The notes below the pieces were generated by a model. That model saw nothing but the letters and a program-made list of their open reading frames with translations, had not been told where the DNA came from and did no database searches. Positions 1 through 64,000 of a stretch of 64,000 bases of DNA are shown here, in pieces; the stretch's first letter is position 1, and the number at the start of each line of letters is the position of its first letter. Location: contig NZ_LAPT01000082.1 in NCBI RefSeq assembly GCF_003194385.1, forward strand, positions 62,001-126,000, in the 5' to 3' direction. The DNA comes from Pokkaliibacter plantistimulans (lineage in GTDB: Bacteria > Pseudomonadota > Gammaproteobacteria > Pseudomonadales > Balneatricaceae). A program made the translations under genes and the position numbers.

Positions 1-357
1 GCTGCCTTCCAGCTGATGGACGACATTCTTGATTACACAGGCAATGCCGAAGAGATGGGCAAGAACGTCGGTGATGACCTGGCTGAAGGCAAGCCTACCC
101 TGCCATTGATCTACGCCATGCGCACTCTGGCCGAAGATGAGGCGCAGCTTATTCGTAACGCTATTGAGCACGGTGGCCTTGAGCAGCTGGATCGCATTAC
201 TGCCTGTGTACGCGACTGTGGCGCTCTGGACTACACCGTGCGCAAGGCCGAAGAAGAGCGTGACCTTGCTCTGGAGTGTCTGGCTTTTCTGCCTGAGTCT
301 ACCTATAAGGCCGCAATGATCAATCTTGCCCACGCCGCTGTGCGGCGCAGCAAATAA
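1..357 (+). CDS. ispB: Octaprenyl/polyprenyl diphosphate synthase, C-terminal part (5' end outside window)
   Basis: The frame is open from base 1 and encodes the last 118 residues. It begins inside the second aspartate-rich motif of trans-prenyltransferases (FQLMDDILDY; DDxxD at residues 7-11 of the fragment). The family-typical stretch GKPTLPLIYAM follows. These enzymes condense isopentenyl diphosphate onto farnesyl diphosphate to make the long prenyl tail of ubiquinone in the cytoplasm. The window cuts off the first aspartate-rich motif, so the chain length cannot be judged; ispB is the usual housekeeping copy. The C-terminus ends normally at a TAA stop, with no sign of decay. Confidence 0.88.
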   Translation, partial: AAFQLMDDILDYTGNAEEMGKNVGDDLAEGKPTLPLIYAMRTLAEDEAQLIRNAIEHGGLEQLDRITACVRDCGALDYTVRKAEEERDLALECLAFLPESTYKAAMINLAHAAVRRSK

Positions 358-377
358 GCATCCATTCACATTGCCTC

Positions 378-406
378 TGCCATCACTAGCCGAGGATGTA
401 TATAAT
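378..406 (+). promoter_or_regulatory. Possible sigma-70 promoter for fabA-fabB
   Basis: A perfect TATAAT lies at 401-406 in the ispB-fabA gap. The hexamer 17 bases upstream (TGCCAT, 378-383) is a poor -35 box. No FabR- or FadR-like palindrome was noticed nearby. The -10 match is seen; its use as a promoter is inferred. Confidence 0.35.
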
Positions 407-486
407 GGCGGTTTATTTGTCAGCCGATAGAAAAATATCACTGTTGCCGCTGACAAAGTTAAATAAGGAATGGAAAGTAAATATCG

Positions 487-1002
487 ATGACCAGACCCTC
501 CTCTTTTACCCGTGAAGAGCTACTTCAGTGTGGCCATGGTGAGATGTTCGGCCCAGGCAACGCTCAGCTGCCAATCGGTAACATGCTGATGCTGGACCGA
601 GTCACTCATATCTCCGAAGTCGGTGGTGATTTCGGCAAAGGGGAAATCGTCGCAGAGCTGGACATCAACCCTGACCTTTGGTTCTTTGGCTGCCACTTCC
701 CTGGCGATCCTGTGATGCCCGGCTGCCTGGGTCTCGACGCCATGTGGCAGATCGTTGGCTTCTTCCTTGCGTGGAAAGGCAACCCTGGTCGCGGCCGCGC
801 TTTGGGTGCTGGCGAAGTACGCTTTTTTGGCCAGGTACTGCCAACTGCCAAAACCGTCAGCTATCGACTTAACCTGAAGCGTGTTATCGAGCGCAAACTG
901 GTCATGGGTATTGCCGATGGCCATATGTATGTAGACGGACGCGAGATTTACAGTGCGAAGGATCTGCGTGTAGGTCTGTTTACCACTACCGACCAATTCT
1001 GA
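487..1002 (+). CDS. fabA: 3-hydroxydecanoyl-[ACP] dehydratase/isomerase FabA
   Basis: The protein has 171 residues, the usual FabA length. FabA dehydrates 3-hydroxyacyl-ACP and isomerises trans-2- to cis-3-decenoyl-ACP, the branch point of anaerobic unsaturated fatty acid synthesis. The active-site block [21 protein letters not shown] contains His70 and Asp84, the same positions as the catalytic pair of the E. coli enzyme. The start is supported by a GGAAAG ribosome site 8 bases upstream. fabB follows 56 bases downstream, the conserved fabA-fabB arrangement of Pseudomonas and relatives. It acts as a cytoplasmic homodimer. Confidence 0.97.
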
Positions 1003-1058
1003 TCCTGCCCTGGCACGTTCGAGTGCTGGGTCAAGTTACTTGACATGAGGGCGCTTTA

Positions 1059-2273
1059 ATGCGACGCGTTGTTGTTACCGGAATGGGTATCGTGTCCTGC
1101 CTGGGCAACGATAAGGCTACTGTACTGGACTCTCTGCAGCAGGGCCGTTCCGGCATTTCCTTTCAACCTGAATATGCAGAAATGGGCTTTCGTAGCCATA
1201 TTGCCGGCCGTCCGGACGTCAATCTGGATGAAGCCATTGACCGTAAACTGCGTCGCTTCATGGGTGACGCAGCAGGCTTTGCCTATCTGTCGATGGCACA
1301 GGCTATTGAAGATGCTGGCCTCAGCCCAGAAATGGTTTCCAGTGAACGGACCGGTCTGATTGCAGGCTCCGGTGGTGCCTCATCCGCCAATATCATCGAG
1401 TCTGGCGACTTGGCGCGCGAAAAAGGCGTGCGCAAAGTTGGCCCCTATCGTGTTACCCGCACCATGGGCAGCACTGTATCGGCATGTTTGGCGACCCCCT
1501 TCAAAATCAAGGGTGTGAACTACTCCATCACCTCAGCCTGTGCCACCAGCGCACACTGTATCGGCAATGGTATGGAGCTGATCCAACTGGGTAAGCAAGA
1601 CATCGTGTTTGCGGGTGGCGGTGAAGAACTGCACTGGGCGCAAACGGTGCTGTTCGATGCAATGGGCGCCTTGTCTACCAAATACAACGAAACCCCAGAA
1701 AAAGCCTCCCGCGCGTACGATGTTGACCGTGACGGTTTCATCATTGCTGGCGGTGGAGGCATGCTGGTTCTTGAAGAACTGGAACACGCCAAAGCGCGCG
1801 GCGCCAAAATCTACGCTGAACTGGTAGGTTATGGCGCAACCTCTGATGGCTACGATATGGTTGCACCGTCTGGCGAAGGTGCCAAACGCTGCATGCATCA
1901 GGCGATGACAGGCCTGGATATACCTATCGACTATATCAATGCCCACGGCACCAGCACCCCAGTGGGTGATGTCGCCGAAATGAAGGCAGTGATGGCAGTC
2001 TTTGGCGACAACATGCCTCCTGTTACATCCACCAAGTCTCTGTCTGGCCATTCGCTAGGCGCAGCTGGCGTACAGGAAGCTATCTACAGCCTGTTAATGA
2101 TGGAAAACAACTTTATTGCTGGCTCTGCCAACATCGACAACCTTGACCCTGCTCTGGCCGGTGCCAACATTCCTGTCTCCAACAGAGAGCAGGTGTTGAA
2201 CTGCATCATGTCCAACAGCTTCGGCTTTGGTGGCACTAATGCTACGCTGATTTTCAGACGCTACCAGGGCTAA
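1059..2273 (+). CDS. fabB: Beta-ketoacyl-[ACP] synthase I FabB
   Basis: This is a 404-residue thiolase-fold condensing enzyme that elongates unsaturated acyl-ACPs, completing the FabA route. The Cys-His-His triad is intact: Cys161 in SACATSAHC, His296 in [11 protein letters not shown] and His331 in SGHSLGAAG. This matches the spacing in E. coli FabB (163/298/333). The Gly-rich C-terminal [10 protein letters not shown] is present. GAGGG sits 8 bases before the ATG. The gene is cotranscribed with fabA and ends at a strong terminator at 2301-2334. Confidence 0.97.
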
Positions 2274-2300
2274 CCCTGCACGCACTCCGACGCTCAGCAA

Positions 2301-2334
2301 ACAACAACCCCGCAGATGCGGGGTTGTTGTTTTT
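2301..2334 (+). terminator. Intrinsic terminator of fabA-fabB
   Basis: A perfect 13-bp stem (2301-2313 with 2318-2330, GC-rich at the loop end) closes an AGAT loop and runs into TTTTT. It lies 27 bases after the fabB stop. The convergent YHYH gene may use the other strand of the same hairpin. Confidence 0.93.
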
Positions 2335-2360
2335 CATAGCCACCAAAAACAGCCCATCCC

Positions 2361-3287
2361 TTACCATTGACGCCGCAGATGCCCCTGACCCGGCGGTGGT
2401 GGTAGCTGACGTGGAAAAGGTGGATGCTGCATGCGCAGGTGAGTCAGCGTCAATGGTGTACCGCGGAAACACCCCAGAGTATAGGGATATTCTTCCGTCA
2501 TGACGTAGTGATACATAGTGACTTCCTGACCATTCCAGCGAACCTTACTTGTCCGCCCGTGACAGGCATCAAGATCCGCATTGGTCAGCTGCCGCCCTTG
2601 CTCATCCCACATACTGTAGATACCAAATCCGTCCAGCGCATAACCCAGTAACTGGGCAGGCTGCTGGCTGCCCGACAGGCAGTCACTCGGTCCATGGTAG
2701 TGATACGCTCCCTGTTCCTGCGGATGCCCCTGGCAACTGTCCTGCACCTCATGCGCTACCGCATCACGCCCAAGATCATCCAGGGCATTAAAGATCGCCA
2801 CCCCATTGAGCGCGATACCAATCGGCCCCATCGGCAGGCAGGAAGCCTGAGCTGCCAGTATTGGCTGCCAGGGAAGGTCATACGTCACAGTCTGAGCGCG
2901 GATACGGTTTGGGTTGCGGTCATAACGAAAGGCAGGATCACTCTGTGCTATGGGAAACTGCCCCGTCGGCGCATTAACAGGCAGGCCATTGCCTTCGACA
3001 TGACGCTGCTGCACCACACCAGCGATAACTTCGCTGATATTGATGTAAGCTTCATGCCAGTAGCGCCGCCCCTGCACCATCGGTTTCTGTATTGGATCCC
3101 AGTGATCGCCGACAATCCAGGGTGTTGGCCCCATGGCACCGCGCCCACGATGCTCCGACTGACAGGCCATCACATAGCCAGCCTGTGGTATTTGGCTGAC
3201 CTTGCCATCCCCCAAGGGTAAGGTATGCGCCAGCGCAGTAGCAGCGGACCAGAAACACGCCCATCCCCACAACCAACGACACATCAT
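2361..3287 (-). CDS. Secreted YHYH-domain protein of unknown function
   Basis: The protein has about 308 residues from an ATG at 3287. GAGGAGG lies just upstream, which favours this start over an in-frame ATG seven codons earlier. The N-terminus is a signal peptide (MMCRWLWGWACFWSAATALA-HT), so the protein is exported. The motif GAYHYHGPSDC, followed by LLGYALDGFGIYSM and a downstream HYVMTEEYPYT, identifies the YHYH domain, found in secreted bacterial proteins without an assigned reaction. Several cysteines suggest disulfides. It stands alone: convergent with fabB, with an inverted repeat upstream. Function is not known and is not guessed here. Confidence 0.82.
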   Translation of the reverse strand: MMCRWLWGWACFWSAATALAHTLPLGDGKVSQIPQAGYVMACQSEHRGRGAMGPTPWIVGDHWDPIQKPMVQGRRYWHEAYINISEVIAGVVQQRHVEGNGLPVNAPTGQFPIAQSDPAFRYDRNPNRIRAQTVTYDLPWQPILAAQASCLPMGPIGIALNGVAIFNALDDLGRDAVAHEVQDSCQGHPQEQGAYHYHGPSDCLSGSQQPAQLLGYALDGFGIYSMWDEQGRQLTNADLDACHGRTSKVRWNGQEVTMYHYVMTEEYPYTLGCFRGTPLTLTHLRMQHPPFPRQLPPPPGQGHLRRQW

Positions 3288-3311
3288 GCATCCCTCCTCA
3301 CTGGCCATGCG

Positions 3312-3344
3312 GTAACAACATGGCCGACTACCTCATGTTGTTAC
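3312..3344. repeat. Perfect 11-bp inverted repeat upstream of the YHYH gene
   Basis: GTAACAACATG (3312-3322) and CATGTTGTTAC (3334-3344) are exact reverse complements separated by 11 bases, so the half-site centres are about two helical turns apart. The element lies 25 bases upstream of the YHYH start. It has no T-run, so an operator is more likely than a terminator. No candidate regulator is adjacent. Confidence 0.6.
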
Positions 3345-3449
3345 ACCTTAGCCAGCAGCAAGCGTAAATGCCAAGCCGAATCACCACCACCATGCTCTTG
3401 CAAGAGTGCAGCTGATGACAGAGGAGAAGGACAAGTAGCGAGGTGGCAA

Positions 3450-3482
3450 GGAGAAAAGAGCGGGAAGGGGATTCCCTTCCCG
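3450..3482 (-). terminator. Intrinsic terminator after the acyltransferase pair
   Basis: CGGGAAGGG (3461-3469) pairs with CCCTTCCCG (3474-3482) around GATT. On the minus strand the stem is followed by CTCTTTTCTCC. It lies 20 bases past the stop of the plsC-like gene. Confidence 0.7.
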
Positions 3483-3502
3483 GCCCGGAATGCGTTATCT
3501 CA

Positions 3503-4240
3503 TCATCCCGGTAGATGCTGAGGCATAGCCTTCAGCTGAGCCTGCATCCAGTCGACAGCCTGAGAATGCACCTCATCGGTGGTTTTACCAACCGTATCGA
3601 TAGGAGCTCCCAGCACGATCTGAATCGTGCCCGGAAACTTGATAAAGCGTTTGTTAGGCCAGCAGGTACCCGCATTATGAACTAACGGCAGCAACGGCAC
3701 CCCTGAAGAGCACGCCAGTACCGTTCCGCTTTTCGAATAGGTACCTTCTACACCGGGATCAAGCCGAGTCCCCTGCGGGAAGATCAACAACCCCTCACCG
3801 GCTCCCAGCCGCTCTTTACCCTGCTTGAGAATCTGCTTCAGAGCATTGGCCTTCTGTGACCGATCAATAGCGATGGGGCGCAACAGCCGCAGAGCCCAGC
3901 CAAAGAATGGCACGGACAGCAGCTCTTTTTTCAGCACGGTCACCAGAGCACGTGGCAAAGTTTGTAAGTAGAACGTTTCCCACTGGCTCTGGTGATTACT
4001 GATGAGCACAAAGGCACCATCTCTGGGCAAATGCTCCATTCCGGTCACCTGATAACGTACACCACAAGAGATGCGCAGCCACCACAGGAAGAAACGGTTA
4101 AATAACACCACCAGAGGGTGACGCAGCCGATAGGGCACCCAGACAAAAAACACAACACAGATCAGTGAGTAGCTGATTACCGTGGGGAAATATCCCAGGT
4201 AAAAAATGCAGGTACGCAATCCAGCGATCAAGGCTGCCAT
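3503..4240 (-). CDS. PlsC-family lysophospholipid acyltransferase (1-acylglycerol-3-phosphate acyltransferase type)
   Basis: This is a 245-residue membrane acyltransferase. Hydrophobic segments near residues 12-35 and 42-58 precede the catalytic domain. The catalytic block is NHQSQWET (His83, acid Glu88), an HX4E variant of the usual HX4D. The glycerophosphate-binding block is IFPQGTR rather than FPEGTR. Both variants are known in a proteobacterial PlsC branch. The expected reaction is acylation of lysophosphatidate at sn-2 at the inner membrane. It is downstream of, and 14 bases from, a second acyltransferase gene, so the two probably share a transcript. A duty other than housekeeping PlsC is possible. 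Confidence 0.83.
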   Translation of the reverse strand: MAALIAGLRTCIFYLGYFPTVISYSLICVVFFVWVPYRLRHPLVVLFNRFFLWWLRISCGVRYQVTGMEHLPRDGAFVLISNHQSQWETFYLQTLPRALVTVLKKELLSVPFFGWALRLLRPIAIDRSQKANALKQILKQGKERLGAGEGLLIFPQGTRLDPGVEGTYSKSGTVLACSSGVPLLPLVHNAGTCWPNKRFIKFPGTIQIVLGAPIDTVGKTTDEVHSQAVDWMQAQLKAMPQHLPG

Positions 4241-4254
4241 ACAACCGGTCTCCC

Positions 4255-5391
4255 TTACTGTTGTTCCAGCGCCAGCTTACGCCGCACCGGAGCGGCATAC
4301 ATTTCCAGAAAGAATGCCCGCTGCCCTTCCGACAATCCCTCCAGACGCTCATCAAAGGTCGTCTGCTGCTCTGCTGAAGCTGCTTGTTGAGTACTGACAC
4401 CCAGACGTTTGGCTGCAGTCAGGTTGGAGCCGTGCATGAAGTAATTATCCAGAATCTGACGATCAATCAGTTCTGCCAATTCTTCCGGTGAGGCCGGCGG
4501 CTCAACAATTTCATCACCGAAGGCCACATGCACCTGACCTTTGAAGCCGACGATACCGCGAACAATGCTCTGGATATCCTCAAACTGAGACTTCTCATAA
4601 CCTCCCTGCTCGGCCAGGGCGTAGAGTTCACGCGCCATGGACTGATCACAGGGATTGTACTCATAGGAGATACTGACAGGCACAATATGCAGACGCTGCA
4701 TGGCCTCAGCAAAACTCAGACCTTCCTTCTTACGGAACATGTAGAACATCTTAATGATGGCCGGATCCGTCAGATCCTTGCCGTCTTTTGCCCGTCCTTC
4801 CCGCTGTGCAATCCAGATGGAGTGGCCATCGGCAATGGAGCTGTCGATGTAAGTAGACAGCTGCAAGTAGGTTGCCATCATCTCCCGCACGCCTTTGGCT
4901 GAACGCTTGACGATAAAACTCTTGTTCAGCCGCATCAGATCACTGACATACGGTTTACGCAGCAGGTTATCACCAATAGCGATGCGTACCGTATCGTGCT
5001 GGTTGTGCCACAGAGCATAGTTGACGAAGGCCGGGTCCATGGCGATATCGCGATGGTTGGAGATAAACAGATAAGCCTTGCCGGGCTGCAGCTTATCAAT
5101 CCCGGTGACCGTCAGGCCGGTAGTGCTTTTATGGATCATCCGATCCATATAAAAGGAGACGATGCGCTGAAAATCGCGAATATTGCCAATCTTGCTCGCT
5201 TGCCGACGCAGAGCAAAGGCCACCGCCGGATTAAGCAACCAGCCGAGATAATTACGCAGTTTGGGATACTTGAAGCGTACTATGGCATCAATAAACTCTT
5301 GATCAGCCAGAATCCGGGCGATGACCTCCTTGACCTCGCCATCCTCGTAGGGACGGATATCCTGAAAGGCTTCACTCAGGGATGATGTCAT
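4255..5391 (-). CDS. Glycerolipid acyltransferase-like protein (second, larger member of the pair)
   Basis: The protein has 378 residues and begins at an ATG preceded by GAGGAG. The core has acyltransferase features: SNHRDIAMDP (His113, Asp115, Asp119), then KRSAKGVREMM and IWIAQREGRAKDG, which stands where FPEGTR is found in PlsC. The histidine block is not the classical HX4D. It therefore belongs to a separate branch usually annotated simply as 1-acylglycerol-3-phosphate acyltransferase. The C-terminal third is charged and soluble. It is the first gene of a two-gene unit with the PlsC-type gene, which suggests successive acylation steps. The substrate is unknown. Confidence 0.72.
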   Translation of the reverse strand: MTSSLSEAFQDIRPYEDGEVKEVIARILADQEFIDAIVRFKYPKLRNYLGWLLNPAVAFALRRQASKIGNIRDFQRIVSFYMDRMIHKSTTGLTVTGIDKLQPGKAYLFISNHRDIAMDPAFVNYALWHNQHDTVRIAIGDNLLRKPYVSDLMRLNKSFIVKRSAKGVREMMATYLQLSTYIDSSIADGHSIWIAQREGRAKDGKDLTDPAIIKMFYMFRKKEGLSFAEAMQRLHIVPVSISYEYNPCDQSMARELYALAEQGGYEKSQFEDIQSIVRGIVGFKGQVHVAFGDEIVEPPASPEELAELIDRQILDNYFMHGSNLTAAKRLGVSTQQAASAEQQTTFDERLEGLSEGQRAFFLEMYAAPVRRKLALEQQ

Positions 5392-5530
5392 CTTGCTCCT
5401 CTTTACCTACTAAACTGAAGACCGATATGGTTGTTGTCGTAACGGCCCTTGAATAAGGTGGGGCATTTTAAAGCAAAGCCGACCATATAACAGCACCGTC
5501 ATATCGGCATCCAGCAATTTTCGCTATTAT

Positions 5531-5567
5531 CGCCACAATCTTGGCGCCATAACCTGATATTGTGGCG
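5531..5567. repeat. 9-bp inverted repeat in the divergent promoter region
   Basis: CGCCACAAT (5531-5539) and ATTGTGGCG (5559-5567) are exact reverse complements separated by 19 bases. A small GGCGCC palindrome lies between them. The element sits between the divergent acyltransferase and sirB2 genes and could be an operator for either. No protein can be assigned. Confidence 0.4.
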
Positions 5568-5618
5568 TACTGTAATCATCATGAACTTCTCTCACATCAG
5601 GCAACTCAAGGAACCTGC

Positions 5619-6002
5619 ATGTATATCGCCTTCAAACACAGCCATATGCTGTTCGCTTTTCTCAGCATCTTTCTTTTTACCCTGCGCGGAATGTGGATGC
5701 TGCGTCGCTCGCCGATGCTGGAAAAGAAGTGGGTCAGGATTCTGCCACACATTATTGACACCCTGTTGCTGGTCACCGCTATCGGCCTAGTTGTGCAACT
5801 GGGTATCTATCCCTTCCAGAGTGGCGCCGGTTGGCTAACTGCCAAGCTGCTGGGACTGATTGCTTACATCGTCCTGGGTACCGTCGCCCTTAAGCGTGGA
5901 AAAACCTATGCCAGCAGGGTGATAGCCCTTTTCGCCTGCTGGCTGATACTGGCTTACATCGTCTCCGTTGCACTGAGCAAGTCGCCGCTGCCATGGAGCT
6001 GA
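5619..6002 (+). CDS. SirB2-family inner-membrane protein
   Basis: The protein has 127 residues from the ATG at 5619, with AAGGAA 5 bases upstream; a longer in-frame start at 5562 has no ribosome site. It contains four hydrophobic helices (about residues 8-25, 42-62, 72-88, 98-118). The opening pattern YIAFKHSHMLFAFLSI, followed by LRGMWMLRRSPML, is typical of the SirB family (PF04247). The family was named from Salmonella virulence regulation, but most members are membrane proteins of unsettled role. It is a single-gene unit closed by the terminator at 6064-6097. Confidence 0.85.
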   Translation: MYIAFKHSHMLFAFLSIFLFTLRGMWMLRRSPMLEKKWVRILPHIIDTLLLVTAIGLVVQLGIYPFQSGAGWLTAKLLGLIAYIVLGTVALKRGKTYASRVIALFACWLILAYIVSVALSKSPLPWS

Positions 6003-6063
6003 GCTGACAGACGCTACGACGAAGCAGCTGCTCACCTCCAGGGGCGGGTACACTGGACGAAGA

Positions 6064-6097
6064 AATGAAAAAGCCGCACTGTTGCGGCATTTTCATT
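6064..6097. terminator. Bidirectional intrinsic terminator
   Basis: A 15-bp stem with one mismatch (6064-6078 with 6083-6097) encloses a CTGT loop. The arms are A-rich on the left and T-rich on the right, so either strand presents a hairpin plus U-tract. It serves sirB2 from the left and the RmlD-like gene from the right. Confidence 0.85.
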
Positions 6098-6144
6098 TTC
6101 GATCCGGTATTGCTGCCACAAAGCGTGACAGCGGCTTAGCCTAT

Positions 6145-7029
6145 CTAAATCATCGGGTCACACATTTCCGTCAGCATCGCCTGCAGATACTGGCGCCATG
6201 GACGCTGACCGATACCAAAGACATAGCGAATCTTGCGGCAATCCAGTCGCGTCTGATTGGGGCGCGCAGGGAGCACATCTGCCTGCTCGGCATTGAGGCT
6301 TTCCAGCTCATCACAAGCAATAGCAATAAACTGTCTGGCCTGAGCCAGAATGGCTTCGTAGAAGCCATAGCGGCTCGTGTATTCGGCGCTGCCGTAGTGA
6401 TAGGTGCCCCACTCCGTCACACCGCACTCCAGCTGCTGCAGAATAGCCCCCACGACACGGGCCAGATCAGCGGCTGCCGTCGGCTGACCGATGTGATCAA
6501 TCAGCGCCGGTAAACTCTTATGGGTACGGGCATCACGCAGCACCTGAGCAACTTCCCCTGCGTCAGTGGCACTGAACAACCAGTGACTGCGCAAAATGAT
6601 GTGGCGCATACAATGGCGTCGGACACCTTCCTCACCCAGCCACTTGGTCTCCCCCAGCATGCCGACCGGACGAATCGGGTCATCTTCTTTGTAGGGCACT
6701 TTCAGCAGACCATCGAACACCAGTGCGCAGGACAGATGCAGCAGGCCGATACCCATATGCTCCGCCTCTCTTGCCAGTATCACCGGACCTTCCTGATTGA
6801 CCTGCCGACACCGCTCTGGCTGTCTTTCGGCCAGATAGATATCGTTCATGCCCGCGGCATTGACGATAAAATCAGGGCGTGATTTCTGCAGGTAAGAAGC
6901 AACAGCATCCGGATTGGCAATGTCCAGCATGGCATGAGAGGCAGCATCAACCTTGAATCCCAGCTGATGTAATTGCAGAACGATAGCGCTGCCTGCCTGA
7001 CCATGGGCACCTGTTACCAGAACCTTCAC
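6145..7029 (-). CDS. RmlD-like sugar-nucleotide-binding SDR protein with degenerate active site
   Basis: The protein has 294 residues with a Rossmann start MKVLVTGAHGQAG (GxxGxxG) and the overall layout of dTDP-4-dehydrorhamnose reductase. The catalytic YxxxK motif reads LGETK, so the tyrosine is Leu125 (Lys129 is kept). The usual STDYVFDG reads LSCALVFDG. NADP binding is therefore likely, but normal reductase chemistry is doubtful. No other dTDP-rhamnose gene is nearby. It could be a structural or regulatory member of the family. The start at 7029 fits; GGAGA lies just upstream. Confidence 0.75.
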   Translation of the reverse strand: MKVLVTGAHGQAGSAIVLQLHQLGFKVDAASHAMLDIANPDAVASYLQKSRPDFIVNAAGMNDIYLAERQPERCRQVNQEGPVILAREAEHMGIGLLHLSCALVFDGLLKVPYKEDDPIRPVGMLGETKWLGEEGVRRHCMRHIILRSHWLFSATDAGEVAQVLRDARTHKSLPALIDHIGQPTAAADLARVVGAILQQLECGVTEWGTYHYGSAEYTSRYGFYEAILAQARQFIAIACDELESLNAEQADVLPARPNQTRLDCRKIRYVFGIGQRPWRQYLQAMLTEMCDPMI

Positions 7030-7100
7030 TTTCTCTCCTTACCTTGAGTGACAACGCCAGGCCGTACACAACCGATGAATACAACGTAATTTCGTCGGGC

Positions 7101-7724
7101 TCAGGAAGAACACACCGACAGGATGACCGCATCATCCTTGCTAACCGATACCACCGCATGGCCCATGCTGCTGTCAAAGTACAGGCTATCGCCTGTTTCC
7201 AGCTGAAGGGGCTCATAGAACTCGGTATAGAGCATCACCTGCCCGTCCAGCACCAGCAGGAACTCCTCACCGTCATGACGCACCCACTCACTGAAATCAT
7301 CGAAACTGCGTGCATGCACTATGGTCTTGAAGGGAATCATGCGCTTGTTGGCAAAGTCCGTGCAAAGCAGCTCATGTTCGTAAGTAGGTGTGGGATGGGG
7401 GCGCCCCTCTCCCAGGCGGGTCAGATCACGCCTGCCCAGCGGCTTTTCCTTGCGCTTGGGCGTTGAGAACAGCTGAGGCAGATCGATACCCAAACCATGA
7501 GATAGTTTCTGTACTGCAGTAAAGGTCGGGGAAATCTGTTCGTTCTCAATCTTGGACAGGGTAGAACGCGCCAAGCCGGTACGCTGGCTGACATCCTCCA
7601 GCGTCCAGTTATTACTCAAGCGGATCTCCTTGAGCCGTTGCCCCAAACGCAGTGGTTCGACAAATGGCTTACGACCCGACGCAATACGTAACGCCGGATC
7701 CTGTTTCGCCGTGGTATCTGACAT
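7101..7724 (-). CDS. XRE-family regulator with C-terminal cupin
   Basis: The protein has 207 residues. A helix-turn-helix spans about residues 27-85 (LGQRLKEIRLSNNWTLEDVSQ, then TGLARSTLSKIENEQISPT). A cupin sensor domain occupies about 125-205 (HDGEEFLLVLDGQVMLY, then LETGDSLYFDSSMGHAV). Such proteins are local repressors or activators that sense a small ligand through the cupin. It is followed 71 bases later by the RmlD-like gene on the same strand, so the two may be linked. The ligand and target are unknown. It is distinct from the shorter XRE-cupin protein at 30648. Confidence 0.87.
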   Translation of the reverse strand: MSDTTAKQDPALRIASGRKPFVEPLRLGQRLKEIRLSNNWTLEDVSQRTGLARSTLSKIENEQISPTFTAVQKLSHGLGIDLPQLFSTPKRKEKPLGRRDLTRLGEGRPHPTPTYEHELLCTDFANKRMIPFKTIVHARSFDDFSEWVRHDGEEFLLVLDGQVMLYTEFYEPLQLETGDSLYFDSSMGHAVVSVSKDDAVILSVCSS

Positions 7725-7851
7725 TGCTTTACCCTAACCCTGATCCGCGTTGGATCATAACATGAAAAAGCGCTGTGAAAAGGCAGCATAATCAGTCATA
7801 TACCGCCTATCTCAGCGCTCTCAAGGCATCTCAGGATGGGACTGCCAGACT

Positions 7852-9417
7852 TTACCCCATACGCTCCGCCAGTGAGCCCTGCTCCTTGGCCTGAGCCGCT
7901 ACACGCTCGACCGAGGCAACGGTTTCGGCTATCTCACTGGTCATACTATCCGCTGTCACTGATATTTCCGTGACATTGCCGTTGATCGTTTCAGCCACAC
8001 TGCTCTGTTGCTCTGCGGCAGTGGCGATCTGCTCCGTGCGTTGATGGATGTCGCTCATGCCATGACTGATATCAATCAGCACGTCACCGGCATGACGCAC
8101 CTGCGCCACACTGGCCTCAGTGCCAGCCCTGCTGGCATTGATGGACTCCACAGCCTGCTCGGACTCCTGCTGCAGCTTGCTGATGATTTCCTGAATCTGT
8201 TCTGTCGCTTCCTGAGTACGTGTTGCCAGACTGCGCACCTCATCTGCCACCACAGCAAATCCACGACCCTGTTCACCGGCACGTGCCGCTTCAATGGCGG
8301 CATTGAGCGCCAGCAGGTTGGTCTGATCAGCGATGCTATGAATCGCAGCAACAAAACTGCCAATCTCGTTGGACTGCGTTGCCAGCCTGGCCACGACCTC
8401 GGAGGTGTGCTGGACATTGTGATTGAGCTGCTCGATGGTGGCGATGGTGCGCTCCAGCACCTGACGGCTTTCCCCCGCCTGCTGATCAATATGTACTGTC
8501 ACCTCAGCAGAATCACGGGCATGCCGAGCCACTTCGCCGATGGACGCAGCCATCTCGTTCATGGCTGCGGCCAGCTGATCAGCCTGCGACTGCTGCTTGC
8601 GTATCCCTGCCTGCACCTGACTGACCCGCTGCTGGGAATGCGTCGCTTCACGGGCCACATGGCGGGAACTACTGGACAGGCGATGTACCACCGTACGTGC
8701 CCGACTCCTCAGGGCATACATCGAGGTCGCTATATCAGTAAACGGATTGACCTTGCCCTGATACATATAGCTGGCCAGCGGATTGTGAAAGACAGCACGT
8801 GCGTCAGGCAGCAGCCGGGCCAGCTGCTGATTGATCAGATAATAGACACCGCCGGCAGCCAGTACCGCGATCAGAATACCCAGCCCCCATGCCAGCATGG
8901 GGTCATCAATCAGCTGGCGCACCACCACCCCCAGTAAACCCACAACGAGGGTAAAGAATACCGGCCACCAGACCGGAGAGAACTGCTCAGCCCGTGTCAG
9001 TGGCGCCTTACCCTGATTGATGCGGGCATACAGCACCTCTGCCCGGGCAATCTGCTCCGCCGAGGCGGGATGGCGCACAGACTCGTAACCGACGACCCGG
9101 CCCTGCTCCAGTACCGGTGTGATATAGGCATCTACCCAGTAATGGTCGCCTGACTTTGCCCGGTTTTTGACAATACCCATCCAGGAGCGGCCGGCCTTGA
9201 GGTTCTGCCACAGATCCGCGTATACCGCCGGAGGCACATCCGGATGGCGCACAATATTGTGATTGTGACCAATCAGCTCATCACGGGAAAAGCCACTCAC
9301 CGCGATAAAGTCATCATTGCAATAGGTCACGGCCCCTTTCAGGTCTGTTCCGGAGATCAGCACCTGACCGGCTTTCAAAGGAATAGCTTTTTGTGTAACA
9401 GGGAAATTCTTTTTCAT
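7852..9417 (-). CDS. Aer-like methyl-accepting chemotaxis receptor with N-terminal PAS domain
   Basis: The protein has 521 residues. An N-terminal PAS domain (about 15-125; ITYCNDDFI-type stretch [20 protein letters not shown], then [10 protein letters not shown]) resembles the FAD-binding PAS of the aerotaxis receptor Aer. A two-helix hydrophobic anchor lies at about 148-195 without a periplasmic domain. The cytoplasmic signalling hairpin (about 255-510) carries the highly conserved tip around [20 protein letters not shown]. It would report redox or oxygen state to CheA/CheW. FAD binding is inferred from similarity only. The C-terminus lacks a CheR-tether pentapeptide. It appears monocistronic. 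Confidence 0.88.
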
Positions 9418-9551
9418 CGACTACTGCCCGACTACCGCTCTTTCGGGTGGATGGATGCGTGCCTTGCAAATCCTGCTGTAAATCAATCAACAGGCACGAC
9501 GTCATTAGGGATACAGATTTAGTCGGAGTCGTGCGGCTTTGCAACTGCCGA

Positions 9552-9585
9552 AACGAAATGCCCTCAAAATTGAGGGCATTTCGTT
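9552..9585 (-). terminator. Hairpin terminator downstream of prfC
   Basis: A perfect 16-bp stem (9552-9567 with 9570-9585) closes on only two bases. It lies 32 bases past the prfC stop. The T-run is short (CGTTT), so it could be a weak terminator or an mRNA 3'-protecting hairpin. Confidence 0.65.
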
Positions 9586-9616
9586 GTTGAACTAATGAGC
9601 ATCAGAATGTGCCTGA

Positions 9617-11203
9617 TCAGTGCTCACGCGTCGCGCGGAAGACCACGTCAGGATAGCGTTCCTGAGCCAGGCTCAAATTGACGCGGGTTGGCGCCAGATA
9701 AGTCAACAGACCGCCGCCGTCCAGTGACAGGTTATCAGCGCATTTGCGCTTGAATTCTTCAAATTTTTTACTGTCCTTGCACTCGACCCAACGGGCGGTG
9801 GCAACGTTGACCGCTTCGTAGATGCACTCAACCTTGTATTCGTCCTTGAGACGGTAGGCGACCACTTCAAACTGCAGCACACCAACCGCACCGAGAATCA
9901 GGTCATTATTGTTGAGCGGCTGGAACACCTGAGTCGCGCCTTCCTCCGACAACTGCTGCAAGCCTTTCTGCAGCTGTTTCATCTTCAGCGGGTCGCGCAG
10001 GCGCACACGGCGGAACAGTTCAGGCGCAAAGTGCGGAATGCCGGTGAATTTCAGCTCTTCACCTTCGGTGAAGGTATCACCGATCTGGATAGTACCGTGG
10101 TTGTGCAAGCCGATAATGTCACCGGCCCAGGCCTCTTCCACCGCTTCACGCTCACCAGCGATAAAGGTCACTGCATCGGCGATACGGACATCCTTACCAA
10201 GACGGCAATGGCGCAATTTCATACCCTGGGTATAGCTGCCAGAACACACCCGCAGGAAGGCAATACGGTCGCGGTGTTTCGGGTCCATGTTGGCCTGAAT
10301 CTTGAAAACGAAGCCAGAGAACTTCTCCTCGGCAGAAGCGACCTCGCGGCTTTCGGTCTTGCGGTTGGCCGGGGCGGGTGCCCACTCCACAAAACCGTCG
10401 AGCATTTCGCGCACACCGAAGTTCCCCAGCGCCGTACCGAAGAAGACGGGCGTCTGCTGACCTGCCAGGTAAGCTTCCAGATTGAAGGTGTGACTGGCAC
10501 CACGCACCAGCTCAATTTCATCAACAAAGTTAGCCCACAGATCACCCAGCAACTGCTTGGCTTCATCACTTTCCAGACCCTGAATCTGGATATCGTCCTG
10601 CAGCGTGTGGCCCTTGCCAGGGGTGTAGACGTGCACCACATCGGTGTACAGGTTATAGACGCCCTTGAACTGCTTACCCATATCGATAGGCCAGTTGATC
10701 GGCGCCGCCTCAATCTTCAGCACTTCCTCGATTTCGTCGAGCAGGCTGATGGGCTCGCGAATGTCACGGTCCATTTTGTTGACGAAAGCCAGAATCGGCG
10801 TGTCACGCAGACGACAGACTTCCATCAGCTTAATGGTACGGTCTTCCACACCCTTGGCACCGTCTACCACCATCAGCGCGGAGTCCACAGCCGTCAGCGT
10901 GCGATAGGTGTCTTCAGAGAAGTCTTCGTGACCGGGGGTATCCAGCAGGTTGACGATTCGGTCCTTGTAGGGGAACTGCATCACCGAGGAGGTGATGGAG
11001 ATACCACGCTCCTGCTCCATGCTCATCCAGTCGGAGGTGGCATGACGATCACTCTTGCGCCCTTTCACCGTGCCAGCCTGCTGGATGATCTGGCCGATCA
11101 GCAGCAACTTTTCGGTAATGGTGGTCTTACCGGCGTCAGGGTGAGAAATGATGGCGAAAGTGCGGCGCTTGGCAATTTCAGGCGGCATGACAAAGGTGGA
11201 CAT
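9617..11203 (-). CDS. prfC: Peptide chain release factor 3 (RF3)
   Basis: This is a 528-residue translational GTPase that recycles RF1/RF2 from the ribosome after peptide release. The G-domain motifs are complete: SHPDAGKTT (P-loop), DTPGHEDF (G3) and NKMD (G4). The start [18 protein letters not shown] at 11203 gives the family length (E. coli 529). An in-frame extension to 11332 lacks family similarity and is rejected. The ribosome site is weak (AGAAG). The C-terminus ends RATREH. The upstream region is shared with the divergent decayed chemoreceptor. Confidence 0.95.
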
Positions 11204-11308
11204 GGAATTCAATCTTCTGTGCTGAGGGCAAAGGGCCACGGCACGGCGGACCTCTGCGGATAGAAATAAAATTGGCCGGTATTTTCCCTGATCTGCGCTT
11301 TTCAAACA

Positions 11309-12712
11309 ATGAAGAATGCAGAATTTAGCCAATTCATTGCCTCGTGGTTTTTAAGGACACAACCCCTAGCACTACGACTTTCGTCTAGGTCTGCACGATT
11401 AATCCCGATAAAATTGGTCAGGCTTTACATCTATCGTCAGACCATTGACAGCTACACTCAGGCCTTACGCCGTATCAGTGCCGCCCGTCAGGAGATGACC
11501 GCACGCACCAATGACGTTCTCAGCGTCATCAATGAGCTCTATCAATTGCAGATCAGCCGTCGCGACAGCGAATCACACAGTGCCGTCACTACCCTGCTCA
11601 GTACTGCAGCGCTGGCCATCCTGCTCGGCATTCTGGCGGCCTGGGCCCTCAATCGCCAGATCGTGCCCTCCCTGCGTCAGACCGTCACTCAGTTGCGCCG
11701 TATTGCCGAGGGCGACCTTAGCCAGCAGATCAGCGTGGAGCGCCGCGATGAAGTGGGCATGCTGCAACAGGGCTTGCAGCAAACCAATGACCGTCTGCGT
11801 GAGCTGATCGGCCATATTTCCAGCGGAGTTGGCCAGCTGGCCAGTGCCGCCGAAGAACTGTCGGCCGTCACGGAACAGACCCGCAACGGCGTGCTCAACC
11901 AGAAGGATGAAACTCATCTGGTGGCTACCGCCATGAATGAAATGACCGCCACGGTCAACGATGTGGCACTGAATGCCGAGCGCGCCGCCAACGCGGCCAA
12001 TCAGGCAGCTCAACAGGCCCATAGCAGTGACGCCGTTGTCGCCCGGACAGTCAGCTCGATGGACCGGCTGGCAGCCGAAGTGGAGCGTTCGGTACAGTCG
12101 ATGGCCAGCCTGAAGGCAGAAAGCAATCAGATTGGCAGTGTGCTGGATGTGATCAAAACCGTCGCCGAACAGACCAATCTGCTGGCATTGAATGCGGCCA
12201 TTGAAGCGGCCCGCGCAGGGGAAGCCGGCCGTGGTTTTGCCGTCGTCGCTGATGAAGTACGCGGTCTGGCGCAGCGCACCCAGCAGTCAACAGCAGAAAT
12301 AGAAGCGCTGATTGCCGCCTTGCAACGGCGCGCTAACGATACCGCGCTGATCATGCAGGACAGCAGGACACTGACCGAACAGACCGTCACCCTGGCCCGC
12401 GATACCGGCACCGCGCTGACGGCTATCTCTCGAGCTATCGGCGATATTCAGGACATGAACCAGCAGATCGCCACCGCTGCCGAGCAGCAAAGCACGGTGG
12501 TAGAAGAGATCAATCGCAGCGTGGAAAATGTACGGGAGGTCGCTGACCAGACGGCCACCGCCAGTGCCCAGACCGCACAGTCCAGCACGCAGCTGGCCAG
12601 TCTGGGCAGCAACTGGTGGGGCGCTTTGCCCTCTAGCCTAGCACTTGTCGGCATTAAGCAATCGCAACAGGAAGAATCTGTCATGCTGCAGATCTCCTCT
12701 CTTTCAGGGTAA
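11309..12712 (+). pseudogene. Decayed methyl-accepting chemotaxis protein (5' truncated, 3' frameshifted)
   Basis: The 467-codon frame contains part of a sensor helix, one membrane helix (about 93-112), a HAMP linker (about 112-165) and a complete signalling tip ([20 protein letters not shown]). The first transmembrane helix and nearly all of the periplasmic sensor are missing. The first ~40 residues look unrelated, with similarity starting near [10 protein letters not shown] (about 11425). At the 3' end the frame loses similarity after LASLGS. Another frame at 12607-12636 reads QQLVGRFAL-stop, the normal end of this family. A small deletion near 12607 explains this. The gene is probably not a working receptor, although a truncated cytoplasmic signalling protein cannot be excluded. 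Confidence 0.7.
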
Positions 12713-12790
12713 ATAGTGAAGCTATTTAACTTAATGAAAGAGAGGGGATAACTTAACGAAATCTACTCGGTCCGACTAACGACTGGCGTG

Positions 12791-14101
12791 TTATGCAGCA
12801 TCACGCTGATGAACGCACTGCCCTGCGGCATAGGTGGCACGGATAGCACGGTCATCCCCCAGGATAGTCAGCACAAACAGCTGCTCTTCAATACTACGGG
12901 TCTGCGCCATGCGGTATTTCATCAGCGGAGTGGCATGCAGATCCAGCACGACAAAATCAGCTTCGTTACCCACTCTGAAGCTGCCAATGCGGTCATCCAG
13001 CTGCAGCGCCCGGGCACCGCCGAGCGTGGCCAGATACAGTGACTTGTAAGGGTGAACCTTGTGGCCGCGCAACTGCTGCACCTTGTAGCCTTCGTTGAGG
13101 GTCTGCAGCATGGAGAAACTGGTGCCGCCACCAACATCGGTGCCCATGCCTACCCGCACACCGTGGCGCTCGGCTTCTGACAGATTGAACAGGCCACTGC
13201 CGAGGAAGAGATTGGACGTCGGACAGAACGAAATCGCCGAATCCGTCTCCGCCAGCCGTTTAAACTCCGCTTCCTGTAAATGGATGCCATGGGCAAAGAC
13301 CGCCCTTGGGCGCAGCAGGCCAAAGTGATCATAGACATCCAGATAGCCCGAACACTGTGGAAACAACTCCTGCACCCAGGCGCATTCGGCATGGTTTTCT
13401 GACAGATGGGTATGCAGGTAAACGTCAGGGTATTCGCGCAGCAAACGGCCAGCTTCGCTCAACTGTTCATCGCTGCTGGTAGGCGCAAAACGCGGGGTGA
13501 CGGCATAGAGCAGGCGGCCACGCTGATGCCAGCGCTCGATCAGCTCCTTGCTGTCGGCATAGCTGGACTCAGGCGTGTCCGTCAGGAAATCAGGGGCATG
13601 GCGATCCATCATCACCTTACCGGCAATCATGCGCAGGTTATGTTTTTCAGCCTGCTCGAAGAAAGCCTCCACCGACACCTTGTGCACTGTGCCAAACACC
13701 AGCGCCGTGGTGGTGCCGTTACGCAGCAGCTCCTGCAGAAACAGTTCAGCCATGTCGCTGGCATGCTGCTTGTCGTGGAAATGGCCTTCAGCGGGGAAGG
13801 TGTAATTGTTCAGCCAGTCCAGCAGCTGTTCGCCGTAGGAGGCAATCACCCCGACTTGCGGGAAGTGAATATGGGTATCGATAAAACCCGGCGTCAGCAG
13901 GCTATTGGGCAGCTCCTGCACCTCGACACCGTCGGCCAGATCCACCAGCAATGCACTGGCTTCACCACAGGCAACCACATGACCGTCTTCCACCACCAAC
14001 AGGCCATCGGCGAAATACTCCACCGCCGCGTCAACGCCCACTTCCGCCGGGTCGGCTATGCAGTGAAGAATGGCACTTCGATACGCCTGAATATGTGACA
14101 T
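12791..14101 (-). CDS. guaD: Guanine deaminase
   Basis: This is a 436-residue amidohydrolase-superfamily enzyme that converts guanine to xanthine and ammonia in purine salvage or catabolism. The metal-binding HxH is in TPGFIDTHIHFPQ (His77, His79). Further conserved blocks are HLSENHAE, AHGIHL and the catalytic-Asp segment MGTDVGGGTSFSM. The start at 14101 (MSHIQAYRSA) is chosen because the longer frame upstream shows no similarity. A GGGG ribosome site is 6 bases upstream. It stands alone; an intrinsic-terminator-like hairpin lies in its leader (14197-14223). Confidence 0.93.
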   Translation of the reverse strand: MSHIQAYRSAILHCIADPAEVGVDAAVEYFADGLLVVEDGHVVACGEASALLVDLADGVEVQELPNSLLTPGFIDTHIHFPQVGVIASYGEQLLDWLNNYTFPAEGHFHDKQHASDMAELFLQELLRNGTTTALVFGTVHKVSVEAFFEQAEKHNLRMIAGKVMMDRHAPDFLTDTPESSYADSKELIERWHQRGRLLYAVTPRFAPTSSDEQLSEAGRLLREYPDVYLHTHLSENHAECAWVQELFPQCSGYLDVYDHFGLLRPRAVFAHGIHLQEAEFKRLAETDSAISFCPTSNLFLGSGLFNLSEAERHGVRVGMGTDVGGGTSFSMLQTLNEGYKVQQLRGHKVHPYKSLYLATLGGARALQLDDRIGSFRVGNEADFVVLDLHATPLMKYRMAQTRSIEEQLFVLTILGDDRAIRATYAAGQCVHQRDAA

Positions 14102-14196
14102 GGTAGCCCCGTTGTCTGCCTGCTGATGCGATAAGCAAAAATGCTGGCAGCCTGTTGAGTCAACGTAGCGAGGAAGAACCCGACAGACTGCCAACC

Positions 14197-14223
14197 ACAA
14201 AAAAGGCGGTGACTATACCGCCT
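14197..14223 (-). terminator. Terminator-like hairpin in the guaD leader
   Basis: On the minus strand AGGCGGT pairs with ACCGCCT (7 bp, loop ATAGTC) and is followed by TTTTTTGTGG. It lies about 95 bases upstream of guaD with no minus-strand gene before it. It may therefore be an attenuator rather than the end of an operon. No known riboswitch fold was recognised. Confidence 0.5.
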
Positions 14224-14369
14224 GTGACGTCAATGCGCATTTGCCCTGCAGGCAAACAACCGGCTATTTAAAAGCCATGTTTGCCCGAGGTCAACACAAA
14301 CAAACCCAATGGTTTATTTCGTCTATTTTTTAACCCAATACATCCCAGCAATTAGCTGGTCAAACCTTG

Positions 14370-14395
14370 GCAGCAGGTAACGATTTGCCTGCTGC
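14370..14395. repeat. Inverted repeat upstream of the CHAD gene
   Basis: GCAGCAGGTAA (14370-14380) pairs with TTGCCTGCTGC (14385-14395) around CGAT, 11 bp with one G-T wobble. It lies 45 bases before the CHAD gene start and has no T-run. It may be an operator or a 5'-UTR hairpin. Confidence 0.4.
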
Positions 14396-14439
14396 GTCAG
14401 CCAGTGCCATGGTTATGCCATCCGTTTGGGGAAAGCACG

Positions 14440-15417
14440 ATGACTGAGCCACAACACCCTGATATCGCACTTTGGTGCCAGCAGTTCTGCCAGCAGCAAT
14501 GGCAGCGTGCACTCAAGTTTGAGCCTGACGTCCTGCAGGGCAGTGACAGTGAAGCCCTGCATCAGTATCGGGTCAGTCTACGCAAAACCCGCGCCATTCT
14601 TGGTCTTTACCGTGCGCATTTACCCGCCAGCCTGCACCAGCTGCGCCGTCCGCTCAGCCAGATCATGGCGAAAACCAATCGGCTGCGTGATCTGGATGTG
14701 TTCCTCGCCAGCCACAGCCAGTGCATGGCGACGCTGGATACCACTCATCATGCCGGAATAAATGCCTTCTTTACCCTGATCGGTGCGGACCGCGACCACG
14801 CTCATCAGCGTCTGGTGCACTGGCTGACCGGTAAAAGTTACGCCCGACAGCGACAGCAACTGCAATACGTGCTGAGCAGCGCCGCCGCACCAACACCGTT
14901 CAACCCTGCGCTGTTCAACGTCGGCAAGGAGCTTATCTGGCAGCATTATCAGCAGGTCTGTATCCGGGCTTTGCAGGTCAGTGAGCACAGTGCTGATCAC
15001 GCCATTCATCAGTTGCGTATCGACTGCAAGAAGCTGCGCTACGCTCTGGACATGTTGCCGGTCCAGACGGATACAGCCCTCCGCCAGCACAACGCAGCCA
15101 TAGCCTGCGCGGGCCGTGGGCAAAAGCGCACGCTGCTTGCCGGGCTCAAGGGACTACAGGAGGATCTCGGTCAGTTCAACGATCTCAGCGTACAGCAGCT
15201 GTTTATCACCGAGCGCGTGCAGCACTATCAGCAACAAGGAGAGATGAGCAGTGAAATACAGGCGGCCGTTGATGGGTTACTGGCAGCGCTGGCCAGTCAG
15301 CTGCGGCAAAAACGCCAGCAGATCCTGACGCAGCTGGCAGGCATTGGCAGCGCAACGACGTACACTGCCTTTGCCGTTTTCTGTCAGCAACACACATCCG
15401 TCCACGCCGTGGATTAA
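14440..15417 (+). CDS. CHAD domain protein (polyphosphate-associated)
   Basis: The protein has 325 residues and begins MTEPQHPDIA, with GGGGAAAG 6 bases upstream. It is made of two CHAD helical repeats. The conserved basic and histidine patches are visible: HQYRVSLRKTRAIL (first repeat), RLRDLDVFL, HQLRIDCKKLRYALD (second repeat) and LQEDLGQFNDL. CHAD domains bind inorganic polyphosphate and can localise proteins to polyphosphate granules. There is no CYTH (triphosphatase) domain attached. The last 4 bases overlap the convergent amidase gene. Confidence 0.88.
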   Translation: MTEPQHPDIALWCQQFCQQQWQRALKFEPDVLQGSDSEALHQYRVSLRKTRAILGLYRAHLPASLHQLRRPLSQIMAKTNRLRDLDVFLASHSQCMATLDTTHHAGINAFFTLIGADRDHAHQRLVHWLTGKSYARQRQQLQYVLSSAAAPTPFNPALFNVGKELIWQHYQQVCIRALQVSEHSADHAIHQLRIDCKKLRYALDMLPVQTDTALRQHNAAIACAGRGQKRTLLAGLKGLQEDLGQFNDLSVQQLFITERVQHYQQQGEMSSEIQAAVDGLLAALASQLRQKRQQILTQLAGIGSATTYTAFAVFCQQHTSVHAVD

Positions 15418-16598
15418 CCGATAAATCGCTTGATACCACCGCTGATGGCGACCGCCAGTTTGTTCTGGAAGGCATCGCTGGTCAGCAGTCGTTCTTCATC
15501 GAGGTTGGTAATAAAAGAGGTTTCCACCAGTACCGAAGGGACATCCGGTGACTTCAGCACGGCAAAACCGGCCTCTTCCACATGACGGCTGTGCATACGG
15601 TGCACCTTGCGCAGGGCCTGCTGCATGATCGAACCCAGCTGATCACTTTCCTTGCGGGTATTGGTGTGCACCAGATCCAGCAGGGTGCGGGCCAGTGCGT
15701 CGTTATCCTTGGAATATTTGATCCCTGCGATCTCGTCCACGGCGTTTTCCTTATCCGCCAGAAACTGCGCCATGGTACTGGTGGCGCCGCGCTCGGAGAG
15801 GGTGAAGACAGACGCACCACTGGCGCTGGGGTCAGTAAAGCCGTCCGCGTGCAGCGACATGAACATATAGGCATTGCGGTCACGGGCAAAATCACGACGG
15901 TCAAACAGCGGGATGAAAATATCGCGATCACGGGTGAAGACCACCTCCAGATCATTGCGTCCGCGCAGCTGCTCCCGTACCCGCTGGGCGATTTCCAGCA
16001 CCACGTGTTTCTCTTTGGCGCCATTACGGCCAATGGCACCGGGGTCGACGCCGCCGTGCCCCGGATCAATCACGATCACCTTGCGCTGCTGGCGACGCAC
16101 TTCACCACTGGACTTGACCGGTTCAGCGGGCTGACTGGCGGGTGCGGAAGCCGCCGCTGTCGCCACGACAGCACCACCACCGGGCGCCTGCACAGTGACC
16201 AGCTGCTGATTGCCTTCGGTCTGGGTGATCTTGTATTTCGGTGTGCCGGTCAGCTCCAGCACAATGCGGAACTTGTCCTGATGGCTGGGGTTAAAGCGCG
16301 TGGTCTTTACCCAGCTCAGCGCCTTCATGCGGCGCAACTGCAATTCCATGGCGCTGGCCGACATGCCTGCCGTGGGGCCGTCAATCACCAGCCGCGGCGG
16401 ATTGGCCAGCGTAAAGACCGAAAACTGTGACTTGTTGCCATTCAGACGCAGCGACAGTTCATCGCCATTGACATCGACAGCGACGGGGTCGGCAAGCACG
16501 ACACCACTGCTGACAGCCAGCGCTGTAGCTGCACTACCGAGCAAAAACTGACGACGACTGAGGGGAGCAAGAGAACGAAATGACTGCGGCTTTGACAT
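15414..16598 (-). CDS. amiC: N-acetylmuramoyl-L-alanine amidase AmiC type (Tat-exported)
   Basis: The protein has 394 residues. The N-terminus has a twin-arginine signal (SRRQFLLGSAATALAVSSG, residues 14-32), so it is exported folded to the periplasm. An AMIN septum-targeting domain (about 38-137) and a Ala/Pro-rich linker precede the amidase_3 catalytic domain (about 172-393). The zinc and catalytic residues are present: His181 (DPGHGG), Glu196, His250 (SLHAD) and Glu359 (VETSF). It cleaves the amide between MurNAc and stem peptide to separate daughter cells, activated by LytM factors not seen here. It overlaps the CHAD gene by 4 bases tail to tail. Confidence 0.92.
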   Translation of the reverse strand: MSKPQSFRSLAPLSRRQFLLGSAATALAVSSGVVLADPVAVDVNGDELSLRLNGNKSQFSVFTLANPPRLVIDGPTAGMSASAMELQLRRMKALSWVKTTRFNPSHQDKFRIVLELTGTPKYKITQTEGNQQLVTVQAPGGGAVVATAAASAPASQPAEPVKSSGEVRRQQRKVIVIDPGHGGVDPGAIGRNGAKEKHVVLEIAQRVREQLRGRNDLEVVFTRDRDIFIPLFDRRDFARDRNAYMFMSLHADGFTDPSASGASVFTLSERGATSTMAQFLADKENAVDEIAGIKYSKDNDALARTLLDLVHTNTRKESDQLGSIMQQALRKVHRMHSRHVEEAGFAVLKSPDVPSVLVETSFITNLDEERLLTSDAFQNKLAVAISGGIKRFIG

Positions 16599-16864
16599 GG
16601 CGGTACTTACTTGTAAATTCCTGCTTATGCGTAGGGATTCCAGCCTATGCGGACCCAGGAAGCAGCTCGGTGCCTATGATAAGCTGCGCGCGGCAACTGA
16701 CCAGAGCTGATCGAAAATAAAACAGTAAAAAACGATACAACATAACAAAGAGCAACAACAAGGCTGCTCACAACTCGAAACAACTATTATCCTAACCCGC
16801 ACCAAATCCCCCGCTGGTTTGCCAATTGGGGGCCAATGTGCAGCGCATCCCACCGGCAACGATC
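16599..16864. other. Divergent intergenic region amiC / regB
   Basis: 266 bases with no gene. It must hold both divergent promoters, but no clear -35/-10 pair, operator or RNA could be assigned. The stretch 16720-16800 is A-rich. An alternative GTG start for regB at 16838 has a GGGGG ribosome site 6 bases upstream. Confidence 0.5.
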
Positions 16865-18145
16865 ATGAATGACCTGTTACCCGCCACCTCGGTCACACCA
16901 CTGTTACTGCGCGATCTGTCGCGCATGCGGCTGGCCTTCTTCTGCGGCCAGACTCTGGTGTTGCTGTTTGCCGAGTTTTACCTCTACCTGCAGCTGCCCT
17001 GGCCCAGTCTGCTGCTGACCCTGATCCTGCTTGCTACCCTGCACCTGCATACGGTCAAGCGCCTGCGTGACCATGCCAGTATCAGCGATCAGGAAATCTT
17101 CCTGCAGCTGCTGGCCGATGGCCTGCTCGCCAGCATGGTGTTCTATCAGAGTGGCGGGGCCAGCAATCCCTTCGTGTCCTACCTGCTGCTGCCCATCTGC
17201 TTTTCTGCACTGTTGCTGGACTGGCGCCAGACTGCCGTGCTGGTCGCCAGCTCTGCCCTGCTCTACACCTTTATTCTGTTGTTTCCCATGGAATTGCCGC
17301 CCGACAGCCATACCCCGATCAATCTGATCAACGTCCACATCTGGGGAATGTGGCTGAACTTTCTGCTGATCAGCCTGTTCCTGTTGCTGTTTATCAGTCG
17401 TCTGGCAGGCACCTTGCGACAGCAGCAGGCACTGCTGCACGGCGCACGGGAACAGGGCCTGCGCGATGCCCATCTGCTGGCGCTGGCCAGTGAGGCGGCA
17501 GGGCTGGCTCATGAACTGGGTACGCCGCTGGGTAGCCTGCAGCTGCTGGTGGATGAACTGGCCGCACGCCATGAGGATGACGATACCCAGGCCGACCTGC
17601 AGCTGATGACCCGCCAGCTGCAATTGTGTCGTCACAACCTGCAGGCCATGGTGCAACGCAGCCAGCAGGACAGCAGCGTGGCGCTGCCCTGTGATCAGTG
17701 GCTGCTGCAGACGCTGAACCGCTGGCAGCTGATGCGCCCCGATGCACGTTTCGCTCTGCACAATGACTCGGCGCCCGGCATCCCCCTGCCGGTCCTGTCG
17801 CCACCCAATACCCTGGCACTGGCGCTGCTGAATGTGCTCAACAATGCCGCCGATGCAGCGCCGGGTCAGGCCGTGCAGGTGTACTGGCAGGTTGATCAGG
17901 TGCAGCTCAGACTGCGCATCTGCGATCAGGGCCGCAGTGACGCTGCGATCAGGCTCGCACGGCCAGTCTTGCCGATGGTTGGCCGCAGTGACAAACCTCA
18001 TGGCCTGGGTATCGGCTTGTTCCTGACCCTGACCATCCTTGAGCAGCTGGGCGGTGAGTTACAGCTAGAAGCGCTGCCCGCAGGCGGCAGCTGTTGTATG
18101 CTGCGCTGCCCGATTGCATCCCTGCACAAGGAGAGACCTGCATGA
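16865..18145 (+). CDS. regB: Redox-sensing histidine kinase RegB/PrrB family
   Basis: The protein is about 426 residues from the ATG at 16865 (435 if the GTG at 16838 is used, which has a better ribosome site). Six hydrophobic segments occupy about 20-185. The signature GGASNPF (97-103) is the quinone-binding GGxxNPF loop of RegB. The H-box AAGLAHELGTPLGSL carries His216. Cys255 in QLCRHNL fits the redox-active cysteine of RegB. The ATPase blocks are LLNVLNNAADAA, then HGLGIGLFL. It would sense ubiquinone pool or thiol redox state and phosphorylate RegA, which overlaps it by 4 bases (ATGA). Confidence 0.9.
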   Translation: MNDLLPATSVTPLLLRDLSRMRLAFFCGQTLVLLFAEFYLYLQLPWPSLLLTLILLATLHLHTVKRLRDHASISDQEIFLQLLADGLLASMVFYQSGGASNPFVSYLLLPICFSALLLDWRQTAVLVASSALLYTFILLFPMELPPDSHTPINLINVHIWGMWLNFLLISLFLLLFISRLAGTLRQQQALLHGAREQGLRDAHLLALASEAAGLAHELGTPLGSLQLLVDELAARHEDDDTQADLQLMTRQLQLCRHNLQAMVQRSQQDSSVALPCDQWLLQTLNRWQLMRPDARFALHNDSAPGIPLPVLSPPNTLALALLNVLNNAADAAPGQAVQVYWQVDQVQLRLRICDQGRSDAAIRLARPVLPMVGRSDKPHGLGIGLFLTLTILEQLGGELQLEALPAGGSCCMLRCPIASLHKERPA

Positions 18146-18669
18146 GCCGCTGGCTGGTGGTGGAAGATGATGAAGTGTTTGGCACGCTGCTAGTACGTGG
18201 CTTACAGCGCAAGGGTTACGCGGCCCGGCTGGCCACCACACCAGGGCAGGCGCTGCAACAGCTGGCGGAACAGGAGTTCGAGTTTGCCACCCTTGATCTG
18301 CATCTGGATAACGAGTCTGGTCTGGCGCTGTTACCGCAGCTACTGGCGCAGCAACCCGAGTTGCAGGTGCTGGTGCTGACCGGCTACGCCAGCATTGCCA
18401 CCTGTGTTGATGCCATCAAGCTCGGTGCCGTGCAGTATCTGCCCAAACCGGCACGGGTGGACGATATCATCGCCGCACTGGATACGGTCGAACCTGACCC
18501 GGAGCAGCCGCTGACCCAGCAGCCCCTGTCGCCGTCGCGGCTGGAATGGGAGCACATTCAGCAGGTGCTCAAGCAGCACGAAGGTAATGTGTCAGCGACC
18601 GCGCGGGCGCTGAACATGCATCGCCGTACCCTGCAGCGCAAACTGCAGAAAAAGCCGGTGGCCAAGTAA
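18142..18669 (+). CDS. regA: Response regulator RegA/PrrA family
   Basis: The protein has 175 residues, with AAGGAG 8 bases before the ATG. The receiver domain (about 1-120) has the acidic pair at Asp9-Asp10, the phospho-acceptor Asp52 in ATLDLHLD and the Lys of LPKPA. A Fis-type helix-turn-helix ends the protein (GNVSATARALNMHRRTLQRK). This short two-domain form without an AAA+ domain is typical of RegA. It is a global activator/repressor of respiration, carbon and nitrogen assimilation in other proteobacteria. Its start overlaps the regB stop, indicating translational coupling. Confidence 0.92.
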   Translation: MSRWLVVEDDEVFGTLLVRGLQRKGYAARLATTPGQALQQLAEQEFEFATLDLHLDNESGLALLPQLLAQQPELQVLVLTGYASIATCVDAIKLGAVQYLPKPARVDDIIAALDTVEPDPEQPLTQQPLSPSRLEWEHIQQVLKQHEGNVSATARALNMHRRTLQRKLQKKPVAK

Positions 18670-18721
18670 GAAGGTGTTTGCGCTCAGCTGCACGTCGGCC
18701 ATTCAGCGCGAAAAGCCATCC

Positions 18722-19066
18722 TCAGGCCAGTTCGGTTGAGAAAAACTTCAGCCCGACCACACCGGAAATAATCAGCATCAGGCACAGCACACGTGCCACA
18801 TTGATCGCCTCACCCAGAAAGGCGATGCCGTAGATGGCCGTCCCCACCGCCCCGATACCCACCCATACGGCATAGGCGGTGCCTACCGGCAGCGTTTTCA
18901 CCGCCAGTGACAGCAGATAGAGACTGAGCAGGATAAAGAAGCCGCAATAGACCGTCGGCCACAACCGGCTGAAGCCGTCGGTGCGCGGAATCACCGCGGC
19001 GTAGCAAATCTCACAGACACCCGCCAGCAGCAGATAGCCCCAGCCGGCCCCCAATGAACTGAACAT
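18722..19066 (-). CDS. gdx: SMR-family exporter, Gdx/SugE (guanidinium) type
   Basis: The protein has 114 residues and four membrane helices, with AAGGAG 6 bases before the ATG. Glu19 in LLLAGVCEICYA is the essential coupling glutamate of SMR proteins. The segments GFSRLWPT and KTLPVGTAYAVWVGIGAVG are those of the Gdx/SugE branch rather than EmrE. Guanidinium/proton antiport is thus more likely than general drug efflux. Gdx works as an antiparallel homodimer in the inner membrane. No guanidine riboswitch fold was recognised in the 118 bases upstream. Assignment to Gdx within SMR is by motif only. Confidence 0.82.
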   Translation of the reverse strand: MFSSLGAGWGYLLLAGVCEICYAAVIPRTDGFSRLWPTVYCGFFILLSLYLLSLAVKTLPVGTAYAVWVGIGAVGTAIYGIAFLGEAINVARVLCLMLIISGVVGLKFFSTELA

Positions 19067-19096
19067 CCTGTGCTCCTTGTCTTCCCGGTCAGCGGT

Positions 19097-19105
19097 TGTG
19101 GATAA
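19097..19105 (-). promoter_or_regulatory. Perfect DnaA box (copy 1)
   Basis: The minus strand reads TTATCCACA, the high-affinity consensus for DnaA. It lies 31 bases upstream of the gdx start. A second identical 9-mer in the same orientation lies 58 bases away, so chance alone is less attractive. Binding is not shown. Confidence 0.4.
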
Positions 19106-19118
19106 ACCAGCCGCCATA

Positions 19119-19153
19119 GCAAAACCGGGAGACATCCGCCGATGTCTCCCGGT
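19119..19153 (-). terminator. Intrinsic terminator after the N-demethylase operon
   Basis: A perfect 13-bp stem, ACCGGGAGACATC (19124-19136) with its complement (19141-19153), closes a 4-base loop. On the minus strand it is followed by TTTTGC. It lies 32 bases past the stop of the GcvT-like gene, ending that operon before gdx. Confidence 0.88.
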
Positions 19154-19154
19154 C

Positions 19155-19163
19155 TGTGGATAA
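19155..19163 (-). promoter_or_regulatory. Perfect DnaA box (copy 2)
   Basis: TTATCCACA on the minus strand, same orientation as the copy at 19097-19105. The two copies flank the terminator hairpin. Each is followed within 15 bases by GACCGGG, so a longer imperfect direct repeat may be involved. Confidence 0.4.
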
Positions 19164-19184
19164 CACTCAACAGCCGCCAAGCCG

Positions 19185-20315
19185 TTAGCCTTTCGCCGTC
19201 CGCTTGCTCTTCTCCGGGTCATCGAACGGCATGGTATGGGCAATGGCCATGACGTTGAGGCTGCCCTTCACTTCAAGCGGGCAACCTTGCTCGGCATAGG
19301 GTACGTCCATACGGGCAATGGCCATGGAGCGGTCGCTCAGGCGTGAATACATGGCGCAGGTGATCATCCCCACCTGTTTGCCATCGGCCCACAGGGTGTC
19401 GCCAGCCTGTGCCGCCTGCTGGCCTTCCAGCAGCACGCCGAAGATTTTGAAGCGCTCCTTGCCCTGCAAGCGGCGATGCTCTGTCGCCCCGCGGAATTCG
19501 GTCTTGCCGGGTGATACGGTGAAATCCAGCCCCAGCTCCCACAGGGTGTCGCCAGCAGGCTGATCGGCAAAGGGATACATCTCGGAGTTGTCATAGGGGA
19601 AGAACAGCAGATAGCTTTCCACCCGCAGCCAGTCCAGTGCGGTAAAGGCGCAGGGGATGATGCCCATGTCCTTGCCCTGCTCCAGAATGGTGTCCCAGAT
19701 CAGCGGTGCGTCAGCAGCCTTGCAGAAGATCTCGTAGCCCCGCTCGCCGGTATAACCGGTCCGGGAAATCATCACCGGACGGCCAAACAGTTTGGTCTGC
19801 AGATGATGGAAATACGGCAGATCGCGGATGCCGGGCACATGCTCAGCGAGAAAATCGACAGCCAGTGGCCCCTGCAGTGACAGATCGTGCAGATCATCAT
19901 CAAACAGCACCGCGACCTGACGGCCAGTGGCCAGCCGCACCAGCATCTCGTGGCCACTGCCGGAACCGTGTACCACCATAAAGGCATTGGGACCGGTGCG
20001 ATAAACAATGCAGTCATCCACAAATTTGCCAGCTTCGTTGAGCAATGCCGCATAGACCGACTTGCCGGGATACAGCTTGGATATATCGCGCGTGGTGGCA
20101 TAGTCCAGCAGGCTTTCGGCATGGGGGCCGACATAGTGCACCTTCTTCAGCCCGGAGACGTCCATCAGGCCCGCCCTGGTGCGGATCGCCTCATGCTCAT
20201 CCGCCAGATCAGAGTCATAGGTCCAGGCGGTGCCCATACCACTCCAGTCTTCCAGTTTTGATCCCAGGGCACGGTGGCGGTCGGCCAGGGCAGATATACG
20301 CCAGGAATTTGCCAT
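19185..20315 (-). CDS. GcvT-like tetrahydrofolate-dependent aminomethyltransferase of the dimethylamine operon
   Basis: The protein has 376 residues from MANSWRISAL, with AAGGAG 8 bases upstream. It has the aminomethyltransferase fold of GcvT: LMDVSGLKKVHYVGP, LLNEAGKFVDDCIVYR, TGYTGERGYEIF and FTALDWLRVES. It is the last gene of the operon with the heme N-demethylase, reductase and DmmA-like genes. In that setting such proteins are thought to pass the one-carbon unit released by demethylation to tetrahydrofolate. It could therefore detoxify formaldehyde. It is not the glycine-cleavage GcvT, since no gcvH or gcvP is near. The exact reaction is inferred from context. Confidence 0.75.
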   Translation of the reverse strand: MANSWRISALADRHRALGSKLEDWSGMGTAWTYDSDLADEHEAIRTRAGLMDVSGLKKVHYVGPHAESLLDYATTRDISKLYPGKSVYAALLNEAGKFVDDCIVYRTGPNAFMVVHGSGSGHEMLVRLATGRQVAVLFDDDLHDLSLQGPLAVDFLAEHVPGIRDLPYFHHLQTKLFGRPVMISRTGYTGERGYEIFCKAADAPLIWDTILEQGKDMGIIPCAFTALDWLRVESYLLFFPYDNSEMYPFADQPAGDTLWELGLDFTVSPGKTEFRGATEHRRLQGKERFKIFGVLLEGQQAAQAGDTLWADGKQVGMITCAMYSRLSDRSMAIARMDVPYAEQGCPLEVKGSLNVMAIAHTMPFDDPEKSKRTAKG

Positions 20316-20392
20316 GCGGTTTCTCCTTTTATCGTTCTCGCGGTAATGCAGCATCGTTCTCTGCCCTGTCATGACGGGCAGAGCGGCTGGCC

Positions 20393-21481
20393 TCAGGCTT
20401 CGGGATCAAACTGGCTTAACCATTCAACAATGGTGCTGTGATAGCGGCTCAACCCCTTGTATTCGATCAGCTGCGGTGGCAGATCACGCAGCACCCGGTG
20501 CAGACGACAGGCCCAGCGCGGCTGGGTAGCCAGCTCATCAAAACTGATCAGATAGGTGCGGATGCCAAACAGCAGCGCATTGCTACGCGGCAGGCGTGGC
20601 ATGAACTGCAGTTCGACCCGCAGATGGACCAGCTGACCGACGTTGTCCGCGGTCACCTGCCCCCGTTCATGGCCCCATTCGTGGAAGGTTTCCGGGGACG
20701 TATCCATGCGCGGGTTGATGGTCAGGGTCCAGTTCAGGCGGCGAACAGGTTTACCCACCTGAATGTTCATCAGGTATTTCAGTGCCCGGTCAAACACCCC
20801 CATCTGGTGAGCCATCGGCACCGGCGCATGCCATTGCTTGAAGCTCATACCGGCGTCAAAGGCCAGCGACCAGTCAGCCGGACAGGTCACAATGCCGGCA
20901 TCCATGTACAGATCACCATCACGCTGGTCGAGCACGGCAAAGTCACCCTGCGCCTGCCGGGTGATGTACTCCAGCGGCTCACACGGCAGGGTGCTGGCAT
21001 CACCGAAAGTAAAGTGCTGATCCAGCTCCAGTACCCGGTTCTGCCAGTGCCAGTGGTTGCCTTCACGGTGCAGGCTGAACAGCGCAGGATAATCCGTGGC
21101 CAGATGCTCCATCAGCATTTCCAGGGTATCCCAGGCCGCCTCCTGCATATGCGGCATCACCATACAGCGGCGCGGGTCTCTGGCCAGTACCAGTGCCCGC
21201 TCGGCCATCTCCGAACGATAATGTTCATCAACATCAAACCAGTGCTCGAATATGGACCCGGCAGGCCCTACCGTTGCCGGTTCGATATTGACCGAGTACA
21301 TGTAATTGTCCTCGGGGAAAGGAAAGGGAAAACGGGCGATAGCCGCGGCACTGTTGCTGTAGGTGAAGTCATCCCGGTAGGTCTCGATGGGCTTGATGCT
21401 GTCGAGGCTCAGGGTACGGGGCTTGATCGCAGCCAGCGGCGGCAGATCGGCAGGCAAGGCCTGGGCAAGCATAGAACTCAT
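20393..21481 (-). CDS. Heme-dependent oxidative N-demethylase family protein (DUF3445; dimethylamine monooxygenase component)
   Basis: The protein is about 362 residues. The start at 21481 (MSSMLAQALP) is preferred because GGAG lies 9 bases upstream; an ATG five codons earlier has no ribosome site. It matches the DUF3445/HODM family: PFPFPEDNYMYSVNIEP near residue 50, GIVTCPADWSLAFDAGMSF near 195, and a C-terminal RTYLISFDELATQPRW. Family members bind heme in a PAS-like fold and oxidatively demethylate secondary amines such as dimethylamine. The neighbouring [2Fe-2S] flavin reductase would supply electrons. The specific substrate is inferred from the operon and from gmaS-mgs nearby. Confidence 0.85.
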   Translation of the reverse strand: MSSMLAQALPADLPPLAAIKPRTLSLDSIKPIETYRDDFTYSNSAAAIARFPFPFPEDNYMYSVNIEPATVGPAGSIFEHWFDVDEHYRSEMAERALVLARDPRRCMVMPHMQEAAWDTLEMLMEHLATDYPALFSLHREGNHWHWQNRVLELDQHFTFGDASTLPCEPLEYITRQAQGDFAVLDQRDGDLYMDAGIVTCPADWSLAFDAGMSFKQWHAPVPMAHQMGVFDRALKYLMNIQVGKPVRRLNWTLTINPRMDTSPETFHEWGHERGQVTADNVGQLVHLRVELQFMPRLPRSNALLFGIRTYLISFDELATQPRWACRLHRVLRDLPPQLIEYKGLSRYHSTIVEWLSQFDPEA

Positions 21482-21536
21482 GGTGCGCTGCTCCATGTTC
21501 TGAACAGGTTGATGGTGTTGTCAGAAAGAGGGCCAT

Positions 21537-22478
21537 TTACAGTGCCAGTTTGACCGTGCAGCCACCCTTGCCACGGGAAACACAGGGCATCAGATGGTCA
21601 GCACGCTCGCTGTCGCTGAGATACAGATCACGGTGATCGACCTCACCGGCGGAATACGGCGTCATGCACTGCCCGCAGACACCGCCGCGGCAGAGGTTGG
21701 GCACCGGCACTCCGGCCTGCTCCAGTGCCTCCAGCAGGGAGTAATCACCCGGCACCGCCAGCGTCCGCCCGTCAGCCAGCTCGGCCACAAAAGGCTCGCC
21801 CGGCTCCGGTGCGGCAAAGGCCTCCCAGTGGATACGTTCAGCGGGCCAGCCCAGCGCATCGGCGGTCTGGCACACGTCACTGATCAGGCTGTCGGGGCCA
21901 CAAATGTAGACATGGGTACCGAGCGGCTGGTCGCTCAGCACCTGACGGATATTCAGGCGCTGCCCGGCACGTCCGTCATAGGGATGCAGGGCAGCACCGA
22001 GGCGTGCCGCCAGCTCTTCCAGATAGGTATCGGTCAGACCGCTGCGGTAGGCGTAATGCAGCTCCATGCTGCCGCCGCGCTGCTCCAGTGCGGCGATGTA
22101 AGCCATAAAGGGGGTGATGCCGATCCCGCCTGCAATCATCAGGTGATGACCAGCACGGGAATGGGGAGCAAACAGATTGGCAGGCGGCGACAGCCTGAGC
22201 ACATCGCCTTCCTTGACCTGCTCGTGCATGAAGCGCGAACCGCCACGGCTTTGTTCCTGCAGACGCACCGCGATGCGGTAATACTGACGCTGCAGCGGAT
22301 CACTGAGCAGAGAATAGGCATTGCACAGCGGTCGGCCTGTGCCCGGCATATGCACCTGCACATGGCTGCCCGCCGAAAACCCCGGCAACTCTCCGCTGAC
22401 GGCTTCAAAGGTGAACTCCCGCACCAGCGGGGTCAGCTGCCGCACACTGGCCACACGCACATCCAGCAGTTCACTCAT
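21537..22478 (-). CDS. PDR/VanB-type flavin reductase with C-terminal [2Fe-2S] domain (dimethylamine monooxygenase reductase)
   Basis: The protein has 313 residues. An N-terminal flavin-binding barrel (about 1-100) precedes an NAD-binding domain (GGIGITPFMAY, then VYICGPDSLI) and a plant-type ferredoxin domain (about 230-313). The cluster cysteines lie in PNLCRGGVCGQC and MPCVSRG. It passes electrons from NAD(P)H to the heme N-demethylase. The start overlaps the stop of the DmmA-like gene by 4 bases (ATGA), indicating coupled translation. This is the phthalate dioxygenase reductase order of domains. Confidence 0.87.
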   Translation of the reverse strand: MSELLDVRVASVRQLTPLVREFTFEAVSGELPGFSAGSHVQVHMPGTGRPLCNAYSLLSDPLQRQYYRIAVRLQEQSRGGSRFMHEQVKEGDVLRLSPPANLFAPHSRAGHHLMIAGGIGITPFMAYIAALEQRGGSMELHYAYRSGLTDTYLEELAARLGAALHPYDGRAGQRLNIRQVLSDQPLGTHVYICGPDSLISDVCQTADALGWPAERIHWEAFAAPEPGEPFVAELADGRTLAVPGDYSLLEALEQAGVPVPNLCRGGVCGQCMTPYSAGEVDHRDLYLSDSERADHLMPCVSRGKGGCTVKLAL

Positions 22479-23029
22479 GATGCCTGCTCCTCCAGCGATG
22501 TGGATGCCACGGTGGCCGGAGCCTCGCCGTAGGGTGCGAAGGGATCATTACACACCCCCATATAGGCCCCCAGCCGCTGGGAGAAATGCTCGCGGACCAT
22601 CAGTTGCAGACCGCACTGGCGGCAATGCACCAGCGGCGCAGGCTCAATGGTCTGCAGGGTCGAACAATGCACGCAGTACAGTTCACGGCTGTCGGCAGTG
22701 CGGATCAGCTCAATCTCGCCGTTGAGCAGCCCGCACTGGCGCGCCTGCTGATGCACCTTCCACAGAAAACTTTCATCGCCACAGATATACAGACGTGTCC
22801 CCACCCGGGCCTGACTCAGGCGCTGTTGCAGGCTGCCGAACAGCTGCTCCATATCACCATTAAGGCTGATCAGACTGACCGGCACACCCTCTTCACCCAG
22901 CTGCTGTTGCCAGTACGCGGTCTCCGGCAGGGCCAGATGCTGAACCACCAGCAGGCGATGCTGTGCAGGGAGCGGAGGAAGCACCGGTCGGTAAACCGGC
23001 GTACTGAGCATGGCGGCGGCGGTGGTCAT
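22475..23029 (-). CDS. dmmA: DmmA-like subunit of dimethylamine monooxygenase
   Basis: The protein has 184 residues and is the first gene of the operon, with AAGGA 9 bases upstream. The N-terminal half resembles a small Rossmann-like module (HRLLVVQHLALPE, then GTRLYICGDESFLW). The C-terminal half has a rubredoxin-like cysteine set CVHC ... CRQC, then AYMGVCNDPF. This matches the DmmA-like family known only next to DUF3445 and VanB-type reductases. It may bind a metal or mediate electron transfer. The reaction of the whole operon would be dimethylamine to methylamine plus formaldehyde. The family name is recalled, not computed. Confidence 0.72.
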   Translation of the reverse strand: MTTAAAMLSTPVYRPVLPPLPAQHRLLVVQHLALPETAYWQQQLGEEGVPVSLISLNGDMEQLFGSLQQRLSQARVGTRLYICGDESFLWKVHQQARQCGLLNGEIELIRTADSRELYCVHCSTLQTIEPAPLVHCRQCGLQLMVREHFSQRLGAYMGVCNDPFAPYGEAPATVASTSLEEQAS

Positions 23030-23465
23030 TGTGCTGTCCTTACCTGAGCAGAGCTGATAGTGAAAAGAAGCTGATCCGGATGCTGCTGAAGACCTTAAAA
23101 AATTACTAAAGGGAACATTTTCTTCTTTTCAGGAAAGCATGAAATATGCCACCAAAAGCTAACTATCTGATTTCAAATAAGTTCGTTTTTAAGCACAGGA
23201 AAATGCAGGACGTGCAGGCAGCACTCACCCGCTAACCTGCACAAACACAGGTCATCCTGAATGGCAAACGGGCAAATTGAAGGCAATCGGGCGTAACTAC
23301 CCAGGACTCACAGGGGGAAATATTGACGGGTAAAGTGGGCTATTGACCGATCAGCAGATTCCGCCGAAACCGGCATGATCACAGCGGTTGTCGCACAACT
23401 TTATGCCTCAATTTTGATCAGTAACATGCTAGGGTGAGAGCCTGGCAAAATCTGGAGTCATCACC
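23030..23465. other. Divergent intergenic region, dmm operon / PPOX gene
   Basis: 436 bases without a gene. It contains a sigma-54-like promoter for the dmm operon (23136-23151) and presumably the promoter of the divergent flavin-binding protein. No obvious NtrC site (GCACC-type palindrome) was seen. Confidence 0.6.
23136..23151 (-). promoter_or_regulatory. Sigma-54-like promoter of the dmm operon
   Basis: The minus strand reads TGGCATATTTCATGCT. The GG of the -24 box and the GC of the -12 box are 12 bases apart, the spacing required by RpoN. The -12 box (ATGCT) departs from TTGCA. The predicted start would give a leader of roughly 95 bases. Confidence 0.5.
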
Positions 23466-23921
23466 ATGGATCAACAGGTCAAACTCGCCATCGAGAAATC
23501 CGTCCTCTGCTGGCTGGCCACCGTCGATAGCGACGGCATACCCAATGTGTCACCCAAGGAAATCTTTACCTATGGCGCAGACGATACCCTGCTGATTGCG
23601 CACATTGCCTCGCCCCAGAGTGTGGCCAATATCCGCGGCCATGCTCAGGTCTGTGTCAGCTTCGTCGACGTTTTTGAGCAGCGCGGCTACAAGCTCAAGG
23701 GCAGCGCCCGACTGCTGCAGCAAGGTGACAGCCATTACGCCGAATACCTGCAGCGTTTGCGCCTGCTGGCGGATGAGCGCTTTCCGATTCAGGCCATCAT
23801 CGCCATCAGCGTGACCAGCATTCAGCCCATTGTCGCCCCCAGCTACTGGCTGTTCCCCGACACCACGGTCGAGCAGCAGATAGACAATGCTCTGAATACC
23901 TATAAGGTAAGCAGACCCTAG
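23466..23921 (+). CDS. Pyridoxamine 5'-phosphate oxidase-family flavin-binding protein
   Basis: The protein has 151 residues, with TGGAG 9 bases before the ATG. It has a split-barrel flavin-binding fold: LCWLATVDSDGIPNVSPKEIF, then SVANIRGHAQVCVSFVDVFEQRGYKLKG-type strands. Such small PPOX proteins bind FMN or F420-like cofactors, and most have no proven substrate. Enzymes of pyridoxal phosphate synthesis are longer (about 215 residues), so this is not PdxH. It is divergent from the dmm operon and 23 bases upstream of a LysE-type exporter gene, with which it is probably cotranscribed. Confidence 0.82.
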   Translation: MDQQVKLAIEKSVLCWLATVDSDGIPNVSPKEIFTYGADDTLLIAHIASPQSVANIRGHAQVCVSFVDVFEQRGYKLKGSARLLQQGDSHYAEYLQRLRLLADERFPIQAIIAISVTSIQPIVAPSYWLFPDTTVEQQIDNALNTYKVSRP

Positions 23922-23944
23922 CCCCCTGCCGGACGCATAGAATC

Positions 23945-24568
23945 ATGGACTACGCGCTGTTTCTGACCATCTGCCTGCTGACCACGTTTACCCCTGGGCC
24001 AGCCATATTGCTGGTGATCAGAAACGCCACCCGTTACGGCATAGGCAAGGCGCTGATCGGGGTGCTGGGCAACCTGACGGCCATGCTGACCATGGCCACC
24101 CTGTCCGCCATTGGTATGGGCGCGGTTATTCTGTCTTCGCTCTACCTGTTTACGGCTATGAAGCTGGCAGGCGGCGCCTATCTGATCTATCTCGGTATCA
24201 GGACCTGGCGCAGCAGAAACCAGTTCAGTCAGCACAGCAGCCATGTGGCGGTGATTCCTCCACGCTCGGCGCGCTCGTTGTATGCCGAAGCCTTTATGAT
24301 CGGCTTCAGTAATCCCAAAGCCATCGCCTTCTACACCGCGCTGTTTCCGCAGTTTATTGACCCCCACCAGACCATTGCGCCGCAGCTGCTGGTTCTCGGC
24401 GCCACCTTTGCCTGCTGCTCCCTGACCGCGTTGAGCAGCTATGCACTGCTGGCGCACAGCGTGAAAGGCCATCTGGCCAAGGAGCATATCGGCCGCTACT
24501 TCAACCGTATTACCGGCGGAATATTTATGGGATTCGGGCTGTCGCTGATCGTGAGTGGCAGATTATAA
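23945..24568 (+). CDS. LysE/RhtB-family amino acid exporter
   Basis: The protein has 207 residues and about six membrane helices. The N-terminal signature FTPGPAILLVIRNATRYG and the internal GGAYLIYLGIRTWRS and GFSNPKAIAFYTALFPQFID are those of LysE/RhtB exporters. These export amino acids or related amines using the proton gradient. It follows the PPOX gene by 23 bases. Next to a methylamine/glutamate region it might export an N-methyl amino acid or excess glutamate analogue, but that is only a guess from position. Confidence 0.88.
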   Translation: MDYALFLTICLLTTFTPGPAILLVIRNATRYGIGKALIGVLGNLTAMLTMATLSAIGMGAVILSSLYLFTAMKLAGGAYLIYLGIRTWRSRNQFSQHSSHVAVIPPRSARSLYAEAFMIGFSNPKAIAFYTALFPQFIDPHQTIAPQLLVLGATFACCSLTALSSYALLAHSVKGHLAKEHIGRYFNRITGGIFMGFGLSLIVSGRL

Positions 24569-24751
24569 GTATGGGATGGAACTATTACTGCAATAGCATC
24601 ATACATCTGCATGCTCACATTTTATGTGCCAGCAAAGTATCAGCGGTGATAAGTCAAAGTGAGTCTTGATGAGCTCCGAAACAGGCACGTAGAAGAGTAA
24701 AAACTCAAATCGCAACAAAAAAAGCCAGCTTAATCTAAGGAGAACACAAAA

Positions 24752-25162
24752 ATGGAAGATTTAACTAATACCAAAATAAAACGCCCTAGGCATATCACCG
24801 TAATAGGTTGGTTCTTAATTATAACCAGCTCTTACACTGCCATCAGGATGCCATATTTACTATTAAACCACCCTGAACTAGTTAAAGTATTGGAACAAAA
24901 TTCACTCCCACTCTATGCACAGCTAATGCTGTCTTCAGCCTCAGTAATTTTCAGCATTATCGCAGGAGCCCTTATTCTCAATCGCAAAAAATCTGGACGA
25001 ACACTGTATACCAGCTGGTCAATCCTGTCCCTCATAATATCCACATCAACAATGCCAACCCTCTTACCAATAATATTTGGCGCAATTATTCCAGCAATTA
25101 TTATCGGCACCTTATTAACACCAAGCTCAAATAATTATTTTAACAACACAAAGAGTATTTAA
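24752..25162 (+). CDS. Small AT-rich membrane protein, unknown
   Basis: The protein has 136 residues, with AAGGAG 10 bases upstream. It has four hydrophobic segments (about 18-40, 55-77, 85-105, 107-125) after a short charged N-terminus (EDLTNTKIKRPR). No family was recognised with confidence. Codon use (ATA, AAT, TTA) and base composition are far more AT-rich than every neighbour, which points to recent transfer. The stop is one base before the start of a second small membrane gene. Confidence 0.65.
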   Translation: MEDLTNTKIKRPRHITVIGWFLIITSSYTAIRMPYLLLNHPELVKVLEQNSLPLYAQLMLSSASVIFSIIAGALILNRKKSGRTLYTSWSILSLIISTSTMPTLLPIIFGAIIPAIIIGTLLTPSSNNYFNNTKSI

Positions 25163-25163
25163 T

Positions 25164-25586
25164 ATGCTGAGAAAAATATTCTCCATTGTATTTTTAATAC
25201 TTGCAGGACTATGCATAGGCTCTATGCAGACTCTGGCACTCTCCAGCATAGCCATAAGCAGTAGTAACTTAGGGACTATATTGATAGCCATGGTGACCCC
25301 AACACTCCTTTTCCATTTATTTGGAATAGCATTATCCAGATGGCATAACTGGAAATTGATAACGGGTACTGTAATCTACCTTCCTACGTTGATGACCATA
25401 ATAGAAGTGCTATTAGTAAAACTAAGTTCAGAAATTCAAAACCCAGCGCTCAACCAATTGAAACATGACATGAACTACGGGAGAGGGTTTGCAGTAATCG
25501 CAGCATTCTTGCTTATCGGGACTTTATTTTTCGTCTTGCAAAAACATGAAAAACAAAAGACCTCACCGACAAGAGAAAAAACCTGA
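25164..25586 (+). CDS. Second small AT-rich membrane protein, unknown
   Basis: The protein has 140 residues and four predicted membrane helices (about 5-27, 34-58, 65-90, 108-128), with a charged lysine-rich tail. It begins one base after the stop of the preceding gene, so translation is probably coupled and the two products may act together. The composition is AT-rich like its partner. No family, metal site or catalytic motif was seen. A small immunity or transport pair is possible, but nothing in the sequence proves it. Confidence 0.62.
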   Translation: MLRKIFSIVFLILAGLCIGSMQTLALSSIAISSSNLGTILIAMVTPTLLFHLFGIALSRWHNWKLITGTVIYLPTLMTIIEVLLVKLSSEIQNPALNQLKHDMNYGRGFAVIAAFLLIGTLFFVLQKHEKQKTSPTREKT

Positions 25587-25776
25587 TTTCAGAGAAATAG
25601 AGAAAAACCAAGAAAACCCCTTTCACTCTTATTGTGTACACCATTAATATTATCAATTCTCCAGACTAGAAGATGGAACAAAAAATCGAGAATATAAATC
25701 TGAAAGCCACTGTGTTTTTTATGTAATACACCAGTCACAAACTCTGAGCAGTGCCCTTAAAATAGCAACATATTTA

Positions 25777-25860
25777 ATTTAGTGAACTAAATGAGCATTT
25801 GACTCGCTTTGCTCGCCCCTTCGGGGCCGTGCTAAAGCACGTTCAGCCTTTGGCTGTGAG
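25777..25860. repeat. Array of short perfect hairpins
   Basis: Four stem-loops follow one another: ATTTAGT-GA-ACTAAAT (25777-25792), GCCCC-TTC-GGGGC (25815-25827), CGTGCT-AA-AGCACG (25828-25841) and CAGCC-TTT-GGCTG (25844-25856). The GC-rich part contrasts sharply with the AT-rich sequence to its left. It resembles an intergenic REP-like or mobile-element end, but could not be assigned. It may mark the edge of the AT-rich insert. Confidence 0.55.
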
Positions 25861-25918
25861 CCTGTTTTTGACGCGGTATTCGGCAACGCAGATAGATTTT
25901 CAACGACCTGTTAAGCAA

Positions 25919-25945
25919 ACATGCCGCTGTAACAGCGGCATGTGT
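25919..25945. terminator. Hairpin terminator after mgsC
   Basis: ACATGCCGCTG (25919-25929) pairs with CAGCGGCATGT (25933-25943) around TAA. On the plus strand GTGTTTT follows; on the minus strand TTTGCTT follows. It lies 26 bases past the mgsC stop and probably ends the gmaS-mgs operon. Confidence 0.7.
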
Positions 25946-25970
25946 GTTTTCCAGCTCGGTCAGTGTCGGC

Positions 25971-27293
25971 TCAGAATCCCTGACCCGGTACCCAGTTGGT
26001 CCCTGCCAGCGGCACCCGTGCCATGGCAGCGGCTTCCACGGTCAGCGCCACCAGATCCTCAGGATCGAGGTTATGCAGGTGCGACTTGCCACAGGCACGG
26101 GCCATGGTTTGTGCTTCCAGCACCAGCACCCGCAGGTAGTTGGCCAGACGGCGACCGGCTTCTACCGGATCAAGGCGCCTGGACAGCTCAGGGTTCTGGG
26201 TGGTGATCCCCGCCGGGTCCTGACCGTTCTGCCAGTCATCGTAATACCCCGCAGCAGAGCCAATTTTCTTCAGCTCTTCATCCAGCCGTGGGTGGTTGTC
26301 ACCCAGAGCAATCAGAGCGGCAGTACCAATGGCCACCGCATCCGCGCCCATCGCCATGGCTTTGGCCACATCGGCGCCGGTGCGAATCCCCCCGGATACG
26401 ATCAGCTGCACCTTGCGGTGCATGTCCATTTCCTGCAGTGCCTGCACCGCAGGCGGAATAGCCGCGAGAATGGGGATGCCCACATGCTCGATAAAGACTT
26501 CCTGCGTTGCCGCGGTGCCGCCCTGCATACCGTCCAGCACGATCACGTCAGCACCGGCCTTGATCGCCAGTTTGACATCGTAGTAAGGCCGGCTGGCGCC
26601 GATCTTGACGTAGATGGGCTTTTCCCAGTCGGTGATTTCACGGATTTCGGCAATCTTGATGGCCAGATCGTCCGGGCCGGTCCAGTCAGGATGGCGGCAG
26701 GCGCTGCGCTGGTCCACGCCGATGGGCAGGGTGCGCATACCGGCCACACGCTCGGTCACTTTCATCCCCAGCAACATACCGCCACCGCCGGGCTTGGCAC
26801 CCTGCCCCAGCACGATCTCGATGGCATCGGCCTTGCGCAGGTCATCGGGGTTCATGCCGTAACGCGACGGCAGATACTGGTACACCAGCGTCTGCGACTG
26901 GCCGCGCTCTTCCGGGGTCATACCACCGTCACCTGTCGTGGTGCTGGTCCCGGCGATGGAGGCGCCGCGCCCCAGTGCTTCTTTGGCCTGAGCGGACAGC
27001 GCACCAAAGCTCATACCGGCGATGGTCACGGGGATTTTCAGATGAATCGGTTTCTTGGCAAAGCGGGTGCCGAGCACCACATCGGTACCGCATTTTTCAC
27101 GGTAACCTTCCAGCGGGTAGCGTGACATGGACGCCCCCAGCAGTAACAGATCATCAAAATGCGGCAGCTTGCGTTTGGTGCCACCACCACGAATATCGTA
27201 GATACCGGTTTCTGCCGCGCGCTGAATTTCCTGAATGGTCAGGCGATCAAAGGTGGCGGACTCGCGCAGCACGGGAGTTGGCTTATCAGACAT
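25971..27293 (-). CDS. mgsC: N-methylglutamate synthase subunit C (FMN-binding glutamate synthase-like)
   Basis: The protein has 440 residues and corresponds to the central/FMN domain of glutamate synthase. Visible features are TIAGMSFGALSAQAKEALGRGA, GEGG-like STTTGDGGMTPEE, GQGAKPGGGGMLLG, VIVLDGMQGGTAA and the phosphate-binding IVSGGIRTGADVAKAMAMGAD. A cysteine in the QRSACRHPDW segment may belong to an iron-sulfur site. With MgsA and MgsB it transfers the methylamine group to 2-oxoglutarate-derived glutamate to form N-methylglutamate. GTAGGAG lies 6 bases before the start. It is last in the gmaS-mgsABC operon. A GlxD-type glutamate synthase-like role is the alternative. Confidence 0.88.
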   Translation of the reverse strand: MSDKPTPVLRESATFDRLTIQEIQRAAETGIYDIRGGGTKRKLPHFDDLLLLGASMSRYPLEGYREKCGTDVVLGTRFAKKPIHLKIPVTIAGMSFGALSAQAKEALGRGASIAGTSTTTGDGGMTPEERGQSQTLVYQYLPSRYGMNPDDLRKADAIEIVLGQGAKPGGGGMLLGMKVTERVAGMRTLPIGVDQRSACRHPDWTGPDDLAIKIAEIREITDWEKPIYVKIGASRPYYDVKLAIKAGADVIVLDGMQGGTAATQEVFIEHVGIPILAAIPPAVQALQEMDMHRKVQLIVSGGIRTGADVAKAMAMGADAVAIGTAALIALGDNHPRLDEELKKIGSAAGYYDDWQNGQDPAGITTQNPELSRRLDPVEAGRRLANYLRVLVLEAQTMARACGKSHLHNLDPEDLVALTVEAAAMARVPLAGTNWVPGQGF

Positions 27294-27309
27294 GATGGGC
27301 TCCTACACC

Positions 27310-27993
27310 TTAGTACGCCGAAGCGTTATCGACTTTGAAGTTGTACAGCTGACGGGATGAACCGTAGCGCTTGAAGCTGGCCGGATCTTCATTGAAACCG
27401 GCACGATGGAGCAGCTCTTTCAGCTCATCCAGATGTTCGGCACGCATCTCTTTCTCGATGCAGTCCGAGCCCAGTGACTTGACCGTGCCTTTGACGTAGA
27501 TGCGGGTTTCATACAGGGAGTCGCCCAGCGCATCACCGGCATCACCGCACACCACCAGCCGCCCGGCCTGCGCCATAAAGCAGCTCATGTGGCCGATGCT
27601 GCCACCGACGACGATGTCCACGCCCTTCATGGAAATACCGCAGCGCGCACCGGCATCGCCTTCGATCACCAGCAGGCCGCCGTGAGCAGTAGCACCGGCG
27701 GCCTGTGAGGCGCTGCCTTTCACCCGTACCACACCGGACATCATGTTTTCCGCCACGCCGACACCAACATTGCCATGCACGGTGACGGTGGCTTTCTGGT
27801 TCATACCGGCACAGTAGTAACCGGCATGACCATCAATATCGATACTCAGGGCTTCATTCACACCGACCACCAGATTGTGCTTGCCGCCGGGATTGCTGAC
27901 ATGCCATTCGCGCTCGGTCAGCTCTTTGGCCTGATCGTGCAGTGCCTGATTAAGCTCACGCACGCTGTCGGTCGCCAGATCAAACTTGTTCAT
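27310..27993 (-). CDS. mgsB: N-methylglutamate synthase subunit B (GXGXG domain)
   Basis: The protein has 227 residues and matches the C-terminal beta-helix (GXGXG) domain of glutamate synthase. It consists of repeated turns such as GHAGYYCAGMNQKATVTVHGNVGVGVAENM, GDAGARCGISMKGVDIVVGGSIGHMS and CGDAGDALGDSLYETRIYVKG (shown in part). The domain supports the ammonia or amine tunnel and subunit contacts and has no separate reaction. GAGGAG is 8 bases upstream. It lies between mgsA (12 bases) and mgsC (16 bases), so all three are made from one transcript. Confidence 0.87.
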   Translation of the reverse strand: MNKFDLATDSVRELNQALHDQAKELTEREWHVSNPGGKHNLVVGVNEALSIDIDGHAGYYCAGMNQKATVTVHGNVGVGVAENMMSGVVRVKGSASQAAGATAHGGLLVIEGDAGARCGISMKGVDIVVGGSIGHMSCFMAQAGRLVVCGDAGDALGDSLYETRIYVKGTVKSLGSDCIEKEMRAEHLDELKELLHRAGFNEDPASFKRYGSSRQLYNFKVDNASAY

Positions 27994-28005
27994 GCTGTGG
28001 TCTCC

Positions 28006-28911
28006 TCAGGCTGCTGTGCGTTCCCAGATGTACATCGTTGCCGGTTCAGGCTCCCATACCCTGGCCTTGTCGATGCCGGGCAGGCTGGCCAGCGCCTGAT
28101 ACTCGGAGGCCATCGCCACGTAGTCATCCGTTTCCGCCAGAATGGCCGGTTTGCAGGCAATGGGGTCACGAATCACGGCAAAGCCGTTGCGGGTGCCGAT
28201 GGCGAAGGTGAAAAAGCCGTCCAGATCTTCCAGCGAATGGTCCAGCGCCGCTTTCAGTGAATCCCCCTCGCGCAGGCGCCAGGTCAGATACCCTGCGGCC
28301 ACTTCGGTGTCGTTCTCGGTTTCAAAGGTAATGCCCTGACGCTTGAGCAGCTGACGCAGGCGGCTGTGGTTGGAGAGGGAGCCGTTGTGCACCAGACACA
28401 GATCGGCACCGGTAGAGAACGGATGACTGCCTTCCATGGTGACCGCGCTTTCTGTCGCCATGCGGGTGTGGCCGATGATGTGGCTGCCTTTCATGTTGGC
28501 CAGCGAGAAGCGCTCGGCGATGTCGGCAGGCAAGCCCATGCCCTTGAGGATTTCGATGCTCTGCCCGGCACTCATGATGCGCACATCGGCAGCCAGCTCG
28601 GCCAGCGCTTCACGCACTTTGGCTTCTTCCGTCTGCACCTTGAGCACAGCGGCACTGGCATTGCGGAACCAGTCCAGCGAGCAGCCCAGACGGCCTTCCA
28701 GCGCGCCCATCAGTTGTTTCCAGTCGTATTCTTCCGCACTGCTTTGCAGGGTCAGCTTGACCCAGCCGTCCTGCACTTCATCACCATAAATGGCGAAGCC
28801 AGCGCTGTCGGGGCCACGGTCAGTCATGGCCAGCAGCATGGGTTCGAACAGTTTGCCCAGTTGGGGCTCAAGGGCCTGATTCTTCAGGTACAGGCCAACA
28901 ATTCCGCACAT
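28006..28911 (-). CDS. mgsA: N-methylglutamate synthase subunit A (class II glutamine amidotransferase-like)
   Basis: The protein has 301 residues. The N-terminus MCGIVGLYLKN exposes Cys2 as the N-terminal nucleophile after Met removal. GHTRMATESAVTMEGSHPF, VHNGSLSNHSRLR and ENDTEVAAGYL are typical of class II (Ntn) amidotransferases such as the PurF and GltB N-domains. In this operon the natural substrate would be gamma-glutamylmethylamide, made by GmaS, releasing methylamine into the synthase. GAGGA is 8 bases upstream. It lies 98 bases after gmaS on the same strand. Confidence 0.88.
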   Translation of the reverse strand: MCGIVGLYLKNQALEPQLGKLFEPMLLAMTDRGPDSAGFAIYGDEVQDGWVKLTLQSSAEEYDWKQLMGALEGRLGCSLDWFRNASAAVLKVQTEEAKVREALAELAADVRIMSAGQSIEILKGMGLPADIAERFSLANMKGSHIIGHTRMATESAVTMEGSHPFSTGADLCLVHNGSLSNHSRLRQLLKRQGITFETENDTEVAAGYLTWRLREGDSLKAALDHSLEDLDGFFTFAIGTRNGFAVIRDPIACKPAILAETDDYVAMASEYQALASLPGIDKARVWEPEPATMYIWERTAA

Positions 28912-29009
28912 GGTGTGTCCTCACGGCAATCAGAAGCAGCAGGCACAGGGCTGCTGACTTTGGCTATCGGGTAGTCCGCTCGGCAGACAGGCAAAGGTTG
29001 TCTGCGTTC

Positions 29010-30344
29010 TCAGAAAAACTCGGCGTAACGGTTAATTTCCCAGTCAGAAACATGGCGGCTGTACTCCACCCACTCCATGCGCTTGAGCTTGACGAACTCA
29101 TCGACAATCTCCTTGCCGAGGGTGTCGCGGAACAGCGGATCAGCTTCCAGCGCGTCCACCGCTTCCTTCAGTGACTGCGGCAGGGTTTCGATGCCACGGG
29201 CGGCGATTTCATCCAGCCCCAGGGCATACAGGTTTTCGTTGCAGGGCTTGCCCGGATCCAGCTCACGCTCGATACCGTCGAGGCCAGCGGCAATGATGGC
29301 TGCCGACACCAGATAGGGGTTGCAGCCGGCATCAGGCAGACGGAACTCGATGCGGCCATAGGGAATGCGCACCATCGCTGAACGGTTGTTGTCGCCATAG
29401 GTGACAAAGGCAGGCGCCCAGGTAGCACCCGACAGGGAGCGCCCGACCACCAGACGCTTGTAGGAGTTCACCGTCGGTGCAGCAAAGGCGCACAGCGCCG
29501 GACCGTGGGCCAGCAGACCACCGAGGAAGTGATAAGCCAGTTTGGACAGCCCCATGCCGCTCGGATCATTGTCATCCTGGAACAGGTTCTTGTTGCTGGC
29601 ACTGCCGATGGACAGATGGAAGTGCATACCGTTGCCCGCCCGCTTGGGGTCTGGCTTGGGCATGAATGAGCAGATCATGCCCATATCGTTGGCGATCTCA
29701 CCGGCCGCCATACGGAAGAAGGTGAAGCGGTCTGCCGAGGTCATGGCATCGCTGTAGGTGTAATTGATCTCGAACTGGCCGTTGGCGTCTTCGTGATCAA
29801 TCTGATAAACGTCGAAATCCACCTGCTGCAGAGATTCGACCAGACGCTCAAGGAAAGCACGGGAGCGTGACAGCCCCTTGTAGTCATAGCAGGGTTTGTC
29901 GAGGGTATCGCTGGGATCGACCGGGCCAAGCTGCCCCTGAGCATCACGTTTGAACAGGCTGAACTCAGGCTCAAGGCCGGTGTTCAGGGTCCAGCCCTTC
30001 TGCTTCAGGCGTTCCACCTGCAGCTTCAATACATAACGGGGATCGTAGGGCCAGGGTTTGCCATTGACATGACCGATGCACAGCACACGGCCATAGCCGG
30101 GCTGCCAGGGCACCGGAGTCAGCGAAGACAGATCACCACGTGCCATATAGTCAGGGCCATGGGGCTCCATACCCAGCCCCCACACCGCAAAGCCGGCGAA
30201 ACCCGCACCGGTTTCGGCCACCGCCTCCAGACCGTTGATCGGTACGGATTTGGTCTTGGCTGCACCATGGATATCAACAAACTGCGCCAGCACATATCGG
30301 ATGCCGTGTTTGTCGATAATCTGTTGCGTTTCCTCTGGCAGCAT
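29010..30344 (-). CDS. gmaS: Gamma-glutamylmethylamide synthetase (glutamine synthetase type III-like/GlnT)
   Basis: The protein has 444 residues of the glutamine synthetase superfamily. The beta-grasp N-domain includes [20 protein letters not shown]. The catalytic domain includes LEPEFSLFK (metal-binding glutamates), [35 protein letters not shown] and a C-terminal [15 protein letters not shown]. GmaS ligates methylamine to glutamate using ATP in the cytoplasm. Adjacent mgsABC makes GmaS more likely than ammonia-using GlnT. GAGGAG is 7 bases upstream. A sigma-54 promoter lies at 30407-30422. No mgd (N-methylglutamate dehydrogenase) genes are in the window. Confidence 0.87.
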
Positions 30345-30647
30345 GACAATTCACTCCTCGAACGTTGAAATATTCAAATCAGGAATTTTATTTTCTCCAA
30401 AGGAAATGCAATCAGCTTGCCAACCTGCGGAACGCCCGGAGCGACACGGCGAATACCCGGCGACAATGACGCAAAGTGACAAAACAAAAGGAAAAAAGAC
30501 TGGATAAACAGGGCTTTCCTTCTATCTTCATAGGAAAGATGTTTTCATAGCGGGAATGCCACCAGGGGTAGCCGCAGCCAGCCCGGCAGCAACACGAACA
30601 TTCTTGGTGCGAATTATTTATTCCATGAACTAAAAGCGTGCAGGCGA
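30345..30647. other. Divergent intergenic region, gmaS / XRE-cupin regulator
   Basis: 303 bases without a gene. It holds the strong sigma-54-like site for gmaS (30407-30422) and an imperfect CTTTCCT-to-AGGAAAG inverted pair around 30510-30540 (GGCTTTCC ... AGGAAAG). The latter may be an operator of the XRE-cupin protein. Confidence 0.55.
30407..30422 (-). promoter_or_regulatory. Sigma-54 promoter of gmaS-mgsABC
   Basis: The minus strand reads TGGCAAGCTGATTGCA. It has TGGCA at -24 and TTGCA at -12 with GG-to-GC spacing of 12, nearly the full RpoN consensus. Transcription would start about 50 bases upstream of the gmaS ATG. This ties methylamine assimilation to nitrogen status through an enhancer-binding protein not in the window. 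Confidence 0.75.
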
Positions 30648-31247
30648 ATGAAAGACGACGTTGAAAAACAACCCCGGCTAAAACTCGAACAATACATCGG
30701 GATGCAGATTCGACGGCAACGCCAGGCTCAGGACCTGAAAATCACCGATGTGGCGCGTATCGCCAGGATCAGTCAGGGCATGCTGAGCAAGATTGAAAAC
30801 GCCCAGGTCTCCACCAGTCTGGAAACCCTGAGCAGACTCTGCGATGTGCTGGGCATGCCGATGTCCAAACTGTTCAGCCAGTATGATCAGCAGGGTGGCG
30901 GCGCGTTGCTGGTGAAGGCCGACGAAGGCATGGAAGTGGTCCGTCGCGGCACCGAGAAAGGCCATACCTATCACCTGCTCAACCACACTCGCGGGCCGAA
31001 GAAAAACTTTGAGGCCTATATGGTGTCGATGGACGACGCCAGCGAAGAGTTTCCCACCTTCTCTCACCCCGGCACCGAGTTTATTCATCTGCTGCAGGGT
31101 GAACTGATCTACCGTCACGGCAATCAGCTTTACCCCATGCAGGCCGGCGACAGCCTGACCTTCGACGGCGAAGTCCCCCATGGCCCGGAAAAGCTGGTGC
31201 AGGTCCCTATCCGGCTGCTGTCGATCATGAACTACGGGCAGGATTAA
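30648..31247 (+). CDS. XRE-family regulator with C-terminal cupin (candidate regulator of methylamine genes)
   Basis: The protein has 199 residues. The helix-turn-helix spans about 14-72 (LEQYIGMQIRRQRQAQ, then ARISQGMLSKIENAQVSTS). The cupin spans about 120-195 (FSHPGTEFIHLLQGELIYR, then MQAGDSLTFDGEVPHGPE), with His and Glu residues fit for a metal or ligand site. It is divergent from gmaS. XRE-cupin proteins next to glnT/gmaS operons are common and are thought to control them. It sits beyond the sigma-54 promoter, so it may modulate rather than activate that promoter. The ligand is unknown. Confidence 0.87.
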   Translation: MKDDVEKQPRLKLEQYIGMQIRRQRQAQDLKITDVARIARISQGMLSKIENAQVSTSLETLSRLCDVLGMPMSKLFSQYDQQGGGALLVKADEGMEVVRRGTEKGHTYHLLNHTRGPKKNFEAYMVSMDDASEEFPTFSHPGTEFIHLLQGELIYRHGNQLYPMQAGDSLTFDGEVPHGPEKLVQVPIRLLSIMNYGQD

Positions 31248-31304
31248 ACTGCCCTCCTCCACGACCTCTCCCACCACATTAAGCCGCAGTAAAAAGCCTC
31301 AAAC

Positions 31305-31330
31305 AAAAAAGGCCGCTTTGCAGAGCGGCC
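31305..31330 (-). terminator. Intrinsic terminator of catB-catC-catA
   Basis: GGCCGCT (31311-31317) pairs with AGCGGCC (31324-31330), loop TTGCAG. On the minus strand TTTTTTGTTT follows directly. It lies 58 bases past the catA stop; the convergent XRE gene may also use it. Confidence 0.88.
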
Positions 31331-31387
31331 AATTCACAGGTGTGAAAGCTATCGAAGTGGAACTAGTTCACGGCGTTGCTTTCCGCC

Positions 31388-32320
31388 TCACACGCTTTCC
31401 AGCGCACGCAGACGGGCACCACGTGCTTCTTTCTCTTTCGCTTCGGTAGCACGCAGCGTGAAGTCAAAGTCGATCTCGGCAAAAGGTGCATCCACACCAC
31501 GATCACGGGCCGCAGCCTGATCACTGTTGTGAGAGATCTGAGCGATCAGCTCATCACGGGTAGCGTAGGCAAAGTCATCGTGCAGGTATTTGTCGCCATC
31601 CAGATTGATCTGGGTGGTCAGGTGCTGATAGCCATCGGCAGAGATAAAGAAGTGGATATGCGCCGGACGCTGACCATGACGGCCAAGCAGGTTCAGCAGT
31701 GCCTGAGTGGAACCCTGGGGCGGGCAGCCGTAACCGACAGGAATGGTGCTGCGGAAGCGGTAAACACCATTCTCATCGGTGCGGATACGGCGACGCAGGT
31801 TGAAGTCTGACTGTGACTTGTCGAAGTAGGAGTAGTTGCCCAGACCATTGGCGTGCCAGACATCAACGATGGCACCGGCGATGGGCTGGCCGTCCATATC
31901 CTTGACCTGTCCCTGCATGAACAGCACTTCACCTTCTTCGCTGCCATCATCCAGACGGGCTTCGCCATCGCTCAGCGGCGCACCGGCCACATACAGCGGG
32001 CCTTCGATGGTACGGGGAGTGCCACCGGTTTCACCGGCCAGCTCGTCTTCCTTGTCCAGACGCAGGTCAAGGTAGTGCTCCAGACCCAGACCGGCCGCTA
32101 GCAAGGCGGTTTCCTTGTTGGTGCCCAGTTCGTTGATATAGTTGACGGCCATCCAGAACTCCTCCGGACGGATGTCCAGATCATCGATGGCGCAGCACAG
32201 GTCGGTCAGCAGGCGGTTGATCACCTGCTTGGCACGGGGATTCCCCTGGTCGTTGTCAAAGCCACTGACTTGTTCCAGAAAGGCGGTGACAAAGGATTCT
32301 TTGGCGATACTGACGGTCAT
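31388..32320 (-). CDS. catA: Catechol 1,2-dioxygenase
   Basis: This is a 310-residue intradiol dioxygenase that opens catechol to cis,cis-muconate with non-heme Fe(III). An N-terminal helical dimer domain (about 1-105) precedes the beta-sandwich. The likely iron ligands are Tyr163 (GNYSYFD), Tyr197 (IPVGYGCPPQGS), His221 and His223 (RPAHIHFF). GAGGAAA lies 5 bases upstream. It is the third gene of the unit catB-catC-catA and the first enzyme of the ortho-cleavage branch of the beta-ketoadipate pathway. No catD or pca genes are in the window. Confidence 0.95.
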   Translation of the reverse strand: MTVSIAKESFVTAFLEQVSGFDNDQGNPRAKQVINRLLTDLCCAIDDLDIRPEEFWMAVNYINELGTNKETALLAAGLGLEHYLDLRLDKEDELAGETGGTPRTIEGPLYVAGAPLSDGEARLDDGSEEGEVLFMQGQVKDMDGQPIAGAIVDVWHANGLGNYSYFDKSQSDFNLRRRIRTDENGVYRFRSTIPVGYGCPPQGSTQALLNLLGRHGQRPAHIHFFISADGYQHLTTQINLDGDKYLHDDFAYATRDELIAQISHNSDQAAARDRGVDAPFAEIDFDFTLRATEAKEKEARGARLRALESV

Positions 32321-32414
32321 GGGTATTTCCTCATCTGCTTAATTGTTTTTGTCAGTGGGAATCATTGGCTCGGCCATGTGCTTGCTAGCAGCCTGCCGCA
32401 GATCGGTAGGCGCG

Positions 32415-32705
32415 TTATCTGTCATCCTCATGGATGGAAGACGGGTGTCTGCACAACGCCTGCACCTTGATGTCCATATACGGGAACAGCGGCAGACTGC
32501 TGAGAATCTCATGCAGCTGGGCGCCATCGCGGACATCGAAAACGCTCACGTTGGCATATTGCCCAACCACACGCCACAGGTGACGCCAGATGCCGTCGCG
32601 CTGCAGCTGCTGAGCCATTTCCTTTTCCTTCAACTTGATGGCTGCCGCTTTATCCGGATCCATATCCGGCGGCAGATTGACGGTCATTTCCACATGAAAA
32701 AGCAT
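32415..32705 (-). CDS. catC: Muconolactone delta-isomerase
   Basis: The protein has 96 residues, exactly the family size, beginning MLFHVEMTVNLPPDMDP and ending SIHEDDR. Conserved features are KLKEKEMAQQLQRDG-type helix (AAAIKLKEKEMAQQL) and LWRVVGQYANVSVFDV. It isomerises muconolactone to beta-ketoadipate enol-lactone as a homodecamer in the cytoplasm. CAGGAGT lies 5 bases upstream. It lies 69 bases after catB and 94 bases before catA. Confidence 0.94.
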   Translation of the reverse strand: MLFHVEMTVNLPPDMDPDKAAAIKLKEKEMAQQLQRDGIWRHLWRVVGQYANVSVFDVRDGAQLHEILSSLPLFPYMDIKVQALCRHPSSIHEDDR

Positions 32706-32774
32706 GGTTGACTCCTGCTTCGTTGAATTCAGTTGCCCGTCAGGGCGAATACTCCAAGGGCTGAGCCGATGCCT

Positions 32775-33902
32775 TCAGCGCAGGTCACGGGCGAAATAAG
32801 CCAGACGCTCTTCATCCAGGGTGATGCCAAGGCCCGGTGCCGTCGGCAGCTGTAACTGGAAGTCGGCATAGCGCAGCGGCTGCTGGAATATTTCCTCGGT
32901 CAGCAGCAGCGGGCCGAACAGTTCGGTCCCCCAGGTCAGCTGCGACAGGGTGGCAAAGGCATGGGCCGCGGCCAGCGTGCCCACGGCCCCTTCCAGCATG
33001 GTGCCGCCATACAGGGCAATCCCGGCGGCTTCAGCGATGGCGGCGGTTTTCAGCACGCGGCTTACGCCACCGTTTTTCGACAGTTTCAGGGCAAACACCG
33101 GTGCGGCACCGGCCTGCGCCAGCTGGAAGGCATCGGCCACGCACTCAATGGACTCATCGGCCATGATCGGCAGCGGGCTGCGCATCGCCAGACGTACCTG
33201 ACCGGCAAAGTTGTGACGGGAAATGGGCTGTTCGACCAGATCAACGCCGGCATCAGCCAGCGCCGGAATGGCACGCAGGGCGGTGGACTCATCCCAGGCC
33301 TGATTGACGTCAACCCGCACACTGGCGCGATTGCCAACGGCACGCTTGATCGCTGCGACATGGGCAATGTCCGCGGCTGGGCTGTTGGCACCGATTTTCA
33401 GTTTGAAGATATTGTGGCGGCGCTCTGCCAGCATGCGCTCGCCTTCGTCGATATCACGGCCGGTATCGCCACTGGCCAGTGTCCAGGCCACGGGCACTGC
33501 GTCACGCAGACGGCCACCAAGCAGCTCGCTGAGGGGCAGGCCCAGTCGTTTGCCCTGAGCATCCAGCAGGGCGATTTCGATGGCGGACTTGGCGAAGGTA
33601 TTGTTCTTCACCGCCTTATCGAGGCGGGCCATGGCGGCATTGATGTTGCGCGCATCCTGACCGACCAGCAGCGGCGCCAGATAGGTGTCGATGTTGGCCT
33701 TGATACTTTCGGGGCTTTCCGCGCCGTAGCTCAGACCACCGATGGTAGTGGCTTCACCCAACCCTTCGTGACCATCGGCACAGCGCAGACGTACCAGCAC
33801 CAGCGTCTGTCCCTGCATGGTGGTCATCGACAGGCGGTGGGGGCGGATCGTGGGCAGATCAACCAGTAAGGTCTCTACCGCGGTGATGGCGAACTCGTGC
33901 AT
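32775..33902 (-). CDS. catB: Muconate cycloisomerase
   Basis: This is a 375-residue enolase-superfamily enzyme converting cis,cis-muconate to muconolactone. The capping domain spans about 1-130. The catalytic barrel shows IFKLKIG (KxK general base), RVDVNQAWDES (metal ligand Asp), DLVEQPI (Glu) and MADESI (Asp). GGTMLEGAVGTLAAAH is near the C-terminus. The start at 33902 has only a weak ribosome site (GTGGA). It is the first gene of the cat operon, divergent from catR with 101 bases between them. Confidence 0.94.
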   Translation of the reverse strand: MHEFAITAVETLLVDLPTIRPHRLSMTTMQGQTLVLVRLRCADGHEGLGEATTIGGLSYGAESPESIKANIDTYLAPLLVGQDARNINAAMARLDKAVKNNTFAKSAIEIALLDAQGKRLGLPLSELLGGRLRDAVPVAWTLASGDTGRDIDEGERMLAERRHNIFKLKIGANSPAADIAHVAAIKRAVGNRASVRVDVNQAWDESTALRAIPALADAGVDLVEQPISRHNFAGQVRLAMRSPLPIMADESIECVADAFQLAQAGAAPVFALKLSKNGGVSRVLKTAAIAEAAGIALYGGTMLEGAVGTLAAAHAFATLSQLTWGTELFGPLLLTEEIFQQPLRYADFQLQLPTAPGLGITLDEERLAYFARDLR

Positions 33903-33987
33903 GGCATATCCACAAGGTTGTTTGTTGTTATGTGCCGATGTTGCCTCCCCTTTCGTATGGCGTCTAATATCGTTTTGGTTGCCTACA

Positions 33988-34002
33988 ATACCCTGGAGGT
34001 AT
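33988..34002. promoter_or_regulatory. BenM/CatM-type LysR operator
   Basis: ATAC-N7-GTAT (33988-33991 and 33999-34002) is the consensus recognised by BenM/CatM, muconate-sensing LysR regulators. It overlaps the ribosome site of catR and ends one base before its ATG. It therefore looks fit for autorepression as well as catB control. Confidence 0.6.
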
Positions 34003-34003
34003 C

Positions 34004-34894
34004 ATGGAGCTTCGACACCTGCGGTACTTTCATGCCGTAGCCGAAACCCTCAATTTCACCCGCGCCGCCGAGCGTCTGCACATTGCCCAGCCGCCGCTCA
34101 GCAGACAGATTCAGCAGCTGGAGGAAGAGCTGGGCGTCAGCCTGATCGAACGGGACTCCCGCCCGCTGAAGCTGACCAAGGCCGGGCGCTATTTCTACCA
34201 GCACACCACCCAATTGCTGTCGCAGCTCGGCGAGATCAGCGAAAGCACCCGTCGCATCGGTCTTGGTCAGCGGCACTGGTTCGGTATTGGTTTTGCCCCC
34301 TCGACCCTGTACGGCGCCCTGCCGGAGCTGATCCGGGCGTTGCGTCGTGATGCCGAGCTGGATGTGGGGCTGACAGAATCCACCACGCTGCAGCAGGTGG
34401 AGGCACTGAAGAATGGCCGTATCGATATCGGCTTTGGCCGCATCATCATCGATGACCCCAGCGTGATTCAGGAGGTGCTGACCGAAGACCCGCTGGTGGC
34501 CGCACTGCCGGTGGGCCATCGTCTTATCGGCGAACAGGTCAGCCTGCGGGAGCTGGCCCGCGAGCCGTTTGTGCTCTACCCCGGACGTCCGCGACCAAGC
34601 TATGCCGACCATGTGATCGAAGCCTTCCGCAGCCATGGCCACCCGATTCAGGTGGCGCAGTTTGCCAATGAATTGCAGACCGCCATCGGTCTGGTCACTG
34701 CAGGGATGGGGATTACGCTGGTGCCATCAGTGGTGCAGCGGATGCACCGCGATGATCTGGTGTACGTGCCGATTGCCGAATCAGGGCTGGTGTCGCCCAT
34801 CATCATGAGCCGTCGGCGTGATGATCAGTCCGCCTTGCTGCAGAGCTTTGTTACGCTGGTACGCCAGCATTTTGCCCCGCCGCTCGCGGTGTGA
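34004..34894 (+). CDS. catR: LysR-type regulator of catechol degradation
   Basis: The protein has 296 residues. The winged helix-turn-helix is at about 1-60 (MELRHLRYFHAVAETLNFTRAAERLHIAQPP, shown in part: FTRAAERLHIAQPPLSRQI). The effector domain begins near 90 (WFGIGFAPSTLYGALPELIRAL). The opening and effector region are like CatR/CatM/BenM, which respond to cis,cis-muconate. It is divergent from catB with an ATAC-N7-GTAT site in between, so it very likely activates catBCA. The ribosome site is CTGGAGG, 4 bases from the start. Confidence 0.9.
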   Translation: MELRHLRYFHAVAETLNFTRAAERLHIAQPPLSRQIQQLEEELGVSLIERDSRPLKLTKAGRYFYQHTTQLLSQLGEISESTRRIGLGQRHWFGIGFAPSTLYGALPELIRALRRDAELDVGLTESTTLQQVEALKNGRIDIGFGRIIIDDPSVIQEVLTEDPLVAALPVGHRLIGEQVSLRELAREPFVLYPGRPRPSYADHVIEAFRSHGHPIQVAQFANELQTAIGLVTAGMGITLVPSVVQRMHRDDLVYVPIAESGLVSPIIMSRRRDDQSALLQSFVTLVRQHFAPPLAV

Positions 34895-34920
34895 GCGGCG
34901 GCACTGGTCGCCGTGCGCGC

Positions 34921-35706
34921 TTATTGCGGCCCCATGACACTGTCAATGGTCAGCTCACCGGGCACACCGCGCTGCGCCTGCAGAATCTGGTTGTCATCGA
35001 GATAAAGAATGGAGGGCGTAGCATTCAGCCCCAGTGATGACATCAGGGCCAGGTTGGCATCCAGCTGCTTACCGATGGCCGCAGGCACCTCCGCATCACT
35101 TTTGGCCCGCTGGCTGGACGGTGAGTCCTCATAGTCCTTCAGCGCAGTGACCGGGTCTTTGGCGGACAGCAGGGTAGCCGCCTTGTTCTTGCTGTCAGCG
35201 CGGATAATGCCCACCAGAATATGGCGAATCTGTACCTTGCCACTGGCGACCCACGGCCGTGACATTTCCCAGAACTGGTGGCAGTACGGGCAGTTGGCAT
35301 CGGTGAACATATACAGCACACGCGGCGCATCGGTGCGGCCATCCTGAATCCAGCGGGTGTTCTGCAGATCCTGCCAGGTCTCGGCCGACATGGGCTTATA
35401 CACCAGCTGCTCCAGCGGCGCGCGGGTCATGTCCTTGCCGTTGGCATCCAGCAGCTGCCCGGTCAGCACGTGCTGACCATCGGCGGTGAGATACAGTGCC
35501 AGCCCCTGCTTCTGGTATTCCGCGGCGTACCCCTTGAGCCCGGCAGGCGCATCGAAGCTGCCCATGATACGCAGGCCCTTGGCTTCCATCGCCTTGATCG
35601 GTGCGGGCAGCTCTTCTGCCTGTGCGGCCATGCTCAGGCCGAGCAGCATGGGGGTCAGCAGCGAACCCCGCATAACGGACTGCCAAAGGGCCGGGGTGGT
35701 TTTCAT
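34921..35706 (-). CDS. dsbG: Periplasmic thiol:disulfide interchange protein DsbG
   Basis: The protein has 261 residues from MKTTPALWQS, with AAGGAG 5 bases upstream. A signal peptide (to about AAQA-30) exports it. A dimerisation domain (about 31-105) precedes a thioredoxin fold. The active site is DANCPYCHQ (Cys139, Cys142), with the cis-proline loop in NATPSILY. DsbG keeps single cysteines of periplasmic proteins reduced and is itself reduced by DsbD. It is longer than thioredoxins and matches DsbC/DsbG layout; CPYC rather than CGYC favours DsbG. It is convergent with catR. Confidence 0.9.
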   Translation of the reverse strand: MKTTPALWQSVMRGSLLTPMLLGLSMAAQAEELPAPIKAMEAKGLRIMGSFDAPAGLKGYAAEYQKQGLALYLTADGQHVLTGQLLDANGKDMTRAPLEQLVYKPMSAETWQDLQNTRWIQDGRTDAPRVLYMFTDANCPYCHQFWEMSRPWVASGKVQIRHILVGIIRADSKNKAATLLSAKDPVTALKDYEDSPSSQRAKSDAEVPAAIGKQLDANLALMSSLGLNATPSILYLDDNQILQAQRGVPGELTIDSVMGPQ

Positions 35707-35807
35707 CAAAGACTCCTTGGTTGGGAATAGCACGCCAGTGCGACAGGCTGACTGACGTTGCCAGAAAACAAAAGGGTGGACAGCTGCCGGGAAAGTGCCA
35801 GCCGCAT

Positions 35808-35825
35808 CGGCCCGCTACCGGGCCG
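35808..35825. repeat. Short GC-rich hairpin between dsbG and arsJ
   Basis: CGGCCCG (35808-35814) and CGGGCCG (35819-35825) are exact reverse complements with loop CTAC. It lies 27 bases past the arsJ stop on the minus strand. There is no U-tract, so it is at best a weak terminator for arsR-gap-arsJ. Confidence 0.45.
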
Positions 35826-35851
35826 TCTGCGTTCAGACTACCCGCCCGCCG

Positions 35852-37090
35852 TTATGTTCCTGCCCCGACCACTTTTGTTTTGTGCCGTGGCAGTCCCACC
35901 GACAGTATCGCCGCCAGCAACACGAACAGCGCGGATACCCACAGGCAGCAGGCCAGTCCCTGACTCTGATACAGCCAGCCCGACAGCAGAGTACCAAGCA
36001 GCCGGCCCATGGCATTGGACATGTAATAGAAGCCCACGTCCAGCGAGACGCCGTCTTCCTTGGCATAGGACACAATCAGATAACTGTGCAGCGAGGAGTT
36101 GATGGCAAACAGCACACCGAACACCAGCAAACCGCCGATCAGTACCCAGTGCGCGTCCTGCCCGCTACCGAGGCCCAGTGCAATCAGTACCGGAATAGCG
36201 GTCAGCAGCAATGCCCAGAGGCAGGCCGCACGGCCATCCGGCACCCGCCCCTGCTTCTTGCCGGTCAGCCAGGGCGCCACTGGCTGCACTACGCCATAGC
36301 CCATCACCCACAGCGCCATAAAGCCGCCGACCGACCAGAAATCCCAGCCAAAGACCTGACTGAGATAAACCGGCAGGGCCACCACAAACCACACATCACG
36401 GGCGCCAAACAGAAACAGCCGGGCCGCTGATAGTACGTTGATGGCCCGGCTCTTGGACCACATATCGCTGAACCTGGGCTTGGCCTTGGCCTTGCCCAGA
36501 TCACTGCGCAGCATCACCAGACTGGCCAGCCAGATCACGCCAAGCACGGCGGCCATCGCGAGCACCGCGCCCTTGAAGCCAAGCAACACCAGCAAGGCAC
36601 CACCGAGGAAGAAGCCGACGCCCTTGAGGGCATTCTTGGAGCCGGTCAGCAGCGCCACCCACTGATACAGACGGCCCTGCTGACCGGCGGGGATCAGTGT
36701 CTTGATGGCACTTTTGGCGCTCATCTTGTTGAGATCCTTGGCGATGCCTGACAGCGCCTGCGCCGTCATCACCCAGGGCACCGTGAGGCTGGCGGCGGGC
36801 ACCGCCAGCATCGACAGTGCCACCACCTGCATCAGCAGGCCCAGGTTCATGGTGCGGTTCAGACCCAGCCGGGCGCCGAGATAGCCTCCGACCAGATTGG
36901 TGATCACCCCGAACAGCTCGTAGAACAGAAACAGCAGGGCAATCTGCAGCGGGCTGTAGCCCAGGCTGTCAAAATGCAGCACCACCAGCATGCGCAGGGC
37001 GCCATCGGTCAGGGTGAAAGCCCAGTAGTTGCCGGTGATCAGCAGGTACTGACGTACCTCGGGAGCCAGTCGGGACAACGCCGCAGCCAT
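35852..37090 (-). CDS. arsJ: Organoarsenical (1-arseno-3-phosphoglycerate) efflux MFS transporter ArsJ
   Basis: The protein is 412 residues and 12 helices, starting at an ATG one base after the gapdh stop. Typical ArsJ sequence is seen: YLLITGNYWAFTLTDGALRMLVVLHF, then FYELFGVITNLVGGYLGAR and KDLNKMSAKSAIK (each shown in part). ArsJ exports 1-arseno-3-phosphoglycerate, formed when GAPDH uses arsenate instead of phosphate. It is the last gene of the arsR-gapdh-arsJ unit. A longer in-frame upstream start would overlap gapdh by 90 bases and is not supported. Confidence 0.93.
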   Translation of the reverse strand: MAAALSRLAPEVRQYLLITGNYWAFTLTDGALRMLVVLHFDSLGYSPLQIALLFLFYELFGVITNLVGGYLGARLGLNRTMNLGLLMQVVALSMLAVPAASLTVPWVMTAQALSGIAKDLNKMSAKSAIKTLIPAGQQGRLYQWVALLTGSKNALKGVGFFLGGALLVLLGFKGAVLAMAAVLGVIWLASLVMLRSDLGKAKAKPRFSDMWSKSRAINVLSAARLFLFGARDVWFVVALPVYLSQVFGWDFWSVGGFMALWVMGYGVVQPVAPWLTGKKQGRVPDGRAACLWALLLTAIPVLIALGLGSGQDAHWVLIGGLLVFGVLFAINSSLHSYLIVSYAKEDGVSLDVGFYYMSNAMGRLLGTLLSGWLYQSQGLACCLWVSALFVLLAAILSVGLPRHKTKVVGAGT

Positions 37091-37091
37091 A

Positions 37092-38114
37092 TCAACCGCC
37101 TGCCTGATCAGCGCGTCCGACCTTTGCCGCCAGCTCGACGGTACGGTTGGCATAGCCCCACTCGTTGTCGTACCAGGCATAGATCTTCACCTGAGTCTGG
37201 TTGATCACCATGGTCGACAGCGCATCAATGATCGAGGAACGGGGGTCGGTGCGGTAATCCATCGACACCAGCGGCCGGGTTTCAAAACCCAGAATGCCCT
37301 GCAGCTCGTTGGCCGCGGCGTTATGCAGCAGGCTGTTAACCTCTTCTGCCGAGGTGGCACGCTCGACTTCAAACACACAGTCGGTCAGTGAGGCGTTGGC
37401 CAATGGCACCCGCACCGCGTGACCGTTCAGCCGCCCGCGCAGCTCCGGGAAGATTTCGGCAATGGCCGTCGCTGAGCCGGTGGTGGTGGGGATCAGGCTC
37501 ATGCCTGAGGCACGGGCACGGCGCAGATCCTTGTGCGGCTGATCCAGAATGCTCTGGGTATTGGTCAGATCATGAATGGTGGTAATGGAGCCGTGGCGGA
37601 TACCCAGTTGTTCGTGGATCACCTTGACCACAGGCGCCAGACAGTTGGTGGTGCAGGACGCCGCGGTGACAATGCGGTGCAGGGCCGGATCATAGAGGTG
37701 ATCATTGACGCCCATGACGACATTCAGTGCACCGGCTTCCTTCACCGGCGCGCTCACGACCACCCGTTTGACGCCCTGCTGCAGATAGGCCTGCAGCACC
37801 TCCACCGTCTTCATCTTGCCGCTGGCTTCAATCACCACATCACAGCCGGACCAGTCGGTATCGGCAATGGCCTTGTTGCTGCTGACCTGAATGCGCTTGC
37901 CGTCGATGATCATCTCCTCGCCTTCGCTGCTGGCCTCCCGTGACCAGCGCCCGTGTACCGAGTCGAAGTTCAGCAGGTGGGCGAAAGTGGCCGCATCGGC
38001 GGCCGGATCGTTAATCTGCACTACCTCGAACAGCTCACGGTCCCAGGCTGCACGCAGCGCCAGACGGCCGATGCGGCCAAAACCATTGATACCTACCTTG
38101 ATTGTGTTGTTCAT
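37092..38114 (-). CDS. ArsJ-associated glyceraldehyde-3-phosphate dehydrogenase
   Basis: The protein is about 340 residues from [16 protein letters not shown]; a second ATG directly upstream (38117) is possible, as GGTGGAG lies 3 or 6 bases away. The NAD-binding start [14 protein letters not shown] is present. The catalytic Cys154 is in [11 protein letters not shown] and His181 in HDLTNTQ. Here the enzyme is thought to make unstable 1-arseno-3-phosphoglycerate from glyceraldehyde-3-phosphate and arsenate, which ArsJ then pumps out. Its position between arsR and arsJ, rather than with glycolytic genes, supports this arsenate duty. Confidence 0.94.
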
Positions 38115-38175
38115 CATGTGCTCCACCGCCGGTTCAGCCCGGCCGGACAGTCATAAAAAGGGTCGCCCTGCGTGC

Positions 38176-38523
38176 TCAGCAGCAGCGCACGGGGCGGTCA
38201 TGCATCACTTGCAGGCGCTGCACTTCCTGGCTCAGCCAGAAGCGGTTGGCGGCCAGCGTGGACTGCAGCATCTCGTGTACCCAGTCGGGCAGAGCCGGAT
38301 GCAGCCGGTAGTACACCCACTGGCCCTGCCGGCGATCCGCCAGCAGCCCGGCACTGCGTAACTGCGCCAGATGGCGGGAAATCTTCGGCTGGCTCTCTTC
38401 CAGCGCGCACATTAGCTCACACACGCAGAGTTCCGTTTCCCGTGTGATCAGCAGCATCAGCCGCACGCGGGTGTCATCCGCCAGCGCCTTGAATACCAGA
38501 GTGGGAGTGAGTAGTTCAGTCAT
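38176..38523 (-). CDS. arsR: ArsR-family metalloregulator of the arsenic operon
   Basis: The protein has 115 residues with a winged helix. The recognition segment is ESQPKISRHLAQLRSAGLL. The inducer-binding cysteines are in ELCVCELMC (Cys33, Cys35, Cys39), the classical ArsR ELCVCDL site for As(III)/Sb(III). A further Cys-Cys ends the protein. It is first in the arsR-gapdh-arsJ unit and should repress it until arsenite binds. Two similar 20-bp operator-like repeats lie upstream at 38557-38576 and 38646-38665. The ribosome site is poor (GAGG one base from the ATG). Confidence 0.93.
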   Translation of the reverse strand: MTELLTPTLVFKALADDTRVRLMLLITRETELCVCELMCALEESQPKISRHLAQLRSAGLLADRRQGQWVYYRLHPALPDWVHEMLQSTLAANRFWLSQEVQRLQVMHDRPVRCC

Positions 38524-38556
38524 GCCTCAGGTCAGTTCCGTTCTGCCGTTACGTAT

Positions 38557-38576
38557 AAATATGAATTTCCAGATAT
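38557..38576. promoter_or_regulatory. ArsR operator-like repeat, copy 2 (proximal)
   Basis: AAATATGAATTTCCAGATAT matches the palindromic copy at 38646-38665 at 17 of 20 positions. It lies 34 bases upstream of arsR. Repetition of the same imperfect palindrome ahead of an ArsR gene supports an operator role. Confidence 0.55.
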
Positions 38577-38645
38577 TCAGACCGGCACTGGCACACCATT
38601 GCTAATACTTGCAGCTATCTCTGGCCAGTGATTCGGGCTGATTTT

Positions 38646-38665
38646 ATATATGAATTTTCATATAT
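38646..38665. promoter_or_regulatory. ArsR operator-like palindrome, copy 1 (distal)
   Basis: ATATATGAA and TTCATATAT form a perfect inverted repeat with a 2-base centre (one further pair extends it to 38645-38666). It lies 123 bases upstream of arsR. AT-rich interrupted palindromes of this size are typical of ArsR-family operators. Confidence 0.6.
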
Positions 38666-39224
38666 ATGGCAATACAGCCTGACGCAGAATGATGACAAAG
38701 TGATGACGAGGCGGTGACAGACCCTGCTGACAACAGCGCAGAGGCGTGTCTTTACTGAGTGGAATGGGAAAGAGGAGAAAAGGAGAAAAGGAGAATGAGG
38801 AGAGGCAAGACACCTGGCAAAACGCCGGAGCAGCCATGCCCCGGCGCTGCCTGTCAATCAACGACGGGGGCAGGTGGCCGTTACACCACCATCACATCAA
38901 TCTTGTCCATCATCTGTGTTCCATCTCAGAACCTGTACACGCTCTGCCTGCTCGCCAGATCATGCACAGGCTTTCAGCCGGTTGGGGTCAACGCGAAAAA
39001 CAACTTGTATGACATAGCATGTTTTGAAATCAGGATGGACAAGCCCGGTATCAGGCCGCTGCTGCAACACCGGCAGGCAGTAATGGCAACAGCCACACAG
39101 GTGTAATAAGGAGAAGCAAGGCGGCAACCCGGAGCTACCGGGTTACCTTGTGAACGCGGGAAAGGTCTGAACAGACGGTGAAGGGGTTAGTGATTCTGAA
39201 CGCAGTTAATGATTCAGGACGTCG

Positions 39225-40754
39225 TTAGTGATTCTGCACATAGTTGGTCAGCACCTCAGCGGATACCGGCCGGCTGAAGAAGTAGCCCTGCCCCAGTTCG
39301 ACGCCCACCTTCAGCACATGGTCGGCCTGCTCCTGCGTCTCGATACCTTCCGCCACCTTTTTCAGGCCCGCGGTATCGGCGATTTCCACCATGATCGGCA
39401 GAATCTTGGCGCGCACCGATTCAGGATCTTCCGAGCCATCAACAAAGGAGCGGTCGATCTTGAGCAGATCGGCCTCGAAGTTAATCAGCATATTGAGGTT
39501 GGAATGGCCGGTACCGAAGTCATCGATAGCGATCCGCACACCCATCTTGCGCAGGAACTCCAGACTCTCATGCATGCCCGAGCCGTAGTCGATGGAGGTT
39601 TCGAGAATCTCGATCACCACATCAAAGGGCGAATTGAGGGCAGCGGCCAGCGGTTTGGAGGTACTGATGATCTCTGCCCGGTCCTTGCTCAGGTCTTCAG
39701 GAAAGACGTTGAAAGAGGCATAGAATGCCCGACCCTGAAAGTCACAGCGGTTCAGCTCTTCCACTGCGCGCGCCATGATCAGCTCGGTAAACTTCCAGGT
39801 CTGGCGCATCTGCTGCACCACCGGGATAAAGTCGATGGGTGACAGCCCGCCAATATCATCCTGAAAGCGCGCCAGCACCTCGCAGCCCATGGTCTTGCCG
39901 GTGCTCAGTTCGACAATCGGCTGGAACACGCAATAGAAGTTCTGCGGCTCTTTCTCCAGTGCCCGTCTGACCCGGCCCTGCAGCGAATAGCGCTTGGCCA
40001 GCATCTGATCGGCCAGGGATTTACCGAGCAATGCCAGCAGGAAGCTGAGCACCAGCCCCAGCGTCAGCAGCGGCAGTACCGAGGCCAGCATCTCGGCATC
40101 ATGCATTTCCACCGCGACGCAGTAGGTTCTGGGGTCGTCATTGCAGGCCACCCCGCCGCCCAGCACAAAGGGGCGCTGCAGTACGCGGGTGATGTCTTTA
40201 TCGCCGTAGGCGAAGTAGTAGCTGCTGTCAGGGAAGACCGCGACCACCGCGGAATCATAGGCACTGGACGCGATAGTGCTCTGGAAGTGACCGGGGTATT
40301 CAACGATGACATAGTTGCCCAGCTGCTGCGCGGTCACACTGACGCGCACCCCGGCCTGCATCAGCTGCATGTTGAACCAGAACTTTCTCTCCATGGCGCC
40401 TATCAGGTCTTCTTTGTCGAGCAGGCCGTCAGACTTGAGGAAGCCCGAGCCCGCCGAGCACAGCACCCGGTTGCCGTCGACGTAGGCGATATCGCGCACG
40501 CTGTCACTCTTGAACACCTCAACCCGCAGGCGCTCGATAAAACTGTCACTGCAGGGCGCATCGGCAATGGTGTTGAGCTTTTGCAGCACCATCATGGTCG
40601 ACAGCAGGTATTCCCCGGTCTGATGCATCATCTGCTCAGCGGTTTTTTCCGCATCACGCTGTACATCGAACACAGCAATCAGGATGAAAACCACGAAGAA
40701 AATTACGAACAACAACGGTGCAATGACCCAGGTGGTGAGGATATTGGGTTTCAC
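39225..40754 (-). CDS. CSS-motif EAL-domain cyclic di-GMP phosphodiesterase
   Basis: The protein is about 509 residues from a GTG start at 40754, with GGAGAG 4 bases upstream; earlier in-frame codons lack a ribosome site. A membrane helix (about 8-30), a periplasmic CSS-motif domain (APCSDSFIERLR, two further cysteines) and a second helix (about 220-242) precede the EAL domain (about 265-505). Catalytic residues are intact: EVLAR, N of NVFPEDL, EILETS, DDFGTGHSN, KIDRSFV and EGIETQEQ. It should hydrolyse c-di-GMP, perhaps controlled by periplasmic thiol state. It stands alone on the minus strand. Confidence 0.9.
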   Translation of the reverse strand: MKPNILTTWVIAPLLFVIFFVVFILIAVFDVQRDAEKTAEQMMHQTGEYLLSTMMVLQKLNTIADAPCSDSFIERLRVEVFKSDSVRDIAYVDGNRVLCSAGSGFLKSDGLLDKEDLIGAMERKFWFNMQLMQAGVRVSVTAQQLGNYVIVEYPGHFQSTIASSAYDSAVVAVFPDSSYYFAYGDKDITRVLQRPFVLGGGVACNDDPRTYCVAVEMHDAEMLASVLPLLTLGLVLSFLLALLGKSLADQMLAKRYSLQGRVRRALEKEPQNFYCVFQPIVELSTGKTMGCEVLARFQDDIGGLSPIDFIPVVQQMRQTWKFTELIMARAVEELNRCDFQGRAFYASFNVFPEDLSKDRAEIISTSKPLAAALNSPFDVVIEILETSIDYGSGMHESLEFLRKMGVRIAIDDFGTGHSNLNMLINFEADLLKIDRSFVDGSEDPESVRAKILPIMVEIADTAGLKKVAEGIETQEQADHVLKVGVELGQGYFFSRPVSAEVLTNYVQNH

Positions 40755-41016
40755 ACAGACTCTCCGGCAACATGGCGACAACGCACGACCGTGCAACGGC
40801 AGTGCAGCATGGGGGTATCAGGATAGGAGAAGAATAGATCAGAATGGTGGCACTGCGCTCATCCGCCACAGAATTTCTCTGCCGCGCTTTTTCTGGCGCA
40901 CTTTTCACTAGCGCTTTTTAACGAGTGCATTTTCACTGGTGCACGTTTACTGCTGCAAGCGCGCGGATGCCGCCGGAACCCGCCTGGCAGTATCGCAGGC
41001 AAATAACACCAGCAGA

Positions 41017-41253
41017 TCAGTTGAGCATCTGCAGGCTGGCTTGCGGGCCACTGCCCCCCCCTTCACCGGCCTGATTACTATCTTTACTGCTGCGAATCGC
41101 CGCTTCGACATAGCGCGTCAGCAGCCCCTGCTCGCTGGAGTCAATATTCACCTGATGCAGGGTGATCTGCTTCAGCGGCGCCTCGGGCAAACCACTGAGG
41201 AAGCCGGCATTTTTCGCCGCCGTCGCGGTCATCGCGTCGTGCAGCAACACCAT
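41017..41253 (-). CDS. Possible small protein, unknown
   Basis: A 78-codon frame starts MVLLHDAMTATAAKNAG and ends with a Gly/Ser-rich tail (NQAGEGGGSGPQASLQMLN). Codon choice (CTG, GCG, ATT, CGC) fits the neighbours, and it fills an otherwise empty 0.7-kb gap. There is no clear ribosome site and no family was recognised. It could be chance. Confidence 0.3.
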   Translation of the reverse strand: MVLLHDAMTATAAKNAGFLSGLPEAPLKQITLHQVNIDSSEQGLLTRYVEAAIRSSKDSNQAGEGGGSGPQASLQMLN

Positions 41254-41372
41254 AAATAGGCTTTGTTTATGCCGTCCGCATCACGCTGATGAAAGGCAGA
41301 AACAGGGAACAGCATGCTATAAAACTGCACTTCTGATTTTTAACACTGATATACCAGACAAGAATCCGGCAC

Positions 41373-41409
41373 AAAAAAAAAGCCAGACCCCGGGTATCGG
41401 AGGTCTGGC
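41373..41409 (-). terminator. Intrinsic terminator after the catalase gene
   Basis: GCCAGACC (41382-41389) pairs with GGTCTGGC (41402-41409). On the minus strand the stem is followed by a run of nine T (41373-41381). It lies 59 bases past the catalase stop and ends the long minus-strand cluster. Confidence 0.93.
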
Positions 41410-41467
41410 CAGAAAAGTCGACACCCGACAACGCCGCAGGTGGTCGACGGGGATCATGTTGTCAGTG

Positions 41468-42904
41468 TCAGCTGGACAGGCGCTCCAGCGATGCCGCCAC
41501 ACCGGCGCCGTAGGCAGGGTCGGCCTTGCTGCAGTTGTCGATATGCCGCTGCTTGATGGCCAGTGGTGCATCGCCCATGGCCCGCGCGGTGTTGTCGAAC
41601 AGCCGTTGCTGCTGGGCTGGCGTCATCAGACGGAACAGCTGGCCCGGCTGTTCATAGTGGTCGTCATCCACCCGGTGATCCCAGGCCCGCGCATCACCGT
41701 GCAGCGGCAGTGGTGGCTCAGCATGCTGCGGATTGTCCTGCCATTCACCAAAGCTGTTGGGGTAATAGGCCAGGGTCGAGCCGTTGTTGCCGTCGGTACG
41801 CATGGCACCGTCACGGTGATAACTGTGGAACGGACATTTGGGAGCATTGACCGGAATGCTGTTGAAGTTGACTCCCAGCCGGTAACGCTGTGCATCGCCA
41901 TAAGAGAACAAGCGTGCCTGCAGCATCTTGTCAGGGGAGAAACCAATGCCCGGCACCACGTTGGCAGGAGAAAACGCCGCCTGCTCCACTTCGGCAAAGT
42001 GATTATCGGGGTTACGGTTCAACTCCAGTACGCCGACTTCGATCAGCGGATAGTCGGCGTGTGACCAGACCTTGGTCAGATCAAAGGGATTGTGCGGATG
42101 ACTGGCCGCCTGCTCCTCGCTCATCACCTGAATGCACAGTGTCCAGCGCGGGAAGTCCTGACGCTCGATACTGTCGTACAGGTCACGCAGATGGCTTTCG
42201 CGGTCCTTGCCGATCAGCGCTTCGGCTTCGGTATCGCTGAGACTGGCAATTCCCTGCTGGCAGACGAAATGAAACTTCACCCAGACCCGCTCATTGGCCG
42301 CGTTGATCATGCTGAAAGTGTGGCTGCCAAAACCATGCATATGACGATAGCTGGCGGGAATGCCGCGCTCGCTCATGACGATGGTGACCTGGTGCAGGGC
42401 TTCCGGCAGCAGCGTCCAGAAGTCCCAGTTGGATGTGGCACTGCGCACGCCGGTACGTGGATCACGCTTGACCGCATGGTTGAGGTCCGGGAAGCGCATC
42501 GGATCACGGAAGAAGAACACCGGGGTGTTGTTGCCAACGATGTCCCAGTTGCCTTCGTCGGTATAGAACTTGACGGCAAAGCCGCGAATGTCGCGCTCGG
42601 CATCTGCCGCACCGCGCTCACCGGCGACGGTAGAAAAGCGCAGGAACACCGGTGTTTGCTTGCCCACCTCAGCAAACAGACTGGCTCTGGTGTAGCGGCT
42701 GATATCAGCAGTGACGGTAAAACTGCCATAAGCGCCCGCGCCCTTGGCATGCATGCGACGCTCGGGAATCACCTCGCGGTCGAAATGCGCCAGTTTCTCC
42801 AGCAGCCAGATATCCTGCAGCAACGCCGGGCCACGCGGGCCAGCGGTCTGAATATTGAGATTGTCGGCTACCGGCGCACCATTGGCGTGGGTCATCTTGC
42901 TCAT
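41468..42904 (-). CDS. katA: Monofunctional heme catalase (small-subunit clade)
   Basis: The protein has 478 residues. The distal His52 is in [13 protein letters not shown] and the catalytic Asn in [14 protein letters not shown]. The proximal heme-ligand Tyr is in [14 protein letters not shown]. The length and the absence of a C-terminal flavodoxin-like domain indicate a small-subunit, NADPH-binding type catalase. It degrades H2O2 in the cytoplasm. GGAG lies 8 bases upstream. It is the last gene of the minus-strand cluster but is separated from ycaC by a terminator-like hairpin, so it may also have its own promoter. Confidence 0.95.
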
Positions 42905-42941
42905 CTACAGCGTCTCCGTCGGTAAAAGAAAGGGGCAGAAC

Positions 42942-42969
42942 GCACCGTCAGCACGGGTGCTGACGGTGC
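42942..42969 (-). terminator. Hairpin between ycaC and katA
   Basis: GCACCGTCAGCA (42942-42953) and its exact complement (42958-42969) enclose CGGG. On the minus strand GTTCTGCCCCTTTCTTTT follows. It may end transcription after ycaC or only reduce read-through into katA. Confidence 0.65.
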
Positions 42970-43015
42970 TCGACCACCCGGGCAGCCATCACCTCAGGTG
43001 GTATCAGGCAGGCGC

Positions 43016-43636
43016 TTACCTGGCGGTCAGGGCAGCGTAGCTGTTCATCAGATTGCGGTAGTTGGGAATCCGCTCTGACAGCAGATGGCCCAGCCCTTCA
43101 ATGTCGTTGCGCCAGTCACGGTGCAGCTCGCAGGCCACGGCAAACCAGTTCATCATCTGCGCACCGGCAGCGCTCATGCGTGCCCAGGCAGCCTGCTGTA
43201 CGGTCTTGTCAAAGGTGCCGGAAGCATCGGTTACGACAAACACATCAAAGCCTTCTGCCAGCGCCGACAGCGTGGGGAACGCCACGCAGACATCCGTCAC
43301 GACACCGGCAATGATCAGCTGCTTGCGACCGGTAGCCTTGACCGCCGCGACGAAGTCAGCGTTGTCCCAGGCGTTGATCTGACCGGGGCGGGCGATGTAG
43401 GGCGCACTGGGGAACATCTCTTTCAGCTCAGGCACCAACGGACCATTGGGGCCCTGCTCGAAACTGGTGGTGAGAATGGTCGGCAGCTGGAAAAACCTGG
43501 CCAGATCGGCCAGCGCCAGCACGTTGTTCTTGAACTCGTTGGGAGTGAAATCCTGTACCAGCGAGATCAGACCGGTCTGGTGATCGACCAGCAGAACCAC
43601 GGCATCGTCTTTGTTGAGGCGGTTGTAAGGTTGCAT
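43016..43636 (-). CDS. ycaC: YcaC-family isochorismatase-like hydrolase
   Basis: The protein has 206 residues and is very like E. coli YcaC along its length: YNRLNKDDAVVLLVDHQTGL, ILTTSFEQGPNGPLVPEL, YIARPGQINAWDN and ELHRDWRNDIEGL. The nucleophile is Cys117 (VVTDVCVAF), with Asp18; Arg83 stands near the position where nicotinamidases have the catalytic Lys. YcaC forms octamers and its substrate is unknown. It belongs to the minus-strand cluster, 95 bases after the MFS gene. A 7-bp CTGACGC/GCGTCAG hairpin lies in that gap (43663-43684). Confidence 0.9.
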   Translation of the reverse strand: MQPYNRLNKDDAVVLLVDHQTGLISLVQDFTPNEFKNNVLALADLARFFQLPTILTTSFEQGPNGPLVPELKEMFPSAPYIARPGQINAWDNADFVAAVKATGRKQLIIAGVVTDVCVAFPTLSALAEGFDVFVVTDASGTFDKTVQQAAWARMSAAGAQMMNWFAVACELHRDWRNDIEGLGHLLSERIPNYRNLMNSYAALTAR

Positions 43637-43731
43637 AGCATTGACTCCTGATCATGAAATGGCTGACGCAGATCCACGCGTCAGTACCACAGCGGCCAGG
43701 GTAACGCCCCGACCGCGGCATTACCCCCTCA

Positions 43732-45339
43732 TCAGGCTGACGAGGGTGGATTCTTGCTGGCCATGGGCGCCAGCAGATGACGAATACGCACCGGTGTGCC
43801 GGCCATCTGCAGCCGCCGGGCACCTGCCTCGATCCGCTGCTCGGCCCGTGTCACCCGACCGTGATGGCGCAGATGCTCCAGCCAGGACTCGTCGAAGAAG
43901 AACTCCTGCCAGCACTGCGCGTCCTCACTGTCCTGCACCAGCCCCCAGGAGAAAGCACCATTGCGCTGCCGCATCCGGCGTACCTCAGCCATGGCCTGCT
44001 GGAAGGCGGGCCAGTCGGCCTCGGCAATACGGTATTCGACGCTGATCATCACCGGGCCGCGATCATGATGGCGGCTGTCCAGCGCGACCGGCGCAGGCCA
44101 GTGCAATGACGGCGCCAGGTCATCGGCTTCCTTCACTGGCAGGGAGAACAGCGGCGTCAGGCACAGGCCGAGCAACAGCACCGCCCCCGCCACGCAGAGG
44201 GCATAGGTGATGGAACTGTGGCTGGCGATGCTGCCCCATAACAGGCTGCCGCCCGCCAGACTGCCGAAGAACACCAGAATGTAGACTGCCAGTGCCCGCG
44301 CCTTGACCCAGCTGGGTACCGAGGTTTGTGCCGCCACCTGCAGGCTCGACAGCACCGCAATCCAGGCAGCGCCACTGACCAGCATGACCGGAATCAGCAG
44401 GGCGAAATGGCGAACAAAGGCCAGCGCAAAGATCACCAGTGCGTACAGCACCGAGGCCAGCACCACCAGCCGGTCGTTATGCAGATGCCGGCGAATCAGC
44501 GGCAGCAACATGGCGCCGGATACCGCGCCGACGCCGACGCAGCCAAGCAGGATGCCGAAGTCAGCCGCGCTGCCATGCAGCTCCTGCCGCACAATCAGGG
44601 GCAGCATCGACATTGCCCCACTGGCACCAAAGAAGAATGCCAGTGCCCGTACCAGCACCGCCTGCAGCGGTCGCGATGAACGGCTGTAGCGCCAGCCCGC
44701 ACGGATCGCCCCCAGCAGGCGCTCGGCAGGCAGGACTGGCGGCGTCAGCTGACGACGCCACAGCCACAGCACACTGATGACCGCCAGAAACGACGCGCCG
44801 TTGAGGGCAAAGGTCAGCCAGGGTCCGCTGAGGCTGACCAGTACCCCGGCAATGGCCGGCCCCACGGCCCGCGCCAGATTGACGCCGACACTGGACAGCG
44901 CAATGGCGGCAGGCAGATCGGCCTTATCCACCAGTTCCGGGGTCAGCGCCGACCAGGCCGGCATCATCAGCGCCGTGCCGATACCCATGCCGAGTGTCAG
45001 CAGTAACAGCAGCGGCACATTGATCAGCCCCAGCAGCGTCAGCAGGGCCAGCGTCATGGCTACCAGCGCCATCCAGCACTGCACCAGCAGCAGATAGCGG
45101 CGCTTGTCGACGATGTCCGCCAGCGCACCGGCGGGCAGGGCCAGAAAAAACATCGGCAGGGAGCCCGCCACCTGCACCAGCGCTACGTGCAGCGGGCTGG
45201 CCGACAGCGAGGTCATCAGCCAGCCAGCGCCAACCTCATGCATCCAGGTGCCGATGTTGGAGGCGATACTGGCCAGCCACAGCCAGCGAAAGGGCGTGTG
45301 ACGCAGCGGGCTCCAGGGAGAGTGAACAACCGTGGCCAT
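43732..45339 (-). CDS. MFS exporter (EntS/MFS_3 type) with C-terminal soluble domain
   Basis: The protein has 535 residues from the ATG at 45339 (GAGGAAG 9 bases upstream). About 10-12 helices occupy residues 15-410 (DxxxKRR-type loop ALADIVDKRRYLL after helix 2). A ~105-residue hydrophilic tail begins near 425 (MISVEYRIAEADWPAFQQAM). This is the layout of the MFS_3 family (PF05977), whose tail resembles an antibiotic-biosynthesis-monooxygenase fold. It may export an acidic or aromatic compound. Its ATG is two bases past the oprD stop, so the two are coupled. The substrate is unknown. Confidence 0.85.
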   Translation of the reverse strand: MATVVHSPWSPLRHTPFRWLWLASIASNIGTWMHEVGAGWLMTSLSASPLHVALVQVAGSLPMFFLALPAGALADIVDKRRYLLLVQCWMALVAMTLALLTLLGLINVPLLLLLTLGMGIGTALMMPAWSALTPELVDKADLPAAIALSSVGVNLARAVGPAIAGVLVSLSGPWLTFALNGASFLAVISVLWLWRRQLTPPVLPAERLLGAIRAGWRYSRSSRPLQAVLVRALAFFFGASGAMSMLPLIVRQELHGSAADFGILLGCVGVGAVSGAMLLPLIRRHLHNDRLVVLASVLYALVIFALAFVRHFALLIPVMLVSGAAWIAVLSSLQVAAQTSVPSWVKARALAVYILVFFGSLAGGSLLWGSIASHSSITYALCVAGAVLLLGLCLTPLFSLPVKEADDLAPSLHWPAPVALDSRHHDRGPVMISVEYRIAEADWPAFQQAMAEVRRMRQRNGAFSWGLVQDSEDAQCWQEFFFDESWLEHLRHHGRVTRAEQRIEAGARRLQMAGTPVRIRHLLAPMASKNPPSSA

Positions 45340-45341
45340 GA

Positions 45342-46664
45342 TCAAAGGCTTCCTCGTAACGGGTATTGCAGCAACAGATACAGACGTTCGATGTTGGCGC
45401 CGCCCTGGGCGGCGTTACCGCGATGGCCCACCTCCGCCAGTGACAGCGACAGATCCTTGAAGGGACCGGCAGGCACCTGATAGCGCACCTGCAGATCCCG
45501 CTCCCAGTGTTTGCCGCCCTGCCCCTGCTGAGGCTGATAGTCACCACTGGCACTGTCGAACGGGTTATAGGCACCGCCCGCCTCGGCATGGGTGCCATCG
45601 ATGCCCCAGCCTTTGACGTAGCGTGCCATCAAACTCAGGCCGGGGACGCCCAGCGCAGCGAAGTCGAAGTCATAACGGGCCTGCACGGAACGCTCATGGG
45701 CGCCGTTGAAGTCGGCATATTTGATGGAATTGGCCAGCGCGATGGCGTCCCCGCCGACAAAGTCAAAAGGGGTATCACCGTTGATTTTCTGATACGCCAG
45801 CATGAAACCCTGCGACGCCCGCTGGTAACTGGCCGCCACACTGTAAGCCAGGGTATCGATGGCCCCGGCACGACGCTCCCCCTGATCACGGCTGTGATAG
45901 AGGTTGCCGCCGACACGCAGGTTCTGCTGCTGCCAGTTGAGATTGAGATAACTCTGCCGCCAGTTGTCATCCAGCTGCGACACAAACAGCGCGCTGTGCA
46001 GCTGATCGCTGACCGCCCATCGGGCCCCTGCCAGACTGATGGCACTGCCCGCCGTGGAAGCCCCGTAGCCACTGAACTCGCCGTGTGAGGTAGAGGAGTC
46101 CTGATTTTTGAAAGCGGTAAAGTGCCCGGCCTGCAGGCTGAGGCCAGTCAGCTCATCGCTTTGCAGCCAGAAGCCGGTCGCATATTCCGGCTGCAGGCGC
46201 TTGTCCGCAGTGGCGAACACCGGCGTTGCCACCGTCATCTCGCCGTATTTCACTACTGTCTGCCGCAGGCGCAGTTTCACTGCCCCGCCGCTGCTACCGT
46301 AACTGTCTACGCTGCCGCCATCACTGTCAGCGGCCAGCAAACCGGTACCGGCGTGGCCGTGCTGGCTGTCCAGCTTGTAACCGGCAAAACCGTGAACATC
46401 GGCCCCCAACCCCAGCAACCCGGGGGTAAAACCCGACTGCACTTCGGCCAGCAGGCCATGAGCCCATTCCCGGCGGTAAGGCCGGTTGCCATCCGCACCC
46501 CGATAGTCGTTATCGATCAGGTAGTTGCGATTAAGCAAAGACCATTCAAGCAGGGGCTGAGGGGACGTTGCCGCAGCCGCACTGGCGCAGTGCGCCGTGG
46601 CCAGCGCCAACGTGGTACTCAGCCCCAGGCAGACAGCCGGGAATCGGGGAACAGTGGCAACCAT
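45342..46664 (-). CDS. OprD-family outer-membrane porin
   Basis: The protein is about 440 residues from the ATG at 46664, with CAGGAG 6 bases upstream. A signal peptide (to about ASA-AAA, residue 30) is followed by LNRNYLIDNDYRG, REWAHGLLAEVQSGFTPG and GLGADVHGFAGYKLD, the OprD N-terminal pattern. It ends with the last beta strand IERLYLLLQYPLRGSL. OprD/Occ channels take up amino acids, aromatic acids or small amides. Here the porin would feed the hydrolases encoded around it. A long near-perfect palindrome lies directly upstream of its ribosome site (46679-46714). Confidence 0.92.
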   Translation of the reverse strand: MVATVPRFPAVCLGLSTTLALATAHCASAAAATSPQPLLEWSLLNRNYLIDNDYRGADGNRPYRREWAHGLLAEVQSGFTPGLLGLGADVHGFAGYKLDSQHGHAGTGLLAADSDGGSVDSYGSSGGAVKLRLRQTVVKYGEMTVATPVFATADKRLQPEYATGFWLQSDELTGLSLQAGHFTAFKNQDSSTSHGEFSGYGASTAGSAISLAGARWAVSDQLHSALFVSQLDDNWRQSYLNLNWQQQNLRVGGNLYHSRDQGERRAGAIDTLAYSVAASYQRASQGFMLAYQKINGDTPFDFVGGDAIALANSIKYADFNGAHERSVQARYDFDFAALGVPGLSLMARYVKGWGIDGTHAEAGGAYNPFDSASGDYQPQQGQGGKHWERDLQVRYQVPAGPFKDLSLSLAEVGHRGNAAQGGANIERLYLLLQYPLRGSL

Positions 46665-46678
46665 CGGGAGGCTCCTGA

Positions 46679-46714
46679 ACAGCACTCAGAACCTGAACAG
46701 GTGCTGAGTGCTGT
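46679..46714 (-). repeat. 36-base near-perfect palindrome before oprD
   Basis: ACAGCACTCAG and CTGAGTGCTGT (11 bp) enclose a second ACCTG-TT-CAGGT stem with one mismatch between the two. The structure lies between the amidohydrolase stop and the oprD ribosome site (AGGAG begins just downstream on the minus strand). It may be an mRNA stabiliser, processing site, attenuator or operator. Confidence 0.65.
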
Positions 46715-46740
46715 GTGGTTCGGTCAGTGCAGGGACAGGA

Positions 46741-48579
46741 TCAGAAGGCGAAACAGGAGCAGCCGAAGGCACCCCAGAACCCCTGAAAATCACTGACCGG
46801 CACATTGGCCGTACGCACCCGATCATGACTGTGGGCGTGCACCGCACAGGGGCCTGAGCACTGGTGCACCTGCTTCAGCAGGGGCGATGCTGGCCGCCAG
46901 TGGCCGGGCACCTTGTGTACCGGTGACCAGTCAGGCATGACAGGTACACTGGGTGGGCAGAGGTCATCGAACTCTTCGGCGGCGTAGACCACCTTGCCGT
47001 CGACCACTGTCAGTACCGACTCCAGCCACTTGATGGCTTCTTCCTCAACGCTGAAAAAATCGCCGGACAGGGCAATCAGGTCTGCCAGTTGACCCACTTT
47101 GATTTGCCCTTTCTTGCCCTGCTCCGACGAAAACCAGGCACTGCCATGGGTGAACAGCTGCAGCGCGGTCTCACGGGACAGCCCTTCCGGATACAGTGCG
47201 GTGCCGCCTACCGTGCGACCGCTGACCAGCCAGTACAGCGACGTCCAGGGGTTATAGCTGGAGACACGGGTGGCATCGGTGCCGGCACCGACCGGCACAC
47301 CTTCGGCCAGCATGCGCTTGATCGGCGGGGTCTGCTCTGCTGCCTGATGGCCATAACGGTCAACAAAGTACTCCCCCTGAAAGGCCATACGATCCTGAAT
47401 GGCGATACCGCCGCCCAGTGCCCGCACCCGCTCGATGTTCTGCGGAGTGATGGTTTCGGCATGATCGAAGAACCACGGCAGACCGTTGAAGGGGATGTCA
47501 CGGTTGACCTTCTCGAACACGTCCAGCATGCGCGAGATGGACTCGTTGTAAGTGGCATGCAGACGGAACGGCCAGCGCTGCTCGACCAGGTGACGCACCA
47601 CCGGCTCCAGTTCGGCTTCCATGCTGGCTGGCAGATCGGGGCGGGGTTCGAGAAAGTCTTCAAAGTCCGCGGCAGAGAACACCAGCATTTCCCCGGCGCC
47701 GTTATGGCGGAGGAAGTCATCGCCCTGATGCAGGGTCACTGAACTGGTCCAGTTCCTGAAGTCGTTCAGCTCTTCCTTGGGTTTCTGGGTAAACAGGTTG
47801 TAGGCGATACGGATGGTCAGCTGCTGGTCTTTGGCCAATTGCTGAATCACCGCATAGTCATCGGGATAGTTCTGGAAACCACCACCGGCGTCGATGCAGC
47901 TGGTCACGCCCAGACGGTTCAGCTCACGCATGAACTGACGGGTGGAGTTGACCTGATACTCCAGAGGCAGCTTCGGCCCCTTGGCCAGAGTCGCGTAGAG
48001 GATCATGGCATTGGGCCGGGCTATCAGCATGCCGGTCGGCTCGCCGTTGGCATCACGCTGGATTTCGCCGCCGGGCGGGTTGGGCGTATCGCGGGTATAG
48101 CCGACCACCTTGAGGGCAGCGCGGTTAAGCAGGGCGCGATCATACAGATGCAGCACAAAGACCGGGGTGTCCGGCGCCGCCCGGTTCAGCTCTTCCAGCG
48201 TCGGCATGCGTTTTTCCGCAAACTGGAATTCGTTCCAGCCTCCCACTACCCGTACCCACTGCGGGGCAGGCGTCACATCTGCCTGTTGCTTGAGCAGACG
48301 CAGGGCATCGGCCAGCGAGGGCACGCCTTCCCAGCGCAGTTCCAAGTTGTAGTTCAGGCCACCGCGAATCAGGTGCAGGTGGGAGTCATTAAGACCGGGT
48401 ATCACGGTACGCCCTTTAAGATCAATGACCTTGGTGTGATCACCGCGTACCGCCATGGCTTCGGCATCACTGCCCACCACGGTGAAACGGCCGTCCTTGA
48501 TGGCGACGGCAGTGGCAGTGGGATTGTCGCGGTCAACCGTGTGCAGTCGACCATTGTGCAGAATCAGATCGGCATTCAT
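46741..48579 (-). CDS. YtcJ-like amidohydrolase (amidohydrolase_3 family)
   Basis: The protein has 612 residues. An N-terminal barrel strand (DLILHNGRLHTVDRDNP) leads to the metal site PGLNDSHLHLIRGG. Later metal and acid residues are in RLHATYNESISR, FDHAETITPQN and GAGTDATRVSSYNPW. The family deacylates amides or formamides; exact substrates vary widely. The last ~45 residues include several Cys and His (CSGPCAVHAHSHDR ... CSCF), unusual for the family and possibly metal-binding. No export signal is seen. It is in the cluster between the ABM membrane protein and oprD. Confidence 0.88.
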   Translation of the reverse strand: MNADLILHNGRLHTVDRDNPTATAVAIKDGRFTVVGSDAEAMAVRGDHTKVIDLKGRTVIPGLNDSHLHLIRGGLNYNLELRWEGVPSLADALRLLKQQADVTPAPQWVRVVGGWNEFQFAEKRMPTLEELNRAAPDTPVFVLHLYDRALLNRAALKVVGYTRDTPNPPGGEIQRDANGEPTGMLIARPNAMILYATLAKGPKLPLEYQVNSTRQFMRELNRLGVTSCIDAGGGFQNYPDDYAVIQQLAKDQQLTIRIAYNLFTQKPKEELNDFRNWTSSVTLHQGDDFLRHNGAGEMLVFSAADFEDFLEPRPDLPASMEAELEPVVRHLVEQRWPFRLHATYNESISRMLDVFEKVNRDIPFNGLPWFFDHAETITPQNIERVRALGGGIAIQDRMAFQGEYFVDRYGHQAAEQTPPIKRMLAEGVPVGAGTDATRVSSYNPWTSLYWLVSGRTVGGTALYPEGLSRETALQLFTHGSAWFSSEQGKKGQIKVGQLADLIALSGDFFSVEEEAIKWLESVLTVVDGKVVYAAEEFDDLCPPSVPVMPDWSPVHKVPGHWRPASPLLKQVHQCSGPCAVHAHSHDRVRTANVPVSDFQGFWGAFGCSCFAF

Positions 48580-48656
48580 AACCTTGCCCTTCCTGTGCAG
48601 ATGGATGCAGCAGCCGGTTGCCTTGGTACAGCCCGGCTACGTCAAGTATTCGGAGA

Positions 48657-49208
48657 TCAGGTGCGTGAGCGGCCTTCCAGCCAGGCTGAGAACAACGCCG
48701 TCACCCGAGGCATGAAGAAGTAGACCACCAGCAACACGATGCTGAGGGTGATCACCACGTTGCTGGGCACAAAGCCTCCCAGCCACGGCCACTGCTGAAA
48801 GGCCGGGCGCCACAGCAGCGGCACCAACATGCTCAGGGGCAGAATCACCAGAAAGGTGATGCAGGCCTGCTTCCAGCGCGGCGGCGGCAGAATCTGCCCG
48901 GGGGTGAACCAGAACTCCCGCGCGCCATCGACTTCAAACTGGTCCCCTTCCACCAGCAGCGGCATGACCTCGTCAATCAGTTGCTTGCGGTCACTGGAGT
49001 CCAGCCAGCTTTGCAGCTCGGTGGTGCCGCAAAAGCGCAGCACACAGACAAAGCGGTCCAGATCGCGGATCACATTGACCCCCAGATGGCCGGGGTAACT
49101 GGCAGCCACCTGCGTGGTACGACGCAGCCACTGCTCATACGCCAGATCAACGCCCGGCTTGATCCGGTGACGCACGATCAGCGTCACTACATCCTGTTCA
49201 TTCATCAT
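48657..49208 (-). CDS. Antibiotic-biosynthesis-monooxygenase-domain membrane protein
   Basis: The protein is about 183 residues, with AAGGG 4 or 7 bases before two adjacent ATG codons (49208, 49205). The N-terminal half is an ABM ferredoxin-like domain (VVTLIVRHRIKPGVDLAYEQW, then YPGHLGVNVIRDLDRFVCVLRF; in part). The C-terminal half has two membrane helices (about 115-135 and 150-170) and a short basic tail. This ABM-plus-two-helix form is common but unstudied. It may be a membrane-anchored heme- or quinone-handling protein. It is 22 bases after doxX. Confidence 0.8.
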   Translation of the reverse strand: MMNEQDVVTLIVRHRIKPGVDLAYEQWLRRTTQVAASYPGHLGVNVIRDLDRFVCVLRFCGTTELQSWLDSSDRKQLIDEVMPLLVEGDQFEVDGAREFWFTPGQILPPPRWKQACITFLVILPLSMLVPLLWRPAFQQWPWLGGFVPSNVVITLSIVLLVVYFFMPRVTALFSAWLEGRSRT

Positions 49209-49230
49209 TCGGCCCTTCACAGTTCAGAAC

Positions 49231-49644
49231 TCAGCTCACCCGCGCCAGCAGCGGAAACCTGCCGGCGACCCGTTGCCCCAGCGCCAGACGACCCGGACCA
49301 CTGATCAGCAAGGTGCCGAACAGGATCAGCAACAGCCAGCCAAACTGCCCCTCTGCCAGACTCCACTGCGGATGCACCAGCAGCAGGGCCACCAGCAGCA
49401 GAAACAGCAACGGCAGGCAGGCAAGCCGGGTAAACACCCCCAGCATGATCAGCAGCGGACAGACCACCTCGGCAAAGATGGCCAGCCACAGCGTCAGGCT
49501 GGCGCCGAGGCCAAAGGGGTCTTCAATCTGGGTCAGCTGCTGCTGGAAATGCAGTAATTTGGGCAGGCCATGGACCTGCAGCACCAACAGGGACCCGGCC
49601 AGCCGCTGAAACAGCAGGCCCCAGTCCGTCAGGGTAGTCGCCAT
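49231..49644 (-). CDS. DoxX-family inner-membrane protein
   Basis: The protein has 137 residues and four membrane helices. GLPKLLHFQQQL after the first helix, and an acidic-then-GGxxLxxG-like segment FAEVVCPLLIMLGVFTRLA, are DoxX features. DoxX proteins often accompany redox or stress operons and have been linked to sulfur or quinone redox, but no reaction is established for this branch. GGAG is 7 bases upstream. It is in the cluster, 73 bases after the second isochorismatase-like gene. Confidence 0.85.
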   Translation of the reverse strand: MATTLTDWGLLFQRLAGSLLVLQVHGLPKLLHFQQQLTQIEDPFGLGASLTLWLAIFAEVVCPLLIMLGVFTRLACLPLLFLLLVALLLVHPQWSLAEGQFGWLLLILFGTLLISGPGRLALGQRVAGRFPLLARVS

Positions 49645-49717
49645 CGTCAGTTCTCCTTGGTCAGCTGGTCGGGGATAGCGGCCGCAGGGAGCAGGCCGCC
49701 GTACTCTCGCTCCGGGA

Positions 49718-50371
49718 TCAGTGCCCTTCAGAAGCGTTGAACATGGTCTTGGCGTAAATCAGGCCCAGACCATAGGCACCGCCATGGGCGATGGAGGTCT
49801 TCACGGTCTGGTCATAGGTTTCACCACGCGCCCAGTCACGCTGCAGTTCCAGCAGGTACTGCAGTGACGTCATGGGCCGGGCACCCAGCTGCACCATGCG
49901 GGTGATGGCCATTTCGTGAGCTTCGGTCGAGACATCACCGCAGGCATCGGTGATGACATAAACTTCAAAGCCCTGATCCAGCGCCGACAGTGCCGGGCCG
50001 ACGATGCAGACGGATGTCCACAGCCCCGCCAGCACAATCTTGCTTTTGCCGTACTCATTGACTTCAACGGCGATGCGCTCGTCTTCCCAGGTGTTCATAG
50101 TGGTACGGTCAATCACGTTGTAGTCAGGGAATACTGACTTGATCTCATCGAAGATCGGGCCGGAGAAGCTCTTCTCGGCCACGGTGGTCAGAATGGTGGA
50201 TACACCGAATTCCTTGGCGGCCTTGGCCACCAGTGCCGCGTTGTTACGCAGGGTCACTGCATCAATGGACTTGGTGGCAAAGGACATCTGCGACTGGTGG
50301 TCGATCATGATCAGGGTATGATCGTCATGGTTGAGCAGGGTTTTTCCGGGTACCGCTTTGGCGATGGCCAT
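49718..50371 (-). CDS. Isochorismatase-like cysteine hydrolase (second copy)
   Basis: The protein has 217 residues from MAIAKAVPGKTLL, with AGAGGATA 6 bases upstream. The fold is marked by HTLIMIDHQSQMSFA (Asp), STILTTVAEKSFSGPIF and the nucleophile Cys in LAGLWTSVCIVGPALSAL. It is not a close copy of the YcaC protein at 43016: ARPMTSLQYLLELQRDWAR replaces the YcaC tail. Related proteins cleave amides such as nicotinamide or ureido compounds, or act as signal hydrolases. The substrate is unknown. It lies between the chloroperoxidase-like hydrolase and doxX. Confidence 0.85.
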   Translation of the reverse strand: MAIAKAVPGKTLLNHDDHTLIMIDHQSQMSFATKSIDAVTLRNNAALVAKAAKEFGVSTILTTVAEKSFSGPIFDEIKSVFPDYNVIDRTTMNTWEDERIAVEVNEYGKSKIVLAGLWTSVCIVGPALSALDQGFEVYVITDACGDVSTEAHEMAITRMVQLGARPMTSLQYLLELQRDWARGETYDQTVKTSIAHGGAYGLGLIYAKTMFNASEGH

Positions 50372-50500
50372 GGTGTCTATCCTCTTGCAATGGACGTAGT
50401 GAAAGAACGCAGCTGTCCTCAGCCGCTGTGGAACAGGTAAAAAAACGGTGTCAAACGCTAGCAACGGCGGCGGTGTTGCACCGCTTTGGGGTGACCGCGC

Positions 50501-51325
50501 TCAGCTCTGGATAAAGGCCAGCAGGTCAGCGTTAAGCTGATCCTTGTGGGTATCCGTCAGGCCGTGCGGAGCACCGGCATAGACCTTGAGTACGGCGTCC
50601 TTGATCAGTCGGGCGGCAGCCAGTGCGGAGGTACCAATCGGCACCACCTGATCGGCATCGCCGTGGATAATCAGGGTGGGGATGTCGAACTTCAGCAGAT
50701 CCTCGGTGAAGTCCGTGGCCGAGAAGGCCGCAATGCAGTCATAGGTATTCTTGTGCCCGGCCATCATGCCCTGCATCCAGAAGGTATCGATCAGCCCGGC
50801 TGAGGGCGTGGCCCCTTCCAGGTTGAAGCCGAAGAACGGGCCACTGGCCAGATCCTTGTAAAGCTGTGCCCGGTTGGCCAGCGACGCGGCACGGATGCCG
50901 TCAAATACCGCCATTGGCAGCCCGTCGGGATTGCTTTCCGTCTGCAGCATCTGTGGCGGCACCGAGGCAATCAGCCCAGCCTTGGCCACACGCTTGCTGC
51001 CGTGACGACCGATATAGCGAGCTACTTCGCCGCCACCGGTGGAGAAGCCGAACAGTACCGCCTCGTGCAGATCGAGCACTTCCATCAGCTCGGCCAGATC
51101 ATCGGCATAGTGATCCATATCGTTGCCCTGCCAGGGCTGACTGGAACGACCATGGCCCCGGCGATCATGAGCAATCACCCGATAGCCCTGAGAGGCCAGG
51201 AACAGCATCTGCGCTTCCCAGCTGTCCGCATTGAGCGGCCAGCCGTGGCTGAACACGATGGGCTGACCACTGCCCCAGTCCTTGTAGTAAATGTCGACAC
51301 CATCACGCGTTGTGAACGTAGCCAT
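50501..51325 (-). CDS. Alpha/beta hydrolase, non-heme chloroperoxidase type
   Basis: The protein has 274 residues. The triad is Ser95 (GFSTGGGEV), Asp225 (HGDADQVVP) and His254 (APHGLTDTH). The oxyanion block is [13 protein letters not shown] and the DRRGHGRS loop follows. This is the cofactor-free haloperoxidase/perhydrolase-esterase branch. In vivo it is probably an esterase or lactonase; perhydrolysis would produce peracids, which would fit the catalase in the same cluster. GGAGAA lies 7 bases upstream. No signal peptide, so cytoplasmic. Confidence 0.9.
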
Positions 51326-51371
51326 GGAAGTTCTCCTGTCTGCCGTTGTGTGGATCAGCCGGGGCTGAGGG

Positions 51372-52403
51372 TTATTGCAGATGCTTCTTCAGCTCAGTGC
51401 CGGCCTGCAGCATGGCTGACTGGGTGGAAGGCAACGTGGCCAGCGGATTAAGCAGGCCGAAGTCGTGAATCATGCCGTTGTAGCGGGTCGCAGTGACGGC
51501 CACCCCGGCCTGATCCAGCTTGTGCGCATAGGCCTCGCCTTCATCACGCAACACGTCGTCCGCGGCGGTAATCACCAGTGCCGGAGGCAGGCCTTTCAGC
51601 TCGGCCAGACTGGCGCGCAGCGGTGAGGCGGTGATCTGTGCCCGCTGTTTCTTGTCCGTGGTGTAGTTGTCCCAGAACCACTTCATCATCGGTTTGGTAA
51701 GGAAGTACCCCTGGGCAAACTCCTTGTAGGAAGGGGTGTCCATTCCAGCATCAGTGACCGGCCACAGCAGGGCCTGGAAGCGGATGGCCGGCGTGCCTTT
51801 GTCTTTCGCCATCAGGCTCACCACCGCCGCCATGTTGCCGCCGACACTGTTACCGGCGACCGCCAGCCGTGTGCCATCGACACCCAGCTCGGCACCGTGC
51901 GCAGCGACCCAGGCGGTAGCGGCATAAGCCTGATTGATGGCCGTGGGATACTGGGCTTCAGGTGAGGGGGTGTAGTTGACGTACACCGCCACCGCACCGG
52001 AGTTGACGACCAGATCACGGATCAGGCGGGCATGGGTGGGATAATCGCCCAGTACCCAGCCACCGCCGTGGAAGAACATGAATACCGGCAAGGTCCCCGT
52101 CACACCCTGCGGGCGAACGATGGTCAGCGCGATGGACTTGCCATTGACCTCGATGGACTTCTCCTCGGTGCTAATACCTGACATATCCACCTCGACAGAC
52201 TTCTGCGCACCGGTCAGTACGGCACGCGCTTCCATCGGTGTCAGCTGCTCGAGGGGCTTGCCACCGCCCTTGGCCAGCACATCGAGAAAGGCCTGGGTCT
52301 GGTGTTCAACCGTTGGCTTGTCGGCCGCCAGCACGCAGGACGCAGCGCCCAGCCCGGTGGACAGTGCCAGCGCAGCGGCCAGCAGACGAGGAGTCAGGTT
52401 CAT
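51372..52403 (-). CDS. Secreted alpha/beta hydrolase, hormone-sensitive-lipase family
   Basis: The protein has 343 residues with a signal peptide (to about VLA-ADK, residue 27). The HSL oxyanion motif FFHGGGW is at 111-116 and the nucleophile Ser186 in GNSVGGNMA. Asp and His follow in [11 protein letters not shown] and GMIHDFGLL. It would cleave short acyl esters or carbamates in the periplasm, upstream of uptake and the cytoplasmic hydrolases. It is 21 bases after the flavodoxin-like gene. GGAGAG is 7 bases upstream. Confidence 0.9.
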
Positions 52404-52424
52404 GCGAGGTACTCTCCTATCAGG

Positions 52425-53021
52425 TCAGCCCAGCCGGGATGACAGGTTGCTTTGATTCATGCTCATCTGTGCGGCCAGCCTGGCCACCCGCTCACCGAGA
52501 TGCCGGGCAGTCAGACGGTCAGCTTCCGGCGGCGCCGTGTCGCTGCCTTCATCCAGATTGGACTGCGCCATCGCTCCCAACGAACCGCCAAGACGATTGA
52601 GATCCTGCGGCGACGCCATACGGGTGTTGTTACCGGGCAGCAGATCCAGCCCCACCCAGATCATCGAGTGCTGGGCGGCGAAGGTGACCATCTGCACCAG
52701 GGTGTTGAATTTGTCGCCACACGGGTTACCGGAGTTGGTAAAGCCGGCAGCCAGCTTGTTGCGCCAGGGTCTGGCCAGATAGAAGGCCGATGTGGCCTCC
52801 ATAAAATGCTTGAACGGGGCAGACACGCTGCCCATGTAGGTAGGGGAGCCAAAGATGATGGCATCGGCACTGTGCAACTGCTGCCAGTGCTGCGGTACCT
52901 GATCCACCGGTAGCAGCAGCGCGGTACTGTCGGGCTGGCTGTCCACCCCCTGGGTCACGGCTTCTGCCAGCACCCGGGTATGGCCATAACCACTGTGATA
53001 CACCACCACTACCTTGCTCAT
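52425..53021 (-). CDS. Flavodoxin-like NAD(P)H:quinone oxidoreductase (WrbA-related)
   Basis: The protein has 198 residues. The FMN phosphate loop is VVVYHSGYGHTRVLAEAV. IFGSPTYMGSVSAPFKHFME and GFTNSGNPCGDKFNTL are the isoalloxazine loops of the WrbA/NADPH-FMN reductase group. It would reduce quinones by two electrons and limit redox cycling. It is the first gene of the minus-strand cluster, next to the divergent STAND regulator. GGAGA is 6 bases upstream. It lacks the internal insertion of true WrbA, so the symbol is not given. Confidence 0.86.
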   Translation of the reverse strand: MSKVVVVYHSGYGHTRVLAEAVTQGVDSQPDSTALLLPVDQVPQHWQQLHSADAIIFGSPTYMGSVSAPFKHFMEATSAFYLARPWRNKLAAGFTNSGNPCGDKFNTLVQMVTFAAQHSMIWVGLDLLPGNNTRMASPQDLNRLGGSLGAMAQSNLDEGSDTAPPEADRLTARHLGERVARLAAQMSMNQSNLSSRLG

Positions 53022-53355
53022 GCCGGCTCTCCTGAACCCTGGCCTGTGTCGTGGGGCTATTTTTGGCTGGCAGCGCTGGATGTGCGAGTTAATGGTTGTT
53101 AATCGTCGTTGGCGGTCTATTGTTAATCCTCATTAACAACCGCTTAACACCTGAGGAAATACGCATCAGACCTGTCTGTCGTGTTGCATTGACAGGCACT
53201 GCTGCGCAAGATGGTTGAACAATCTGAACGGACCGCCGTGGATGCTGGCTGATCGCTGGACGTATGACGCTGTATAGGCGCTACCTTCCGACATAGCAGT
53301 TCGTCTGAAGATGCCTTGCTGGGAGCCATTCCCCTGGCTAATCGAGGAGCCTGCC
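53022..53355. other. Divergent promoter region, cluster / STAND regulator
   Basis: 334 bases without a gene. It contains several GTTAAT motifs (see 53088-53148). Nothing else was recognised between 53150 and 53340. Confidence 0.5.
53088..53148. promoter_or_regulatory. GTTAAT repeat cluster, probable winged-helix operator
   Basis: GTTAAT occurs at 53088, 53098 and 53122; the first two copies are exactly 10 bases apart. TTGTTAAT-CCTC-ATTAACAA (53120-53139) is a perfect 8-bp inverted repeat, and TTAAC recurs at 53144. Direct repeats one helical turn apart are typical targets of OmpR-type winged helices, the domain carried by the adjacent regulator. Confidence 0.5.
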
Positions 53356-56205
53356 ATGAATTCAAGCTATTTCCCCCCTCACCGATCGCAGACTGCCGTT
53401 GCTGTGCCGTATCCCCAGCAGGAGCAGGCGGTGTGTTTTGGCTCCTACCGTATTTATCCACAGCAACGTCTGGTCTTTGATGCCGAACGGCCACTCACGT
53501 TGGGCAAGCGGGCACTGGATATTCTGCTGGTGCTGCTGCAATACGCCGGGGAAGTGGTCAGTAAGGAACAATTGCTGGCAACGGTCTGGCCCGATAACAG
53601 CGTCGAGGAGATCAGCCTGCGCGTGCATATTGCCGCCCTGCGCAAAGCACTGGGTGATGGCCAGCACGGTCAGCGCTATATCGTCACCGTGCCGCAGCGC
53701 GGTTACTGTCTGGCGGTTAACATCATCAGCGACAAGCAGCCTATTACTGCTCTCCCCAGTGAACGTAAACACAACCTGCCGCCGCGCCTGACACGCATGC
53801 TGGGCCGGGATGATGTGCTGCACCGGCTGCTGACCCTGACACCCCAGCAGCGTCTGGTCAGTGTGGTCGGTACCGGGGGCATCGGCAAAACCACCGTCGC
53901 CCTGCGTACCGCCGAGCTGCTGCTCGACCAGTTTGAACAGGGTATCCGGCTGCTCGACCTTGCCCCACTGCGGGACGAGTCGGGAATCAGCATAGCATTG
54001 AGCAAGGTACTTGAGCTGCCCGCCACCCACGGCGACCCGTTGCCTCAGCTCTACAGACACCTGCAAAATCGCCACATGCTGCTGGTAGTGGATAACTGTG
54101 AGCACCTGATTGATGGCATTGCCTCGCTGGCCGACAGTCTGCTGCGCCATGCGCCGCATCTGCATATGCTCTGCACCAGCCGCGAGCCACTGAATATCGA
54201 GGGTGAACAGGTTATTCGCCTGAATGCACTGGCCTACCCCACCACCCTGATGACGGAACCGCAGACAGCCCTGACCTTTCCCGCCATCCAGTTGTTTATA
54301 GAACGCGCGCAGAGGTGTACCGACAACGTTGTCCCTGACGCACAGGAGCTGGCGGTGGTGGTACAGATTTGTCAGCGGCTGGACGGCATTCCACTGGCTA
54401 TCGAGCTGGCTGCGGCCCACCTCAGCAGTCTGGGATTACGTGACCTGCTGTTTCAGCTGCAGAACAGCTTCCGTCTGCTGACTCAGGGCCGCCGTACCGC
54501 CCTGCCCCGTCATCAGACACTGCGGGCGACACTGGACTGGAGCTATGAGCTGCTGTGTGAACAGGCGCAACAGAGTCTGCGCCGGCTGAGCATTTTTGAG
54601 GGGCGCTTCACGCTGGAATCGGCCATGGCGGTGGTGCCGTGGGGATCGCTGGCCGCCAGTCAGCTGTTGCCTGCCATCGCCGAACTGGTCAACAAGTCAT
54701 TACTGAACGTCGATAACAGCAACCTGACGCTCCGTTACTACCTGCTGGATACCACCCGCTGCTATGCGCGTAACCAGCTACAGCTGGCTGAGGAGAGTGA
54801 GCTGGCGGCCCAGCATCACGCCAACTACTGTCTGCGGCAAATAAAGCACGCCAGACGGCAATGGGAGCAGCAGTCCAACCCAGGCTGGCGTCAGCAGTGT
54901 GAGGCGCAGCTCAATGAACTACGCTCTGCCATGAACTGGGCTCTGTCCCGGCCTGCGCATCATGCGCTGGCCATCAGCCTGACGCTGGCGTCGTCGCCGT
55001 TGTGGCAGGAGTTGTCTCTGCTACAGGAGTACAGCCGCTACCTGCAACAGGCCCTGAGTTGCGAAACGGTGGCACGCTCCGCTGAACTCACCATGCAGCT
55101 GCAGCTATTGCTCGGCAGTGCCTGGTTCCATTGCCGTGGCGATACACCCGAAACCTGGGCCGCCTTCGTTGCCGCACACCATCTGGCTGAACAGTGCCAG
55201 CATCGGATGGGACAACTGCAGGCCATCTCCGGCCAGATGACCATCAACCTCAGTCGCGGCGACTATCTTGCCGGACTGCAACAGGGTCAGCTGTTCGGGA
55301 AGCTGAACTGGCAACGCGAACCGGTCCTGTGGATCACCAGCCACCGTCTGCAGGCGCTGGCACTGCACTATGCCGGGCAACAGCGGGAGGCACGACTGCT
55401 GCTGGACAGCATCGGCAGCCAGCTGCCAGACCAGCATGATCCCTGTTATGTCACACACAATCTGGGCGTTCAGTATGATCTGCACGTCGCTACCCTGACA
55501 CTGCAGGCGCGTATCCTCTGGCTGCAGGGACTGGGTGAGCAGGCCTGCGCGGTCGCGACACGCGCGCTGGAGCGCGCTACTCGCATCGATCACGCCACGT
55601 CCATCTGCTACACCCTGTGCATGGCGGGTTTTGTCATCGCCTTCCACAATGGCAAGCACCCGCTGGCCATTCAGCGGCTTACCCTGCTGGCGCAGCTGAC
55701 TCACCGGCACGCCGTGGTGTTTTTCCAGAACTGGGTACCGTATTACCAGCGCCTCTATCTGCCGCTGGTGGACAGCACTGGCCCCTATCCACAGCCGCCT
55801 CAACCACCGGCCACCATGATTGGCGAGTTTATCGCCACCATGAAAGCCAGCTTCGCCAGCCCGGCACTGCTGGAGCGCGCAGAGCGTGGGCTGACCGGCT
55901 GGGCCACGGCCGAGTTATTGAGGATAAAGGCCGATCAGCTGTTGTCGCAGCCAGCCTCTGATACCGACAGTGCCGAGCAGGTACTGCAAAAGGCACTGCA
56001 GATTGCACGGGAACAAGGAGCACTGATCTGGGAACTACGCAGTGCTACCAGTCTGGCGGAGCTCTGGCACAGCCAGGGCCGCCAGTCCGACGCCTATGGA
56101 CTGCTGGCGCCGGTCTACGAGAAGTTCAGCGAGGGATTCTCCACCCCGGATGTGCAACGCGTCGGGGCGCTGTTGCAGCAATGGCAGCCGGTCAGCACCC
56201 ACTAA
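53356..56205 (+). CDS. Winged-helix / STAND ATPase / TPR-like transcriptional regulator
   Basis: The protein has 949 residues from MNSSYFPPHRSQ, with CGAGGAG 6 bases upstream. An OmpR-type winged helix (about 27-122: GKRALDILLVLLQYAGEVVSKEQLL, in part; RVHIAALRKALG; YIVTVPQRGYCLA) precedes an NB-ARC-like ATPase. Walker A is GTGGIGKTT (172-180) and Walker B is LLVVDNCEH (Asp247); CTSREPL is the sensor. The C-terminal ~400 residues are helical repeats, probably TPR-like. Such proteins are ligand-gated activators. It is divergent from the hydrolase cluster and is the best candidate for its activator. Confidence 0.87.
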   Translation: MNSSYFPPHRSQTAVAVPYPQQEQAVCFGSYRIYPQQRLVFDAERPLTLGKRALDILLVLLQYAGEVVSKEQLLATVWPDNSVEEISLRVHIAALRKALGDGQHGQRYIVTVPQRGYCLAVNIISDKQPITALPSERKHNLPPRLTRMLGRDDVLHRLLTLTPQQRLVSVVGTGGIGKTTVALRTAELLLDQFEQGIRLLDLAPLRDESGISIALSKVLELPATHGDPLPQLYRHLQNRHMLLVVDNCEHLIDGIASLADSLLRHAPHLHMLCTSREPLNIEGEQVIRLNALAYPTTLMTEPQTALTFPAIQLFIERAQRCTDNVVPDAQELAVVVQICQRLDGIPLAIELAAAHLSSLGLRDLLFQLQNSFRLLTQGRRTALPRHQTLRATLDWSYELLCEQAQQSLRRLSIFEGRFTLESAMAVVPWGSLAASQLLPAIAELVNKSLLNVDNSNLTLRYYLLDTTRCYARNQLQLAEESELAAQHHANYCLRQIKHARRQWEQQSNPGWRQQCEAQLNELRSAMNWALSRPAHHALAISLTLASSPLWQELSLLQEYSRYLQQALSCETVARSAELTMQLQLLLGSAWFHCRGDTPETWAAFVAAHHLAEQCQHRMGQLQAISGQMTINLSRGDYLAGLQQGQLFGKLNWQREPVLWITSHRLQALALHYAGQQREARLLLDSIGSQLPDQHDPCYVTHNLGVQYDLHVATLTLQARILWLQGLGEQACAVATRALERATRIDHATSICYTLCMAGFVIAFHNGKHPLAIQRLTLLAQLTHRHAVVFFQNWVPYYQRLYLPLVDSTGPYPQPPQPPATMIGEFIATMKASFASPALLERAERGLTGWATAELLRIKADQLLSQPASDTDSAEQVLQKALQIAREQGALIWELRSATSLAELWHSQGRQSDAYGLLAPVYEKFSEGFSTPDVQRVGALLQQWQPVSTH

Positions 56206-56264
56206 CGTGTCAAATTGGCAGAGAAGAGGGAGAAGCAGTTGATCGGCTGATCAGTCAGCCAACG

Positions 56265-57794
56265 TCAGCTCAGCTGGACACTACGCCAGTGTGAAACCTC
56301 CTGCGTCACCTCCTCCTTTCTGAAGGCCTGACAACACACCTCAGCATACCGCTGCTGCATGACGGCCAGCTCACCTTTCTGCTGTAGCTGCTGCAGCGCA
56401 AATGCCCGTGCTGCATGCAACAACCGATAGCGGGCAATCCCCCCCAACGCATCCACCTGTACCAGTGATTTGGCCACCAGCCCGGTCAGCGCTTCGATGA
56501 TAGCGTCGTCTCTCAGTGGCCGACTGCTCAGCACCTTGAGGGCGACATTCAGGGTAAACACCGTGCGAAATACGCCCAACCGGTTGAAGCATACGCGCTC
56601 CAGCGCCGTCAGGTTGTCATAGCCAGATCGCAACACCGCCTGCAACGACTGATGACGGTGACTGGCGGCGCGACGCTCCAGCTGCAGGAAAGCAAAATGT
56701 TCATCCAGCTGCTGACACAGCCCCTGCAGCCCGTAGGCTTCGCTGTGAAATGCCGCCAGTTCCAGTGCCAGAGGCATGCCGTCCAGCCGACGGCATATCT
56801 CACACAGCAGCGGCGCATTGGCCGCATTGAGAGTGAAGTCCTGCTGACGCGCCTGAATGCGCTTCACCAGTAGGCGAACGGCGGGAAAAGACAGCAACTG
56901 CTCATGCTGCTCTGCCTGTTGCGGATAAGCCAGCGGTTGTAAAACCTGCACATATTCACCGTCGATGCGCAGGGCTTCGCAGCTGGTCACCAGAATGGAC
57001 AGCAGGGGTACGCTATTCAGCAGCGATTCGGCCATATCGGCACAGAAATTCAGCTGGCCTTCACAATTATCAAAAATCAGTAACCGTGGCTGCTGGTGCT
57101 CAGCACGGGGATAACGGCTGATCTCCAGCCCCAGCTGACGGCTCAGCAAGGTCGCCACGGCGACCGGATCCTGCTGTTCGGAAAAATCGATCATGCAGAT
57201 CTGTTGCTGATAGACTTCCCGCACCCGCTCAGCCACCTGCAATGCCGTGCAGCTCTTACCCACACCACCGGGGCCTGTCAGGGTCACCAGCCGATGGGAC
57301 AGCAGCCGTTGCACCAGCTCTTCAACCACGACATCACGACCTTCGATACCAGTCGCGTTGACCGGGAGCTGATACACAGATTCGGTCGTTGGCGCCGCAA
57401 TGAACACTCGTTCAGACTCACTGCCAGACGGCTGATCAGCATCTGTTGCCTGCATGATGCCTTCTGCGACAAAACTATAACCACGCTGAGGAACGGTAAT
57501 GATATAGCGACGTCCATCCTCGCCATCACGCAGGGCACGACGCAGCGCAGCGATATGCACGCGCAGGTTGATCTCTTCGACAATGGAGTTGGGCCATACA
57601 TAAGCCATCAGCTGTTCTTTGCTGACCACTTTGCCAGCGTTTTCCAGCAGCAGCTGAAGGATGTCCAGGGCACGACTTCCCAGTCGCAATGGCTGCCCCT
57701 GCTCCGTTACAAGACGGCGCTGAATATGGAAGGTGAAGGCATCAAAGCAAAACGTCTGTTCACTTTGATCGGCTCGCTGCATATACATCTGCAT
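56265..57794 (-). CDS. Second winged-helix / STAND ATPase regulator, lacking the repeat domain
   Basis: The protein has 509 residues. The winged helix (about 15-112) is strikingly like that of the neighbour at 53356: RALDILQLLLENAGKVVSK, RVHIAALRRALRDGEDG and YIITVPQRGYSFV. Walker A is GPGGVGKS (174-181); Walker B is LLIFDNCEG. After the helical domain (RRLDGMPLALELAAF) the protein stops, so the ~400-residue repeat sensor of the larger protein is missing. It is convergent with it, 59 bases apart. Truncation or a natural short form are both possible. It may compete for the same operator. Confidence 0.85.
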   Translation of the reverse strand: MQMYMQRADQSEQTFCFDAFTFHIQRRLVTEQGQPLRLGSRALDILQLLLENAGKVVSKEQLMAYVWPNSIVEEINLRVHIAALRRALRDGEDGRRYIITVPQRGYSFVAEGIMQATDADQPSGSESERVFIAAPTTESVYQLPVNATGIEGRDVVVEELVQRLLSHRLVTLTGPGGVGKSCTALQVAERVREVYQQQICMIDFSEQQDPVAVATLLSRQLGLEISRYPRAEHQQPRLLIFDNCEGQLNFCADMAESLLNSVPLLSILVTSCEALRIDGEYVQVLQPLAYPQQAEQHEQLLSFPAVRLLVKRIQARQQDFTLNAANAPLLCEICRRLDGMPLALELAAFHSEAYGLQGLCQQLDEHFAFLQLERRAASHRHQSLQAVLRSGYDNLTALERVCFNRLGVFRTVFTLNVALKVLSSRPLRDDAIIEALTGLVAKSLVQVDALGGIARYRLLHAARAFALQQLQQKGELAVMQQRYAEVCCQAFRKEEVTQEVSHWRSVQLS

Positions 57795-58064
57795 TCTTTG
57801 CGCTGACGCCCGACGAATTCATCTGTCCTGATGAATTACCCAGAAGCTGCGGCCACTACGTCTTGCGCTGGAGGTTGAACTCTCTTGATGTTCTTCGTAG
57901 CGAATCGCATACCCTGACAGCTCAGCACGCTCCCTGGCTATGAGTAGTCCTTTATCATCGCTGTCTGTGTTTTTCACGCAATGCAGGCATAGGGACAGAA
58001 ACGGCCAAATCGAGGATAAATTCAGCCAGCCCGAAGGATGGGCTCACGACAGCAGTGCCAAATG
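57795..58064. other. Intergenic region, no gene seen
   Basis: 270 bases between the short STAND regulator and the GlxA-type gene. An AGCCC/GGGCT hairpin near 58029-58045 may weakly end the GlxA-type transcript. No open frame with a ribosome site was seen. Confidence 0.4.
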
Positions 58065-59024
58065 CTAGATGTCATAACCGAACCGCTCACGATACTGTGA
58101 CGGCGTTAGCCCCAGACGCTCCGTAAACAGCAGACGCATATGCCGGTCACTGCCAAATCCGCTGTGATAAGCCACTGTTTTCATTGGCAGCTCAGTCGTT
58201 TCCAGCATTTTCCGGGCGTGGTCGATCCGTGCTCCCAGCACAAACTCCATGGGAGTACAGTGGCTCTCCCTGACGAACTGCCGGGAAAAACTACGGGCAC
58301 TCATGGACGCCAGAGAGGCCAGCCTTTCCACCGTGAATGCCTCGTCGATATGCTCCAGCACATAGGCCTGCACACGGGAAACGGCCGTATCTTCCTTGGC
58401 GACTTTCGACAGCATTGGTCCGAACTGACCTTGCCCGCCCTGACGCTTCATCGCTACCAGAATCACCTTGGCGACGGTCAGCGCCAGCTGGCGCCCGTGA
58501 TCCGCCTCGACAATGGACAACGCCAGATCAATGCCGGCTGTCACACCGCCGGATGTGAGCAGATAGCGATCCTGCAGATAGATGTGATTGGTTTCGACCT
58601 GTGCCGCAGGAAACAGCCGGGACAGGCGCTCAGTGTAGTTCCAGTGGGTGGTGACGCGGTGACCATCCAGCAGGCCCGCATAGCCAAGTAAAAAGGCGCC
58701 GGTGCAGATCGAGCCGTAATGCTGTGACTGGCTGGCACTGTCCTGCAGCCACGGCAGCAGGCAGGTCGGGATATCGTTATAGGCGCCAGGCCCACCGGGC
58801 ACCAGCAGCAGGTCGTATGCCAGGGGAGCGCTATCAATAGTCTCATCCGCAAGCAGGCGCAGACCATTGGAGGCCCGCACAGCAGTGCACTCTGCCCCTA
58901 CGGTGGTAATGCGATAGGCCTGATCTGGTGTCAGATAGCGGTTGGCAATGGCGAAAACATCCATCGGGCCAGCCACATCAAGCAGCAAGACATCAGGGAA
59001 GACAACGATGGCAACAGATTTCAT
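58065..59024 (-). CDS. GlxA-family regulator (DJ-1/PfpI + AraC)
   Basis: The protein has 319 residues. The N-terminal DJ-1/PfpI domain (about 1-185) has the elbow Cys107 in GSICTGAFLLGYAG and LLVPGGPGAYND. The C-terminal AraC DNA-binding domain (about 215-315) has VERLASLASMSARSFSRQF and YHSGFGSDRHMRLLF. Members such as GlxA, GbdR, CdhR and ArgR control amine and amino acid catabolism. No gene immediately next to it is an obvious target; it could control the sugar cluster to its right or the methylated-amine genes. Start at 59024. Confidence 0.88.
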   Translation of the reverse strand: MKSVAIVVFPDVLLLDVAGPMDVFAIANRYLTPDQAYRITTVGAECTAVRASNGLRLLADETIDSAPLAYDLLLVPGGPGAYNDIPTCLLPWLQDSASQSQHYGSICTGAFLLGYAGLLDGHRVTTHWNYTERLSRLFPAAQVETNHIYLQDRYLLTSGGVTAGIDLALSIVEADHGRQLALTVAKVILVAMKRQGGQGQFGPMLSKVAKEDTAVSRVQAYVLEHIDEAFTVERLASLASMSARSFSRQFVRESHCTPMEFVLGARIDHARKMLETTELPMKTVAYHSGFGSDRHMRLLFTERLGLTPSQYRERFGYDI

Positions 59025-59475
59025 CTACGGCAGTCCTGCCCGGTGATATGTGAATCAAGGTACTTTCCAGTGGCGTAAGTCAGCGTCAGCAAAGTGTAAA
59101 TAGCTTCAGCGTACCAAGCCATGTGTTGCAGAAATCAGGGGACAGTTTAGCTGCCCAGTGTGACTTGTGCCGACATACAGCCTTCAGCCAGCACACTGTC
59201 ATGCCGCGCATGATAGTTTTATCACGCCCCCCTTACAGCAGCGACGATAATACATGATATGAAATGATAGCTGCCAATTGTCTGCGTTACAGAAACTCGT
59301 AAACTCAGCAAACACAATACAAATAACAGTCCCAACCGAATAGGTATTTCGGAAATCACGCCACTTTAAAATTGGGGCATCTCTGAATTAATTAACTTTC
59401 TCAAAAACATCACTGACAAATACAACTAACAGTTATTAGCTCAGGTTCAGCTAATAAAACAGGATGTAAATAATC
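59025..59475. other. AT-rich divergent intergenic region
   Basis: 451 bases without a gene between the GlxA-type gene and the sugar cluster. The right half is AT-rich and has a TTAATTAA palindrome near 59388-59395. No convincing LacI operator (CG-centred palindrome) was found. Promoters for both directions should be here. Confidence 0.45.
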
Positions 59476-60402
59476 ATGAGTATAAAGATCGCCAGTGCTC
59501 CCTGCTGCTGGGGCGTCGACGACCCTGAGAATCCGTATCTGCCCCACTGGAAAACAGTGCTTAATGAAGCATCCACCGCGGGCTATAAAGGCATTGAGCT
59601 TGGCCCTTATGGTTATATACCGCTGGATATAGACAGCGTTTCCCGGGAACTGCAGAACCTCGATCTGAATATTATTGCAGGTACCATTTTCGATGATCTG
59701 GTTGCTCCCGCTAATCTGACAAACCTGCTGCAACAGGCCGAGAATATCTGCCAGTTCATCACCCGGCTACCGATGCCTGCTGCCGAACAGGACCAGAAGT
59801 TTCCTCTTCCCTATCTGGTGATCATCGACTGGGGGCACCCTGAACGTGACATCAAGGCTGGCCATGGTGATACCGCGCTACGCCTCTCTGAGCCAAACTG
59901 GCAGCGGATGATATCGCATATTCGCGCCATTGCAGCTATTGCCAGAAAATACGGCGTCAGAGCCGTTATTCATCCACACGCGGGTGGCTATATCGAATTT
60001 GCGGATGAAATAGAAAAGCTGGTCAGCGATATTGATTATGAATTAGCTGGCCTTTGTCTCGACACCGGCCATCTTTATTATTCCGGGATGGATCCTGAAT
60101 TATGGTTACGTAAATACTCACATAAAGTCGACTATATCCATTTCAAAGATATCGATTTATCTGTCTACCAGCAGATCATGCAGAAAGAAATAACATTCTT
60201 TGCAGCCTGCGCCCGGGGCGTAATGTGCCCCATCGGCAAAGGAGTCATAGACTACACCGCCCTCAAGACCTGTCTGGAAGATATCAACTATCACGGCTTT
60301 ATCACCATTGAGCAGGAGCGGGATCCACGCAACAGCGATACCAGCCTGCGTGACGTCACTGAAAGCCGCCTCTTTTTACACCAGGTGGGCTTTGACCACT
60401 GA
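59476..60402 (+). CDS. Sugar phosphate isomerase/epimerase-like TIM-barrel protein (IolE/IolH type)
   Basis: The protein has 308 residues of the AP-endonuclease-2 TIM-barrel fold. Metal-site residues are visible: GYKGIELGPYGYIP (Glu), AVIHPHAGGYIEF (His), LCLDTGHLYYSG (Asp, His), DYIHFKDID (His) and FITIEQERDP (Glu). CPIGKGVIDY near the end is the usual product-loop segment. IolE-like enzymes dehydrate or epimerise inososes and keto-sugars. It is the first gene of the cluster; AACAGGA lies about 10 bases upstream. The exact sugar is unknown. Confidence 0.85.
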   Translation: MSIKIASAPCCWGVDDPENPYLPHWKTVLNEASTAGYKGIELGPYGYIPLDIDSVSRELQNLDLNIIAGTIFDDLVAPANLTNLLQQAENICQFITRLPMPAAEQDQKFPLPYLVIIDWGHPERDIKAGHGDTALRLSEPNWQRMISHIRAIAAIARKYGVRAVIHPHAGGYIEFADEIEKLVSDIDYELAGLCLDTGHLYYSGMDPELWLRKYSHKVDYIHFKDIDLSVYQQIMQKEITFFAACARGVMCPIGKGVIDYTALKTCLEDINYHGFITIEQERDPRNSDTSLRDVTESRLFLHQVGFDH

Positions 60403-60524
60403 GCGTTCTCTCTTGCTCACGCCCGTTACCCGATGTCATGCGGCAGAGCATAGCTGATCGCACTCCATCACTCGCCCCTATCAACGCGCAACTACGTCGC
60501 CTACTGATGGCCAAGGACAACAAC

Positions 60525-61697
60525 ATGATCAACGGTGAAAAACGCACTGCACATCCCATTCGGTGGGCCATGGTAGGAGGCGGTCAGGGTAGTCAGATTG
60601 GTTATATTCACCGCTCTGCTGCCCTGCGCGACAACACTTTTCAACTGGTTGCGGGAGCATTTGATATTGATCCTGCCAGAGGGAAAGCATTCGGAACCAG
60701 CCTGGGGCTTGAGCCACAGCGCTGCTATGACAGCTATCAGGAGATGTTTGCTGCGGAAGCCCTGCGCGTTGACGGTATACAAGCAGTATCCATCGCAACC
60801 CCCAATGGTACTCACTATGCCATTTGCAAAGCGGCGCTGCTGGCAGGGCTGCATGTCGTTTGCGAAAAGCCTCTGTGCTTCACCGTTGAAGAAGCGGTAG
60901 AGCTGAGAGAGCTGGCTGTAAGCCGCAAAAAAATTGTCGGGGTCACCTATGGCTATGCTGGTCATCAGCTTATCGAACAGGCACGAGCCATGATTGCCAA
61001 TGGTGAGCTGGGCGACATTCGCATCGTCAATATGCAGTTTGCTCATGGATTCCATAGCGAGGCGGTGGAAGAGGCCAACCCTGCGACCCGATGGCGGGTC
61101 GATCCCAGGTTTGCAGGTCCCAGCTATGTGCTGGGCGATGTAGGCACCCATCCTCTGTATCTGTCCGAGGTAATGCTGCCCGAAATGAAGATCGAGAGTC
61201 TGATGTGCACCCGGCAGAGTTTCGTCAAAAGCCGCGCACCACTGGAAGATAATGCCTACACCCTGATGCGCTACACCAATGGCGCCATGGGTTTTGTCTG
61301 GTCATCAGCCGTCAATGCTGGGTCCATGCACGGGCAAAAAATTCGCGTCATAGGCTCCAGAGCCAGTCTGGAATGGTGGGACGAGCACCCCAACCAGCTG
61401 TCGTTTGAGATACAAGGCAAGCCGGCACAGATTCTGGAGCGCGGCATGTCCTATCTGCACCCCAGTGCCCTGTTGGATGATCGCATCGGTGGCGGCCACT
61501 CTGAAGGTCTCTTTGAAGCCTGGTCCAATCTTTACTATCGCTTCGCCATCGCCATGGATGCCACAGACAGAGATGACCAGGAGCAACTGTCAGCACTGCG
61601 CTACCCCGATATTCATGCAGGTGTAGAGGGCGTGCGTTGGGTCGAAAATTGTGTCCGCTCAGCCGATGCCGGGGGCGTGTGGGTCGATTATCAGTAA
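60525..61697 (+). CDS. Gfo/Idh/MocA-family NAD(P)-dependent oxidoreductase
   Basis: The protein is about 390 residues from MINGEKRTAHPIRWAMVGGG, with AAGGA 7 bases upstream; an in-frame ATG at 60438 would add 29 residues without family similarity. The Rossmann start is WAMVGGGQGSQIG. The family EKP motif is in HVVCEKPLCFT, and the catalytic GDVGTHPLYL contains the conserved Asp/His. It oxidises or reduces a cyclitol or sugar. It is 122 bases after the first TIM-barrel gene and is followed by the LacI regulator. Substrate unknown; inositol dehydrogenase-like by context. Confidence 0.87.
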   Translation: MINGEKRTAHPIRWAMVGGGQGSQIGYIHRSAALRDNTFQLVAGAFDIDPARGKAFGTSLGLEPQRCYDSYQEMFAAEALRVDGIQAVSIATPNGTHYAICKAALLAGLHVVCEKPLCFTVEEAVELRELAVSRKKIVGVTYGYAGHQLIEQARAMIANGELGDIRIVNMQFAHGFHSEAVEEANPATRWRVDPRFAGPSYVLGDVGTHPLYLSEVMLPEMKIESLMCTRQSFVKSRAPLEDNAYTLMRYTNGAMGFVWSSAVNAGSMHGQKIRVIGSRASLEWWDEHPNQLSFEIQGKPAQILERGMSYLHPSALLDDRIGGGHSEGLFEAWSNLYYRFAIAMDATDRDDQEQLSALRYPDIHAGVEGVRWVENCVRSADAGGVWVDYQ

Positions 61698-61809
61698 CGA
61701 CTCAGCTCAGGGGAGGCTGGTTGGTTTTTCTGTGATAAAACCATCAAGCGATATCAGTCATTACGGATGACAGGATGCGCAGTCCCTCCCCATTGCCGGA
61801 GTAACGAAG

Positions 61810-62835
61810 ATGCTGAAGCCACCCACTATGACAGATCTTGCCAAAGCGGCAGGAGTGGGCATTGCAACCGTGGATCGTGTGATCAACAAGCGCGCCCCTG
61901 TGAATGAGGAAACGGTGCAGCGCGTGCTGGAAGCTGCCGAGCGGATTGGCTTTCCCCGCGCAGGGCTGATTCGTAAACGAGCCAAGGATCATGCAGCAGG
62001 CTGCCGTCTGGCGGTCATTCTGCAAAAACGCAGTACCCGTTTCTATGTCGACTGTGCGCATGCCCTCAACGAGGCAATGAAAGCCAGTGGTCATGAATAT
62101 GACAGCCTGGAAATTGTCTTCCTCGAAGAGCTGGTACCGCAGATGATCATCGAACAGATGCGCCGTCTTGCAGAGCGCTGTGATGCTCTTGCGGTGGTTG
62201 CCGCCGATCATCCGCTGATCAATCAGGCTATCGATCAGTTGTCACTGCAAGGTACTCCCGTCATTGCCCTGATCTCTGATCTGTCTGCCGCCAATAGAGC
62301 AGGATACATCGGACTGGATAATCGCCAGGTGGGACGCACTGCGGCCTGGATGATTTCGAGGCTGAGCCGGCAGCCCGGCAAGATCGGCCTGATGATTGGC
62401 AGCCACCGCTATCAGAATCAGGAAGAGAACGAGATCAGCTTTCGCGCCTACATGCGTGAGTCAGCACCGGAGTTTCAGATTCTGGAAACCATGATCAGTC
62501 TGGAAGATATTCCTTTGGCTTGTGCAACCACTGAAGAGCTGCTGGTACAGCATCCCGATCTGGTTGGCCTCTATCTGGCAGGCGGCGGGATCGAAGGAGT
62601 GCTTCAGGCACTTTGCGACCACCCTGCACGTAAGCTGGTGACAATATGTCACGACCTCACCGATCTGACCCGGGAAGCACTGATCCGCGGTGAGGTTGAT
62701 GTGGTGTTAGCTCATCCGTTAGAACAGATGGCCATACGTCTGCTTAGCACCATGAAGGACACCGTTGTGCACAAACGCCGCGGCCTTCTGCAATACACCT
62801 TGCCTTTCCTCACCTATACAGCGACCAACGCCTGA
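61810..62835 (+). CDS. LacI-family transcriptional regulator
   Basis: The protein has 341 residues. The helix-turn-helix is MTDLAKAAGVGIATVDRVIN with the hinge TVQRVLEAAERIGF. The periplasmic-binding-protein-like effector domain begins near residue 60 (CRLAVILQKRSTRFY). The phrase ATVDRVINKRAPV instead of ATVSRVLN marks the branch with AraR/DegA-like sugar catabolism regulators that also lack the central YPAL half. GGAG is 8 bases upstream. It lies inside the sugar cluster and probably represses it in the absence of the sugar. Confidence 0.9.
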   Translation: MLKPPTMTDLAKAAGVGIATVDRVINKRAPVNEETVQRVLEAAERIGFPRAGLIRKRAKDHAAGCRLAVILQKRSTRFYVDCAHALNEAMKASGHEYDSLEIVFLEELVPQMIIEQMRRLAERCDALAVVAADHPLINQAIDQLSLQGTPVIALISDLSAANRAGYIGLDNRQVGRTAAWMISRLSRQPGKIGLMIGSHRYQNQEENEISFRAYMRESAPEFQILETMISLEDIPLACATTEELLVQHPDLVGLYLAGGGIEGVLQALCDHPARKLVTICHDLTDLTREALIRGEVDVVLAHPLEQMAIRLLSTMKDTVVHKRRGLLQYTLPFLTYTATNA

Positions 62836-62891
62836 AGCATTCATGGCAGCTGGTGGTATAGGACATTCCCCTTAACCAAGATGGCATAAAG

Positions 62892-63788
62892 ATGAAAATA
62901 GCCCTTGATCCATACATGCACCGTCATTTGTCACTGCCTGAAATGTGTCGACTAACCAAAGAACTGGGATACGACTATATCGAACTATCGCCACGAGCTG
63001 ATTTCCTGCAGTGGTGGACCCGCCCACGGGTTTATCCCGAGCGAATCCAGTCGTTCAAGCAGGCACTGAAGCAGCATGACGTGGGGTTGGCCTCGTTACA
63101 GCCCATGTATCGCTGGTCGAGCCCGTACCGGGACGAGTGGGAGGTGGCTATCGACAACTGGAAGCGTACCATCGAGATTGCCGTCGACATGGATGCGCCG
63201 TTGCTGGTGTCCGAGTTTGGCCGTGGAGGTTCTCCCGAGCGATCAGCGGCAGATCGCTCGGGTAGCCACACTGCTGAAGCCTGTGAAAATGCGTTCTGGC
63301 GGAGTATGGATATTCTGGTCCCCCTGCTGGAGCGCGAAGGGCTGACTCTCAGCATTGAGCCTCATCCGGAGGACTGGCTGGAACGAATCGACCCTGCGGT
63401 TGAGATTATCAAGGCCATCAACTCTCCCGCGGTGAAGTGCTCCTATATCGCACCCCATAGCTTTTACTATGGTGATGACCTCGCTGAGAGTATTCGTGCC
63501 ACACAAGGGCTACTTGCTCACGCCCGTATCGCCGATACCTTCAACCACAAGGCCTCTTCTCAGCTACGCTATATTGTGAATCCTCCGGGATCCACCGCAC
63601 GGGTGCATCAGCACCTCAATATCGGCGAAGGCGAAATTGACTGGGACGTGTTTTTCAGGACATTGCATGAGTGCGGCTTTGACGGGGTGCTGTCCAGCTG
63701 TGTCTTTGCCTGGGAGGAACAGGCAGAAGCCTCCAGCCGTTTCATGCGGCAAGCGATCCAGCGCCATGTGGATCGGTACTGGGGATAG
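62892..63788 (+). CDS. Sugar phosphate isomerase/epimerase-like TIM-barrel protein (second copy)
   Basis: The protein has 298 residues, AP-endonuclease-2 fold. Metal and substrate residues are in LGYDYIELSPRADF, LLVSEFGRGGSPE, LSIEPHPEDW, SYIAPHSFYYG and ARIADTFNH. It shares only the fold with the protein at 59476. It ends the cluster after the LacI gene (56 bases). A perfect 11-bp inverted repeat inside the gene (63234-63262) encodes the unusual hydrophilic loop around PERSAADRSG. Substrate unknown. Confidence 0.85.
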   Translation: MKIALDPYMHRHLSLPEMCRLTKELGYDYIELSPRADFLQWWTRPRVYPERIQSFKQALKQHDVGLASLQPMYRWSSPYRDEWEVAIDNWKRTIEIAVDMDAPLLVSEFGRGGSPERSAADRSGSHTAEACENAFWRSMDILVPLLEREGLTLSIEPHPEDWLERIDPAVEIIKAINSPAVKCSYIAPHSFYYGDDLAESIRATQGLLAHARIADTFNHKASSQLRYIVNPPGSTARVHQHLNIGEGEIDWDVFFRTLHECGFDGVLSSCVFAWEEQAEASSRFMRQAIQRHVDRYWG

Positions 63789-63956
63789 CGTTCATAGCTT
63801 AGGAGGAAGGTGGACACCTGCTCTGTGGTGGCGGACGGTGCCTCGCCGCTGGCATTCGGGAGCGGGCATGCTCTGGAAGGTAAGATCGTTTAGTTGATTC
63901 AAAACCCCCAAAAGCAAAACCCCTGACCGTTACCGATCAGGGGGTGCTGTAGTTGA
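63789..63956. other. Intergenic region between the sugar cluster and the rRNA operon
   Basis: 168 bases holding the rRNA terminator (63905-63944). No gene was seen; a short plus-strand frame through it has no ribosome site. Confidence 0.5.
63905..63944 (-). terminator. Intrinsic terminator of the rRNA operon
   Basis: CCCCTGA (63920-63926) pairs with TCAGGGG (63937-63943). On the minus strand the stem is followed by TTTTGCTTTT and then by GGGGGTTTT. It lies 13 bases past the mature end of 5S rRNA. Confidence 0.88.
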
Positions 63957-64000
63957 TGCCTGGCGATGACCTACTCTCACATGGGGAAACCCCACACTAC
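63957..64000 (-). rRNA. rrf: 5S ribosomal RNA, 3' end (continues past the window)
   Basis: The reverse strand reads GTAGTGTGGGG, then TTCCCCATGTGAGAGTAGG, and ends CGCCAGGCA, the 3' third of gammaproteobacterial 5S rRNA. The helix formed by the ends (TGCCTGGCG with CGCCAGGCA) fixes the 3' end at 63957. 23S and 16S genes are expected to the right of the window. Confidence 0.95.

Follow-up and report, generated by a model that had tools for sequence, protein, structure and literature searches.

Eleven genes on one strand of the Pokkaliibacter plantistimulans genome encode hydrolases, transporters and redox proteins next to genes for STAND regulators, and the locus raises the question of whether these genes form one functional unit and, if so, how the unit is controlled and what chemistry it performs. 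We analysed a 64,000-nucleotide stretch of the genome, hereafter the window, that had been described in an earlier note made from the letters alone. We propose, at a probability of roughly 0.55, that the locus is an inducible operon for the uptake and hydrolysis of an amide or cyclic amide, placed under a paired STAND switch that is encoded in a three-gene regulatory cassette.

Results

All eleven minus-strand genes, which run from position 53021 down to 41468, were assigned to families by profile searches, and each matches the family that the earlier note had given it. The first encodes a WrbA-like flavodoxin (52425–53021; PF03358, 47.3 bits; PDB 3d7n, E 9.7e-39) that scores below the curated WrbA cut-offs (TIGR01755, 66.2 of 132.5 bits; NF002999, 79.2 of 141 bits). 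It is followed by an HSL-type alpha/beta hydrolase (51372–52403; PF07859, 241.2 bits), an esterase that is probably exported, judging by eye from its signal-peptide-like N-terminus, and that falls below the LipP1 lipase cut-off (NF058653, 311.9 of 350 bits). Next come CPO, a chloroperoxidase/arylesterase-type alpha/beta hydrolase (50501–51325; PF00561, 106.8 bits; PDB 1a8s, E 1.4e-153); IsoB, an isochorismatase-like cysteine hydrolase (49718–50371; PF00857, 95.8 bits) whose 5′ end is 50371 or 50464 according to the start codon chosen; and a DoxX membrane protein (49231–49644; PF07681, 52.6 bits). The following gene encodes an ABM domain protein with two membrane segments predicted by eye (48657–49220; PF03992); at 15.7 bits it lies under the Pfam cut-off of 23.1, as does one of three relatives scanned (21.2, against 23.9 and 24.1 for the other two), and its assignment also draws on an alignment of 16 sequences. 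The remaining genes encode AmHy, a YtcJ-type amidohydrolase with a conserved C-terminal Cys/His tail (46741–48579; PF07969, 452.6 bits), an OprD porin (45342–46685; PF03573, 411.4 bits), an MFS_3 exporter (43732–45345; PF05977, 702.5 bits), the YcaC-type cysteine hydrolase IsoA (43016–43636) and a catalase (41468–42904; PF00199, 627.7 bits). From the flavodoxin gene to IsoA, the intergenic gaps range from a 4-bp overlap up to 129 bp.

The relatives of the cluster were surveyed in 96 loci, made up of 80 named best matches to IsoB (mostly Pseudomonas), 7 plasmid regions and 9 further genome regions, which were searched with each gene of the window at a coverage of at least 40%. None of these loci carries a catalase homologue within the flanks examined, and between IsoA and the catalase gene lies a perfect 13-bp inverted repeat followed by a pyrimidine-rich run (42942–42969), possibly a terminator. 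Thus the catalase, which had been counted as a cluster member, is set apart from IsoA by a hairpin and is probably a separate unit. Some relatives have peroxide-removing enzymes of other families close by, namely KatG-type peroxidases of one family (11 related loci) and, beside a Sinorhizobium copy, a manganese catalase.

Homologues of the other genes are found in these loci at graded frequencies: AmHy in 49, OprD in 45, ABM in 38, DoxX in 30, CPO in 27, the GlxA-type regulator described below in 23, HSL in 21, MFS_3 in 20 and the flavodoxin in 4. Long and short STAND homologues were counted in 19 and 20 loci, figures that often point to one and the same gene, and the 96 of 96 obtained for IsoA reflects mostly cross-matching to IsoB. 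Gene order is often reshuffled among the relatives, the esterase, porin and flavodoxin genes are variably present, and IsoB also occurs without the cluster, often next to an OprD gene. Two annotated alphaproteobacterial plasmids carry, in this order, genes for an isochorismatase-like hydrolase, a XapX/DUF1427 protein, an amidohydrolase, DoxX and MFS, with an alpha/beta hydrolase beyond.

The counts bear on a possible alternative, that the locus is a stress-defence module in which the regulators sense electrophiles, quinones or oxidants and induce hydrolases and reductases that detoxify a broad range of compounds instead of one substrate. The presence of flavodoxin, DoxX, ABM and chloroperoxidase-type genes is in keeping with such a role, as are the KatG-type peroxidases and manganese catalase noted above, and the catalytic cysteine of YcaC reacts with electrophiles, a stress role having been suggested for it (PMC4519933). 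However, the hydrolases are the most conserved members and the porin is common, whereas the flavodoxin and the catalase are the least conserved, and we regard this alternative as unlikely, though worth keeping in view. The uptake-and-hydrolysis reading, in turn, draws on how closely the amidohydrolase keeps company with its isochorismatase-like neighbour.

Across one genus represented by 25 genomes (g84), an IsoB relative was found in 23 (E ≤ 1e-40) and an AmHy relative in 22 (E ≤ 1e-100), with both in 22, and in 20 of these 22 the two lie within 10 kb of each other. Counted by copies, 22 of 28 IsoB and 22 of 35 AmHy genes are linked, some of the linked IsoB copies being only 44–47% identical, while 6 and 13 copies, respectively, have no partner within 10 kb. 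The 75-residue tail of AmHy offers a narrower probe. In 21 aligned sequences the metal-motif residues H67 and H69 (HxH) and the tail residues C574, C578, H581, H583, H585, C607, C609 and F612 are invariant, and a search of 398 proteobacterial genomes found the tail at 54 places in 46 of them. In 39 of the 46 genomes and at 45 of the 54 places, the tailed amidohydrolase has an isochorismatase-like gene (E ≤ 1e-30) no more than 10 kb away, figures that drop to 34 and 40 when at least 40% identity to IsoB is required; three weak places (G186, G1009 and G224:C33) were kept in the 54-place denominators. An AlphaFold model of AmHy was unusable (mean pLDDT 48.5).

Neighbourhood conservation had been put forward in the earlier note as a way to tell a real unit from stress and catabolic genes that are unrelated and lie together by chance. 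The reshuffled order in many relatives and the variable esterase, porin and flavodoxin genes are what a chance run would leave behind, but the proximity of amidohydrolase and hydrolase genes, in 20 of 22 genomes in one survey and 39 of 46 in the other, and the shared site described below speak against it, as does the distribution of the genes that flank the cluster in the window: GAPDH, ArsR, TIM-barrel and GFO homologues occur in 0 of the 96 loci and EAL homologues in 4 (25–31% identity). A chance run is therefore highly improbable and was rejected on the conservation data for all but the catalase; the conserved neighbourhood in relatives favours a real unit.

At the head of the cluster, and divergent from it as the earlier note had said, lies the gene for the long STAND protein (STAND1; 53311–56205, plus strand), which comprises a winged helix, a putative NTPase domain and a putative C-terminal helical half. 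Homology begins near residue 37–41, and the true start is likely the ATG at 53356. The short STAND protein (STAND2; 56265–57794, minus strand; 509 residues) has an OmpR-type winged helix and a putative NTPase domain without the C-terminal half, the presumed sensor. The winged helix is clear in both, at 66.7 bits (long) and 67.6 bits (short) against a PF00486 cut-off of 26.2, while other domain models remain sub-threshold: AAA_22 (24.8 of 27) and TPR_12 (21.3 of 30.1) in the long form, and the NTPase models, including AAA_22 (20.1 of 27), in the short form. The AAA_22 cut-off is reached by one STAND relative (33.7 bits), and Walker-type motifs are visible by eye in the STAND proteins. The two forms share 40% identity over 505 aligned columns, the short one matching the N-terminal half of the long one, and in the alignment the winged-helix cores are near-identical.

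The two STAND proteins had been described as related regulators that bracket the cluster. Their relatedness is borne out by this alignment; the bracketing is not, since the two genes are neighbours in convergent orientation at one end, the cluster head, and the opposite end is occupied by the catalase, a terminator-like hairpin (41410–41381) and an EAL gene. A third regulatory gene lies beyond the originally delimited interval (41468–57794): it encodes a GlxA-type regulator with a DJ-1/PfpI domain and an AraC helix-turn-helix (58065–59024, minus strand; PF01965, 83.9 bits; PF12833, 74.8 bits), and in each of the ten site-bearing genomes inspected below it adjoins the STAND gene or genes. By this conserved position, it too belongs with the cluster.

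Alignment of five spacers of the flavodoxin/STAND1 type yielded one clear block, ATTAACAACC[A/C]TTAACT, which together with genome scans defined the candidate operator ATTAACAACCATTAACT (53087–53103, minus strand). It consists of two TTAAC half-sites in direct repeat, spaced 10 bp or one helical turn apart, an arrangement that fits the OmpR-type winged helices carried by both STAND proteins. Further GTTAA/TTAAC half-sites continue to about 53150, giving five within about 62 bp of the spacer. A simple scan of the spacer found no promoter-like site.

The site is both conserved and rare. Its own genome (5.79 Mb) contains one exact copy and two places with two mismatches, a reversed control likewise giving two. 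A first search, allowing up to two mismatches in the 96 loci, which had been chosen by IsoB, gave 12 matches in 10 loci; the site is exact in the window and in L154–L157, L166 and L172, with one mismatch in L153 and two in L148–L152. Two further scans covered genomes not chosen by IsoB. The exact pattern matched 5 of 398 Pseudomonas genomes (reversed control, 0), in each case at a position flanked on one side by a STAND gene, with STAND homology starting 223–265 bp away, and on the other by the first gene of the cluster. The matches in P. marincola, P. tumuqii and P. benzenivorans had been found before; those in G282 and G567 are new, but the two agree in gene positions and seem to be near-identical. 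The five matches thus represent at most four lineages, and the value of the scan lies mainly in the absence of matches elsewhere. Loosening the pattern at two positions gave matches in 6 of 341 genomes (control, 1): besides the window, one canonical match (G282) and four in reverse orientation about 0.5 kb from the long STAND gene. Of these four, which overlap a predicted AraC-type gene in three cases, all belong to one orthologous group (83–96% DNA identity) and were not counted as independent.

The surroundings of the site were inspected over 20 kb in each of the ten site-bearing loci, all from Pseudomonas and selected by the site itself. In nine of these genomes the order is GlxA and short STAND, then the long STAND gene convergent with the latter, the site-bearing spacer and the hydrolase genes, with 31–80 bp between the matched stretches of the convergent pair. 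A full-length long STAND homologue is thus present in 9 of 10 and the short form in 10 of 10; the exception, P. marincola, has GlxA and short STAND only, and there it is the 3′ end of the short gene that is turned toward the site. The first cluster gene differs among the ten loci, being flavodoxin, CPO or HSL. Since a remnant of HSL persists between the site and CPO in the P. benzenivorans copy (L168), the window, with flavodoxin, HSL and CPO together, may represent a fuller arrangement. In the five fluorescens-type clusters, a two-mismatch variant of the site precedes the flavodoxin gene and occurs again, reversed, between CPO and ABM. The same site was also sought in clusters with only a short STAND gene, and TTGTTAA was absent from the four checked (L039, L056, L058 and L065). 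The GlxA–IsoB spacer of such clusters has another conserved stretch (11 loci aligned).

Retention of the site exceeds what relatedness would explain. IsoB is 88–93% identical to Pseudomonas copies; toward the P. tumuqii and P. benzenivorans copies in particular, IsoA, IsoB and AmHy are 88–92% identical, and CPO, MFS_3, DoxX, ABM and GlxA 63–82%. The fourfold sites of IsoA, IsoB and AmHy agree at only 0.55–0.59 (chance 0.35), so strong constraint acts on these enzymes, and mere relatedness does not account for the conserved site, which probably controls the cluster. Recent transfer into P. plantistimulans was considered but found no support, as fourfold sites agree at 0.41–0.67 (chance 0.35) over 21 gene comparisons. 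The organism shares its order, though not its family, with Pseudomonas. At E ≤ 1e-50, IsoB was found in 8 of 293 genomes of the order, with this genome the sole one of its family, and this patchy distribution may point to an older transfer. The cluster type appears to be old and widely shared, recurring in distant bacteria.

Discussion

The observed gene content, the order conserved in relatives, the conservation and rarity of the site and the linkage of amidohydrolase to hydrolase lead us to propose the following mechanism. A regulatory cassette of GlxA, short STAND and long STAND would govern an operon spanning the flavodoxin gene to IsoA (53021 down to 43016). The long STAND protein would detect an inducer through its C-terminal half, whereupon its NTPase would open and the protein oligomerise, and its OmpR-type winged helices would dock next to each other on the TTAAC direct repeat, activating rather than repressing the divergent operon. 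The short STAND protein, sensor-less and with a near-identical winged-helix core, may act at the same site as a partner or a brake. OprD would import a small compound to be hydrolysed stepwise, by the esterases and then by AmHy together with IsoA, IsoB or both; flavodoxin, ABM and DoxX would handle redox by-products, and MFS_3 would export a product.

Uptake and stepwise hydrolysis of an ester or amide had been suggested in the earlier note, and this part finds support in the linkage of AmHy to isochorismatase-like genes (39 of 46 genomes), the variable esterases at the head and the neighbouring OprD and MFS genes; the substrate, the exported product and a quinone or peroxide by-product we infer. 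Known ring-opening routes, such as those of N-carbamoylsarcosine and of biuret and triuret, employ a metal amidohydrolase first and an isochorismatase-fold amidase after it. By analogy with these routes, with which the locus shares the pairing of a metal amidohydrolase and an isochorismatase-like hydrolase, a cyclic or plain amide is proposed as the substrate, and this proposal is the weakest step of our argument. Unlike those routes, the amidohydrolase here is YtcJ-like with a Cys/His tail, and both Iso proteins fall far below the cut-off of the biuret amidohydrolase model (27.9 and 33.9 of 370 bits). IsoA passes the YcaC equivalog model (NF041461, 396.7 bits against a cut-off of 310), whereas IsoB fails it (135.3 of 310 bits); YcaC itself is reported to be of unknown function (PMC4519933). 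CPO resembles the chloroperoxidase F-type alpha/beta hydrolases, matching 1a8s over nearly its entire length, but differs in lying within a regulated cluster, and the activities of the class (esterase, perhydrolase, lactamase) are candidates for it.

The hydrolases might instead act on signals or antibiotics of competitors, e.g. N-acyl homoserine lactones or chloramphenicol-like amides. The isochorismatase-like HqiA degrades acyl homoserine lactones (PMC5430456), a parallel drawn from its description, and the chloramphenicol hydrolase model (NF033149) gives the HSL protein 242.5 bits. The cut-off of this model, 500, is far higher, however, and no resistance context was seen, which makes this explanation improbable. 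An isothiocyanate (sax) reading gained no support where it was sought; saxB is reported to be uncharacterised. For the uptake-and-hydrolysis reading, no named counterpart was found: as the earlier note had held, no description of the cluster was found in the literature searched, which leaves most subscription journals outside its coverage, nor in the YcaC literature searched, and the parts of the hypochlorite literature available gave no match to this gene set.

The proposed switch has precedents among STAND regulators. The Streptomyces activator AfsR (PMC10936776) consists of an OmpR-type domain, a NOD and a TPR domain; as a side-by-side dimer it occupies two direct repeats of 11 bp, and it retains binding and activation in vitro when the TPR domain is lacking. 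In predicted domain layout, the long STAND protein resembles AfsR, with a winged helix, a nucleotide-binding domain and a helical C-terminal half, and its candidate operator likewise has direct repeats about one helical turn apart. It differs from AfsR in that a sensor-less paralogue and a GlxA-type regulator are encoded alongside and in that the repeat spacing is 10 bp, not 11. MalT carries a LuxR-like DNA-binding domain at its C-terminus, whereas that of the STAND proteins here is OmpR-type and N-terminal. What the model proposed for long STAND shares with MalT is a nucleotide switch opened by an inducer (PMC4381067).

Tentatively, and at somewhat less than even odds, two features would be new: a three-protein switch, composed of a long STAND sensor, a sensor-less paralogue that shares its direct-repeat operator, and GlxA; and, under its control, a hydrolytic pathway that pairs a Cys/His-tailed amidohydrolase with an isochorismatase-like amidase. 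The YcaC, YtcJ-type amidohydrolase, DoxX and ABM families occur widely, and for most of them no substrate is known. A pathway that contains them becomes testable here through a candidate operator that is private to it and adjoins the regulator genes: the 289-bp spacer, placed in a reporter, could reveal the inducer and hence point to the substrate. The long and short STAND pair is also well suited to studying the interplay of a STAND protein with a sensor-less partner, in a class to which the NOD-like immune receptors belong.

Regulatory genes in related loci

The regulator cassette at the head of the hydrolase/transport cluster varies among related loci. The homologue of the long STAND regulator is shortened in L166 (9389-11080, 563 residues) and in L172 (11441-13093), and despite this both loci retain the GlxA-type regulator gene, the short STAND gene and the candidate operator, a TTAAC direct repeat. 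Within the 18 kb read, L165 and L167 possess GlxA and both STAND genes and no hydrolase genes, the place of the latter beside the long STAND gene being taken by an AraC-type gene. In clusters that have the short STAND gene only, the spacer between GlxA and the isochorismatase-like hydrolase gene IsoB contains a further conserved stretch, around CGAGCACA..GGTCCAATAA (11 loci: L039, L056, L058, L065, L069, L070, L073, L074, L076, L078 and L080), which is possibly a second type of operator.

Flanking genes and hydrolase gene content

At its catalase end the cluster is adjoined by a gene for a CSS-motif EAL protein (window 39225-40796). A GAPDH-like gene and its adjoining ArsR-type regulator gene (window 37092-38523) form a pair that resembles arsenic gene groups. 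The sugar-type pair of TIM-barrel and GFO/IDH oxidoreductase genes (window 59476-61697, plus strand) had homologues in none of the 96 related loci in a homologue search.

Many loci in the range L087-L125 carry an OprD porin gene next to IsoB (87-90% identity) and lack the other cluster genes; approximately 20 loci also have selA, selB and genes for formate dehydrogenase in the vicinity.

A KatG-type peroxidase gene is found near the YtcJ-type amidohydrolase gene in 11 loci, namely L058 (peroxidase at 298-2535) and ten more, and Azotobacter annotation likewise shows such a peroxidase. The amidohydrolase itself ends in a conserved Cys/His tail (window 46744-46968, minus strand; last residues GCSCFAF), which a genome search detected in 46 of 398 proteobacterial genomes and which may be a metal-binding marker of this amidohydrolase subfamily.
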